Origin: Blattamonas nauphoetae
Taxonomy: Eukaryota; Preaxostyla; Oxymonadida
Reading direction: 5' to 3'
DNA length: 64,000 bases
NCBI GenBank assembly: GCA_033064195.1
Contig: JARBJD010000005.1
Span: 1-64,000 of the forward strand
The position numbers and the translations under genes are program-made. The notes beneath the pieces were generated by a model. That model searched no databases and had not been told where the DNA came from. It saw nothing but the letters and a program-made list of their open reading frames with translations. Below, piece after piece: positions 1 through 64,000 of this stretch (positions within the stretch are counted from its first letter, which is position 1; each line of letters starts with the position of its first letter).

Positions 1-288
1 GGTTGTTATTGAACGAGAGACTTCCAGAATCCTCGCTTTTCTCTAAGCTGTGTGTGGTTCGAAGTCAGGTGTCATCTGGACGCTGGAAAGGATAATTTGT
101 GCAATTGGATCATGGATGCATTTGTAATGTTCAAGTTAGCATCTAAGTCCGCGAACGAGGACAGAGAGAGGTTTTGTCTGATGAGGTGTTTACTCTAGTC
201 TGTGGTTCCTTGTAACATGTCACGTCGCTACAAATGTATCCTCAACACTATCCACTTGAATCTTCCAATTTCTCGATCTGCGATCTGT

Positions 289-780
289 TCAATCCTTCTT
301 TAGAATCGTGGAAATCGCATTGGGACTGTCGTCAGCGACAATTTGAACCAGCAAGCAGCAACTGTGCCCAAACTCGCCCAATAATTCAGATCGAAGAATT
401 TTGGCAAGAGTATTGTATATCCTATTAACGAAAACAGCCGACTTCTTGATTTGAAGAAGCGTTTGGATATCTTGATGACCAAACTCAATGGCCACAGAGT
501 CGACTGCGCTTAGAGAGCTGATTTAATCTGGTTGACTGGATCCATGAATATTACTCAGCTTCATTGATGCATTCAGGCGTGTTGGAGTGCGATGGGTGTT
601 TGGGATGTGGCAGACACTTGTGTCTTCTGTTTTATTTCTGTGCCAAAGGAGTCTGTGGCTTTGATGATGTAGCAGTGGGCGTGGTTTTAGCTTTGGTCAA
701 CCAACTGATGACGTTTGTTGTGGAAATGATGAAGACGATGGGAGAGAAATGGTCAATAAGATGAAGTGGAAAGCAGACTT
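289..780 (-). CDS. possible coding remnant, unknown protein
   Basis: I do not recognise a family. On the minus strand the frame ending near 289 is protein-like over about 160 codons: an amphipathic stretch (AIEFGHQDIQTLLQ, then SAVFVNRIYNTLAKILRSE) is preceded by a Ser/Thr-rich segment. One in-frame TAA (523-525) interrupts it although both sides look coding. No start codon or splice signal could be fixed. It lies downstream of the anoctamin-like gene on the same strand, so it could be a small separate gene or a relic. The plus-strand frames here are less protein-like. Confidence 0.28.
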
Positions 781-1426
781 TGAGCTGGCAAATGACGTTG
801 TTGTCAAAAAGTGTTCTTGTTGGAGATCATTCAGTGCGGATAGCTGCGATCCTGCGTCAGGATGTTGATTGTAGACTCTCCGATCTGCGACCGAAAGAAC
901 GACAAATAATGAACGAACATAACAGAGAAACAGCGTGAATTATCAAGAATTCCATATTAAGAATATATCCCATGTGGTCGGGCTGTTACCTGGTTTGAAT
1001 GATAGGCTTCGCTGAAAATCTCCAGAACATAGACTCTGTTCAGATATGTTGTCAGTAGGGATGTGTGGATATGCTTGGATAAGCTGAGATGAAAGGACAA
1101 GTTAGTAGTCGACATAAAGAAGTTTGATGTGACGGACTACAAAATAGAGATATGCGAATAGGAAGCTCCTTCTCTGACTCCATCTGGTACGTCAGACCCT
1201 CTGAGCGCAGGTAGATGCTCTGCTGCATCTTAAGCCCGATGATGTCGTCGAAGATGAGGATGAAGCCCACTTTCAGCTTGATCGCCCTGAATTCCGCGCG
1301 TCGATTTGAGCAGATGCAGTCTACAATCATGAGTGCATAAGAAATGAATCGAAGAATGCACAGAAACAAGATAAACGAAGAAAGAAAGCTGAAACCAGGT
1401 GAGATATGTTTAAGGGGTTGGATCGA
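781..1426. other. mostly non-coding, one exon-like block
   Basis: No convincing complete gene. On the minus strand about 1150-1330 reads as an exon-like block (FRAIKLKVGFILIFDDIIG, then LTYQMESEKELP) preceded by a plausible TTGTAG acceptor. I could not connect it to a gene. The rest shows nothing I can name. Confidence 0.3.
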
Positions 1427-1487
1427 TTAGAAGCAAGTTAAAATGTGAAAATTAATACGCACCAAATGAAGAAGGAAAGCACCTTGA

Positions 1488-4312
1488 TTAAGGATGCTTT
1501 TTCTTCTTGAGTTCGGGGTGAATGTCAAGGATTTGCTTCTTCTTCCGTTCTTCTTGTTTTCTGTAGAACTCCTCCATGTCCGTCTTGAATCGCTTCCTCT
1601 CACGCTCCTTCTTATCGTTTTATTTGACAAGGCTGAGCATATCCTCTTACATTTTCTGAAAAGGGAAATGAATTTGAGGAAGAGAAAGTAAGTCACCTCG
1701 TCCTCTTTGATCGATCTGCGCACCATTCTCGGGACCGCACTGACAGACAGCGCAATCGCCGCACGGACTGCCAGAAACAAGTTCTCCAGTGCCAACGCAG
1801 CAAGAAACTGGATGAAGAAAACAAACGCTGCGTTGTCGCAGTGGTTGGAGTGTAGCCTCCCGTGAAGAGGTCGGTCAGCTTGGCGCGGAAACAGTAATAC
1901 AGCTCGAGTGTGGTGAGCGGGATGGAGGCCCAGATGATCGTCGTGATCGACGTTTCCATCCACGACGTGTTTGGGCGAGTCGACGGGATCGGGTGTTGCT
2001 TTGTGTTGAGCAGCTTGTACCGCGCGGAGAGGGTGTCGAGCACGCCGCTGATGAGAGCCACGAGGGACGAGAGGGGCGAGATCGGAGTGAAGAAGGCGAT
2101 CTGCAGGATGTAGTTCAGCTTGTCCAGATACTGCTGCACGTAATCGTACTTGCCTTCGACTGCTCAAACTCGACTTCCGACATGCGTTTGTTGTACTCGT
2201 TCTCGTACTCCTGAACTCCCTCCGCTTCTCCCGCAGCTCCAGCATCAGCTCGCGTGGCACCACAGTCATTTTGGTGGACTGCCTGACCTTCTTCTTCTAC
2301 TTTTCTTTCTTCCCCTTCCGGGCCCCGCACGTCGTCTGGCTGTCTCCCCATTGTGTTCAGCCTGCTTTGTGTCTGGCTATACAGGTCTTGGCTCATCAGG
2401 TCCATACCGGGTGTTGGGTGTTGAAGCGCGACTGGTCGTCGTCCAAGTTCTTCACAGCGCCCTCTTCTTCCGTTCGTAGTGTCGTGTTTGTGCTCGTCTC
2501 CACACAGGACACTCCTGATCAGATTGCCAATGACAGTGTGTCCGAGCCCTCTTCAGGAACTGGAGGATGAGGAGGATGTTCGCACGAAGAGTGAGCTGCT
2601 TGAAGAGCTCGTCCTCGTTGGACGCTCTTCCCAGATCGGCTCTGGGCAAGATGATGAAGAACGAGAACGACGAGTTCACCAGCAGAAACACAACCATCTT
2701 CATCGTATACCACAATTCGTGCTTTTCCGACCGTTTGTGATTCTCAAACTCGGTCAGCCACACCGCCACTCGTCCATACAGTGACCACAGTACCATCTGC
2801 AGCACTCCGTTGATCAGGCCAGGCTTGCATCGGACGAGGAACAGTACAGCCTCCGAATCGGCCTGACATGAAATGTGCTGACAAGGTCTGCCTCGTAGAA
2901 CACAGTCGCCCACTGCCCCGCAATCGAGAGAGCGAGGAAGATGGCACTGACGATCCAGCTTACCACCGTCCGACACACTTTGAGTCGGGTGGGTAGACAC
3001 GTTCGGTGGCCGGTGATGTCTGAGAACTGCATCTTCCGATGAACACGGGTCGGATCATGTCTGGCTCGGTTGGTTTGAGGGAGTTTGTGTCGTACAGGCT
3101 GCGCGCGTTCTTTCGGCGCCAGAGACGGTCGAAAATGGAAGACCGGACGAAGATGATGACAACATCGACGAGCTACGCAATTGTTCGTGCAGTGCCTGTC
3201 CTGTCCACCTGGTCGAGGACGAAGACGACGATCCCAACCAATGCGAGGATGGAGAGTGACTTGATGAGGTATTCGTTGAACGCGAACTGTGCTGCAACCC
3301 TCTCAACCGAAATAGCTGGCAAGTGCATTGGGTGGCGTTCCTAGCCCGAACTTGTACCACTTCCACACCGACTTGAGGGATGAGGCTGTCCCCAAAGGGA
3401 ATGTCTCCAAATTTATCGTCGTTGGTAACCTCTATGGAAGTGAGGAGCGACCAGGCAAGTCACTTTCGCTCGGAAGGGTAGAAAAACACATTTGGCCGAT
3501 CAATCCCCGGAAAATCTTTCTGTGCTGAACGGTGAATCTGATGATGCCGGTGTCATCTTCGTTCGTGACGAACTCTTCTTTGAGAACCTTTTGATGTGGA
3601 GACGTTCCGCTTCGATACACAAGGCCTCAAATATGGCAGAAATTCGAAGAAGAATGTTCTTTCCGTCAACGCTCTTCTGTTCGTCGAAAGCGATTCTTCG
3701 GTCTGCGAGCTTGGTCATGATGAGCTGCTTGACTTCTCTCAATGTCTTTGCTGGTCTTCTGCTTCGACTTGGAAAAGAGTGCCACCTCGTTGACATCATC
3801 GTTGTTTTCAGTTTGTGCGACCTCTGCCATTTCAGCCTCTTTTACTGCTTTTCGTACTTTTGGTCTGTTTGTTCTCGTCGTTCTCTCGACTGTTCCAGCC
3901 GGATCTGTGCAATCTCGTCGTCAACCAAGTCTCCAGCACTTTTGTTAGCATCGCATTCGAGGTTCTCCGGAGGTCTACCACTTTAGCACAGACGTTCGAG
4001 CAGGCGCTTGATAACGTGTCTGTCTTCGGTTTTTCTTTAGATTTTTCTTCTGGATATTCGAGATGAGAATGGATGTGATGAGTGAGAGAATGCGGGTAGA
4101 GAACAGAAGATTCCATACGGCTGCCTCTTCAAGGATTTTGTCTCTTTCTCTTTGAACGATGGATGCTCTGTATTTTCAAAGACCAACATATAGTCAACAA
4201 TCTCAATTGGCTGTGAAGCTTCGTGGAGTTTGAGAAGATCCTTCAGCTCGACATCGTCTGCATTGGTGAGAGCCTTCGGGAACGGGTGGTTAGCGTGTGA
4301 TTGGAAGAGCAA
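1488..4312 (-). CDS. anoctamin / TMEM16-like membrane protein, frame broken
   Basis: TMEM16 proteins are dimeric multi-pass membrane proteins working as Ca2+-activated chloride channels or lipid scramblases. Family signatures occur in the right order on the minus strand: N-terminal dimerisation domain (IVDYMLVFEN near 4170; FDEQKSVDGKNILLRI near 3660), the first-helix motif around SYFG followed by ERVAAQFAF (about 3310), the RLWRRKNA linker with RPVFIG (3050-3150), WLTEFENHKR and FLLVNSSFSFF (2650-2760), then KYDYVQQYLDKLNYILQ (2110-2150) and a charged C-terminal tail. At least three junctions need a 1-nt change, all beside short homopolymers (near 3735, 3305 and 2154). Two in-frame TAA codons lie at 1647-1649 and 1620-1622. 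A 41-nt GT-AG intron at 1696-1656 and one ending near 4055 are likely. The first ATG is unresolved. Family call firm; gene intactness uncertain (assembly errors or pseudogene). Confidence 0.8.
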
Positions 4313-5055
4313 AATGAATGAATGGAAAATAATGAAGACCGAGAGATAAAAACTTTGACGACGAGTGGAAGGGTTCGAAGGGTATCAATCCAGAGATGAC
4401 CATATTTGGCCTCCTTTATGATTCACTTCATGACCAGATCCATAGTGACCTAAGTCAGATATGGACAATAAGCAATGCGTAACAAAGACAGACCTGGGAT
4501 GATATGAATGGTGGACGATTGGGTACCCTAAAATCTGAGATTGAAGTGAGATGACGAAATATATAGAACAGACTGTTTCCAGGATACTGATGGCCAATTA
4601 ATTCATGACAAAACTGCAGTAGACAGACAGCGAAATCGGAAAACACCCTTTTCAGGAATCCTCGGACATAACATCACGATTATGGTTCGATCACACTACA
4701 TTTGTCAATAGAACAGACTTGGAGATCAAAACATCAAGAATCTCAATTAAGAAAAACATACAATCTCAATTCGTGAAGGATTTACGGATTTTCGGAAATT
4801 CTCATTTTAAGGATGTGAGCTATGATGTCAAAAATATTGTCCCAGATGGCTGAAGAGCGCGTGTCCATTAGGATGACCGTGTCTCAGTCTCGATCTGTTG
4901 TCAGAACGAGAAGAAGACACAGATGGACAGGACGACGAGATCCTGAAGAGGCAGAGAGAGACAATGAAGAGAGAGGAGGAAGAAAGATGGCAGAAGAGCA
5001 ATAACGATGAGAAGAGGAGAAGAAACACAAACCACATTCTCGATGAAGTATTCCT
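4313..5055. other. spacer between two minus-strand genes
   Basis: Mostly AT-rich sequence with no supported gene between the anoctamin-like gene and the coiled-coil gene. From about 4880 a purine-rich stretch gives Glu/Arg-rich translations on the plus strand, probably low-complexity sequence or the 3' part of the coiled-coil gene. Confidence 0.4.
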
Positions 5056-7812
5056 TCATTTTGAACGTTTCGAAGCATTCGCTGATCCTTCACATCTAGT
5101 CGAGAACGCTCTTCTGCCCATCCGTGTTCTCGTTGGCGGCGGTGAGCGAAGCGACGGTGCCGACTTGGCTGGAAATGTATTTGTTGAACTTGCGAGGCCT
5201 GCTTCGACCACTCTCCGCTCCATCTCCTTCTGCTGCTTCTCCACGTCGTGTTCTGTCACCGGCTGCATGTTCCGCTTCGATCGTTGTTTGCGAGGGGTCA
5301 TGCTGGGCACGTGCTTGGCGGGCGAGAGGGTGCGAGTGACAGCTTCTTTCCCTCTTCGTTTTGGCTGGCTAAGCAAGAGTGGGAACTTGGAGTGGCTGGA
5401 TTGTCGTTTGGGACTGCAGATCGCTTCGGGTCCGCCGCAACTGTGTCTTGTTCACTTCCTCACCCTTCTCCAGCGCGTAGGAGTACTCTCTCACCTTTCT
5501 CATGTCACTCTCAGTGAAGTGCATCATATACGATCCGATCTTGTCGCCGATGTCGTCCAAGTAGTGCGGTTGGTGTGAAGTGACGCTGGCAGGCTTGAAT
5601 TTCTCGATTGAGGAGAGTTGTGCAGCTGACTCGCTCACTCCAATACATTCTGTCTGCTTGTCGGTCGTGATGAGCCAGTCTTTGGAGAGAAGGTGCTCCA
5701 GTTCTGCGTTTTGGGCAAGGAGGGAAGAGACCTCGAAGGAGAGGGTGTCGATGCTGAAGGGAAGAAAGGAAAACAGAAAGGAGAATGATTGAGAGAGAAG
5801 GGCATGAAAGAACGAAGAGCAAAGACGATGAATGAGATGAGATGCACACCGCTGGTTGGATTCGTCGAGTGACTGGTTTGTTGCGGTCAGGTTGGCTTTG
5901 AGTGTGTCTCGCCTCAGTCGTGAGCTGATCAATGTTCGTGTGGAGTGTCTCGATGGAATGGCTCTTCTCTTTGTTCATCCCAATCCACTCATCCACAGGC
6001 ATCTGAGTAGTCCCATCAAAATAGGTAAAACTGGGATCAATTGATGTCAGTGCCTAAATTTGGACTGAGATCAAATTTCAACTCTTTTCCTTTGAGATTT
6101 TCTCATTATCACTTCATTAATCATGTTCAATTCACTTCTTGTTTTCACATAATGCTCTTCAATATTTCAGACAGCTCTTATTTCCCAAAAACACGCACGA
6201 TCACAATCACCAACACTTCTTTTCGATGTATTCCTTCATTGACTTTAGTCAGTGAGAAAACCATCAAAGAAGACATAATAACGCATTATCGACTTGGTTT
6301 TATAATTATTGTTGTAGAACAAACTGAAACAGCAGCACCCAAAGTTTGCATTTTCATGATCTATGAAGTGACCATTTTCCTTTTACTTTTTTCCATTCAA
6401 ATATCATATATAAGAAGACTTTTTGAAATGAAAGAAACGAAATGGTATTGTAGGTATTTAGTGGGATCAGATCCGACTGGGATCACTGGGATCAAATCAG
6501 AAGCCTGCTCATCCACCTCCCTCTTCGTCTCCTCCAACCGCGTGTTGTTCTCCCGCTCCATCTCCATCTTCTGCCTCGTCTACTCCAAACTCTTTTCCGG
6601 CGTGTTTTGTCTGTGGCCAGCGAAGCTGCCTCGAACTTGGAACTCTGACATTGTTTCGGTCAGTCGAGCGTTCTCCTCTGTGAGACGAGTCAGTTCGGAG
6701 TGTTCCTCAGCCGAGACTGAACCTATTGTTCGTAGTTCTTTTCATACTTCGCCTTGTCAGCCGAGCGCTGTCGTTCTACTTCGACGAGTGTTGCTTTCAA
6801 AGAATCGATTATTCGCAACAGATCTGCATTCGATGCAGAAGATGCGGATGTGTCGACGAGTTGTTCTAATTCCTGTTTCAGAGATGAGTCGACACTGCCA
6901 TCCTTCTGCTTGACCACTCCAATCTGCTGTTCGGCATCACTGTCCAATTCATTTGGAGAGAGACGGTGCTCTTCGGCTGTTGTTGGTGCTCATGTGAACT
7001 GCCTCGTTGCGACATGTGCATCTGAAGACGTTGTTGGCGGGGTGTCGTGTCAGATCAGCCGGACGAGTTGTGTTTTCCTGTTTGGGTTTTGGGTCCAGTT
7101 CAATCAAGTCGCTGTTGTCAGAATCATCCTTCTTGTCCTCTTCCTTCCGCTCTGGCTCGTCCTGCTTCCCGCGAGGAGCAATTGGTGGGTGGGTGGAGCA
7201 GGGTGAGGGGAAGCATAGCTCGCTTTGGGATCGGAGGAGAGTTGCAACTGTTGCTCTTGTCGACTCGCTGGTCATCTGAAAACACCCTGAGGTGGATGAA
7301 ATGGGGTGATATCTTTGGTGACCTCGCTTTCTGGTGGGCCTGAGGCTGGATCACAAGGGTTCTGATGAGATGGATTCCTGGACCTGCCGGCGGGCGAGCT
7401 CGGTGGTGAGAGACCCTGCAAGAGAAGGAGTGCCGCGACGACTTGTGTGAAGGTGCGTATGAGGCGTCTTCTCCGAGAACTCCTTCGCGACGTCGATTGC
7501 GTGCCTCACTGACTGGCTGTCTGGGAGGTGGCCATGAAGTCGTACTCGGCGGCGTTGGAGATCATCTCGAGCGCGTTGTCCATGTCGCTGTACCTCATCA
7601 GTCCCGCGCATCACCAGTCGCACAAGGCCAGATGACGCCCCCACGGGCAAAGGTGGGCTGGCCAGAGTTCTTTGTATAGGATTCATTGACTCGGCAACAT
7701 GTGTTAAATCATGTAAAGAGTGTCCAACATGATCTGAATGGTGATAAAGCAAGTTTACAACACGAATTGGTTGTGTCACGGTTCGTGTGATATTCTCTTC
7801 ATTCATGGACAA
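5056..7812 (-). CDS. coiled-coil protein, unknown function
   Basis: No family recognised. Minus-strand segments in order: a Lys/Asp/Glu-rich segment (7275-6950); a heptad-like coil (QQIGVVKQKDGSVDSSLKQE, 6930-6730); a second coil (ELTRLTEENARLTETMSEFQ, then KMEMERENNTRLEETKREVD, 6720-6490); PVDEWIGMNKEKSHSIETL (6000-5940); and a third coil (VSSLLAQNAELEHLLSK, 5735-5680) with a basic tail. A 96-nt GT-AG intron at 5849-5754 rejoins the frame in phase (NQ-R-IDTLSFEV). One frame change sits in the A-run near 6737 and one in-frame TAG at 6580-6582 is flanked by coil sequence on both sides. A 422-bp candidate insertion lies at 6040-6461. The exons 5' of 7275 are uncertain. Probably cytoskeletal or scaffold-like, but that is only a guess from the coils. 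Confidence 0.55.
6040..6461. mobile_element. candidate AT-rich insertion in coiled-coil gene
   Basis: A 422-bp AT-rich block separates two stretches of the coiled-coil gene. It is flanked by TGGGATCA on both sides (6032-6039 and 6462-6469), and dropping it with one copy joins the host frame (GSDP to SFTYFDGTTQMP). I see no terminal inverted repeat. The host sequence itself contains more copies of GGGATCA just to the right, so the duplication is weaker evidence than at the other sites. It is much longer than introns seen nearby. Confidence 0.4.
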
Positions 7813-8145
7813 ACATCGAACAATGGATGACTTTTAATCGTCTTGTGATGTTTGTTCCTCCAAATTCTCAATTAGATCTCCGGAGAACGAATTGATCATT
7901 GACTTTGTGTTGGTGGTTGATGAGCTTGTCGATAGATGTGGTAATCTTCTGAAAAATAGTGGTGGTGATGGAAAGAGGTGGTAGACGGGAAATTAGACAT
8001 CGACGATCTTATATTCTGAGAGAGGGGAGTTGAAATTAGATACCCTTTATTTGAAATTGAGTTCGACACAATTTAAATCAGATGCAGATAACCTAGATAT
8101 TGCAACTCGTTTCTAATTCACCTAACTTTGACTCACTGCTGAGAT
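7813..8145. other. intergenic, divergent spacer
   Basis: AT-rich sequence between the minus-strand coiled-coil gene and the plus-strand beta-helix gene. No ORF or repeat stands out. It should contain the promoters of both neighbours, but no element can be named. Confidence 0.4.
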
Positions 8146-11100
8146 ATTAGGATTTTTAAGTTCTTTTCGAATAAAAACGGGTTTATATTTAAAAACGGGT
8201 TTGTGGAGGGTCTATCACTTCTCGGAAACAGCATCGGCATGGGTTCGGTACGTAGGTTGAAGTTCGGCATGTAGGTCAAAGGTTCGGAATGTAGGTCTGA
8301 GTTCGGCAGGTAGGTCATTGGGATGAAATGGATTGAGACGCATTTTTGGGTGTTGTGAAGATGAAATTGTCGACAAATTTTGCTTTTTGATTCTGATCTA
8401 CTTGTTTTCAACTCGTTTTCACAAAAAAATGAGAGAGCAACAAATGAAGGAAGAGTGAAAGGGAACATATATTAAACATCGTATCAAAATGGTCGAGATT
8501 TGTGTGACTAATGTTGACGAAATATCCTTGATAGTCAGATCTGTCCACTTTCAAGTCGACTCGCTTTTCTATTTCTAGTCGTCAAACTGGATCATAAAAC
8601 GGAAAATGCAGTTAATATGCTATAAATGAGTGACATTGAGGGTGAAAGTTAGGAATCGAGCAAGATATAGTGTCAAATCTGTGGATGATACAATGATCAT
8701 CGATTCTGCTTCGACTATGTTGTACATCTCTTTTTTACATATTACATTCCCTTCAAATTCACCTTTAAGGCGTGATATTTCTATAATTCACATGATGAAT
8801 TGACAATGAGAAAGAAAAACGAAATTTTGACCCATCACGAAAGTGTTTCGTTTTCATTTCTCATCTCCAATTTTCACTCATCATGTCGCAATCCTCCATT
8901 AAATCATCAATTAAATGTGAATATTTGACGTTTATTGTCAGTATCATCTCATAGGAACAGAAAAGTGACAAACTTTGAATCAGCAGGTTGATCATCTGTT
9001 CCATCGAGTTGAATTTATGAATGGATGAAATTTTCAAATCGTGTGTATTTTCACCCTGGTCACTGTATCGTGATCTTTCTGCATTTTGAACTCTTCAATT
9101 TAGCATGAAAAAGGAGAAAGACCTACCATCCGAACCCATGCCACAGCATCTCTTCGCTTTCTCTGTCAAACACAGTCTTTCGCAATGTGTCGAACTTCGA
9201 TGCATCTCAAGCTCTTCCCGACGATGCATCGATGCAGACCACCCAAATTTCAGGCAGCCGATTGGACACCGTTCAGAATGGGCTGTATGGAACCATATTC
9301 CGAAACATCAACGGAGCAGGGACGTTTCTGGGGATGAATATGACAATCTTGAGCAACGACGCCACATATCAGACTTCGTTTGTCAACCAACCAGGCCTCC
9401 TATTTTCATCAAGTCAAACCCTCGAATCAGTGTACTTTTTCTCTCATGTCAAGGCGAGTTGGTCATCGTTCGTCCCTCCCGTCCCAACAACACAACTTCA
9501 GCTTCACAACGACATTTGGTGTGAAGACTCGGCTGACACGTCGAAGTCGAGCTGCATGGCGTATCACGTGTACCCCTTCACAAGCGGAACAGTGCATGTG
9601 TCGGATGGCTGTGAGGACCACGCGTTGTGTGGGAGTGTGGACGCACCGTGTTTGTCGATCTCGGCTGGAATGAATCAGATGAAGGAGACGAAGACAGTGA
9701 CGCTGAAGAATCCGTCTTCTTTGGATGTTGTGTTGACATCACTCGACTCGGCGTGGACTCTCACTCAAGCTTCTGGTGCTGGTCTCACTGTTTCACAAGC
9801 TGGATGCTTTTCTGTTGCTTCGTCCAATGCTCATCTGACTCTCTCCTCGCTTCTGATTTCTTTGGGAACGATGACAGCGGACAGCCTCGTTTCTGTGTCG
9901 GATGGTGAACTGATCATGGAAGCCTGCACGATCGGGGACGGAATCACTCCTATCCCAATCACACTCGGCACAGTTGTTGGAGGGATTCTGACACTCTCTG
10001 GAGCAAATACTCTGAAACTTGTGTCGTCCTCGTCACCGCTCTTCGTTGTCTCTTCTGGAAGTCTGACGATCGGTTCAGCCACATCTCTCACCCATCCATC
10101 AACAGCACGAACATCTGGGGTAGTGCTACGCGCAGTCCGCGTTTTGACTAGGGGCAGTCCGTTATTTTGTGCTAGGGGCAGTCCGACTATGCTAGGGGCA
10201 GTCCGTCCATTGCTAGAGGCAGTCCATCGTTTTCTGGGCTATTATTGGAAATATTCACTCTTTTATTTGAACCATGACCACAATTCTACATATTTTAATT
10301 CAAATTCAGTGAATGTTAAAGGATTAGTGAATTGATGACTGTAAATGAGGGCCTTTGTTTGATCTGACCGATTGTGAGAGATATGAGATGGATACGGTCA
10401 ATCAAATCGAAATGTCATTGATAGAGTAGAGAAAGATGCGATGTAGAGATGGTGTACCATATTACGACCATTTCAAGGTATGGTGAACATCTTTCTTACA
10501 GACTTTGTTTCTTGAAATGTATGAAGGGAATCGTGAAAAAAATTGCAAACATCTTTCATTTCTCCATTTCTCTCCTGATTTTGATGATTAGTTTTGTTCT
10601 CGATCCTCCTCTCTCTCGTCTCTCTCCGCCTCGTTCTCCTCGCAGCCTTCCCTCAACTTCACCAATCCGGCATGCTTAAACCGAAGAAGGATTCGGAGAA
10701 TCTGCAGTTTCCCGCTTTCTTTTATTCTCCCCATCTCCTTCTCTTCTTCGCTAGATCTTGTGGTGTCTCCTCTGGTCTTCCTGATCTTCTCCTCTCTGTC
10801 GACGACATTTGTGCCGCCAACACCCCACTCCCCTCACTCCCTCCCACTCTTCTTCCGCCTCTCGAAATCCGACCTCCCCTCCTCTTCCATCTTCACCGCC
10901 GACGCCATCCACCACAGCTCGCCCTCCATCCACTTGTCCTCTCTCTCTAGTTTTCCTTTTCCCATCCGTTAAGTGAATGTTCTCCATTCCTTCTCGTCCC
11001 TTCCTCGTCTCAGGTTTTTCTTCCCTCTCACACCTGGTCCCAATCTCCTCGAACTCCGACTTGTTCCTCTCTGCCTCCCCCACTCCTTCCAACGACCCGG

Positions 11101-14100
11101 CCAAATGATACCACACATCAAGCGACGCTCCTCTCCCTCCGCCTTCCTTTCTTTCCCTTCACTGGTCCTCGTCGCTTCTGCTGGCAGCACAATGACACGC
11201 GGCAGTTGTGCATAAATTCTGACATGATCAACTACTAAACAGGAAATAGATTTTAGGAAAGAGAGTTGATTGCAGCCGAAAGGGTGAAAATTACGACGAT
11301 AACGTGGAGATATGTGTGAGAGAGTGGTTGGAGATCCAAAACTTTGTGTGGTCAATCCTGGATTGAAATGGATCTTAGCTTGTTCATCATCTCCTTCTTG
11401 TGTTTCATCCTTCATCGTTGGTGCGATTCGGATAGTATTGACACTTTCTATCTCATATCCCTAATTTTCGGTCAGATCTAACAAAATGACCTCTTTCTCG
11501 CCATCAATTTCCAAATCTGCTTGATTTCGCTGCTTCTGACTTCGAAGATGTGTAATTGTGCTCATGGTGCAAATAAAAGAGTGAAAACTTGCACTAGTAA
11601 CCCAGAAAACGACGGACTGCCTCCAGCAATGTCCGGACTGCCCCTAGTAAAGTCGGACTGCCCCTAGCACAAAAAAACGGACTGCCCCTAGTCATTACGC
11701 GGACTGCGCGTAGCAACACCCGAACATCTGCCCTCATCTCGCTCTCCTCTGGTTCAGTCGCTTTCTCGGGAGACGCACTCGACTTCTCTTCAAAGGTGAC
11801 ACTGAAGTCGTCGAGTGTGATTGAGCAGACTGGAGGAAACCTCGCTGTCTCTGAGAGCACAGTGGGAAATGTGTCGAAAACTTCAGGAAATGGGGGAGTA
11901 CTGATGGCCTCGCTGACGAAATCGACAGATTCGTTGTCGATCACTTCCACGACGTTCAGACATTGTTCAGCTGGAGGAAGTGGGGGAGTGCTCTTTGTGA
12001 GCTGTGGAAGTGTCGTCGCTTCCTCCCAACTTATTGTCAGAGTGACTTCGTTCGACACGTGCTCCTCTGGCTCTGGAAAGGGTGGATGTGTGTTCGTTTC
12101 TGGGTCTAGCCTCGCCTCTCTGATCGCTCCTGCCAGCTGGTCTGGTCATCCAACATCACTCGGAGAGACAGAAAGCCTGTTCTGGGGAGAAGATGCGAGA
12201 CTCTCCGCAACTCCATTCAGCTCAGCCACGCTGCTTGTGTATCTTGTCGCTTTCTCTCATCGTGACATCTGTCTGGCCTCTGTTGGACAGGATGTGATTG
12301 GATGTGGACGCTCTGATCTTCCTTGTGAGACTCTCCAACACAGTCTGACGCACCTCTCCACACACTCGACCAACATTGTGACGATCGACGGTTCAGCCAG
12401 TCTCGACTTTGAGCTGGAAACGACGAGAACATCACTGGAGCTGAGTGGGAAAGGAGAGACCAAACAGAACGTGAAGATGGAAGATGGTGGATTGATCACA
12501 GCATCAGGAAACTCACTCGCTCTGACCAATCTTCACTTCTCAACAGAGCTGACCTCGTCCCCTTCGCTGATCTCACTGTCATCGACTGGATCGCTGACGA
12601 TCACGTCGTGCTCCTTCTCTTCATTCACCTGCTCGTTGAATGGGTCGATTGTGTGTGGGAGTGTTGGGTCGACGCAGACACTGAAGTTGTGGGATGTGAC
12701 ATTCAAAGACTGTCTGTCGTCGGTGGGGGCACATTCGGTTCATCTGGATCTCTCTGCTTGCACAAGCACCACACCGCTGCTGTTCAAGTCCCTCACATTC
12801 ACACATTCGACTGCAACAGTCTCGCCTGATGTTCTGGTTGTGGGGAAGGATCTTGGAGGGATCGTTACTCGCTCGGTTTGGGAAGGAACCTTTGAGTCAT
12901 CTTCAGCGACGCAGCTTTGGACCGAAGACACGAAACACAACATTGCATGTTCGCTTCTGGTGTACCTGACAGACATCGAGTCAGCGATCCAAGTGGGAGG
13001 TTCTCAACATGCAGACATCGATGATTGTGGTCACTTCGGAGTGGGTTGTTCGTCGTTGGGAAAAGGGATTGGGAGGATGAACTCAGCAGTGCCGACGACG
13101 ACACTGACGATTGCGTCAGACCTGAGATTTGATGAATTGATTTCGTTTGTGTCTGAGAAAGAAGCGATCTTGACTCGATCTGCGGGTGTTGTGTTCAGTC
13201 GAAGACAGAACGGACGATTCTCACTGACTAAAGGAAAGGTTGTGACTCAGTCGATTGCCTTCACAACAGTGGAAGCTGAGTTCTCAGAGTCGTTTTTCAC
13301 GCTGACATCGTCTGGCTCGCTTTGGATCAAAAACAGCTCATTTGTTGGATTCAAGTCGACATGCGCAGGATCGATTGTTTGTGGGACGGTTGGAGATGGA
13401 CAGTCGCTCTCGATTGATGGGAGTTCGTCGTTCTCATCGTGCTCTGGAGGAGATGGAGGGTGCATGATTGTTCAAGTTGTGGGAAGTGGGTCGATTGGAT
13501 TGGGAGGGAGTTTCTCGAAATGCTGGTCGAGTGGGAAGGGAGGAGCACTGAACTTGGATCTGACTGGAATGACAGAATTGGGTCAGATCTCGTTTGATTC
13601 GTTATTGTTCTCAACAACAGATGTCCCAATAATTTTGAAAGAATCCATCCGTTTCACTGGTCTTTCTATCAAATTCTGTCTATTCTTGTTCCAGGAACAG
13701 ATTAAAGTCCTCAATCTCCACGGATATCTTCTCTCAAAACTTCGTTTCTACACATCCTCTTTTCAAGCACTGACTCTCCAACCTTCATTGTGACCTCACT
13801 GCTCCACCTTTGATAAACTGCGTTCCACTCAGATCGATATACATCAAGTCACATGTGTGAAGATCGGGTGTGCTCTTTCACTTTCTTTTGGAAACTCGTA
13901 GCACCTGAAAGCGGATTCTCTTTTTCCATGACGGTTACTCTTGGAGATTAAGATAATGATGTCCCAATGTCTCTTCACCAGTGTCAAACAGACATATAAA
14001 ACCTGTTTGTTCTCAATTATCTCTCATAATTTCAGATAGACAAAGGAAAGGAGTGTTCAGGACACGATCGATGATGATCTTGCCAGATGGGTGCAAACAT

Positions 14101-17100
14101 GTGTCCAATTCAAGAAAAATACTTGTACTCCTGGGTTCATGCAGAAATCTAATTTCAACTGATAATTCAAGTGCAATAGAGCATTTTCGAGACTATTGAG
14201 TATTTTGCCTCTATTTCTTCACAATACATCTTATCCGTACTCTCCATTGTAGAACCTTCTTTTTCACATTGTTTCACCTCATGATCTTCTCTCATCTGTT
14301 TTTGGAAACAATAAATGTGTTAAATTGGCGTTTCAAAAGTGTCGTTTCTCGTCACGATCGAAGCTCAATTTCGAAACAAACCCCTTTCCATCATATTTGA
14401 GTGATTTTAAGAATTTGGAGAAAAATAAAAAAAGTGAAACAATCCATAGTGTTTTGGCTCTTTTCAAAATTATTGGGACAGATAGAAACTCCGCATTGGA
14501 AGGGTCGAACATGTTTGTGACGAGCTCGTCGCTTTCAGACCTTGCGACTTCAGAACCATTCGTGTCTCTCGCTCCTGCCGCACAAACAGCTCTGTTCGAT
14601 GATTCAGAAAAGAATCTGTTTGTGGGATTCGAATCGTCGGAGGTTCAGGGGAGTCTTCTGTACTTCTGGCACCCCCACACTGCGACATCGGGGTCGGTTC
14701 ATGTTCACAGCTCTGGAGTGGATCATGTGAATTGTGGTTTGTCATCGCTTCCGTGTTCAAGTCTTCGTCATTCGATGGCCGCGATGAAAGATGCGAAGAC
14801 CGTGACACTTGATTCTTCGATGGATATGTCGGGGTTGTTTGTGTCGACAGCTTCGGAATGGACACTCACTCAGTCGTCGGAATCTCACATCCTCTCCCTC
14901 ACTGAAAATGGTCAGTTGAAGATCTACACCTACAGCGACTCGAAGCTAACACTTCTGTCGCTTCACATCGTTGCCAAAGAAGTGACCGCTGATCGAACGT
15001 CACCGCTGATTGAGGTTGGATCTGGATCACTCAGATTCTCATCGTGTTCGATTGGTGAATCGGGTGGAACGATTCCGCTGACGCTGTGCTCAGTCGAAGG
15101 AGGCTCCGTTTCATTTGAAGGCGACACAACGATCGTGAACCCATCTGCGTCTGACCATCTGTTGCGAGTTATGTCTGGTGAGCTGTCGATCAATTCATCG
15201 CTGACCATCACTCACTCATTGTCTCCTCGCACTGTTTCTCTGATCGACATGACAGGCGGAACGACGACGATCAAGGATTCTCTCACTTCGATGATTTCAT
15301 CTCCCCCTCCTCTGACAGTGGGAGGAACAGCCATTCTCGTCCTCGATTCAATCACACACGCATTCTCGAGCGATCTTCCAACCATCGTCGACCAAAATGG
15401 AGGATCAGTCACAATGCTTTCCTGCTCGTTCTTGGATGGAAGCTTAACTGGGTCGTTTATCGCGTCGTGTGGATCGATGAAGATTGTTGACACGCGATTC
15501 ACCGAACTTCGTGCGAAATCATCCTCAAATGGAAACGAAAAGCGAGCTCTGACGCTGACCGTAAATGAGAACGAGCGTGTGGTGATTGGAGACGAGAACG
15601 GAGCAGCTGAATTCCTGGATTGCAGTTCGGATGGAGATGGAGGAGCGATCCATTGCTCGGTGCATGGCGGAGGAAAGTTGAACATAGCCAAAGCGTCCTT
15701 CTCTGGCTGCTCGTCGAGTGGGGTTAGAGACTGGATGCATCTGACGGGCTGGTCATTCGAACATCTGATTGTCGTGTCCAACTGGGAAGTGTCGCAATCA
15801 TCCCTCTCCTCGCCATCTGACGATTCACTGCTCTTTGGTGTGGACCTGGCAAAAGAACCGACATCATCATTCAGAGACATCACTCTCCTTCACTTCCTTC
15901 TCCGCCAAACTTCTCGAACTCCAGATTCTACTATTTTTGTTGGTTTCGATGGCAAAGATCATGTCGGGTGTGGAGACACAGAGGCGACACTCTGCAGAAC
16001 AGTCGAGTGGAGTGTGAAAGAGGCAGTTGGAAGTGTTGTCGATGTCATCGTTACAGTCGGTCGGACTGTTGAGTAATTTGTAACTCTCGTAATCGAGTCC
16101 CATTCTTCATTCTTGTATGATTTCTCGGTTTTACAAAAACAAAGAAACTGAAAGAGTCGTGAAGTTGTGAGAAAGTTTCATGAATGGAAAGAGTGTATTA
16201 GAAGGGGGCTTCGTGGTTCTGGAGACCAAACTTCTTTTGTTTGAGAGGTACTTTTGCTTCCTTTGCTCGACTCTCCCAGGCCTTGTTGTCCGATCTTACG
16301 TTTTCCTTAATCACCTCAAAACGGGATTGAGACACTCGGCATTGTTCTCCATCATTCCCATAGAAGACCTCCAGACCCGCTCGCTGAAAAGCTGCTCTGA
16401 TGTTCTCTCCTGTGGTGGCTGACTGAAATGCACTCAAGAATTGCTGAAGACAACGACCAATTGATGACGAGTTGTCGTCGTATTTGAGACGTGAGAGTTG
16501 TCGTTTCATGATACCGAATGTCACGCAGTCTAGTGGCTGTAGATAGTGCGTGGCATTCGGTGGGAGTGTGTAGAGGGCGATACCAGCATTTGAGAGAGTC
16601 AGCTCAGCCGCTTCTCCAAGATGGACACTGGAGTTGTCCACAAGGAGAACAGCTGGTGCTTTCGGCTTTCGTAGTATGGTTCGCTGTTCGGTCACGTAGT
16701 CAAGGAGAACATTCTCCAACCAACTATCAAATTTCTCCTGTGTAAATCCTCCTTTCTCATTTTCCTCAACCACCATTTGGTCCTCATCCATTATTCCCAT
16801 CTTTTCTAAGTCCTTCTCGTCCATGGGAGCACGCAACACACAGTGAAGGGGGAGTGCTTTTCCATGAAGGGAGATCGCGGCCATCGCAGAGAAACGGGGG
16901 ACAGTTTGCGGAACTGGAAAATGAAGAGGTTTCGCAGAAAGTTCGACAGCACCAACCACGCAATGACCAATCGAGTCTTGTTTAGGCTGATAGCCGACCT
17001 CATCGGCGTTGATGAACAGAAGTGGATGAACCGTTTTGATGAGTGATTCGAGGTGTGTCATATATTCGTCGATGTCTTGAATTCTTACAGCCGTTCTTGA

Positions 17101-18471
17101 AGAAGTCATCGGAGCAGTGGAATGAAGAGCGATCTCCTTCGAATTCAACCGAACAAAGTCATATGGGAAAGTTCGGTTGATGTCCGTTCGATTGGTTTTT
17201 TCGGAAACCCAATCAAATATTTGAGATGGGATCCATGGCTGGCCTCTCAAACTGTCCTCCTTGATCAAATTTAGTAATTCTTCTTTCTGCTTTCGTGATA
17301 GTATGCTGTTTTTCTTTTCCTCTACTGGAACGTAGTAAGAGCCGTGTCGAATTTGGGAGACTTGCGATGGTGTACAACCCACTATATCTGCGATGAGTTG
17401 TCTTGGGATCGTTCCATGTATCGAAGTTTTTTCCAGTTCGATTAGTTTCTTTATCCCGTCAGCATTCGATGACCACGACAGTCGAACAATCTGATCAGCA
17501 TACGTGAATGAATCGTTTCTAGGAAAGCTGACCATCAATTTTGACAGGATGTGGAAGTGTGATACACGAGACTGACTAAGGTCTGGTACTTTTTTCATTT
17601 TCGAAGAAAACAAGAATTCTACAGTTTCGACAATGACATGACCGGTTACAAATTACTCAACAGTCCGACTGACTGTATCTCCAACGGCCTCCTCTCCTCG
17701 CCAGTCGTCATTTTGAACAGTGACCTTCTGATTACATCCGATTCAGACAGGTTGTGTTCATTTCTAGTCTCACTCGAGAGTCCATCCTCAGCCGCAGCAT
17801 CGATGATCAGAGTGGAGATGGACTCCACACTTACTCTTTCTTTATCGTCATTTTCCTTTTCAGTCCCTTCATCCATCAAAAGTATCATCTTTTCTTCTTT
17901 TGGCGTTGTCAACGTTGATTCTTGTCGTGTTCAGAAGACGACACTCTCCCAACCTTTCTTGGTGTCCACCCAGTTATCTCACACAATCTCCAACACCTCC
18001 TTCCTCTCTTCCACTTTCAAGACTTCTGCCTTCGTCCTCTCCGACTGCCACTTACTCTCCATCGAAAACACCACAATTGTTAACAACTCTTTCAACACCT
18101 CGCTTCTTGAAGGATCGTCTTCCCAAATCTCATTTCTTTCTTTGACAGTCTCCAACAACTCTATCAACTCAGACGCATCCCTTTTCGCACTCTCCATCCT
18201 TCCCATTCCAACTTCAGATGACACACCTTCCTTCCACATCTCATTGTCTTCATTCACACCCTCACAAACAACCCCAACACCACAGTTCGTCTCTGTCACG
18301 TCTGAATGTCGCTTGAATCTGATCCTCGTGAATACCACATTCTCGCACTCCAACAGCGGCCTAATTAGGAAGCCGGCAGTTCTTGTGAAATGGACAGCGA
18401 GGCAGCCTCTTCTTTTGCGACGAAGGGTTGTTTGTGAGGATTGCTTTGTGATGGTCTCTCAGTCTAAGTGA
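8146..18471 (+). CDS. right-handed beta-helix surface-type protein, cut by four transposons
   Basis: A very long Ser/Thr/Gly-rich protein of short beta-strand repeats (patterns like GSLTIGSATS, GNGGVL, CSGGDGGC). A unit with a conserved CG...PC core recurs at least three times (ALCGSVDAPCLSI; IGCGRSDLPCETL; VNCGLSSLPCSSL), as in protist beta-helix adhesin-like proteins; a secreted or cell-surface role is inferred. Coding pieces are about 8146-8235, 9151-10117, 11731-13622, 14484-16053 and 17678-18471 (TGA stop). Four DNA elements lie between them; deleting each with one target duplication gives one uninterrupted frame (junctions GNSISS, ARTSALIS, STTDRNSA, DVIVISNG), about 1,750 codons without any intron. 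The 5' end is unresolved: no ATG is found in frame upstream of 8236. Two separate beta-helix genes is the alternative, but the in-frame junctions argue for one. Confidence 0.8.
8236..9142. mobile_element. 907-bp non-autonomous DNA transposon, 8-bp TSD
   Basis: Terminal inverted repeats begin GGCATGGGTTCGG at both ends, extending with mismatches over about 22 bp. The target duplication is ACAGCATC (8228-8235 and 9143-9150). The left arm repeats the terminal motif about four times (GTTCGGcatGTAGGT-like, 8242-8322). There is no transposase ORF. An 8-bp duplication fits hAT-type or several other superfamilies; the TIR does not match the CAGGG ends of the hAT elements elsewhere in this window. It sits inside the beta-helix gene without shifting its frame (915 bp with TSD). 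Confidence 0.8.
10118..11721. mobile_element. 1.6-kb non-autonomous element, 9-bp TSD, MULE-like
   Basis: Inverted ends read GGGTAGTGCTACGCGCAG on the left and GGGTGTTGCTACGCGCAG on the right (reverse complement). Each is followed by several spaced copies of TAGGGGCAGTCCG (10140-10235 and 11600-11700), so the inverted repeat is about 120 bp. The duplication is GAACATCTG (10109-10117 and 11722-11730). A 9-bp duplication with long composite TIRs is typical of Mutator-like elements, but no transposase is present, so the class is inferred. The interior is CT-rich with no recognisable protein. Excision restores the beta-helix frame. Confidence 0.82.
13623..14479. mobile_element. 857-bp non-autonomous element, 4-bp TSD
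   Basis: Inverted ends GTCCCAATAATTTTGAAA match their reverse complement at the right end apart from one base. The flanking duplication AGAT is at 13619-13622 and 14480-14483. No transposase is encoded and the superfamily is not identified. Removal with one AGAT (861 bp) joins STTD to RNSALEGSNMF in the beta-helix gene. Confidence 0.75.
16054..17675. mobile_element. complete pogo-like Tc1/mariner transposon, TA target
   Basis: A 31-bp inverted repeat with one mismatch begins CAGTCGGTCGGACTG (left) and CAGTCAGTCGGACTG (right, reverse complement). TA is duplicated at 16052-16053 and 17676-17677, the signature of the Tc1/mariner superfamily. A single transposase ORF fills the interior on the minus strand. 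It interrupts the beta-helix gene in the opposite orientation; removal restores DVIV-ISNGLL. Confidence 0.92.
16198..17598 (-). CDS. pogo-like DDE transposase
   Basis: A 466-aa protein that would cut and rejoin the ends of the surrounding transposon in the nucleus. The N-terminal half has a helix-turn-helix region (about residues 60-110, IVGCTPSQVSQIRHG); the C-terminal half is a DDE_1-type catalytic domain. The three acidic positions are visible in FINADEVGYQ, VLLVDNSSVH and HYLQPLDCVTFG, each in its family context. The first ATG in frame is at 17598 and the frame ends with TAA. The reading frame is whole, without introns, and the TIRs match, so the element may be recent. Confidence 0.9.
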   Translation of the reverse strand: MKKVPDLSQSRVSHFHILSKLMVSFPRNDSFTYADQIVRLSWSSNADGIKKLIELEKTSIHGTIPRQLIADIVGCTPSQVSQIRHGSYYVPVEEKKNSILSRKQKEELLNLIKEDSLRGQPWIPSQIFDWVSEKTNRTDINRTFPYDFVRLNSKEIALHSTAPMTSSRTAVRIQDIDEYMTHLESLIKTVHPLLFINADEVGYQPKQDSIGHCVVGAVELSAKPLHFPVPQTVPRFSAMAAISLHGKALPLHCVLRAPMDEKDLEKMGIMDEDQMVVEENEKGGFTQEKFDSWLENVLLDYVTEQRTILRKPKAPAVLLVDNSSVHLGEAAELTLSNAGIALYTLPPNATHYLQPLDCVTFGIMKRQLSRLKYDDNSSSIGRCLQQFLSAFQSATTGENIRAAFQRAGLEVFYGNDGEQCRVSQSRFEVIKENVRSDNKAWESRAKEAKVPLKQKKFGLQNHEAPF

Positions 18472-18763
18472 CACATGTTTTCATGTCTTACTCTTACTGT
18501 TGAGGGCCGTGTAAAACATGTGCTGGTTGATTTTAATCATGACATTCATTCTTTGATACTGTTTCTCTTTTCTCTTCTCAGTGATTAGCGGATTGGGCAC
18601 TATTCTGTTAAAGGAGAGTCATTCAGATGCAGTCAATATTGCTTTCTTCTAAAAAACTGCAGTTGAAAAAGAATGTGACCAAAATGGAGAACAGGATCCG
18701 AGTGAACCCATACTTCATTGGTTTTGAACGTCTCTCACAACAAACAGATCAATAGATTTATCG
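18472..18763. other. intergenic spacer
   Basis: 292 bp between the stop of the beta-helix gene and gene A on the same strand. No ORF or repeat is supported. Confidence 0.4.
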
Positions 18764-20710
18764 ATGGCTTCAGAACAGTCTGTTATGAGTGGTGATCACT
18801 TTCCGAGTGCTTTGGACAAGCCACCGAGTTGGAATCTGGTTCGTCGTTTTCGTGTTTCATCTCTCTCGGTCTCAGTCAATGATCTCATCACTTCTAGAAA
18901 CACTTCAATGTGATGATGAAGAAATTATTGTGTCTACTCTCCGAGAGCTGCAGAAAATGGCCACTGGTGTGTGGTTTTGATTTCTTCATCGATTCGTTTC
19001 TGACTGTTTTGGCTGTTTTGAATGTGTTTCAGAAAGTGGATCGGATGACTGTTTTGATGATTGGTGCCCGTTTTTGTCTCCATTGTGTTGTTTACCACAT
19101 TCATCTGGACTTCTGGTCCCTCCTTTTCTCTTCTGTTCATTCTCGCTTCTCAGGGAGATTTGATGAAATTGGTTTCGATTCTTTGTTTGTGGTTTTCTTA
19201 GTTGTGATGATGGATGTCTTCTTTACTTACTTTCAGATTCGAAATCGCCCTCGTTCGTGCGATTTTCGATTTCCTCTGAAATCCCTTCTTTTGTGATCAC
19301 GCAATTTCGAGATTGGTCAAACTGCGCAGCATTGGAATCAGTGTGTTTCATTCTTGCTTCTTCTGATTTTATTTTCAGTGTTGTTCCTGCATGGAATCAC
19401 TCTGCTTTGAACCTGAAATCATGAACTCGCTTTTTCTTCTCCACAAGGACTTTATCATTTCTACGTTCAAACAATTTGGAGAATCATCACCTCCACCTGC
19501 AGTCATCACCACTTTAGCTCGGATTTCTCTCTTTCCTCATCTCAGAATCAGCCATAATTCTCAAATAGCTCTTTACAATGTCATCGAACGAGATCCACCT
19601 GCTCTCACACTTCTGCCCTCACCGATCTTCCCATCATCTTGCTCATACCAACAATATTCTGAACTCTCATTCCTGACCGCTCTGACAAAGCAATGCCGAA
19701 TCGTTTTCTCCGAATTCCAATCAAATCTCCCAACCAATCCTTCAGACATCCAACAATACACCCAGCTGACGAAGGATGATCCGTATCTCATCACACGTGC
19801 CCTTAACTGCTGTTCATATTCATCTGGACTCCCAAATCTTCTTTTGAGTGCAAATCCACCGATTGAAGTGTGTTTCGACTCTTCTCAATATTTCTTGTCA
19901 TTTCAGGTTGATTTGGAGATTATCAGAGAATTAATTCTCTTTGTGAAAGAAGGTCTCACAACGATTCTCACGAACATTTCAAACATCGACAATCTCATCA
20001 TTTCTCTTCTCTCCGACTCTTCTCCAACCACTCAGTTGGTTTCTGGAGTTGACCCGCAAATCGCTGACTCTCTGCATCAGCTTCGGGACGATTGTCACAA
20101 ATTTTTGAATGATTCGTGGGGTTCCATCGTCGGAGTGACATTCAACATCACCGATCCCCACAGATCATCCTTCCAACAAGTCATTCTCGACGATCCATCC
20201 TTCACTGACCTCATTCTCAACTCTCTCCAACTCACTCGAAATGGAATCAGCAATAAACTGTTAAGAGCCATTAGAAACATCATTATCTCGTTTCCATTGA
20301 TAAAGGAACAGTTCATGGCAGCGAATCTCGTTGGGAGGATGTTTGCAACCGTCGATTTTGTTTCTTTTCCTCTCTCGGAGTCCGAAACTCTTTTTGAACT
20401 TACCATCTTCTTCGCCTCCATGTTCATCCCGATTGGAGCTGATGAAGATGCACAAATGCGAACGATGGTCGAGATGGAGTACGAAGACAATTTTCAAATC
20501 GTTTTCCTAAGCTTGCTGAACAGTACTTACGAATGGAAGCGAAACAAGCCTGATCGGCAGAAGAGACGAGACGTTCTTTATCGAGAAGAAGGGTGGGACG
20601 ATACAATTGAACTTCGAGTTGTGGGGATGGAGAAAGACACACATCGGGACGTTCAAAGTTTTGCCAGAGAACTCAGAATCGAGCTGAGATTCAATACGGA
20701 TCGGCCATGA
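18764..20710 (+). CDS. gene A: multi-intron protein, paralogue of gene B
   Basis: Function unknown; alpha-helical, no signal peptide or motif recognised. The start ATG 18764 is conserved in gene B. Exons 18764-18853 (or to 18838), 18876-18966, 19033-19115, 19154-19184, 19237-19340, 19379-19867 and 19907-20710 join in phase: SALDKPPSW, LLETLQCDDEE, FDDWCPFLSPLCC, KSPSFVRFSISSE, then CCSCMESLCFEPE. The introns are 22 (or 37), 66, 38, 52, 38 and 39 nt, all GT-AG with CAG acceptors. The same intron set with the same lengths is found in gene B, which supports this model. The C-terminus after IGADE diverges from gene B. Stop TGA. Confidence 0.78.
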
Positions 20711-21337
20711 TCAGGCTAGGTTGATTGTCGAACCCACGTTTTTTTCTCTTCACCAGAATCACAAGCTTCACGCGACACAATGATTGATTGGATGGAGGAA
20801 AAAGCAGATAATCTTGTTGAATGAGTGAACCATCACAAACAAACCAATTCTGAATGTTTCTTTTGATGAAATGTGAGAAAATCTTTGAAACCTTGGGAGC
20901 GTACCCCAGCTCGTAAAAACGAAGTATCTCAGTTTTTTTGTGAACTTTGTGAATGAGGAGAACTTTGACTACATAAATCTGTGTTATTTTTCGGATAGAT
21001 CATAGATCAAACAATGTGGAGACAAATCGATCTAGGTTCCAAAACTGATTTCTATTAGAAACTTTCAACATATTGTTCCATTTTATTCAGAATAAATCCA
21101 CCGATTGTTCAATCCAATGACTAGAGAGTGAGAAAATGAGAAGTGAAAACAGTGCGATAATTCCTCTAGAGGCACCAAAACAAGTCATCAACCACCGAAT
21201 GATGTTCATTCACAACTAATTATCCACCAGACGAAAGTGTTTTAGAAGTGGTACGGGGGCTTGCTGTCCCAAGTTATCAAAAATTTTCTCACAAATGATG
21301 AAAAAAGAACGAGCAGACAAGGCACGTCGAGTCGAGA
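20711..21337. other. convergent intergenic region
   Basis: 627 bp between the 3' ends of gene A (plus) and gene D (minus). AT-rich; no ORF, terminal repeat or RNA gene is recognisable. Confidence 0.45.
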
Positions 21338-24300
21338 TCAGCGTGGATGTTGCGTTTCCACATTCCCGCCCAGAGAGGAAGAGAGCACAAACAAGTTGAA
21401 ATTCATTAATTCACCAATATCTCCTTTTTTGTCGAACATCCACATCTGATTAAGCATAACTTCGAACCCTTCAGAAATCAGAGCTACCAGCATCCGAATT
21501 CCAGATTGGCCCACTTCTGGGTCTTGTTTCTTCCACGTTACGAACGAAGGGAACAGTTTCCGGTAGGTGTGATAGTTGTTGTGATATCCTTCCGTGAATG
21601 TGAGATAACTCAACAATGTCATCACAATCGGAGATTCGAGGACAAACTCCAATGTTGAGAGGTAAAAAGGTGCAATTTTGATGGAGGTATCCAATAGAAT
21701 CAGGAAAGACTCGATCAAGTCTCCAGAGAGGATGTACAGATTAGAGATCAGAAACAACACATATTGGAACGATGAGATCATGACTTTCCGAAAGACCATT
21801 TCATAACAGTTGAATCGATCGACTGCAGTTGTGATGTTGAGGATCTGGAGAGCTCTCCGATCAGCATGGACGAGAAAGTTGTTGATGATTGACACAAGAC
21901 TGCTGGGTATCTCTTCATTTCCTTCATACTACTCACGTATTGTCTCGGTGATTCAAGATGTGGAAAAAAATGAGCATTTTGCGCGAAATGAACCATTCAT
22001 TGAACATGGAATGATACTCGCACATCTACTCCTCTCAGTTTCCATCATCAAACTCGGTAAATCATCCTTCCATCTCTTCTCGCTCAAAATCCATCAGTCG
22101 ATGGATGAGTTCTTCTTCGTCAACATGTTCCATGTAGATCAGACGGCGAGGCACTGTGTGAGGAGTGAAACAGACTTCAGCGGGACAGTTCGCTCCAAAT
22201 TGTTTCAACATCCGCCACAGCTCACAATCGTCTGTCTTCTCAATCAGGTTCTCCAATCCCTCCTCTCTGAACGCAACAAAGGTCGGATGGAGGTCGGTGG
22301 GAAATGGATTCGGGTAGTTGATAAGATGGGACAGTGAACTGAGCGATGCATGGAGGCTGTGTTCATCTCGTGTGAAGATGAGTGAGATTAATTTGTGAAG
22401 CTGAGATGTGGACTTTTCCACAGTGTCGATGTTCTGAGAAGAGGTGAAGATGAGAAGAAATTGATTTGCGAAGCTAAAAAAGTCATCTTCCGCATCATTC
22501 TGACGAAGAGAGAGAAGAATGAAGCGATAGAAGTCGGTGGGGAGAAAGTGATTCAAGAGTGTGCTAAAGTAAGGGTATGACCATGACACAATGTTGAAGA
22601 CAGCAGAAACAATCACTGTTGGTGTTGGTTGACTTGCGCTGTTAGATGTCATCGGAGAGGAGAGGAGAGGGCTGTGGCGAGGCGGGGCGAGAAACACAAC
22701 GATCAAAGCATTGGCTTGTCTGACAATCTCGTCGACGATAGGAATTGTGAGTGGGTTTGGAGGCTGTTCAGAAAGGAATTTACTGAATTCAACGAGATCG
22801 TCTAAGTGAGTGTGTGGGATAACTGTGTGGAGGAGGATGGATGAGATGACGAAGAGGAGTGAGTGTGGTTGAGGAAGTATGTCAGATGGAGCGATGAAAG
22901 GAATGGTGATTGTGGAGAGAGTGAATGGGGAGGGAGACACAGAGGTTGTTATTGAGATGATCGCGAACACGTCGAGAAGTGGGAAGAGGACACCGAAATC
23001 GGTTGTGAGAGCGAGAGAGGCGAGGACAGGAAGGAACGGTGCGGCGTCGAGTGTCATTCTCCTCAACTGAACTCCCAGCACGTGTAGACATGGCACAATC
23101 ACTTCTGTCGTCTCCCGATCCTCCCCAACCACTTCACCATCCCCCACGCCCTCCCTCCTTCTCACCACCATCCTCCCCAACACTCCCAAAAGCATTTTTT
23201 CCAATTCTGTGTCTGTCTCCACCTTTTTCGCAAGAATGATCCAACCCGGATTAAACGTGGATCCAAGTGTCTTCTCCATCCATCTCCATGCTGCCCCACA
23301 CAACACTACATCATCTCTCTGTTCCGCCAGACAGACCAGTCTTCGCGCGCTCTCCTCCATCACCTTCAATGTCTCCGGTGTCCAATTTAGGTATTGCGGA
23401 GTGGCCGCAGAGAGTGCGAGGAGAGAGCGGGGATTCGTCTCGGCCAGAACGACCATTTCCATCGTTTCTGTCATCACGTCATACGACATAATACACAGCT
23501 GCACAAACACACGCCATCTCTCGTCCCCCTCCGCCTCTCCCATCCTTCTTCGGAGAGACTCTGTAAAATCTGAAAAACACTGTTTGTCATCTGTTCTCGG
23601 AGGATTCAGAAGTTCACCAACGTGGAATCGTGCACTTGCGACGAGCTTTGGCGAGATGTCGAATGGATCGACGGGTATTCCCTCCAAAATAATCCGAGCG
23701 AGATGGACGCGAATGTCTGAAGGGCTGGACCAGTACTGTCGAGTCAGACAGGAGAGAGATGTCATCATTTGCTCTTTCGTGTTGAGATTGACAAGTTGGA
23801 AGAGACGGAGGGCGACAGCAAGTGTTGTTGAGAGATCTGCTTTCCAAGATTTGTGCAAATGCGACAGGTCAAACAGAACGGAGATTTTAGCGGAGAGAAC
23901 ATGAGGCACGAGAGACTGAAGTTTGGAGAGTGTGGAAGGATGGGCTGGATTGTTCCACATCTCCCGTTCTTCCTGTGTGGGTTGGATGAGTGACGAGAAA
24001 AGCGGAGTCTGTGGAAGCCTGTGTGGAGGAGTTGCCGCACGGAGTGCTGACACGAGAGAGCCAAGGAGGGAATTAACCATTCTAGCAGTGAAAATGGTTG
24101 CGGCGGTACGCGACTGGAGATGAGTGTCACTGTCAATTGTGTTGATGAGGGTGCCAGAATAGGCACCCATCGAGAGTGCTCTGATTCTCGTCTCTTCTTC
24201 TTGTGCGTCCGGGAAGAATGGCCAGTCAGGCGGAAGTGAGAGGATGGGAGGAGTGTGGTGGAGAAGAGCGACTGTTTGGGAGACAGGCAGTTGGAAGAGA

Positions 24301-24545
24301 GATGAGACACTTTTGATGGCTTCTGTCGACAGTTCGTCGTCGGTGCTCGCTGTACACATCATCAAAAAGACGAGATATGAGCCGAATCTGTTTGTGTCGT
24401 CTCGTTTTTGTGTTTGTTGCGTGATGTCTGTCGAGAGTGTTCCCAATAGTGTTTTCAGAACCGGTGTGTCTCGACCAAAGCTCAGACACCGAGGCTGGTC
24501 TGGATGGTCGGAGCGAACCAGCAGTGTGTGGAAAACATATTCTAA
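21338..24545 (-). CDS. gene D, 3' part: large helical protein
   Basis: The downstream part of a large minus-strand gene whose upstream part is at 48230-49626. A continuous frame of about 825 codons (24545 to 22062) is rich in Leu-helices (LLGTLSTDI, FIAPSDILPQPHSLLFVIS), suggestive of an armadillo/HEAT-like repeat protein, but no family is recognised. A further exon block (about 22010-21338; FNEWFISRKMLIFF, SLVSIINNFLVHADRRALQI) follows after a GTGAGT...CCCAG intron of about 34 nt near 21935-21902; the link between the two blocks is not certain. The frame at 24545 joins directly to 48230 if element E1 is removed (ESKI to LEYVF). Stop TGA. Confidence 0.65.
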
Positions 24546-24652
24546 TGTCATCGCTACGCTCTGACACCCAACAAACCAGGGCTTCATTAACAACTGAGAC
24601 CGGTGACGTGGAAATATACAATGGGTGGCCTACCGAAAGATCAAACAAAACA
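24546..24652 (+). repeat. E1 left inverted terminal repeat
   Basis: The first approximately 22 bp (TGTCATCGCTACGCTCTGAC) are left-specific and recur only inside the internal complementary region. The rest matches the right end inverted. Confidence 0.7.
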
Positions 24653-27548
24653 GAATACGTACATGTCCTCGTCGCAAACTAACCAACTACTATTCATGAA
24701 ACCCTTTCTATACTGGTTGACAACACCCAAATCAAGCTTGGACTTGCTCGATGACTGATTAAATGAACCGCATTTCAACTCTTCTCTCGGACACAGGTTC
24801 TCGAACAAAGCTGCAAATTCCAGTTTTTGAGGGAGAAATCCCCAGATACGAAGTGACAAGTCATCGTCCAATTATGCATAGTGGGCAAATCAACAAGAAA
24901 TCCGCCAACCAAATCGAAAGATGGGTGATTCTCTTTGAAAAATCGCAAAACACTAATGTGCGTCACCAAAAATTATTTTTTGCGGAATTACCATTCGTCT
25001 GTTCAGTCGACTGAAAATGAGTGAATTACCGGATTTCAAGGAAGATCGCGTTCGATATCTCCTTTTTTTGTTCAGGACTCTTCTGCACATTTTTTGTAAC
25101 AAAACAGGTCCAAAGACAAACTACCGATAATTTACAACAGAAAAAACCAATTCTGTGTGAGAGCACTGGTATAAACTCCTCCATTGAAGAAAAAGACACG
25201 AAAAGTGCGGATTGACATATTCAATATTCTCGATATATTAGGTCCGAAACATTTGTTGAACGTGTCTAACAGAGACTCTCTGAGGGAAATACTGAAGGAC
25301 CATGGTGTTTGAGGCGAGGTAGTACAGATTGATGACGATTGAAAAGAGCATTCATTTTTGGGTCTACAAGACCAGAAATGCATGAATAAAGACATACCAG
25401 CGAGCGAAAACTATCGATAACATCCGATTGAACGATTTATGTGAGAGTTATCTCGTTGTGCTCATTGTTCCGGCGCACCTCAAAAAAATCCCGAGTATCT
25501 GAACGTGAGAAAGAAAGAAACGGTACAAACCATGTTGTGAGTGTGTAATCCACAGTTTGATGTCGGTTTCATCATTGATATATATATCGAACAGAAGTCT
25601 GATGGGTGATTAGTCGCCTGAGCATCGGATCTGCGATAAAGTTCGCCAACATGAAGAAAAGACGAAATTCACACCTTGAACATGGAGAGAGCACCTGTGA
25701 CGGTGAGTAGAGGGTATTTGTCGATGAATATCAACGTACAGGCGCTGGAGTGACGGATGCGATTTTTGAAAAAGAATCACCCAGATCAATGCAAATATGA
25801 CGTTAGAAATATGGAGTTCTTTGCGACGAGGGTACACTTTGTGGTCTCCTGTTAAACGCAATATCTGATTGGAGCCACTAAACTCGACAAAATTTTGGGA
25901 TACCAGCAAATTCAACAACATTCATGAATCCACCATGACAAACTAGGCTCATCAACACTATGGCCAGATACATGCGAAGAATCAATTTCTTTGACTAAAA
26001 ACTCTTAATGTCGTGACAACTCAGAACATCATGCGAGAGCTCGCATGTCAAGGACCATGTAGTCGTTGCGGCCTCAATGCGTGCTAAGAAGCAACACAAC
26101 TCCAAACCCAAGGTCAAATCTTCAACAATTATTTAAACGGGGAGGGATCCTGTTTCCCTCCTTAACTCCTGGTCGTTCAGACATACTTCGGGAGGCCTCT
26201 CAAATCAGAAAAGCAGCATCTCTCAGCTCTGTAGCAATGCTTTTGAATTCAAGATCTTACAGCTTGTGCATATCTTGGAACTGATTGTATGAAATGATGA
26301 TCTCCCGAAGAAGGAGGAGGTGAATGGAAAATCTCCGAACCAACTGATGAATGAGGGCTTTGTCTGTCCGAGGTTCTATGTCGGTAAGAACAATCAACCA
26401 TGGTGTTAACAAACCCCTGCGCTACTTGTGAGAGCTATATCACACTTATCAACTCGCAAGCCATGGTCATTGGCGGACATGATCTATGAAGGACAAGCAC
26501 CCGCTGACTCTTCTTCTTTGCTTGCATTAGCCGTGAATAGATCACCTCTAGTCCGAATCGCATTACAACTTGCGCCATATGGAAATATAGAGTCACAGCT
26601 CATCAGGAATGACCAACTCAACTCTGGCACGTTTTTAAATGATTTATACGGAAAGATCCCGAAATCCAAGTGCAAATGATGATGATATATGACTCGGCAC
26701 TGAGAAATCAGACTCCAGCAACCAGGTTCGAGGAACACAAGACAGTCCTCAAAATACTTGGAAGTACATGCACAGACTACCAAAAAGAACGGACAGCGGG
26801 AAGATTGAAACCAATCAAGTATTCAACGCATCAATAAACATCTGGCAAAGGCAAGCTCGGGGAACAAAAGTTTTATCCAGGAGCACCTCAGAAAACATCG
26901 AGTGCCTCAACACAACTTGGAGTCGAAGCTGAAATGAACACAACCAGTTTTGACGAAGTGATTGTTGCTCTCTTTCCCACTTAAATCACGGCTGGATTGT
27001 TCACGCAGGATGTCATCAAGGCAGGACGTGCTCAGCAACTCCCGTTCAACGTGTTAGTGAGGGATTTCGCTCGGAAACAAGCATAAACCTGGTTTGACAT
27101 CCGACGACACTGACGAACCAAGAATGCTTCTCTGTGGAGTATAGTCACCACTTTGGCAAAATCTGCCACACTGCCAGTAATCAATGGGGCCAGTCGCGGA
27201 GAACACATTGTTGAAGACCGATATCGAAGTCGAAGGAAACAGATCGAAGCGATACTGCTTCTGACACCGAACTATTCGACCTGGGATGACATCCACAGGA
27301 AGAGACTCACATCATTGACTCTGATTGTGTCTTACGCAACTCCAACAGTGACTTTCCCAGAGCCACCGAATGGAATGTCAGGAATCAGTTTTGACGAAGA
27401 CGATTGGAGTTGAGTCGAATGTCAGCAATGCAACGGGTCCAGGTGAGTGCTCCAAGATACTCAAGATCAACTCGCCGGACATGGTGAGCAAGACGGTGTG
27501 GCAGCTATGATTGCGTAGCTCACCGGTTATGATACTGTACGTTTTGTG

Positions 27549-27665
27549 GACGCGAAGGGAGTTGCAACGGAAGCCAGATCTTCCACTCCACGCGAAGGGA
27601 GTTACAAAGGAAGTCAGATCTTCCACTCCACGCGAAGGGAGTTACAAAGGAAGTCAGATCTATTC
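27549..27665 (+). repeat. 40-bp tandem repeat, about 2.9 copies
   Basis: Unit starting CGCGAAGGGAGTTACAAAGG; the first copy differs slightly, the next two are nearly identical. Confidence 0.8.
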
Positions 27666-28624
27666 TTCCATTGTAGTCTTATGCTCTCCCCCAAAAAAGC
27701 TTGGTCCACTTTCATCGAGCCAGAAAGAATGGGCTATGATGCAAAGACTGTCCCGAGGGATTCTCTCTCGTCAAGACCACGACTGCTGGCGGAACTGAAG
27801 CGATGTTGCGGAAGTTGGGGGAAAACGAGAAGACTCGTTGGAACTACTCGATTGTCAGGGACTGTCGCAACCATTTGGATCAGGAGACGGAAGGGTGACA
27901 AATGATAAGAACTACCGGATGGCCCGCTCCAACTTTGTCGAAATCACTGTTATTCGCTGCAAGGTGATGAGAAGGAGTGAGGTAAGAATGGGGTTGGGAG
28001 GTGATAAGGACGTCATGAAAGAACAGGCATACTGGGCTTGTTCACCACAAGGTGGAGCTAGCATCGAGGAAAGCAGAAGATGGGTTGAGAACAGACTTGC
28101 TGGGACAGAAGTGAAAGGAATGGAGGAGACAGAACGCCATTCAAGTTACACCCTGCACAAGATCGTTGAATTGAAGAACAGTCGGATGGGAGAAGCTGAA
28201 GTGATATGACGGAATTTGAGGAGACTTGACGCCAGTTGAACTAGAGACTAAGTAATAGCAGGATTGCATCTCAGTAGTATTGATAGCTGGGAAAGAGTAC
28301 TGGATTGAAGGACATGGAGAAGCGAAGAAAGCACAAGACAAGAACAAACTCTTCGTAAATGATCTAATGTTCCATATTGACATCACGGGATGGATGAGGA
28401 AGACGAAGATTCACTGCACTTGACAGATTACGAGCAAGATTGCCTGAAGACATCAAGGAACAAGGAGTCTGGATGGTACCGAAGAATACACTCCCAAGAG
28501 TGTTCAGAATGGATACAAACCCGTCACCAACCCAACAACAAGCGGGACAGGTTCAATGAATTGGCAGTTGGCAGTGAATTCGAAGCAATCAAATACAAAT
28601 GCTTCATCAGCTGTTGAGATCAAA

Positions 28625-29060
28625 AACGAAGAAGTCTGTAAGGGCAGAGGAACATCCTCCCAAAAGAAAGATTGCGAGCGGACCCGAAACAAGGTCGTGG
28701 CAGTTGAGTGAGAGTGCAAGGAGACATCCTTGGGAGAAAGAGACCTGATTAAGTTCGGGCATGTTCGGCACTTTCTCCAACATTTTCACCTCAACGACCA
28801 CCTTTGGAAGAGGGAAAGCTGCAGTTGACTTGGAGGAGGATGAGATCGAGAACAAAGAAGTGTGTCAGGGCGGAGGAACATCCTCTCAGAAGAAAGATTG
28901 CATGCTGACCCGAACCAATGTCGTGGAAGTTGAGTGAGAGTGCAAGGAGACATCCTTGGGAGAAAGAGACCTGATTAAGTTCGGGCATGTTCGCACTTTC
29001 TCCAACATTTTCACCTCAACGACCACCTTTGGAAGAGGGAAAGCTGCAGTTGACTGAGGG
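28625..29060 (+). repeat. 226-bp direct tandem duplication
   Basis: Two copies, with landmarks such as GTTGAGTGAGAGTGCAAGG at about 28703 and 28929; only a few differences. Confidence 0.8.
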
Positions 29061-29403
29061 AGGTTTGGGTTGGAGTGGAGTATTATGGCAAAGTGAGACT
29101 TGAGTAGTGACTCGTGAAGGAAGAAGGGCAGGCATGACTCGGAAGAGGAAAGAGAGTCGGGAGTACGGAATGGAGAGAGTGCTGAGTTGGTAAGAGAACT
29201 CGCAATCAGGGCTTTCCAAAATGGGAGCCATGTTCGAAAATAGCTATCAAAAACTGAGAAAATGGTTGTCTAATTTAGAGTAGGCTATCATAGGGAGCCG
29301 CAGACTATGTGTTCGGCAGAAAGGGAGAACGAGAGGTTTTGATCGAACCCAACATTAAATCAAAGTACCAGTTCTTTTTTCTCTAATCTTGGAAGTTAGT
29401 CAT

Positions 29404-31291
29404 ATGGATCAAATTGGTAAACAATCAGCCCTCATACAGAGGTTTCAGATCGAATTCGGCAATTCTGACTCCGTCTTTCGGATTGTGGAAGATTCAGGAA
29501 TTATTTGTACTCTCTGTTCGAACTACTACAAAAACATCTTCAAAACACAGAAAGCTTTCATCAATCATCCTTCCTCGACGCTAAAATTCAACAATTTAAC
29601 GAAACATATCTCGTCTAGAAGACATCAAGCAGCAGAAAACGATGATGTGCCCACAAATGTTCCAAACAAGCGGTCGCTCCCGCTTCCTCAACTCTCTGAA
29701 ATTCTACTCCAAAATCTATTTCGTGCCGTGCATTGGATAGTCAAAAACAATCAACCGATCCAACTGTATTCGTCACTAATTGAACTTCTAGATCGAGCCT
29801 CGGGTGTGCCATCGGAATCAGTAGGCACATATAGATCTCATCGATCGTTTCGGAAAGGCTTAGCAATTCTTTCAAAGACCTTCGGCTTCAGATCAAACAA
29901 TCTGAATTCATCATTTCCAAAGTTTTGTCTTGTTCTCGACACTACCACAGACTTAATGGGTCAAACCCATCTCATTATTTTACTAACGTTCCTTGATTTG
30001 GATTTCACGCCACAATCACAAATCCTCGCACTTCCTGCATTGGAAACCTCATCAGGAGAGGAAATGCAAATCTCGATTCAGAATGTTCTATCGAAGCACA
30101 ATCTCGACGTCTCACAATGCATTGGGCTTTCGACAGACGGGGCCAGTTCGATGGTAGGTCTCCAAAATGGATTGCTGGGAAGACTTAAGAGGGTTGGGTT
30201 CTGTGGCTTGCACGTACACTGTTTTGCACATCGTGTGCAAATCCTCATCAACAGAGTCCAACAATTCACCCACAATTCTCAATTTAAGCAAGCGATCAAA
30301 GAGCTCCAACGTGGTGCAGCGTGGCTAAGAAAGAGTGGGAACAGGGAGGAAACGATTGGAGGCACTGCAGAGACACCAACATTCCCATCTCACAACTATC
30401 CCGATTGTCCATCGAATCCGGTGGACGTCGGTGTATCGGTCTCTCACCCACGCTATCGCTGTCTTTTCTTCCATGAGAAAAGTCATCCAGTCTTTGCTTC
30501 ATCACGCAAAAGGATCTATCCTTGAAGTCGGCTTGGTCAAGTTCTCTACTGTCACAATTTATCATTCTCGAACGAATTTTAACACCTCTAAACAATCTGA
30601 CACTTGCTGTGCAGTCGGAAAGGCTCACAGTTTTTACGCTTCAGCAGAAGCTCAATCAAACTATCCTGGAACTCTCTGAAATTGGCTCACCATCTCTTCT
30701 CCTCGAGTCAATTTCGAATCGAACACTGTTTGATGCATCTCTACAGGATCTGGAAATTGTGAGTAATGGATTGAGGATGGCAGCTGATTTGGAGAAAGAG
30801 TTGCGGGCCGAGACAAAACAAGGAGAGTGGAGGTTGTTGGTGGACTTATTTTCTTGGACCGACGAAGACGAACTAATGATGTCGAGGAGCGCATTCAAAC
30901 AGCTATCGGATCTCCTCTCCGGACATTTTCCCACTTTTCAAACAATTTCTCTCGATGCTGAATTTGATCGTTATGTTCTAGTCTGTCAAGAGAATCCAGG
31001 TCTTTCTCTCGAAAGAGGCCTCCAGAGGGCACTTCATTTCTCGAGTATGAACGACGTTGGTTCGTTTCCACGCATCACCCTTTTTCTCACATGTGTTTCA
31101 TCCTTTCTCCTACTTCAGTTGCTGCTGAGAGAGGATTCAGCCGAAAGAACCGGATAAAGACTTCATTCCGAATGTCTCTCTCGAACAAAACCTTGGAGGC
31201 CCTCTTCCTTCACTCAACAAATGGGCCAGAGACTCTCTCAGAAGATCAGCTCACTTCATTCATCTCAAAGTATAGACAAAACATCCACTGA
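29404..31291 (+). CDS. hAT-family transposase, frame-broken
   Basis: The transposase of hAT-1. The N-terminus has a BED/TTF-like zinc-finger region (CTLCSNYYKNIFK ... LTKHISSRRHQAA, residues about 25-75). A catalytic-domain stretch follows (FCLVLDTTTDLMG, LSTDGASSMVG, LHVHCFAHRVQI), and the C-terminal hAT dimerisation motif (TSVAAERGFSRKNRIKTSFR) ends it. Coding passes through three frames, with changes near 30345, 30525 and 31090; these may be small indels or an unseen intron. As it stands the protein is not made whole from one frame. hAT identity is firm, function doubtful. Confidence 0.85.
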
Positions 31292-31317
31292 CTCGATATT
31301 CACCGATTCGACGCGGT

Positions 31318-34167
31318 GTGAAGCGCTATGGGTCTCCAGAAATCTCAGTTGGTGAAAAGGTGATGAAGCCAGGGATTGGATTTGGAACCCAGATTGAAAG
31401 GCTCTCAGCTGAAATGGATCGATGTGATGAATGGGAAAGAGAAAGTGAAGCTACTCTGGTCTGGAGCAGTTTGGCCAATGAACAGACTCATTCTTCAATG
31501 CTGGTGCTCCCGTGTTCAAACGACTCAATCAGATCCATGCCAGTTCCATTTGATGCTCCACTTCACAATCACACCAACTTTGAACAGGTGAATTCATTCC
31601 CTCCTCGTTTTGACCCGGTTTTCCAACATTTCTCTGGCCGCCGGAATCAAGAAGTGGAAAAGCAAGATACTCCTTCTTTGTCAACACAGATTCAGAAAGC
31701 CTTTTCGTCACAGGAGGACAATTTCGGGACAGAACAGCAGGATTCTTCGGATCTGAATGAAGAAATGATGGAGAATTCGATGTTGTACCTTCCGACAATG
31801 CGATTTTCTTGAAAGAGAATGCCTCTTCAACATCCAAACTCACGCCTCGCCCGACTCCTCAAATCTCTATGCACAGGCCGCCTCTCACCCACTTCGAGAG
31901 CTTCACAAGTGCAACACTCGCCAATGAGACAGGAACAGAAGAAGCTGTTCATGCCATCGCCTCCACACCCCAACCACCCCGCGCACTCGTCTCTCTTCGT
32001 CACCCTCGCTTTCGCCATCCCAACGCACCCCTCCCGCGATGATTGAATACGAAGGGAAGATCGTTCGTCGTCGCTACAACCCAAGTCGCACACCGTCCAA
32101 CGACGACCATCTCTGGCGGAGAGTGCCGAAGTATCAAGTTGACAAATATCCCATGGAGGAGAGTGGATCAGAACCAATGACACCAGATTCCATGATTTCG
32201 ATGTACAACGAAGGGCTGCTGTCGACCGAACCAGAAAGAAGGAGGGTTTCTGAACCGATTCAAATCAGAGACTAAACAACCACACCTCCTTCCCTCCGCA
32301 GATCGACGGAGCACGCACACGAATCGGCAGTGGCGTCGCCTCGAGTGGTTCAGAACAGACTGTCGCTCCAATTTGAGGAGGTCAACCTGCCTGTTTTGAG
32401 GTTTACGAACTCTACGACAGCTGAAGGGATTCAAACGAGAGATATGATCCTGGAGATCCCAGAAGTGTTGGGGAAGGATGAGGAGATTGACGGCACACAC
32501 GATGAACAGGCAGTTCCAGCGACGGAACCAGCAATGGTGAAGGAACCAGCGGAAGAAACACAAGATTCACTTTCACAAAACTCATCATCATCAATCCAAA
32601 TTAGCAGTCTTTCTCACCAAAGCCAGGATCAAACTCCATCCGAATCGAAAGAAGAAGGCGACACACACTCCTTCAAACTCGATCGCCCGATAGCCAATCC
32701 CCGATCCACAACCATCACAAGCGCGCTCTCCCTCTCCAGAACCCGTCCTTCCTCAACAAAACTCATCATCATCAATCCAAATTAGCAGTCTTTCTCACCA
32801 AAGCCAGGATCAAACTCCATCCGAATCGAAAGAAGAAGGCGACACACACACTCCTTCAAACTCGATCGCACCAACTCCTCCAATTTCGGCCAAGTCGCCA
32901 CTTCACCACCGTCTCCCTCCCTCGAAGCTTCGAGCTCGCCAAGTCCTCCTTCTTCGCCATCTGATTCGTCGTCGTCCGCCTTCCTGTCTCAACTCACCAG
33001 CGGCGAAACACCAGCGCCTGTCTCGGAAACCAACGATTTCTTCAACACTCCGCAGGCCTCTCTCGTCAAACGACAGTCAGGATTCACCAAAACAAGCCCT
33101 GATTTCCTGAGCGATTTGGAGGGAATGAAGGATGAGGCGGGTGAGTCGTTGGGTGTTGCTCGTCAGATGGTGTTAGAGACACTTCCCCCACTCCCACCGC
33201 CAGCTCCGTCGTTGATGAGACCGAAGGAAGAAGAATCGATCGTCCCACATCAACCTGTCCTTCTTCCAGCGATCAAACTGAATAGAACTCACTCCCTCCC
33301 TCAGAATCTCAAGATGATTCTAATACCATCGACGACAGCGCTGAATCAGCCCAAAAGTTCAACTATTACGCTCCAAAACCAGACTCACTACTCGATTTAC
33401 ACCATCGCTCCCGAAGAGACCTCATCTCTTCCGACGCCGAGCTCTTTTCTTCGTCCGACGATGCACACTCAACTATCCCTCGCTCGCCTCTGACAGATTG
33501 GAAAGCTGACGAATACACACTCCCAACGTTGCAGTCGATGGTTGGACTGAAAAAGAAGAAGAAACCGCGCAAGTCAGCCAGATTCTCCGCAGACCGATCG
33601 ACAAAGTAGATGCGAATGGAAAGACAGCAGAAAATGATCAACGAGCAGATGGAGCAGGAGCGGATGAATTCGGAGGTGACAGCGAAGCCGAAGACGAAGA
33701 AGAAGGGACGAAATATCAAAGTGACGAAAGAGGAAAAGACGAACAGTGTCTTCCAGCCATCCACGCCTCAAGCCGGCGGAAAGAAGAAGAAGATGCTGAA
33801 GAAACAACCGCCGTTCGGAGCGAACAAGCCGGGTCTTCTTTTGATGCCACTGACTCCACGCTCCACGCCACAGCAGCACCCGCTCACGCCACAACTCAGA
33901 GGACAGCAACTGGCGACGTCGCTGACTGGACTGAACGTGACTGCGTCGCTCCTCCAGCCACTCACATCCACATCCTCCACCACTCAGCCGTCGACACCTC
34001 AACCATCTGTGTCTCTTCGCTCGAGACGAACATCACTCTCGCCAAGTCCGAATGTTGGGAACGATCGAGGCCAATCCCCAACCACGTCACCCCACCTCTC
34101 CCTCATCAGCACTCGATCCATGCAAGGTCGCCTTCCCTTCTTCATCTCCCTCCACTCTCTCGTGTAA
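31318..34167 (+). CDS. Ser/Pro-rich protein segments carried in hAT-1
   Basis: Unknown protein. Several plus-strand blocks look coding: 31318-31812; 32039-32785 (YEGKIVRRRYNPSRTPSNDD, then RLSLQFEEVNLPVLRF); 32880-33490; and 33500-34160 (TLPTLQSMVGLKKKKKPRKS, then PPFGANKPGLLLMPLTP). The composition is disordered, Ser/Pro/Lys-rich, with phosphorylation-type sequences. In-frame TAA (32273-32275) and TAG (33607-33609) interrupt blocks whose flanks remain coding-like. A 114-bp direct duplication lies inside. It resembles a cellular regulatory or scaffold protein more than a transposon protein, so capture by the hAT element is possible. Exon structure unresolved. Confidence 0.4.
32577..32873 (+). 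repeat. 114-bp direct duplication, 181-bp period
   Basis: Copies at about 32577-32690 and 32758-32873 share ACTCATCATCATCAATCC onward; they differ by a 2-bp length change in a CA run. Confidence 0.85.
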
Positions 34168-36512
34168 ACACTCGTCATCCCAGCGACATCCAACCAGACA
34201 GTCTCTCCAGCCGAAACTCGTGTAACACCACTGACAAGCTGACCTCAACACGATCTCCCCGAAATCATGTCCATTTTGTTCCATTAAATTGCGATGCACA
34301 TTCCGGATGCTAAATGACAGCTGCGCATCGCCGCTCGCGTCATTGAAACTCTCTCGTCATCCAATCTGAGAAGCCTCGTGTTTATCGGCGATGAGGAGCG
34401 AGGGTGGAGAGACACACAACGAATGCGAATGTCGCCAGCACCGCTGGTCAGAACAGAGGAAGTCATTCCAGGTACTTCTCGTGACATGTACTGGGCATTA
34501 TCGATGGACAGAATTTCAATCACAAGCTTCAACCACAACCCAGTCGAGAGAACAAGGGAACAAGAAAGGAGATTCGTTGTTAGCCAAGTCCTCGCTCGGA
34601 TCGGACGGACAGGAAAGCAAAGAGGACGTCGAGGAAGACTCAGACGAGTGATGGGACCAAGCAGAGCCGATCATTGAAAGCTACATGCGCAACGAACTAT
34701 CAAGTCTGTCTTCGTTGGAGACAGAAATGGCGAGTTGGACTTCTCATCCCTCAGCCTCACTCTCCCACACTGGAATCGTCCAGGTTGTGGTCGCTTGCCC
34801 ATCAGACCATCTCGGCCTCCTCCGGCGAACATCCGTGGCTGGTTATGGAAAACGATCTCAAAGAGAGCAGATGAATCAGTCAGCTCCAATCACGCGCAGT
34901 AAATCCCTTTCTTTTTTCTATCGCCTTAGTTATTTCGTATATCAATGTGTAGCTCGGATTTAAGATTTCAGTACATGGTTTTTAAAAGGGTGATGTGATC
35001 TGATTCTACAAAATTATGGGTACTTTTGGAAAGCCCTGCTCGCAATCAGTGGGGTGACAGCCCAATTGGGTCACGGCCTTGGTCTGTTAAGTGGATTGGA
35101 CACTGTCCAGTGTTGGACTGGACAGTTGACCTCGATTGGACACTCATTTTTCATATTGTTCATTTCACCCTCAACTCACTTGTTTCATCGTTTTCACCAA
35201 GAATCGACAATAGTAACACGAAAAAGGGTGAAATGGCTTCAATCGGAGGACATTCTGCGAGCAGTGTCGATGGGCTTGATCCACCCATGATTGGACACCA
35301 TTGGACACCATTGGACAATTCGATGGCAGGTATTTTCTGAGGTCTCCTCAATTAGTGCATCCCGTTTATTGAGGTTTTGACGAGTCGGCCAAATTGGACT
35401 GTCCAATGGACCGTCCAGTCCTGGACTGTCCAATCGACACCTATTAAGGGAAGGAGTTCCTACTTCATTTCGATTTTGGTGTGATATTACCACATTTCTC
35501 TCATTTCTTTGATGACTAGGACACCTCATCTATAAGTAGAAACAATGCATACTCAACAAGTTTGTCTCCTGTCGATTATGTCTTTGACCGAACTCATCAC
35601 ACTCTGAGTTGACATTTAAGGTTTATTCTCTCTTTTTTCTCATTCAACAACCACTTTCATAAACCATTTCTTCCTTTCTAGCAAAATTGTAACTTTCCAA
35701 CGTCTGCCAAAGAAGATGGTGATACACTTTCTCAAATGATCCCCATCTCGTCTGAGATGGAACGAATGACGCTCCACAAGCAGGGCTTTCCACCCACGGA
35801 GCCGACTTGCTCAATTTGTTCAGATTTAAGATTTTTCATGTTGATATAATTCGTGCGAACATTACCCTTGGAGCATTCGAAACAATTTCATCTTGATAGC
35901 GAGATCAGGGATTGATCACTTCCCCATATTTTTCTCAATGATACAAACTTTCTAATATCACATTCTAGTCATTCCACAATCAGAAATCGGTTCATGAAGT
36001 GATTGAAGAGACAATACTTTGACACAAACTGCCAGGAATGATCTTCTCGATGTCTCTTTTCATCTTTCCCATCTCCCATCGAATAAGAGTGTCCAGTATG
36101 GAACTGAGAAACTTTCGCACTCTTCTCTTCCTCTGTCACCCACTCCTGATGATTTCATATCCACTTTCAAAGTGCTTCTCGTTCTTCTTCATCCTGGCTG
36201 CGTCTACAGTGAGGACGTCGACACTTCAACAGCATCGAAGGGCAGTGTGTCACCGTTCGACGAGCGCAGGACATGTACGATGTTGATCGCGGCAACAACA
36301 CAATCATGGATGAGTTGCAAAGTGGGCACGCAGAGAGGTGATGTTGTTGTGATCATGATTGTTTTCTGTTCCTTCCCTCTTGCCCGTGATGCGAACGACG
36401 AGTTGCGAGGTTAGCAAACAGACCGACAATGCGTTGAGAGAGACTGAGGTTCGAAGCGATGAGGTTCTGAGCAATTTGGATGAATAATGATGAAACAAGC
36501 AAATGAAACAGA

Positions 36513-39500
36513 TCACTGATTGCGAGGGAGGAGCGATGTGAACGTTGCGGGCGAGGGGGACGATGCGAAGGATGTGCGCGGAAGGGACGATGTGAACGAT
36601 GTGCGCGGTAGGGACGATGCGAAGGATGTGCGCGGAAGGGACGATGCGAAGGATGTGCGCGAGGGGACGATGCGAAGGATGTGCGCGGAAGGGACGATGC
36701 GAAGGATGTGCGCGGAAGGGACGATGTGAACGATGTGCGCGGTAGGGACGATGCGAAGGATGTGCGCGGAAGGGACGATGTGAACGATGTGCGCGAGGGG
36801 GACGATGCGAAGGATGTGCGCGGAAGGGACGATGCGAAGGATGTGCGCGGAAGGGACGATGTGAACGATGTGCGCGGTAGGGACGATGCGAAGGATGTGC
36901 GCGGAAGGGACGATGTGAACGATGTGCGCGGAAGGGACGATGCGAAGGATGTGCGCGGTAGGGACGATGTGAACGATGTGCGCGGTAGGGACGATGCGAA
37001 GGATGTGCGCGGAAGGGACGATGTGAACGATGTGCGCGAGGGGACGATGCGAAGGATGTGCGCGGTAGGGACGATGCGAAGGATGTGCGCGGAAGGGACG
37101 ATGTGAACGATGTGCGCGAGGGGGACGATGCGAAGGATGTGCGCGGAAGGGACGATGCGAAGGATGTGCGCGGAAGGGACGATGTGAACGATGTGCGCGG
37201 TAGGGACGATGCGAAGGATGTGCGCGGAAGGGACGATGTGAACGATGTGCGCGAGGGGGACGATGCGAAGGATGTGCGCGGAAGGGACGATGCGAAGGAT
37301 GTGCGCGGAAGGGACGATGTGAACGATGTGCGCGGTAGGGACGATGCGAAGGATGTGCGCGGAAGGGACGATGTGAACGATGTGCGCGGGGGGACGATGC
37401 GAAGGATGTGCGCGGAAGGGACGATGCGAAGGATGTGCGCGGAAGGGACGATGTGAACGATGTGCGCGGTAGGGACGATGCGAAGGATGTGCGCGGAAGG
37501 GACGATGTGAACGATGTGCGCGGAAGGGACGATGCGAAGGATGTGCGCGGTAGGGACGATGTGAACGATGTGCGCGGTAGGGACGATGCGAAGGATGTGC
37601 GCGGAAGGGACGATGTGAACGATGTGCGCGAGGGGACGATGCGAAGGATGTGCGCGGAAGGGACGATGCGAAGGATGTGCGCGGAAGGGACGATGTGAAC
37701 GATGTGCGCGGTAGGGACGATGCGAAGGATGTGCGCGGAAGGGACGATGTGAACGATGTGCGCGAGGGGGACGATGCGAAGGATGTGCGCGGAAGGGACG
37801 ATGCGAACGATGTGCGCGGAAGGGACGATGTGAACGATGTGCGCGGTAGGGACGATGCGAAGGATGTGCGCGGAAGGGACGATGTGAACGATGTGCGCGG
37901 AAGGGACGATGCGAAGGATGTGCGCGGTAGGGACGATGCGAAGGATGTGCGCGGAAGGGACGATGTGAACGATGTGCGCGAGGGGGACGATGCGAAGGAT
38001 GTGCGCGGAAGGGACGATGCGAAGGATGTGCGCGGAAGGGACGATGTGAACGATGTGCGCGGTAGGGACGATGCGAAGGATGTGCGCGGAAGGGACGATG
38101 TGAACGATGTGCGCGGAAGGGACGATGCGAAGGATGTGCGCGGTAGGGACGATGTGAACGATGTGCGCGGTAGGGACGATGCGAAGGATGTGCGCGGAAG
38201 GGACGATGTGAACGATGTGCGCGAGGGGACGATGCGAAGGATGTGCGCGGAAGGGACGATGCGAAGGATGTGCGCGGAAGGGACGATGTGAACGATGTGC
38301 GCGGTAGGGACGATGCGAAGGATGTGCGCGGAAGGGACGATGTGAACGATGTGCGCGAGGGGACGATGCGAAGGATGTGCGCGGAAGGGACGATGCGAAC
38401 GATGTGCGCGGAAGGGACGATGTGAACGATGTGCGCGGTAGGGACGATGCGAAGGATGTGCGCGGAAGGGACGATGTGAACGATGTGCGCGGAAGGGACG
38501 ATGCGAAGGATGTGCGCGGTAGGGACGATGTGAACGATGTGCGCGGTAGGGACGATGCGAAGGATGTGCGCGGAAGGGACGATGTGAACGATGTGCGCGA
38601 GGGGGACGATGCGAAGGATGTGCGCGGTAGGGACGATGTGAACGATGTGCGCGGTAGGGACGATGCGAAGGATGTGCGCGAGGGGGATGATGAGAAGGCT
38701 GTGTACAAACTGAGTGTGACTGGAGTCTGCTTGTTTCCGACGCGCGCGCCTGACTGTGGACTTGTTGGAGTGCTGAACGAGATGGAGGAGGACTGTGAGA
38801 CTATTGTGAACGATTTGTTTGTTGAAACGGTGCTATTCTTTTCGTTATTTTTCTTCGACTCAGCCATCTTCTTCTGTATGATCAACTCCGTCTGATTGGA
38901 GCAAGTTGTGACGAACGTGTTCAATGTCTTGTCGACAAAGTCGTCGAGTATCCCCTGAATGATGTGGTCGACCGTCACCAACATCAAAATTGTCAGAATG
39001 CCCTTTGGGATGAGAGATAAGACGGCGTTGCGAATGAAAGCGAGAAAGCTGATGATATTTTCGATTGAAGTGGGAGTGTGCGTGAGCGTGTGCGCATACG
39101 TGTGTGAGTGTGCAAGTGCATGCGTGTGAGTGTGCGTGCGTGAGTGTGCAGGCGTGCGGGTGCGTGAGAATGTGTGTGGGCGTGCAGGAGTGAGTATGTG
39201 TGCGCGTGCAGGAGTGTGTGTGCGTGAGTGTGTGGATGTGCATATGTGCTGGTGCGATTGTGTGTGCGTAAAGCAAGAAGGAGGGAGATGAGTGTGGATC
39301 TCTTCGTCTGTTTCTGGCTCGTAATCAGGATCAGTTGAAGAGGCGTGATACTACCCAATTCCAGAAGCGTTGGTGCGAACAGAGAACTGGAGAGGAACAT
39401 GAACATCGTTGAAATGTTCTCGATGATGGTGAAAGCGATGCTGGTTGACGAGGATGAATGAATTTTTGCGAGTGAGGAATGTGAGGGAGGAGTGGCGTTC

Positions 39501-40040
39501 TGAATGATGTCCAGGGCTGATTCTTTTATTTCCTTGTTGAGGGTCTTCTCGCTGATATCCAGATGTACATTCACGCCATCGCATTCGATCAGCATATCCG
39601 AGTCTTGAAAGGAAATGTGGTTGTACCAGGAGAACGAGATGAAGAATCAAAGGAATTGTGTGTTTTAAGTCGAAGCACATGTCGATGAATCGATCCAGAA
39701 TGGTGATGAGGAGTTGCATGAGGTTGTACTTGGTCAACAGCGAGTCGTTAGTGGCTTAGAGGATGGGAAAAGAGTGTTTAACACGTTTTGGGGAATCAAT
39801 TGACGGAAATAGGCCGTTTATACAGAGTTTGAACGATGGGAGAGCAAGCTGTTTCGGATCCTCCAGAAAATTCAACGGAATGAATAAGGGCACTAATCCG
39901 TCGATAAAATGCGATGAAGGACAAACTGGTGACAAGTGCAATGATGAAGAGCGCGGTTTGAGCGAAACGAGGAGTAAATTCCTTGGTCTCTTGTGTGATA
40001 ACTTGGAAGGAGTGGGAGACTGACTAAAAGATGATCTCAT
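36513..40040 (-). CDS. gene F: helical protein with 9-residue repeat tail
   Basis: Unknown protein inside hAT-2. Coding blocks run leftward: about 40010-39770 (HFIDGLVPLFIPLNFLEDPK); 39730-39600 (YNLMQLLITILDRFIDMCF); 39595-39355 (HLDISEKTLNKEIKESALDI, then STMFMFLSSSLFAPTLLELG); and 39060-38700 (FIRNAVLSLIPKGILTILML). Hydrophobic helices alternate with short polar stretches, membrane-like or a helical repeat. An intron with a long CA/TG tract (39060-39330) is likely. The C-terminal 700 codons are a 27-bp minisatellite read as 9-residue repeats (RTSFASSLP type), so the tail is probably low-complexity. The ATG is not identified; whether it is translated is unknown. Confidence 0.45.
36536..38690 (+). 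repeat. 27-bp minisatellite, about 80 copies
   Basis: Two main unit types alternate: GGGACGATGCGAAGGATGTG and GGGACGATGTGAACGATGTG, each ending CGCGGAA, CGCGGTA or CGCGAGG. A few units are 26 bp and shift the frame. Variants recur in ordered blocks, so there is higher-order structure. The plus strand reads GRDDAKDVR/GRDDVNDVR; the minus strand is open in three frames. Confidence 0.97.
39060..39280 (+). repeat. GT/CA-rich microsatellite
   Basis: An irregular TGTGTG/TGCGTG tract, probably within an intron of gene F. It produces a His/Thr-rich minus-strand translation that is not a credible protein. Confidence 0.85.
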
Positions 40041-40994
40041 TCAAGGCAGAGTCTTGGAAAGAAAGATGTGTGAGCGTATGAAAGCAATATTTGCAGTGGC
40101 GAGGGAATGCAGCAGATGAGACCAGTCATCACGAAATATTTGTTGTGATTGTGATCTGCTGTGAGCGGACCAACAAATATCAGAACACCGTCTGTATCAA
40201 ACATTGGTTTTTATCCAGAACCTACAATTAAGTGAATTAGAGGGAGAGAAGGTTGACGAATGGAGATCACACTTGAAGTCGTTGCTATCGAAGTAATTGG
40301 AACCAGAAATTAGTTCTCCATATCTTCGTGGTTCTCAGTATTAATCATCGCCTGAGAAAAGGGTGGTATCATGCCAAGTTCGACAAGGGTCAGACGATGT
40401 GATGATCCGAGTATTCCAGACGAGAAAAAATTGCACAGTATGGACCTGTACGTCCCTATTTGTGTTGACTTCGATTGGATTCATCACGTTTGTCCGTGGA
40501 TTTTGCCGACTTTGTAGGATCATCGACAATCTGTGAAGAAGAACAAGATCAACATCAGTATCAACACTCCCCACAACAATCCCTAAAAAGGAACTAGATC
40601 AACAACAACACTACCATTATTCCAGACCATTCCTCAACAAGAAGAAAATAATAATTAATACAAGCAATCCATGCAAACTCTCCTTTTCCTTAAAAACAAT
40701 GACACGAAGAAGAAAGAAAACATCCTCTCATCTCCTCCGCAATCACCGACAATCGCGCAAAGATTCACACAACTTTCGCCATTCTTAGTCTCAAATTCAG
40801 AAGGACAGATCAAGATTTACCCTTTATTATCTTCTTTTCATTCAATCGGGAGAAACTTTCACTTTCAGATAATATTATTGTCTATCTTTGATGTATTTAC
40901 TTTGACAGAGTTTTCTAAAGACAATTTGGTGTTTTCCATTTTTTCGAAATCACCCAGAAAATTATGGGTATTTTTGGAAAGCCCTGTCCACAAG

Positions 40995-42539
40995 CCGAAA
41001 TACAACAATATCAGGGTGCTTACGAAGGGAACTTCAGAAGGGTCTGGTGAATATGTACCAATCTACACTTGGACGGAGGATCAATCACCATCGGTTTGCG
41101 TCTCTCACTTCTTCTATTTATGACATTTTTTCTCGTCAGATTTTCCCATCTTCAGTCATATTGTCACTTTCCACAATGAGATCGGGAATGAAGGAGATAT
41201 GAGAGCAGATGGCGAAACAGGCTGAGGAGAAGAGGCAAGAGTCAGAGGAGATGGCAGCTTTGAATAAGGAATCGGATGAGAAGAAGAGGGAGTTGAAGAA
41301 ATAGTGATACCAAACGAAGTGAAAACTACAGAACCCCGCCAGAACAAGATTGAACAAGAACACACTGTTGCACCAGTTTCAAACTCTAACAGTCAAAAAA
41401 TTGGCCGAATCAATTGATGAAAACAAGAAGGAAGAACTAAAACAAGCCGCGAAGAAGGAAGAACCGAAAATTCAGGAAAGTGAAAGACGTTTCGAAAACA
41501 ATGGAAGAGAGGAATTTACCATCGATACAAGGTTTGTCAGAATGAAGTTCCAGATATTTCATCTCAACTTAATTCTCCTCTCAAGAGATATCTCCACCCT
41601 TCATCCTCTTTCACATTCTCCACTTTGATCCTTCTCCTCTTTTCCTCCTTTACCTCCAGAATTCCACTTTTCACCCCACACGACAATGCTCCAACGAAGT
41701 CAACGTCGTTGAATACAGCTTCTTCAGCCGGCTCTTCTCCACAATCAATTTCCTCAAGAAATCTCACTAAATCATGATAAAACTTGTCAACGGTCTCGCC
41801 TACTCTTTTTTGGTCATACACATGCACCCTCGACTGAATTTGTGTTCTGGTCCCTTCGAACTCGGCATATTTCTACTCGTGCATGGCCCAGATGATCACA
41901 CTTGCGAAAATCGGAAAGGAGGGAAAGCAATGATTCTTGGACGCTCGCTTCGATCTGGACAGGGAGTGAAGACGAAAGAAAAGCAAACAAGGAAAGGGAT
42001 GAGAGGAAGAACGAACATGAATGCGCTATTGTTCACGTTGAGTCTCAACGAGCCCTGAAGAAGACTGAACCAATCGTGGAGGCACAATAAGAAGGACCTC
42101 AACCAGCTGATAGTCAAATGTAGTTTATTCTGTCTTCTTTTCACTTTATTGGTCACTGATCCATATGTTTTGTCTTGTGTCATTTTTACTAGACAGGTTC
42201 TGATATCCACCCTCGCCATTTCACTTATTGCATCTTTGAGATCATTGCTGTGAGAATCTGTTGTTGGAATTGATAATTCAAGGATAAATTGTTGTGGATT
42301 AGTTTGATCATCCCATTTCCATTCCATGTTTCAGTTCTCCTGAGACAATTGACCTCAATCTGCTTAAACAACTCTGTTCTGCCCACAGAACACCTTCACT
42401 GGTCGTTTCGAGTCATTTTGTCGTAATTCTTTGATAATCCCCCATTGCCCGGTTTTCTGAACTCCCTCGGCTCCCAATTAGGAGACTGGACACTGGACTG
42501 GACAATGCCACCTCGACTGGACACAGCTTAACAGGCCAA
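40995..42539. other. right arm of E3, no confident gene
   Basis: Short charged reading frames are present: plus 41380-41530 (KEELKQAAKKEEPKIQESER) and 41902-42087; minus 41827-41564 (VGETVDKFYHDLVRFLEEID). None has a recognised domain. The outer 60 bp carry iterated CTGGAC motifs near the inverted repeat. Confidence 0.35.
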
Positions 42540-42599
42540 TCACGGCCTAAATCAACTGATGACCAGATCTAGGAAGAAGAACACAAAGATATCTTTTCT

Positions 42600-44035
42600 C
42601 TTCTCTTCTCATAGTACTGCAGATAACCCGAAATTGGAGGACAACCCGGAAAGTGCAGTTGATTGAGTGATGATTATTTTCTTCATTTCATTTCTGATAC
42701 TATTATCACTTTTTTTGTGAATTGAGGAAATGTATTGATACAATGGGTCTGTTTTAAATGACTGTTTCTCCTCCTCCACTTCCGTCGACTCTCGATGCAT
42801 TCAAAGCATGTTGTGACTTCTCGAAAGGGGTGTCCAAATCAAAATCTCCCCCAATTGTCCTCATTGATGGCACGATCGTCCATCAATGTCAAATCCAAAT
42901 TCAGCAGTTCAAGACCCTAAGCCCAGCATCAAAGACAAGAGCACTCAATTCTCTCCTTCTGGGCGAAATGCCGCAACAGAACGGCAACAGACAGTATCTC
43001 AATAAGTCGGAAGAGGAACAACTTCTACACGAGATCTTAGAGAGCATTTGCTCTGGAATTAACCCAACTTTTGCGGACATTGCGGACATGGTTGCTCTCT
43101 TTTTCTTCATTTGTTTTAGGCACACACAATCCACATCTCTCGATTTCGATTTATACCGTATGATCGGGAGCCGCCGTCCCACACATGGGTTCACTCTTGG
43201 GTGAAATCGCGAAATGAGCTCTTTTCAATGAAACCAGAAGTAATGACCCAAGCTCGAATCAATGCTATGACGAAAGAACACATACTTCCGTTTTACCACA
43301 AACTAAAACAACTGAAGGACAAAAGGATGTATCCTCCGGCACTCATCATAAATTTTGATGAAACATCACTTCTTTCTACTCAATCGGTACTCACCCACCG
43401 AGTTGGCTTACTGGAAGAAAAACAAATCTATTCAACTCCACCATCACAAATTTTTTCATGTACTATGGTATTTTTCATTGCCGAAGACGGAGAAGCCTTC
43501 ACTTCACACATTCTTCTCCCGCAATCAATCCAACCGGAGCACTATCAAGCGCACAAACCAAAAGATTTCTTCATCCATCCCGCCCCACGCGGATGGATGA
43601 ATAAAGAGATTCTTTCAAACATTCTACTCAAGCATCTCATTCCGGAGATTGCTAGAAGGCGAGCCCGCCTCGAATTACAGGATGCGCCCGCCCTGCTAAT
43701 CTTTGATGGTCATTCGTCCCGATTTCAGCCGGATTTATGGAAGACACTCTCTGAACAGAATTGCGATTCTATTTGCTTACCGTCAAACACCTCCTCGATC
43801 ACACAGCCCTGTGATCGAGGAGTCAATGCTGTTTTCAAACACCACCTCAAATCCCTCTCGCCACTCCCAAGCAAAACTAAGCTTGCGGATCAACTCATCC
43901 CTTGGCTAACATCGGTCGAAACAGCTGCACAACACGCTCTCTTAAAAAAAAACCATCATCAACGCATTTAAGTCAACAGGCATACCAACAGCTGATGGTT
44001 CTGTGGTATGCGGTTCCTTCAAGGAGAGAATTCAA
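42600..44035 (+). mobile_element. pogo-like transposon, right end not found
   Basis: A pogo-type transposase gene with a possible left end near 42617 (TA followed by CTGCAGATAACCCGAAATTG), similar in style to the ends of the element at 50821. No matching inverted end was found to the right, where the sequence passes directly into gene G. The element is probably truncated at its right side. Confidence 0.55.
42758..44035 (+). CDS. pogo-like DDE transposase with 29-nt intron
   Basis: ATG 42758. Exon 1 carries a psq/HTH-like part (LSPASKTRALNSLLLGEMPQ). A 29-nt GT-AG intron at 43091-43119 joins FADIADM to AHTIHISRFRF in phase, giving the Tc5-type HTH (SHTWVHSWVKSRNELFS). Catalytic motifs are INFDETSLL, LLIFDGHSSRF and SITQPCDRGVNAVF. 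An A9 run at 43944-43952 shifts the frame; with one A fewer the C-terminus continues (KTIINAFKSTGIPTADGS), which points to a sequencing indel or recent damage. DDE domain call firm; activity unknown. Confidence 0.85.
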
Positions 44036-46108
44036 GGTCCACCGCCCGCTAGACGAGGTTTTCCTCTCAGCGTTCAACTCTCTCCTCCCCATCCTCCCCC
44101 AATTCCAGTCTCCCATTTCACCTGCACGACACACACGCAGTCATTCATTCGGAGCTAAATCCGAAATGAGCTTCGATCTCATCTCGCATGTCCCTCCGAG
44201 CATGGACCAGGCGTCGATCATCAACGTATCTGAACACGACGCCACTACAAAGCTGATGAAATCAGCATCGACAGACTCGCTCTCTCCCCTCAACTTCCCT
44301 CGATCGAAGAAGAACTCCCCACTCTTCGCAGATTTGGGTGATGCACCTGATTCGCTTTCGTTCAAAACACGAAGACCGAAAACTGGTCTCTCCTCCGTCT
44401 CATACAGCAGACCACAGTGAAGAAGGTAATCTTTGTCTTGCCGAAACTCTCACCTCTCGTCAAGCCATCGACATTCAAGATGCTTCGTCGGGATGCAGAG
44501 AAGACACATGAGTCCAGTCGACTCAAACGAAGAGCATCAAACGTTCCTGCTGGACAGCATAATTCTGATCACCACTCTGATTCGTCGGAGCCACAACGAC
44601 TGCCAGACCCCCTCCACTCGCCAGAATCAAGTCAAGGATCTCCCACCGAAAGAAGAAGGCAGAAAAAGAAAACGAAAGGGAACGAGAATGTTCTGGAAAC
44701 CTTCTTCATAAACGAGTTTCAAGATGACTCCAACAAATCGTCAGACAGCTCAACACCTTCCGAGTCTGAGGAGTCGATCGAGCAGAGAATGAACGACGAA
44801 ATTATGTTTATCTCGACCCACCCAGGCTCTCCCTCGTATTCCTCGCTCGACGACTCCGACGTCGAGCAGAACGGGAAGCAGGAGCGCCTCTTTGAAGTCG
44901 ACTCATTCGCCACGTCTGAAGAGAGCTCGTCATTCTCCGACAATGTGACTCTCAACTCGCCAAGCAAAGGGACGGTGTCAGAATTGACTTTCCGAGCAAT
45001 GACGACCAAACGATGGAGACGGAAGAGAATTTTGGGATGGTTGATTCGGTGAAGAACCCGCCGGTGACACAGACGAAGAAGAGGAGGGAAAAGGACATCA
45101 TGAAGCAACTCGGAACACGCATCGTGCTGTACCCCGACGAGAACTTCATCTTTCATCCAAACAACGTCAACCACGACACCATCTTCACTCTGACAACAGT
45201 GGAACATCCACTCACGTTCTCCTTCTTCCTCCCCTCGTTCACCTCACTCTTCCTCGACCAACGCCAGCCTATCTCGATTGACTCGTTCCATCATTCGCTC
45301 TTCGCCATGAACCAGGTGTTGGATGTCCGTGTCAGAAACATCTTTCGCTTCCCACTTTTCCAGAACGATGTGGTCTCCCTCGTCCACCGAATGTTGACAT
45401 CACTCAGCCCCTTCATCCGCATCTTCGGAGTGGAGGTGGTTGGAACACTCATCCATCGCCTCATGTTCTTCCTCACCACAAACACTGCCCGCCTCTCCCT
45501 ACTTCTCGAAGACCAAGCGGGCGTGGCTCTCGTCGAGAGTCTGCATTCGTCTCTCCTCACCCTCTTCTCCACTCTGCGCCTCATCATCCGCTGCAACCCG
45601 TACACCGACGCCAAACAAACATCCCTCATTCTTCTCCACAATTCCTGCAATGCAAACTATGCTGAACTCCTCCACACTCTTCGGGAGAGGATCCTGACAG
45701 TGATCATCCTCTCTGCGGGAGACCTGCTGGCGTCTGTCGACTTCCCCGATGATCTCATCGAGCCAAGCAACGAATGGTTTGTCGATCCATCGAAGAAGAC
45801 GGAGGAGATCACCGAGTCGTGGGGATGTTCCTGTTTCGGGCGACACAGGAAGTCTTTCCCCTCGTTCAGGATGGATTGAATCAACTTGTCGCGACAGTGA
45901 AGATGTCACAAGGAAAGACTCCGCCCAGCTGTTCCTGTTGACTGGAGAGACACTCCAAATCACGTCCTGTTCCTTCTCTCCTTTCCTCATTCTTCTTTTT
46001 TTGTGGTTCTCCATCTCAATCGAAGACATCAATCTGGACTTCTTCGAATGTCCAAACCAGGATACGCGGATCCGTTTCCTGTGTGGAGGCTTCGGACACG
46101 TTTGACTT
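44036..46108 (+). CDS. gene G: acidic Ser-rich then helical protein
   Basis: Unknown protein directly following the pogo-like transposase. The first part (44040-45000) is disordered, Ser/Asp/Glu-rich (SEMSFDLISHVPPSMDQASI; RLPDPLHSPESSQGSPTERR; NDEIMFISTHPGSPSYSSLD). The second part (45010-45880) is helical and hydrophobic (MKQLGTRIVLYPDENFIFHP; RNIFRFPLFQNDVVSLVHRM; FIRIFGVEVVGTLIHRLMFF). A last hydrophobic block (SFSPFLILLFLWFSISIED) lies near 45975-46035. Frames change several times, so introns or small indels exist. No start of its own is seen; it may be the 3' half of a gene whose 5' half is elsewhere (possibly the Ser-rich sequence of hAT-1). Confidence 0.42.
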
Positions 46109-46498
46109 CAAGGCAGTCTGTCGCACGAGGCTTCAAAGTGTATGGAAAAGGCATCGGTTAGGGGATTGTGGGAACTACTTTCAAGCCTGTCGTTGGAATA
46201 ATCAATCTTGCATCGAGGACGATCGAATTGATTATGATTCAATTGCTTATCACTTCTTATTTTGGCTTGTTGTGATAATATTTGCCTGAATTTCACCAAA
46301 TGCATTCAAAGAGGCGTGGTATTCATCAAACATCAGAGAGAGATGAAGTGATCAAACCTCAATACAGAATTTTTGGAGAACACTCTTGCTACAACACAAG
46401 TCTACGCAGTTTTAATCCAATTTTTCTTAAATTTCATGTACTCGTTCTTTGTTCTCTTTCATTCTTCGGGTTCATGATCAATTTCGGGTTATAGGCAG
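46109..46498. other. non-coding stretch before MITE
   Basis: 390 bp, AT-rich, no supported ORF. Still within E1. Confidence 0.35.
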
Positions 46499-46500
46499 TA

Positions 46501-47770
46501 CAGGGTGGTCTAGAATTCCTCGGACTCAAATTCCTGCCCGAAAGAGAGGTGCTCAATGGAATTAAAGAGACAAAAAGGGATACACAGAGGTTAATTGATA
46601 TTAATCCTTTTTGTTTTGTTGGTTCACTTTCTCTTAGTCTGTTGATGGTTTTGAAAGGGAAAAACAGTAACATCAGGAGTATAGAACCTGTGAATTGTGC
46701 AAAATCAGAGTAAAACTCACAAAATGAAACTAAAATCATTGCTAAAGTGGAAAGTTAGAGTCTGTGTCGGAATCAGAATCGAATGAAAGATCTGACCTTG
46801 ATCTCATTGTCTTGACCGAATCAAAGTTGAGAAATACAGTCGGAGAAACAAAACAACATTTCAACGCCCATCGAATGAGAGTCATTTGATTTTGTTTCCT
46901 GTATCTCTCAATCAATGTGCATCTGACGTGGCTATCTCCATTTTTGACAGACAGGAAGTAGATTTTGACGAATCGTGTTTCCTCAAATATACTGAGCATT
47001 TTATACTGACTTGAATCTGTTGAATGATCGTTCTCTCCAATTCTCAAAAGTACACGACTTTTTGAAGGATCAACGACTGTGATGTACAGAGGATCATCAA
47101 GTACAGTTAAGTTCTAATTTCCCCGCGTACTGAGCGTGACATGAATTTTATCGTCCATGAATGTTCGAACCTCATTTTTTTGTCGGGATCCTCACTGGTG
47201 AGGATCTGTCGTCGTTGTGACCATCCACAGCTCGACTTACGACCCCGTCCTCATTCACAGTGACGTGTACATATGGAGTCTGGATCATACGATTGTTTGA
47301 AGAGGAATGTATGAACAGACTTTTCACTGAGCGGTGAGAAATTCAACCAACCGATGAAGGAGATACCAATAGACGTATAAATCCAGCGTTTCAAATGAGA
47401 TTGGCGTTGAAATGTTGTTTTGTTTCTCCGACTGTATTTCTCAACTTTGATTCGGTCAAGACAATGAGATCAAGGTCAGATCTTTCATTCGATTCTGATT
47501 CCGACACAGACTCTAACTTTCCACTTTAGCAATGATTTTAGTTTCATTTTGTGAGTTTTACTCTGATTTTGCACAATTCACAGGTTCTATACTCCTGATG
47601 TTACTGTTTTTCCCTTTCAAAACCATCAACAGACTAAGAGAAAGTGAACCAACAAAACAAAAAGGATTAATATCAATTAACCTCTGTGTATCCCTTTTTG
47701 TCTCTTTAATTCCATTGAGCACCTCTCTTTCGGGCAGGAATTTGAGTCCGAGGAATTCTAGACCACCCTG
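46501..47770. mobile_element. 1.27-kb MITE with 368-bp inverted repeats, TA target
   Basis: Begins CAGGGTGGTCTAGAATTCC and ends with its reverse complement. The inverted arms run 46501-46868 and 47403-47770 and are close to identical (both give the same spurious reading frame MILVSFCEFYSDF on opposite strands). TA is duplicated at 46499-46500 and 47771-47772. The 534-bp centre has no transposase. A Tc1/mariner-type non-autonomous foldback element is the likely class. Confidence 0.92.
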
Positions 47771-47795
47771 TACTATCATTCTTTTCCTTTCAATA

Positions 47796-47874
47796 CTCAG
47801 TTGTTAATGAAGCCCTGGTTTGTTGGGTGTCAGAGCGTAGCGATGACATTTCCAACAAACCAGTGCTCATTAAC
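47796..47874. repeat. E1 internal complementary region
   Basis: 79 bp whose reverse complement is the E1 right end (GTTAATGAGCACTGGTTTG...) joined to the E1 left end (TGTCATCGCTACGCTCTG...). This equals a circle junction, a hallmark of DIRS-like elements. Confidence 0.78.
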
Positions 47875-48139
47875 AGCGAACACTGCCACACAACTGATGT
47901 TCGTTCTCGTTTTGTCGCAAAACCGACTCTAGCACAGCCCTTTGGCCTTTCCATTTCACTTGTCACTTTTGACCTCTCATGTTTGTCCAGTTTTCTCTCC
48001 CTCGTTGAGGCTCTTTCTGGACAGAGACAGTGATCTCTCTCTTTTTTGCTCATTAACCACCCAAACAGGGGTAGAACCGACACTGTGACCCTTGCGTCCC
48101 TTGTCGGGCATAATTTTTTAAACAGATAAAGTTTTCTTT

Positions 48140-48229
48140 TTCTCTGTTTTGTTTCTCTTGGGCAGGCCACCCATTGTATATTTCCACGTCACCGGTCTCA
48201 GTTGTTAATGAGCACTGGTTTGTTGGAAA
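48140..48229 (-). repeat. E1 right inverted terminal repeat
   Basis: Matches the left end inverted, from CAAAACAGA through GGGTGGCC to GTTAATGAGCACTGGTTTG. The preceding 70 bp (from TTTTTTGCTCATTAACC) resemble the corresponding part of E2 at 63850, showing one element family. Confidence 0.75.
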
Positions 48230-49626
48230 AATCTTGCTCTCAATTGGCATCTCTGACCTCTCGATGAGTAAAGTGAGACAATTAGGATGGTTCTCGATGA
48301 GTCGGAACAGAATCGAGATGGAAGTTTGGCTGGTCTCTTGCCGAAGGGTGTCCTCGACGACTTTGTGAACCTGTTCAGGCCAGACCGAGACCAGCTTAGC
48401 GAGAAGTTGTGGCGGAGAATGGGCGAGTGTGTTGAGAAGTATGGCGTATCCAGAGGGGATGTGGTAATAGTGAAAGCAACAATCAGAAAAGAGCGGAATC
48501 AAGACGGTTTTGTTTAGAAATCTGGCGATCAGGTCAGGATGAGCTAAGAGAGAAGAAAAGGGAAGATTGATGTGAATAAGTATGAATTGGATCTAAACTC
48601 ACAAGAAACAATTGTTTTTTTGAATTCAGACCACGAAGAAACCGAGAAATGTTCGGGAGAAGTTGGGATATCTGGGAAGGACATTGTGAAGCAATGATGG
48701 TGGTCCTTGCGATCACCTGAAATCGGTCAATTGTGTCCTGAAATGATGAAGAAGGAGAAAAGGTCACACATTCACTTGAAGAGTGGTTGAGAGGAACAAT
48801 AACATTTTTGAGATTTCAAGCTCCTGATGAATGATTGAAGAGAAATGTGTCACGATCTCAATGGATGGGTTCGGGATTGCAGTGATGAGATGGTCGAGCA
48901 CTCGTGGAGAAAGACCCGTCAGAGCACAAGCGAGTGATTCGCGTTCAAGAATCGCCAGAGAAAGAGTGAGGATTTCTCGCTCACCATCGGGAGATGAGTC
49001 GTCCACGTGCCAGACCGGAACACAAACCGTGTCCACAAAGGCAATAAACATGTCAGACAACGATTCGTCCAACACAATCGGGTAGAACGATGAACACTTG
49101 TCCAGGAAGCGAAGAACAAGGAGATTGAACGGGTTTTCCAACAAAATACGGAACAAGGAAGCAACAAGACCCGATGAATGAAATAGGGAGTGTCGGTCAT
49201 CATCAGACAAATGTGGACGAAGGAACTGAAAGAAGAGATCACTCTGGAAGCAAAGGGTTCATCAGAAATGAGAATGAAGTGAAAAATATCACAGACGGAG
49301 CTTGCTTGAGGAATAAAAGCTGATCCGAGAGCAGAAAACAGTTGAGATCGTTCTTCAGGAGAAACATGATTGACGAGGCCTGGTGAATATGAATGTCGGT
49401 GAGAGAAATATCAAAACAAACGAGAAAATAATGACGGCTGCAGTACTGTTTCCGGATTGGATGGATTCTCTTGAACAGATTTGGAAGACGAGATATGCGC
49501 CAGAAGTGTCTCGAACGGGGTTTCCGTCATCGTTGAGACAGAGATCGACATGTTCTGTTGAGAGAAGGTCAAACCACATAGATTGGAACAAGTGGAGTGG
49601 TGCTGTGAGGTAATAACACTTATCAT
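48230..49626 (-). CDS. gene D, 5' part
   Basis: The upstream half of gene D, read right to left. Exon blocks: about 49600-49430 (first exon, frame not settled); 49380-49260 (LNCFLLSDQLLFLKQAPS); 49230-48790 (SDLFFQFLRPHLSDDDRHSL, then NPFNLLVLRFLDKCSSFYP); 48737-48605 (DTIDRFQVIARTTIIASQCP); and 48540-48230 (AHPDLIARFLNKTVLIPLF, then NCLTLLIERSEMPIESKI). Introns are short with C/T-rich CAG or TAG acceptors (one ends near 48738, another near 48542). The frame runs into E1 at 48229 and resumes at 24545 with LEYVFHTLL. Function unknown; helical-repeat character. Confidence 0.62.
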
Positions 49627-49805
49627 GAATTGCTTCTTCAGATCATGCCCATTGTTTTGAAAGTCACTTTAAGACAGAAAAAAATAGAAAGTCTCTTCTA
49701 CAATATCAATAAATCATTTCTGCGAACAGGCTCACGTTTCCATTCACACTTTAGTATGTCTCTTGTAATAATCGAGAAAACAAGGATTGAAGTCTCAAGA
49801 ATGAT

Positions 49806-52800
49806 TTATTGAGGCCGTTGGGAGTTTACACCCAAAATGGACATGATTGTTGATGAGTAGAACATCGTCAACTGTGCATTTTTCGTTGATTTCTCTTGTA
49901 GCAGTGTTTGTTCGAGTCCATCGAAAAACCCTTCTCGTTCCAGCGTCTGCATCAATATCGTCCATCCTTTTTCAGAATCATCACCATTAGCCTTGATTAT
50001 GGTGATAATATCGAACATGTTCCATACAGTGCGTCGGTGTGTGTCTTCGTTTTCCATTTCCGATAGAAGTGACTGGATGACCATTGGGATGTGAGAAGAA
50101 CGAAGAAAACTCAGTGTTGGTTGGTGTTGGATACTCACATCTCAGATATTGGACAGCAACTGCAATGTGTTTTGGTATTCCTTGTTCCACGAAAAAATGT
50201 GAGGATTGCGGCTGATCTGGACGAGAGATTGTTCAATTGGGATTAACAATTCGTGTAGCACCACATCTCGGACTGATTCAGGGTCAGTGTCGGAGGAGTT
50301 GGAGAAAACTTCAACAGAGTATGTGTGACCGAGATGGATGGCTTCTTGGAGGATCGTGAGGATATCATGTAGGATTAACCAATCATCGATCACAGAAAGA
50401 TCTCGCAGATGTGGGGTTGAAAGAATTTTGGGAATGATTTTGGAGGAGATAAATGAGAGGCAGGTAATGAGTGAACTCCAACTGAGAGATTTTTGAACCA
50501 GGCCAAGAGTATTCTTGAATATCGGTGGATGGGATGAAGGCAGGAGCACCGTGATTGAGTCCACAAACACTGAAGCTGGGTTTGTAGAGTCTTGTCCAAT
50601 CGCCTTCAACAAATCGTCGATGCTGAATGGGTATTTGAGAGGCGAGGTGATCGAAGAAATCAATCTGTTGGCTTTTTGAAGGAGCTTCTCATCAAACGTG
50701 TACCCATCTCTGACCATCGCAACATGTGAGATGAATGCTTGTGAAACAGAATCAACTGTAACTGGATCATTAGGATTCCATCGCAAAAACGGAGAGAATT
50801 CTGGAGCAATTGTTTGAATACCGTGGTTGGACAACCCGTCCAAATTGGAAAACCCGTCCACCTGAGAATCGGACACAAATTGTTGGTATGAATATTTCTT
50901 TATTGACTTTTGTTTTTGTTCTCATTTTCGACTCATTGATAAATTTTTATTTGTTGCAATAGATTGAAATGAAATTTAATCTTTTTTCCTAACTTTGACT
51001 TCGAACGGAGGGATCTTCCCTAAATTTTGTTCATCCCGTTCCTTCACAACCACCTCTTTTTACCTCTCGCGAATTCGTTCCATGACCGTATTATCTCCTT
51101 CTAAATACTCATTGTTCTTTTGTTCTCACTCTTTCTCCATCTCCTTCCAGAACGTTGGACCAACAAGTCGGACTCCAAAGTGGAACGCAAATTTATCCGA
51201 AGTGAAGGCGTATTTGAAAAAGAACAAGATTGAACAAAAAGATCAACTTCTCACGTTGCTGAAGCTCGAACAGAAAATGAAAATTTTGCCAGGGATCATC
51301 CAATCCATCACTGGCATTCATAGTCGCTCTCTCTCTCGAGCAAGAGCAGCTATGAAAGAAAATCGTCCAATACAACAACCAGGACGTCCCTCCAAAGTAC
51401 CTCCAGCAGAACTTGACCGTCTTCGATCCTGGCTTAAGGAACAAGTTGAACTGAAGAAAGAGATCACACGTCCGATGGTCCAAAAGAAGGTCTTTTTCAC
51501 CATTTTCCATCTTTTCAGATCCAAAACATATTGGTTGGATCTTCCAATCCTAAAACAAGGCTGATCGAACTCGATGACAGCTGGGCATGGAATTTCTGTG
51601 ATGCGAATCCCGATCTCTTCTTCTCGCGACCTATTCAAATGGATGCTCCAAAAATTGCAGCAAGCAACGAACAAAACATGGTTGAGTGGATGACTCAATT
51701 GAAAACTGTGATTGATACCTTCAGCATACCGAACGATCTTATTTTTGACTACGATGAAACAGGGTTCTCTACCATCCATGATTCAAGAGTAAAAGTGATT
51801 CACGGCGCTGGAACTCCCACACCTATCAAAGCGAAACCTACTAAAATCCAAAATTTCACTCTGGCGTGCACCGTTTGTGCTGACGGATCGCATCTACCTC
51901 ACGCACTTGTTTACCCACTTAAATCTCAGCCAAGTGAATTTAATTCACTTCGCACTTTTCATATTATCCCGTATTGTTTGGGAAATGGGTATGTGAATAG
52001 TTACATCTTTAGCCGCATTCTGGAAGAGACTATCATCCCAGCAATCAACACCAAAAGAAACGCACCGAATCTCACGAACCAGTGGGCATTACTTCTTCTC
52101 GATAACTGTAGTTCACACTTGTCCTCAAATATTGCTGAAATGTGTAAAACGAACAAAATTCAACTGCTATCTCTCCCTCCAAACACAACACACCTCACCC
52201 AACCCCTCGACGACAAAATCTTCCAATCCCTCAAGAATCAATACGACAAATTCTATGCATCACCTCTTGAGTTCTCTCAACAAGCGCATCGGACAGCGAT
52301 TGTTTCCGCGCTTCCGCTCGCCTGCCAAAAGGCATTCACGATCGACACAATCGTTTTATCGTTTCGACGCTGCGGAATCTTGGATAGAGATGTGACACAT
52401 ATCCTCCATCGACTGCCAGACAATCTTGATACCGTCAAAGATGGAATAAAGACCAAACCAAGTGATTGTGGAGACAGTTCGTATGCCGGCATTCGTTCAG
52501 TGGTCAGTGCTGGAATCCTCCTAACATCGACTGAGTCGATGGAAAAGACGAAAATGAAGGAAAGAAAACAGGAATCAAGGGAAGAACGAAAAAAGGAACA
52601 GGAAGTTGTCAAGAAGAAGTGCAACCTTCGAAAAACAACCATGATTCAGCGACCCAGAGCTGTCAAGAAGACTATTGAACAAGAGCGAAAGAAAGCTAAG
52701 AAGCCCAAGAAGCCCAGAATGAGGCGCACAACAATCACAACTCGATCTGCAACGAGAAACGGGATGAACAAAATTGAGGGAAGATCCCTCCGTTCGAAGT

Positions 52801-53002
52801 CAAAGTAAGGAAAAAAGATTAAATTTCATTTCAATCTATTGCAACAAATAAAAATTTATCAATGAGTCGAAAATGAGAACAAAAACAAAAGTCAATAAAG
52901 AAATATTCATACCAACAATTTGTGTCCGATTCTCAGGTGGACGGGTTTTCCAATTTGGACGGGTTGTCCAACCACGGTATGAGGAAAAAAGGGTGATACC
53001 AT
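49806..53002 (-). CDS. gene C: helical protein, split near its start by a transposon
   Basis: Unknown protein, with Leu-rich helices and a segment (AFISHVAMVRDGYTFDEKLLQ) resembling one in gene I (VFNSLVAIVKQGYPFDRALQD); this suggests a shared domain. The start is ATG 53002-53000 (MVSPFFPH), then a pogo-like element occupies 50821-52977, and coding resumes at 50820 (IQTIAPEFSPFLRW). Removing the element and one TA makes MVSPFFPHIQTIAP in one frame. The frame runs to about 50160. A last exon (HIPMVIQSLLSEMENEDT ... SILGVNSQRP) ends with TAA near 49809; the joining intron (about 45 nt) is tentative. Gene D begins about 180 bp downstream on the same strand. Confidence 0.68.
50821..52977. mobile_element. 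complete pogo-like transposon with 220-bp TIRs
   Basis: Inverted repeats 50821-51040 and 52758-52977 begin CCGTGGTTGGACAACCCG and differ at only a few bases. TA is duplicated at 50819-50820 and 52978-52979. It has one transposase gene on the plus strand. It sits in the first exon of gene C. Confidence 0.93.
51082..52808 (+). CDS. pogo-like DDE transposase with 29-nt intron
   Basis: The transposase of the surrounding element. ATG 51082 is a candidate start; a TTCCAG acceptor at 51151 suggests an upstream intron, so the true start is uncertain. A 29-nt GT-AG intron at 51490-51518 joins MVQKK to IQNILVGSSNPKTR in phase. The N-terminal HTH part is GIIQSITGIHSRSLSRARAA. The catalytic triad lies in IFDYDETGFS, LLLDNCSSHLS and HLTQPLDDKIF. 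The C-terminus is a long Lys/Arg/Glu-rich tail (KMKERKQESREERKKEQE). The last codons lie inside the right TIR. The frame is intact; the element looks recent. Confidence 0.9.
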
Positions 53003-53156
53003 CAGACGACATCATTTGATCTCAATTGTTTCAAAAGAATTTGTAAAAATAAATGAAATCCGTGAGATGTCGTCTCAGGCAGTTTTGATATCGCTCAGAC
53101 TCTCGCCCATTTTGGTTCGTCAATATCCCCTATTATGGGTATGATCAATCGAACAC
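53003..53156. promoter_or_regulatory. head-to-head promoter region of genes C and H
   Basis: Only 154 bp separate the ATG of gene C (minus) from that of gene H (plus), so it must hold both promoters. No known element is identifiable; inferred from position. Confidence 0.35.
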
Positions 53157-56100
53157 ATGTCCTTTTCATTCTCATCGAACAACGCTCCCTCCTTGCCTTC
53201 AGTCAATCAGATAGACATTTCTCACCCCGATGATATTGTGTTGATGGATCCATCATCGCGTGAAGAACTGAAAGACTTTTTCCTATTCTTCGACAGGGTT
53301 GTTCAGGAGAAGCGAATCGTTGAATGGACAGTGTGCTCTTTGTTGTGGTCATGAATCTTGTATCTTTTTTCAGACTGTATTGGAATGGTTTGTGGAAATT
53401 ATGGTCAATCTCGAGTTGCTGTGGAAAAGTTATGATTCAGAATCATCTCAAACCATGACAGATATCTCAATCGATCAATCGGAATCTTCCCGACGGAGTT
53501 TTTTCCTTTTATTCATTCATTCTGCAACTGTCCCTTCGTCAGAACCCCCAGAATCTATCTTGTCTCCTACACTCACTCCGTCATCCTCCAACATTCTTGT
53601 CAATGTCTGCAAATTCACTCTCGTTTCTCTCAACACTCTTTCCACCTCTGGATGCATCCAGCTTCCTCCATCTGTTCAAGCCATCAACGCCACCAGTCTC
53701 GCATCCATCGTGTCCACCTTCTTCGAATCTGGCGATCTCGTCCTCCTCCCAAACGTCACTCTCGATACAATCAGACTCACCCTGTATGAGAGAATTCTAC
53801 AAATAGATGAACATGAAAACCCATCATTTCTGTTCAATCCCATCTTCCTCGCTAAAGCTACATCCTACATCGTTAATGCATCCGACCTTGTTTCAGTTGT
53901 GAACAGCTCACCTTTTCTCACAGATTCCGATGACATACCTTCAGAAGAATTGTGGAGGGCAGCTAATTCTGTCGTGACCCGTTCCTCACTCAAGCACGAT
54001 GTGGATTCTCTTTTCAGATTCGAAGAGTGGGTCGAGGTGATGACAAAGTGTGCAACAAGTGAAGAAGTGTTCGTTTGTGTTTTCTCCACCATCATCTCTT
54101 CAGAACGACTTCTCTTTTCTCCGCATGCCGTGCTTCAGGTCTGCTCTCCTCCGTCTCCAATCGAAATACCAACACATCGCTCACCATCCTCATCCTTCCG
54201 ATCAGAACTCTCCCAATCCTCTAATAGTCACGTCATCCGAACCAACACTTGATTGGAACCCAACCGCACCGTCAATCGCCATCCAATCATCTTTTTCGTT
54301 CCACTCTGCCAATCTCAGCAATCCAAACACTGGTCAGTCGCGATTGGAGGATGAATCGGAACGATCGGATGTGTCTCTGAACACCCGCCCTCCCTCAAAC
54401 TCTTCGCTCTCCTCAGTCACTTTTCAACAGAAGGCCCTCAACATACTGACCATCCTCCACTCACTCATCACGGCTCCTCACTCCCAAAGTTCAGCCACCT
54501 CGAATCCTGCCCCACTGTTCCATCTTCTTGGTCAATCAGATTTCTCATCCATCTCGCATCAACCACTCGATCTGAATGAGAAATTCTCGAATCGCATCTT
54601 CTTTGAGGAGGACGAGACCATCCTCACAAACCACATTCTCAGATGCCATCGTCTTTGCAAGCATGTTCCTCCCAATCAGTGCATCCCCAACTTGAGACAA
54701 TTCGTGGATGGACTGGTTGGGCTTCTGGAATGTCAGAACAAGCTGCTTCAACACGAAGTTGTGTTGCTTCTCAAAACTCTTCTTTTCACCCTCGAGTTTG
54801 GAGACATCCACCGTCGATTGTTGGACAAACTCCGTTACGCTTTCCGAGAGGGCTCGAGTGCATCTCAGCTTGTTCTGCTTTACGTCGCCGTCGTCTGCAA
54901 TGCGGCAATGTTTGAAAATCACAAGTCTCTCGACGATCCCCTCTCCGACTTTGATTGGGATGGACTAATTCATCACAACAATCTGGACGACTCAGCTTTT
55001 CGTCTCTCTATCATCCTTCTCGGAGGTGAGTTTTGGCGTCACAAATCAATTGCAAAGAAACGTGCCGTATCCATGTGTCTTCAGTTTGAGAACAATCAAC
55101 ACGCGATTACCCGAATCGCCTCGTTTTTCTCTGTCGTGATGCCAAGCACGGATCAGATGTCATTCAGACCGTATCTGGACTTCTGTTTGATCATGTCGTT
55201 CTTCCTTGGAATGATCCTTCCCGACACAATCACCGACTCACTCTGGAACAGTCCAGACTTCACTCATCCCTTCGGTTGGCTCGGATTCCATCCTTTATTC
55301 CTGCTGAACCATCCATCGTCCAATCACCAAAGCCAGACACAGCAGAGGGTTTTGATGGAGTTTCTGTGCGAGGCGACTCGTTCGCTCATCTCCAGACTCC
55401 ATCTTCGAGCAAACCATTCTGTCTTCACTCGACAAATCACCGCTCTTTTTGATCGTCCCACTCATCGGTCTTCATCCCCTCTTCTTTCGAGGCATCCTTC
55501 CTCTTCACAATGAACTTCCCCTTGCGAATCTCGCTTCAGTTGTCGCTTCGATCATCGACTCATCGACATCATCTCACACTTTCGAATTGCGACAACTCTT
55601 TTCAGTTTTCCCTCCTCCCCTCGTCGTCCACTTCTTCACTCGACCAATCTGCTTCATCCATTCACTTGATGGATTGAAACATGCTCTCCTTCTCTTTCTT
55701 TTCAATCTTCTCCCAGCGTGTGCTCCTTTTGGAGAGTGTCGGAGTCTCGCGATGATCTTCAGGGAGTTCTCGACAGTCCAACCTCCCAACGCACAGCCTG
55801 ATGAAGTTGACCTCGCTGTGCTTCAAACTGTTCTCGACCTCCACTGGTTAAGCATTCCTCCTTCTTTCGATTCTCCTTTGTTGCCCTTCGCTTCGTCCAA
55901 CAATCACTTCTCCATCTCTTCCAGAGACTTCAACGTCCCCCAATCCATCTTCATTCATCGATTCGCTTCCGACCCTCTCGTTTTGAAACTGGCAAGACAG
56001 GTGAAAGATGTTGCGTCGTTGAGTGTGCCGTTTTCTTTGCTTTCATCGATCCACAGCTTCATCCAAGTGGTTTCAATCCTATCCAAGAATGTTGTTGTGT

Positions 56101-56380
56101 GTCTTGCTTTCTCTCATTCTCTCTCAGAAGCCCAGCACCAGCTCTTGTTTCGGTTGTGTTGGAAGTGATGACCCGCCTTGTGCGAGTGAGTTCGGATGGT
56201 GTTCGGATGGAGTTGGTGTGGCGTGGGGTGTTGGATGCTGTGGTTGTGTCTGTCTCTTCATCATCGTTTTTGGAGGACTTCGAAAACGGAGTGGTTCTGA
56301 TTGGGACTCTGCTCGGCACGATTCGACGAGTGGAGCAGAGCACGCGGGCTCGTCGATTCGACTTCTCCTCTTTCTTCTGA
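53157..56380 (+). CDS. gene H: large protein of unknown function
   Basis: ATG 53157. Exon 1 (SFSSNNAPSLPSVNQIDISH) is joined by a 43-nt intron (53331-53373) to TVLEWFVEIMVNLELLWKSY; a 31-nt intron (54073-54103) joins SEEVF to NDFSFLRMPC, both in phase. The frame then runs to the T5 tract at 55446-55450, where coding shifts by one (ITALF to LIVPLIGLHPLFF); one extra T would keep it open, so a homopolymer indel is likely. It continues to about 56080, and a last block (VSVVLEVMTRLVRVSSDGV ... FDFSSFF) ends at 56380. The helical Leu/Ser-rich composition over about 1,050 aa suggests a helical-repeat scaffold, but no family is recognised. Confidence 0.68.
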
Positions 56381-56865
56381 TGTCGTCTGCGTCTATGCAA
56401 AGTCTCGACAAATCAGACAAGCCCAGCCGCCTGAATATTGCGAGGCAGTGGGTGGGTTCGAGTAGTACGTGATGAAGGGAAGCGGAAGTGGGATTCGGAG
56501 GGAGAGAGGGTGTGTTGGGAAGGATGAGATTGTGCGAGCAGTTCTTTCAGAGACTATGGCACTCGCGACAGAACGAGGAGACGAGGATTGAGAAGGATAG
56601 GAATCAGAGCTAGATCTTTCTTTGTTCATTGATTTTAATCATTTCACACATTCTTTGATTCAGATTTTCTTTTCTCTGTTCATCGATTTGCGGATTGGAC
56701 ACAATTCTGTTAAAGGAGAATCATTCAGATGGAGTCGATATTGCTTTATTCTGAAAACTGCTGTTAAAAAAGAATATGACCAATATGAGGTGTTTTACTG
56801 AAACGGAACCCATAATTCATCTCCCACGATTGAGACTCGAAACAAACGGATCAGAAAACTCCTCG
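56381..56865. other. intergenic, genes H to B
   Basis: 485 bp. The part from about 56620 resembles the sequence before gene A (TTAAAGGAGA-TCATTCAGATG, then TATTGCTTT-TTCT-AAAACTG), so the upstream region was duplicated together with the gene and may hold its promoter. Confidence 0.5.
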
Positions 56866-58680
56866 ATGAGTTCAGAGCAGTCGATTGTGAATGGAGATCA
56901 CTTGCCGAGTGCGTTGGACAAGCCACCCAGTTGGAAGCTGGTTCGTCGTTTTCGTGTTTAATCTCTCTCCTTCTCAGAACATCACCTCACCACTTCTCAA
57001 AATATTGCAATGTGATGATGAAGAAATTCTTGTTGACACACTCCGAACTTTACAGAAAGTGGCGTCTGGTGTGTATTCCTGTTTTCTTCACCTGAATCTT
57101 GCTGACTGTTTTGGCTGTTCTGGATGTGTATCAGAAAGTGAGACGGATAACACTTTTGATGACTGGTGTCAGTTTCTGTCTCCATTGTGTTGTGGACCAC
57201 ACTCATCTGGACTTCTGGTCTCTCTTTTTCTCATTTGTTCATTCTCGCTTTTTAGGCAGAACTGGTGAAATTACTTGACATTATTTGTTAGTGGTTTTCT
57301 TGGTTGTGATGATCGATGTCTTTTTTGCTTTCTTTCAGATTCGAAATCGCCATCGTTCGTTCGATCATCGATTTCCTCTGAAATCCCTTATTTCATACTC
57401 ACACAATTTCGAGATTGGTCGAACTGTCCTGCATTGGAATCAGTGTGTTTATTTCGTTCTTCTTCTGACTTTATTCTCAGTGTTGTTCGTGCATGGAATC
57501 ACTCTTCTTCGAACCTGAAATCGTCGACTCACTTTTTTGGCGAGATACAGATTTCATTGTTTCTGCATTCAACAGAATTGAACAACCATCACCTCCACCA
57601 GCAGTTCTCGCCACTTTGGCCAGTCTTTCTCTCTTTCCTCATCTCAAAATCGCCTCCCATTCTGTCTTTACTCTTTACAATGTCATCGAACGAGATCCAC
57701 AAGCTCTCACTCTTCTTCCCTCACCTATCTTCTCATCGTCTTCTCCAATCCAACAATATTCTGATCTCTCATTCCTGGCCGCTCTGACAAAGAAATGCCA
57801 AACTGTTTTCTCCGAATTCCAATCTAATCTCCCAACCGATCCTTCACACATCCCAAAATACGCCCAGCTGACGCAGGATGATCAATTCATCATCACGCGT
57901 TCCCTAACTTTCTGCTCATTTTCATCTCGAATCCCATATGTCGCGCTAAAATCAACACCACTAATCGAAGTGTGAGATAACTCTTCTCTTCATTTCTCAT
58001 CATTTTAGGTTCATTATGAGATCGTCTGGGATTTGTTTCTCTTTATTACCGAAGCTCTCACAACGATTATCACGAATATTTCAAACACCAACAATCTCAT
58101 CGCTTCTCTTCCCTCCGACTCTTCTCCAACCACTCAATTGGTTTCTGGAGTTCGTAGAAACATGAGAAATTCTCTGAAACTTCTTCTAAATAAGTGTGAA
58201 CAATTTCGGAACAATGAAGGGAGTTTCTTCAAAAACTTGACATTTAAACTCAAAGATCCCAACACAATATCCTTCCAGAAAATCCTCTTCGACAGTCCAT
58301 CCTTCCCTGACCTCATTCTCAACTCTCTCAAGCTCCCTGGGTGTCAGATCAGAAGACGCACCGTCATCAACGCCGTCACAGATATCGTTCTTCACTTTCG
58401 ATGGATGCAAGAAAGATTCATGACAGCGAATCTTGTTCAACGGATGTTTGAAGCGGTTGATTTTGTGTCTCTTCCTCTCTCGGAATCCGGAACACTTTTT
58501 GAACTCACCAAATTCATCGCCTCAATGTTCATCCCGATGGGAGCTGATGAAGAAACTTGGTTCCAGCGATATCCTCTCATTCGTGTTTCTGTGTTCGAGC
58601 CGGCCAAACACTTCATAACATTCATGTTCAACAATTCACACAATCTCGTTCTGGATGAAGAGGGTAAAACGATGAGGTAA
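56866..58680 (+). CDS. gene B: paralogue of gene A
   Basis: Same architecture as gene A. Exons 56866-56955 (or to 56940), 56978-57068, 57135-57217, 57256-57286, 57339-57442, 57481-57969 and 58009-58680; introns of 22 (or 37), 66, 38, 52, 38 and 39 nt. Shared wording: SALDKPPSWKLVRRF, LQCDDEEILVDTLR, FDDWCQFLSPLCCGPHSSG, KSPSFVRSSISSE, CCSCMESLFFEPE. The 39-nt sixth intron contains an in-frame TGA here but reads through in gene A, which confirms it as an intron. The C-terminus differs from A. It ends with TAA at 58680, overlapping the 3' end of gene I. Function unknown. Confidence 0.78.
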
Positions 58681-59492
58681 GATCTTTCAGAAACCGGACA
58701 GCTCTATCTTGGAGGGCACGGTCGAATGGATACCCCTGTTTCACGATGGCAACAAGGGAGTTGAATACTGCGGATTCATCTTTAAATGTAATTTGTGAGT
58801 TGGAAGGATAATTCAGGACTGTTTTAAACAATGTGCTGATGGCCGAATGTGATTCCCAAAAGTCAGTTCCTCTTCGGAGCTTGAGCCACAACACTTCAAC
58901 TGATTGATTCTCCGAATGGAGTCCAGTGGAGATTCCGAGGCAGAGAGGAGAAGGGATGTCGGTGAAGATCCCAGACTGTTCCTCATCGTCCACAAACAGT
59001 CGAGCTTCCCTCGTCCTCATGTTCACCCGAATCGCTGTTGTTTGCCCGATTGATGAACATTTCTTGTTTGTGCCTGCTGGCTTGAAGTCATTCCCAACTT
59101 TCCACATTTGTCCACTCTTAAGAACAAAATCACCACCAATTCCCCTTTTCCAAAATCCACAAGTGAATTGAGTGGCATCTTTGGGAAGAGGATGTCTGAG
59201 GAAGCCAAGCACTGAAAAGATGAGAAGAGAGAAGAACACACGCACATTCAATCCACTTTGTTTGGTGAATCTGATTTTGAATTCCCACTCTCCCTCGTCG
59301 ATCGGAAAAGTGAATGCGGTTCTCCATTCCTTCTCCAGTTTGGCGATTTGTGTGAGAGTGGTTGGAGTGAGGACGTGAACCGTTCTGTCGAGTGTTTTTA
59401 GTGATTCTGTTCCAACCCAAATCGGAAGATCGGCCAGTTGTTGCTTCAGTCCATCCATCTCATCATTTTCAACTCGCTCCACACTTTCGGAG
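58628..59492 (-). CDS. gene I: SPRY-domain protein, 5' end cut by E2
   Basis: The central part is a SPRY-like fold (GFLRHPLPKDATQF, FWKRGIGGDFVL, MWKVGNDFKPAGTNKK, VNMRTREARLFVDDEEQ, SPLCLGISTG), a protein-interaction domain. I associate this wording with a large Blattamonas family, some members with kinase domains; that is from memory. A 30-nt intron at 59241-59212 joins SGLNV to LLGFLRHPL in phase. The C-terminus has the FNSLVAIVKQGYPFDRALQD segment also seen in gene C. The frame continues up to 59493, where element E2 begins; the true start lies beyond the window. Stop TGA at 58628, overlapping gene B by 53 bp tail to tail. Confidence 0.72.
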
Positions 59493-59589
59493 GGTGTTCC
59501 TTGCTCTCACACCACTACCAAACCAGGGCTCATCAACCTTGTGAGGCATAAACATGGTGATCTGCAAATAACGGGTGGCCAGATCGAAC

Positions 59590-62500
59590 AATTCCAACAA
59601 AAGACCTAGACGTTTATGTCAAATCTAACGAAACTATTTTCGTCCATCTTCGAAAATAATCCTTTTCATCAAATCTTTTTGCGATTTTATGACACACAAC
59701 TCATTTTTTAACTCACACCAAAAACACCGTTGAAAGCCTCATCAGAACGAGATTTCAAGACATCGTGCCGAAGAACCATGGTAAGCACTCAAGACAGTGC
59801 CGGTAACTCAACAAGTAATTGTAGAACTCAAGACAATATACCGCATTTCGAGTCACAACATGGACTCTCGAATGAATCTTTTCTCGACATATTCGCTGAA
59901 TCGAGCTAACCAACAGCCTTTACACGCACTCAAGATAGTGCCAACAACATCACGTCAGGTACAACTGTTCTTAACATGACCAACTCGAACGCCAAGTATT
60001 CAAGAAGAATTTGTGAAGATGGACGAAAGCGCTTCTTGGAACAGCCAAAGACGAAGAATTAACCTATCAGACAACGAATGAACCTGTTCAATCGTTTACT
60101 TTCGAGTACGGCGGGTGAGTGAGCGGGAACATGCTCACCCACCAAACGAGCAGCGATCACAACAATGCGAACGGATTTTTGTGAAACATGAAGAATGTCA
60201 TATCTTAAACAGCATACAGATAGCATGGAGGCAATATGAAGGAAAACTTGAAAGGGAGGAGAGTCCAGATGGCACCTCCTCCCATGCGACTCGTTGTGTC
60301 TCTCAGGCAAAACTAAAGTCGGAGAAAGACACCAGCCTTTCGTCAGAAAGAATTACATCGGAACACAAGCAGATTCTGGAGGGTAACCGTCCCAAACTGA
60401 TGTCACCGCAGTGACAATTCCAAGCAGGGTTGAAGAACCTCACGGTACTCCGAAAGAAAGACACGGGAGCAATTTTCCAACGAGGGTATTTTAGTAGCCG
60501 CTGAGCAATGTACCGACGGGATTGTCTCACTCCTCAACGATCGCACACGTTTTGGTCAATCGGAACCAGAGAAGCAGTCGTTTGCACCAGTGATATCCGG
60601 AACATTCTTCAATGCATTCAAGGAGGTCGTCTTACCTCTATATATCAATCGTAAATCGAGCCAAGTGCAATAAGTCACGCAGAATCCGTCGGAGGTGACG
60701 TACCGGATCACCGCGCAATATAATCGATTCTCGCACATTTTCATCAGCCGTTTCCACTACTAGCTTGGTTTATTTCGATATAGCCATGTGTATTACAGAA
60801 GACAACGTTGATCAGGAAACAATCAAGCAACGATACATATCCATCTTTAAATCTGAACTTTACGGTCGCATTCGATTACATTCGCATCGCAAATCGGGTT
60901 ATTGACGGGAACCGACGGAATGCTGTCAATAATAACTGCATCAGTTGCACAATCAATATCTTCCGAACATCAGGAAAATAATCTACATTCTCGAAGACGT
61001 AACACAGTATTGGAGGAGATCCCCGTTGGATTCATCAATCAGTTCATTTGCGACGAATGAGTTCATTAGAAGTGAACATATCGATCACTTCAATCGCATC
61101 GCACCCAAGCCCGTTGTACATCTTTTTAGCCAGATCAAGAGAACACCGATACCTAACAATTATTTGGCGAAGTTAACGAGAGCAAGTATTGATGCTCAAG
61201 TTCCAAACTTGTGAGCCCGAACAACCGGAAACGAAGTTACACAAGGAAGTCGACGCTACCCTTACAAGAATCAAGGAACACAGCAAGTGGTAGCCAGCGT
61301 TGTCACAGTTAGAGGAAGCAGAGGGTGAGAGATTGAAATTGTCTCATTGCCAATCACAGCGATTTGCGCCTCCGAAACTCCGATTTTTACATCACGTGGA
61401 GATACTACACCCCACGTTGGACATGAATGCAGTAGGAAACAAGGTTTTAGATGAGACAGAATGCGTGAGACACAGAAACACCACTCTCTCGCTTCTTCGC
61501 AGAGAAACTCGAGACAGATCATGAAGCGCTGATTCGAGAACAGAATGAATGCCAGAAGACCCAACAGCTTCTCCACATGCAAGAACAAGCACGTCAAGCG
61601 GACAAAACCAAAATACAGGCTTTGGAGACCCAACTGTCTGCTGCGCTAGAGGAGATCCGAAGATTGACAGACGCCGCTGACACACAGCGAGATGTGCCCA
61701 GATCTGTTGACCCAACCACTTCTGTCATGCCTTCCTTCGTCTTCACAAATCCGTCCCACTTTTGCGTGAACAATATCGACTTCACTCGCACTGAGGTTGG
61801 AGAAGATGAAGACGGTGATTCAGCGATGAGCAACGAGAGATGATATACACGAGACAGGCGGGACATGATCAGACGCTATCTGCTTTCCCGAGACACCCAT
61901 GAAGATAACAAGAGACAGCTGGATGGATCCATCATCGACTCCAACACCTATATCATCGACTCCACCCAAACAACTTCTCTGACAACTTAGACCGAGAAGC
62001 ATTCTTGAACTGGTTCGATGCAGAGGTGAACCGAAGGTGATGGTTTCACCATTTCACCTCGATTGGAGAATAGAAAGCTCAATTGACGATCGACCGACTT
62101 CAAACCGAAAGAAGTACTGTTCATTAGAAGCCGAAATGTTCTCGGATCGCAAATCTCACCTCAAATGAATTGGACAGCTGGGTTGAACATGACGAACCAT
62201 CACACTTTTCACAGATTTCAGACAACTCGAATATAATGATTCTCACGACACTGATTCAACATTGGAGTTTGGAGAAGATGTGGATGAGCACGAGATTCGC
62301 ACGACGGTAGTTGTAGCTCAACAGCATAGGTGGGATGTTGAAGAATCCAAAGAATTCAGACAGAATTACCGTTCAATCATTACTGTCGGAGAACAGTCAC
62401 GCCTAACTTTGCCATCACCACAACCAGACAACAGCTACTTGCAGCGACGGTGACAGCTTGAGACTATGTCCGTAGAACCAGAAGCATAAGAAGAAAACAC

Positions 62501-63439
62501 AGCTCTTCAAGCAAGAATAGCAAGAGATGAATGACACCGCGGATTGAAAGAAGAGCGAACAAGGTGTTTGGCGATATCCTCACACATTTTAATCAACTTA
62601 TACGATACGTAACCATCAGATCTCACACATGACAAACTGATCTCATGTACTCGGAATGAAAAGCTGAGTGACTCGTACGAATCGAGATACTCCAGGTGAG
62701 GAGCTGCATTCGGGACCAAACAACATGAATTGAGAGTTGGAAGAAGACAGGAACCACATCGATGGAGATGAAGAGCGAGAACTTGAAGGAGAGTGTGCGA
62801 TGTTCTCTCACTTTCGCCCATTCAATGATCCATTTCCGAGAATCTGCCGCTCATCTGCGACACGCCGAACATGAAACACTCGGTTGCTCACTAAACACTC
62901 AACTTCACATCTTGTACTGATGTAGCTCGTCTGCAGAAGCGGGCCAGTTGACCTTCCGTGCGTGACATTTGTGCCGTTCACAATCGAAAGTGTTGTATTT
63001 CATCTCCACCGACTCCCCTTTCGTTGTGAATGGACTGGTGTCAGTACCCAGTCGTCACGCCAATCGGTGTTCCGTACAAGACGATTCAGAGAATGATCAT
63101 GAGAAGAGCCACCACGAGGTGGTGAAGCACTTCAAGACAAGTGCTTCACTGAAGAGATATGGGAATTGGTGGACGAGGTTGGAGAGACTTTCCATGTCCT
63201 GAAAGGAACTGAACAAAAGAAGGGGAGGTAGCGTTGTTGAAGTGCTTCACAGAAGACCCCCTACTAACTGACTCCATCAGAGTTGACATTCAGCTGGTGA
63301 CAGCCCTTCTCAGGGGCACGGCCAATATTATTTCAGAAGGAAGAAACACGTACAGATAATGACTTTTCTCTTTGTTTCTCATCATTATCTCTTCTTCTGA
63401 TTCTCTCATTACATTTATTGTTGTTTCTCCTTTCAAAAC
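59590..63439. other. E2 interior, decayed, no intact gene
   Basis: About 3.8 kb with short reading frames only. At 61520-61840 a plus-strand coiled-coil-like stretch (KTKIQALETQLSAALEEIR) could be the relic of a Gag-like protein; that is a guess. Nothing else is recognisable. Confidence 0.4.
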
Positions 63440-63518
63440 TCACAAGGTTGATGAGCCCTGGTTTGGTAGTGGTGTGAGAGCAAGGAACACCTTTCTACCA
63501 AACCAGTGCTCATCAACC
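63440..63518. repeat. E2 internal complementary region
   Basis: The reverse complement contains GGTTGATGAGCACTGGTTTG (right end) fused through AAA to GGTGTTCCTTGCTCTCACAC (left end). The same 79-bp size as in E1. Confidence 0.78.
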
Positions 63519-63544
63519 ATTTTCTTTCTCTGTCGCACAGCAGA

Positions 63545-63697
63545 CTATGAATGTCAGCTCTTCCCCCGATGGAATTGAGCAAGTGACAGCTCTTCCGTTT
63601 CGTGAATCGAGCGAATGTCGGCTCTTCCTTTTCGGGAATTGAGCGAAGGACAGCTCTTCCCTTTCGGGAATTGAGCGAATGTCAGCTCATCCCTTCG
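63545..63697 (+). repeat. about 35-bp tandem repeat, 4 copies
   Basis: Diverged units around GGAATTGAGCGAATGTCAGC and TCTTCCCTTTCG, between the internal complementary region and the right end of E2. Confidence 0.8.
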
Positions 63698-64000
63698 TGT
63701 GGAATGGTGCAAACGCGGTAGAGGCGTCTTTCTTTTATATTACAACCCTTCGGTGTTTTGCACTTCATTAGTCCTTCCGACCTCTCTTTTCCTCCAGTTT
63801 TTCTTCCCCGTTGGGGCTTTTCTGGAGTTGTGGGTAAGATCCCCACACTTTTTTGCTCATCACCGCCCCCACTTGGGCAGAACTGACATTGTGACCCTTG
63901 AGTCCCCTGTCGGGAATCTTTCTCTTGTTTATGATAACAGACAAATTGGTACTCTTTTGTTTGTTATTGTGGTTCGATCTGGCCACCCGTTATTTGCAGA

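Follow-up and report, generated by a model that had tools for sequence, protein, structure and literature searches.

The coding sequence of a gene in Blattamonas nauphoetae, an oxymonad, is interrupted by DNA transposons of five families, and two further elements are nested in the fifth insert, giving seven elements in total. Relatives of the gene in the same genome cross joins 1–4 with no residue gained or lost. Most likely, the locus records a knock-out, by recent insertions, of one family member that the cell can do without. The window, by which we mean the whole stretch of 64,000 nucleotides analysed, is the start of a contig labelled C445.

The inserts and their target duplications

Four of the inserts, E1–E4, are each repeated elsewhere in the genome. 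E1 (8236–9142, plus strand, 907 bp) has TIRs of ~22 bp and is flanked by the 8-bp target duplication (TSD) ACAGCATC at 8228–8235 and 9143–9150. E2 (10118–11721, plus strand, 1,604 bp) carries TIRs at 10118–10413 and 11426–11721 and the 9-bp TSD GAACATCTG; a 9-bp duplication is present at 3 of 3 sites (four near-identical copies, with C445 and a second contig that holds the locus, C548, counted as one site). Longer related copies of E2 exist in the genome. E2 is putatively Mutator-like, sharing with that family a 9-bp duplication and long TIRs, here of ~296 bp. E3 (13623–14479, plus strand, 857 bp) has TIRs of ~25 bp and the 4-bp TSD AGAT, and 4-bp TSDs flank all six other copies read. E4 (16054–17675, minus strand, 1,622 bp) is presumably of the Tc1/mariner-pogo type, which it resembles in its 2-bp TA duplication, its 33-bp TIRs and its DDE_1 transposase; no feature examined distinguishes it from that type. 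The transposase reading frame (16198–17613, minus strand) matches Pfam DDE_1 (PF03184) at 36.6 bits against a cut-off of 22, and its search returned no relative at E 0.001 among 4,732 candidates.

The fifth insert, E5, lies in the window by its right part (4845–8214, plus strand) and has the 3-bp TSD TCA. The whole element is ~3.1 kb with TIRs of ~50 bp; the part at 6508–8215 has 22 matches at 99%, and the left end is found on contig C88 and in L079–L081. E5 bears E6 (5997–6507, 511 bp), which is flanked by the 9-bp TSD CTCATCCAC and has copies at other loci, and is cut on its left side by E7, a large repeated element with the 6-bp TSD AGATGG. The right part of E7 occupies 1–4844 and the element extends past the contig start; window positions 1–3000 have at least 20 matches at 97–100%, self and C548 included, among the best 40 of 82 candidates. 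The E5/E7 junction with AGATGG occurs on both C88 and C445, and E5 is uninterrupted in three other copies. C88 terminates within the same nested pair and supplies its complementary half, with matching duplications; C88 and C445 are probably physically linked, though no single contig spans the link.

The positions and duplications of E1–E4 are exactly those given by the initial annotation. Its view that unrelated DNA transposons with differing duplication lengths were used is borne out, but its number, at least four families, gives way to five elements inserted directly and two nested. Among the five direct inserts we found no common boundary motif, the duplications being ACAGCATC, GAACATCTG, AGAT, TA and TCA.

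The host gene and its joins

Joining 8143–8235, 9151–10117, 11731–13622, 14484–16053 and 17678–18471 yields 1,771 residues uninterrupted by any stop codon, confirming the single open frame proposed earlier upon removal of each insert with one TSD. The proposed gene start at 8146 does not hold: positions 8146–8214 are the right end of E5, to which the first 24 codons assigned to the gene belong. Because this stretch is a fifth element and not gene, the frame as first drawn had no ATG. The 5' piece of the host gene, including the ATG, is located on C88 (6965–6420, minus strand), and with it the gene comes to ~1,928 codons, or 5.8 kb.

To the right of E5, the host sequence at 8215–8235 (plus strand) begins with the TCA duplication (8215–8217), followed by CTTCTCGGAAACAGCATC, and a relative on contig C182 aligns from EGLSLLGNS. 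Pieces 2–5 are likewise on the plus strand. Piece 2 (9151–10117) is an open frame with relatives on C182, where two genes show 88–89% identity to it over residues 96–322 and 77–80% over residues 1–102 (piece numbering). Piece 3 (11731–13622), also open, is 89–90% identical to the same two genes, and the open frame of piece 4 (14484–16053) shows 86–87% identity to C182 over residues 2–416. Piece 5 (17678–18471) carries the family's own stop codon, which has the same end residue in 3 of 3 relatives examined; it has 19 near-full-length relatives at 66–76% identity (C548 left out; 98 of 98 candidates scored). The beta-helix label given to the gene by the initial annotation was not confirmed: queries with the host pieces gave no match past the cut-off in Pfam, NCBIfam or PDB sequences (piece 3 only for PDB).

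Comparison with the relatives defines each join. Joins 1–3 are seamless against the C182 relatives, join 1 with the second of these as well, and join 4 is seamless against relatives on C81, C312 and C49. At the fifth join, the C88 piece ends in ...GTCGCTCAACAATTATCA, followed by E5, and the window resumes with TCA CTTCTCGG; here the C182 relatives continue gap-free. The relatives thus have the empty site at the interrupted positions, and many family members are single long open frames of up to 4,574 aa (among the matches listed for pieces 2–4). Residue-exact joins at five sites lie far beyond what chance would give. The alternative that the pieces are separate genes with their own starts is rejected, as neighbouring pieces share one frame in the relatives; the one-gene assignment of the initial annotation is upheld. 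The deposited gene model BLNAU_24249, placed on the window, treats stretches of E1 and E2 as exonic and spans two of the exact joins while making neither, which indicates that it mixes gene and transposon sequence.

Insert age, past constraint and a second assembly of the locus

The inserts are very young. Compared with their sister copies, the five together hold one private substitution in 6,697 bp: none in E1, none in E2 (against two other copies), one in E3 (against six other copies), none in E4, for which two copies on C306 score equal to self, and none in E5 within 6508–8214 outside the duplication (against two other copies). The count for E1–E3 is gap-tolerant. At two positions E1 departs from every one of the 14 copies in its 98% group, and both variants are shared with a 91% subfamily (three copies compared). 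At so low a divergence, the host frame would not be expected to have suffered lesions yet, and a gene already dead could therefore look undamaged. The intact flanks to which the initial annotation pointed do not show that the gene is alive, since a very recent hit predicts intact flanks as well.

Before the insertions, constraint on the host gene resembled that on the two C182 relatives. The dN/dS of the host gene is 0.32 and 0.30 against these two genes, and its lineage N/S of 0.89 compares with 0.91 and 0.74 for the relatives.

C548 holds the same four inserts; it agrees with C445 at sites 1–3 in the sequence read, and E4 sits between its pieces 4 and 5. The overlap of the two contigs shows 1 mismatch and 29 gap openings over 9.27 kb. 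Frame-disrupting mutations, which the initial annotation had named as evidence against its reading, are absent from the host pieces in the window and present in C548, with four indels in 4.4 kb and five in piece 5. Both C182 relatives favour C445 at all four of the former (exact fit at one, approximate at three), and the relatives on C81, C312 and C49 follow the C445 frame at the latter. Because the relatives' frames match the window and not C548, we take these indels as errors of C548. Host substitutions between the two contigs number zero in ~4.4 kb and zero in piece 5, which rules out C548 as an independent second copy; from its sequence it looks like an unpolished duplicate.

Explanations and known systems

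In the explanation that we favour, a member of a large B. nauphoetae family was still constrained shortly before DNA transposons of five families entered its coding sequence by cut and paste. Every one of them generated a target duplication of its own, and the fifth insert then received two further elements. The flanking frame would be intact since point lesions have had little time to arise. The inserts probably undergo no removal, the host gene is presumably now dead, and its relatives may make it dispensable. Against this knock-out stands the density of the cluster, five families in one 5.8-kb gene within a short time. The clean frame most likely reflects fresh damage and does not speak for removal of the inserts by the cell.

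An unlikely alternative is a polymorphic locus: in some nuclei or cells of the culture the gene would lack some or all of the inserts, and the working copy kept in this way would make the filled allele tolerable. Very young inserts are the likeliest to be polymorphic, and the C445/C548 overlap could represent two alleles. However, pieces 2–5 have no match above 90% identity besides C445 and C548 among the matches listed (best 124 of 1,475 candidates scored for piece 2, 72 of 1,892 for piece 3 and 82 of 1,761 for piece 4; 98 of 98 for piece 5), and the assembly therefore yielded no empty allele. C548 carries the inserts too, and its differences from C445 are almost all short indels; at the host indels given above, the relatives side with C445.

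That the gene is alive, with exact removal of unrelated inserts at the DNA level in some nuclei or by a non-GT-AG RNA route making five inserts in one message tolerable, seems very unlikely. Splicing of the inserts from RNA as introner-like introns is highly improbable, although other eukaryotes are documented to have DNA transposons that function as introns (PMC9860276). No GT-AG or GC-AG pair was found at the five sites in any exact register, meaning one that takes out the element together with a single duplication; one AT-AC register occurs, in E2. E3 starts with GT and its 3' duplication starts with AG, but removal from GT to AG leaves two extra bases and breaks the frame. Copies of E1–E3 do not lie in open frames more often than expected: at least 100 codons on both sides were seen in 7 of 38 against a null of 21%, and in 5 of 35 when this gene's three sites are excluded. 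Other thresholds gave 16/38 at 50 codons (null 43%), 5/38 at 150 (12%) and 2/38 at 200 (8.5%). The null is the rest of this window only, the survey covered E1–E3, and the 38 copies include the three sites of this gene and one E2 copy (L046) that enters twice, once per orientation; several have one flank shorter than 600 bases. The idea that the elements favour coding frames was rejected on the same counts. The many uninterrupted relatives and the failure of BLNAU_24249 to make either exact join also argue against introns.

Exact DNA removal in a working nucleus, in the manner of ciliate internal eliminated sequences, would need residue-exact joins as seen at the five sites. Plain target duplication gives such joins equally, the inserts share neither duplication sequence nor length, and they have near-identical dispersed copies; this reading is extremely improbable. 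Oxymonads are not known to have a separate germline nucleus. The chance that repeats were wrongly stitched into a gene during assembly is close to negligible. The region is repeat-rich and at a contig start, and C445 insert sequence has indels relative to sister copies, but an assembler would not make exact duplications of five lengths with proper element ends, and C548 agrees at sites 1–3 and holds E4 in the same place.

DNA transposons can act as introns (introners), some leaving a few extra in-frame codons (PMC9860276). The inserts described here resemble those introners in being TIR elements with short target duplications within a gene, and differ in having no exact GT-AG register, no enrichment of E1–E3 in open frames and many uninterrupted relatives. 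Paramecium internal eliminated sequences (PMC3464196) are similar in that parasitic DNA lies in coding sequence with exact rejoining if removed; here, in contrast, there is no common duplication, and near-identical copies are dispersed.

No published report of this locus was found, judging by titles and the opening lines of abstracts. As a dated snapshot, the locus shows several young oxymonad transposon families in a gene that can still be read as it was before the insertions and that has relatives in the same genome. It offers a clean place to test whether inserts are tolerated, purged or removed in oxymonads. DNA transposons make ordinary insertional pseudogenes in multigene families. As in these, TIR elements with target duplications here interrupt the coding sequence of a single member, whereas its relatives remain open; the present gene differs in combining five families in one gene, two nested elements and, as yet, no point lesion. 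The process itself is ordinary, and this gene illustrates it strikingly.

One host gene across four insertions

The pieces of a host gene lie on the forward strand of contig C445, of which the window is positions 1–64000, at 8215–8235, 9151–10117, 11731–13622, 14484–16053 and 17678–18471. The inserts between them, E1 (8236–9142), E2 (10118–11721), E3 (13623–14479) and E4 (16054–17675), each bear terminal inverted repeats and are flanked, as the initial annotation had described, by exact duplications of 8, 9, 4 and 2 bp, respectively, and removal of each insert with one duplication yields the single frame that it had proposed (1,771 residues from 8143, no stop). Counted with one duplication the inserts measure 915, 1613, 861 and 1624 bp, and two of the four would be frame-shifting. 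All four are dispersed in the genome, with at least 24 near-full-length matches at ≥91% for E1, at least 4 at ≥99% for E2, at least 40 at ≥97% for E3, and at least 18 full-length matches at ≥99% for E4, which encodes a DDE_1 transposase; these are lower bounds from 40 candidates scored per search, with C445 and C548, the second assembled copy of the locus, counted in.

That the pieces form one gene is borne out by its relatives. Contig C182 carries two related genes (open frames 2,701 and 2,925 aa) that share 77–90% identity with pieces 2–4 (for piece 4 over residues 2–416 only, then 58–61%). Both cross the joins 8235/9151, 10117/11731 and 13622/14484 with zero residues gained or lost. The join 16053/17678 is crossed by relatives on C312, C49 and C81, whose ends coincide with that of the window gene. 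In the first C182 gene the stretch spanning the first join sits in a separate frame of 312 aa, indicating a break or error of that gene's own; the second is open across the stretch read. In sequence the window gene appears mosaic: up to about residue 1,360 of the joined frame it resembles the C182 genes, and from there on those of C81, C312 and C49. It lacks about 525 codons found after residue 127 in both C182 genes, and a further stretch of about 31 near residue 1,385.

With piece 3 as the query of a protein search (8,000 candidates scored), two proteins were retrieved, both from Blattamonas nauphoetae: BLNAU_24249 (98% identical) and BLNAU_22570 (59%). Mapped on the window, the deposited gene model BLNAU_24249 begins in the last bases of E1, takes parts of E2 as exon and ends in piece 3; apparently annotated on C548, it is a mix of transposon and gene sequence.

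The assembly examined comprises 837 contigs and 88,311,006 bases; the published B. nauphoetae assembly is described as 88,537,989 bp in 879 contigs, with 25,221 genes and 44.96% G+C, built from long reads with Illumina polishing (PMC10703272). C548 overlaps the start of C445. Between their host pieces there are no substitutions and 4 indels in about 4.4 kb, and no substitutions and 5 indels in piece 5 (host positions 15985–16053 lie outside the comparison), the indels breaking the frame of C548. At all 4 indels of the 4.4 kb, C445 is the better fit to both C182 relatives (an exact fit at one, an approximate one at three), and in piece 5 the relatives on C81, C312 and C49 keep the C445 frame, gap-free. 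From these alignments, C548 looks like a second, unpolished copy of this locus. Over window 1–18471, nearly all differences from C548 are indels.

A fifth insertion and the 5′ end

The 5′ end proposed in the initial annotation did not hold, as its first 21–24 codons have no match in the relatives and no ATG. A fifth insert, E5, occupies 4845–8214. Window 7400–8215 recurs elsewhere at least 23 times at 98–99%, plus once at 97%, among the best 40 of 145 candidates (C445 and C548 excluded). In a longer search, E5 copies run unbroken where the window breaks at 4844/4845 and 5996/6508; the latter break is a nested element, E6 (5997–6507), with a 9-bp duplication, and the former is the right end of E7 (1–4844), a large repeated element extending past the contig start. 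Window 1–3000 within E7 has at least 20 matches at 97–100%, C548 and itself included. Six of these matches begin within 10 kb of the first base of their own contig (C93, C321, C396, C316, C68 and C179), so E7 may break assembly. A minus-strand ORF of E7 (2452–3000) matches anoctamin (PF04547, 51.6 bits).

A genome search with the N-terminus of the relatives gave 13 matches (29 of 29 candidates scored), none of them on C445 or C548, and the frames holding several of them are short (C88, 201 aa; C35, 220, 155 and 232; C82, 257; C182, 312; C17, 455). The C88 match, at 85% identity, was read in the search for the missing start. On the minus strand of C88 (6965–6420) the gene runs from an ATG at 6965 for 182 codons, followed by the left 200 bp of E5 (99.5% identical to three other E5 copies), AGATGG and a foreign end; the window presents a mirror-image E7 end, then AGATGG, then the remainder of E5. 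The E5 target duplication in the host gene is TCA. At the meeting point the codons read ...V A Q Q L S / L L G N S...; the two C182 genes have V A E G M S L L G N S and V A E R M S L L G N S there. We infer that C88 and C445, which meet on no single contig, are physically linked. With the C88 start the gene has 182 + 1,746 = 1,928 codons plus the stop.

Age of the inserts and the intact frame

Dating was based on substitutions private to this locus within E1–E5. E1 has none, every difference recurring in some other copy (at two sites it departs from every one of the 14 copies in the 98% group, and both variants recur in the 91% subfamily, represented by 3 copies in the comparison). None is found in E2, from which one of two other copies differs by gaps only, or in E4, against which two C306 copies score the same as the query against itself. 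E3 has one relative to 6 other copies, and the right part of E5 has none outside the duplication relative to 2 other copies, giving 1 private substitution in 6,697 bp. Indels were left out because the inserts carry apparent consensus errors; against its sister copies, E3 shows 5–7 gaps in C445 and 0–4 in C548. By our own arithmetic, a Poisson limit of about 4.7 (one-sided, 95%) allows at most about 4 substitutions across the 5.8 kb of the gene; about 1 in 20 of them would create a stop, indels being extra. Intact flanks are therefore expected whether the gene works or not, and a living gene does not follow from the intact frame.

The gene was maintained until lately, much as its C182 relatives, given similar dN/dS values (0.32 and 0.30 for the window gene versus the two C182 genes, 0.32 between the latter; 1,225 codons) and similar lineage-specific N/S (0.89, versus 0.91 and 0.74). 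Exact restoration of the message by splicing needs a GT-AG register within each duplication, and none was found at any of the five sites (exact removal only); in E2, one register within the duplication gives AT-AC. Among E1–E3 copies with a clear duplication, 7 of 38 lie between open-frame halves of at least 100 codons (5 of 35 without this gene), compared with 21% of random points in the remainder of the window. Nothing found here points to a removal system or supports the reading of a living gene. Two E1 copies elsewhere, on C37 and C168, also lie between open-frame halves (174/204 and 172/488 codons), which by eye resemble surface-type genes.

Density of elements around the locus

Other elements are common nearby in the window. 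TA-flanked elements with near-perfect long inverted ends lie at 46497–47774 and 50818–52980, and DDE_1 ORFs are found at 43201 and 51531, the latter (51531–52808) inside the second element. The ORF at 29389–30525 matches a zinc finger (PF25431; 30.7 bits against a cut-off of 29.5) and possibly encodes another transposon protein. At ≥90% identity over ≥150 bases, no further copies of E1–E7 were found at 18481–64000, and in the 62 loci around other E1–E3 copies only E6 was found besides the focal family, in 4 loci (two overlapping). A tandem array at 36557–38703 (79.7 copies of a 27-bp unit) sits in an 824-aa open frame on the minus strand (36513–38987). One segment is present twice, at 18527–20448 and 56629–58553, with 77% identity between the copies; the first holds a gene-like ORF (19391–20710), and an E3 copy on C6 splits an ORF that resembles it by eye.

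The locus is a real, unusually dense and recent insertional disruption of a single gene within a large family. In the related oxymonad M. exilis, 4.5% of the assembly is reported to consist of DNA transposons (PMC8767320).
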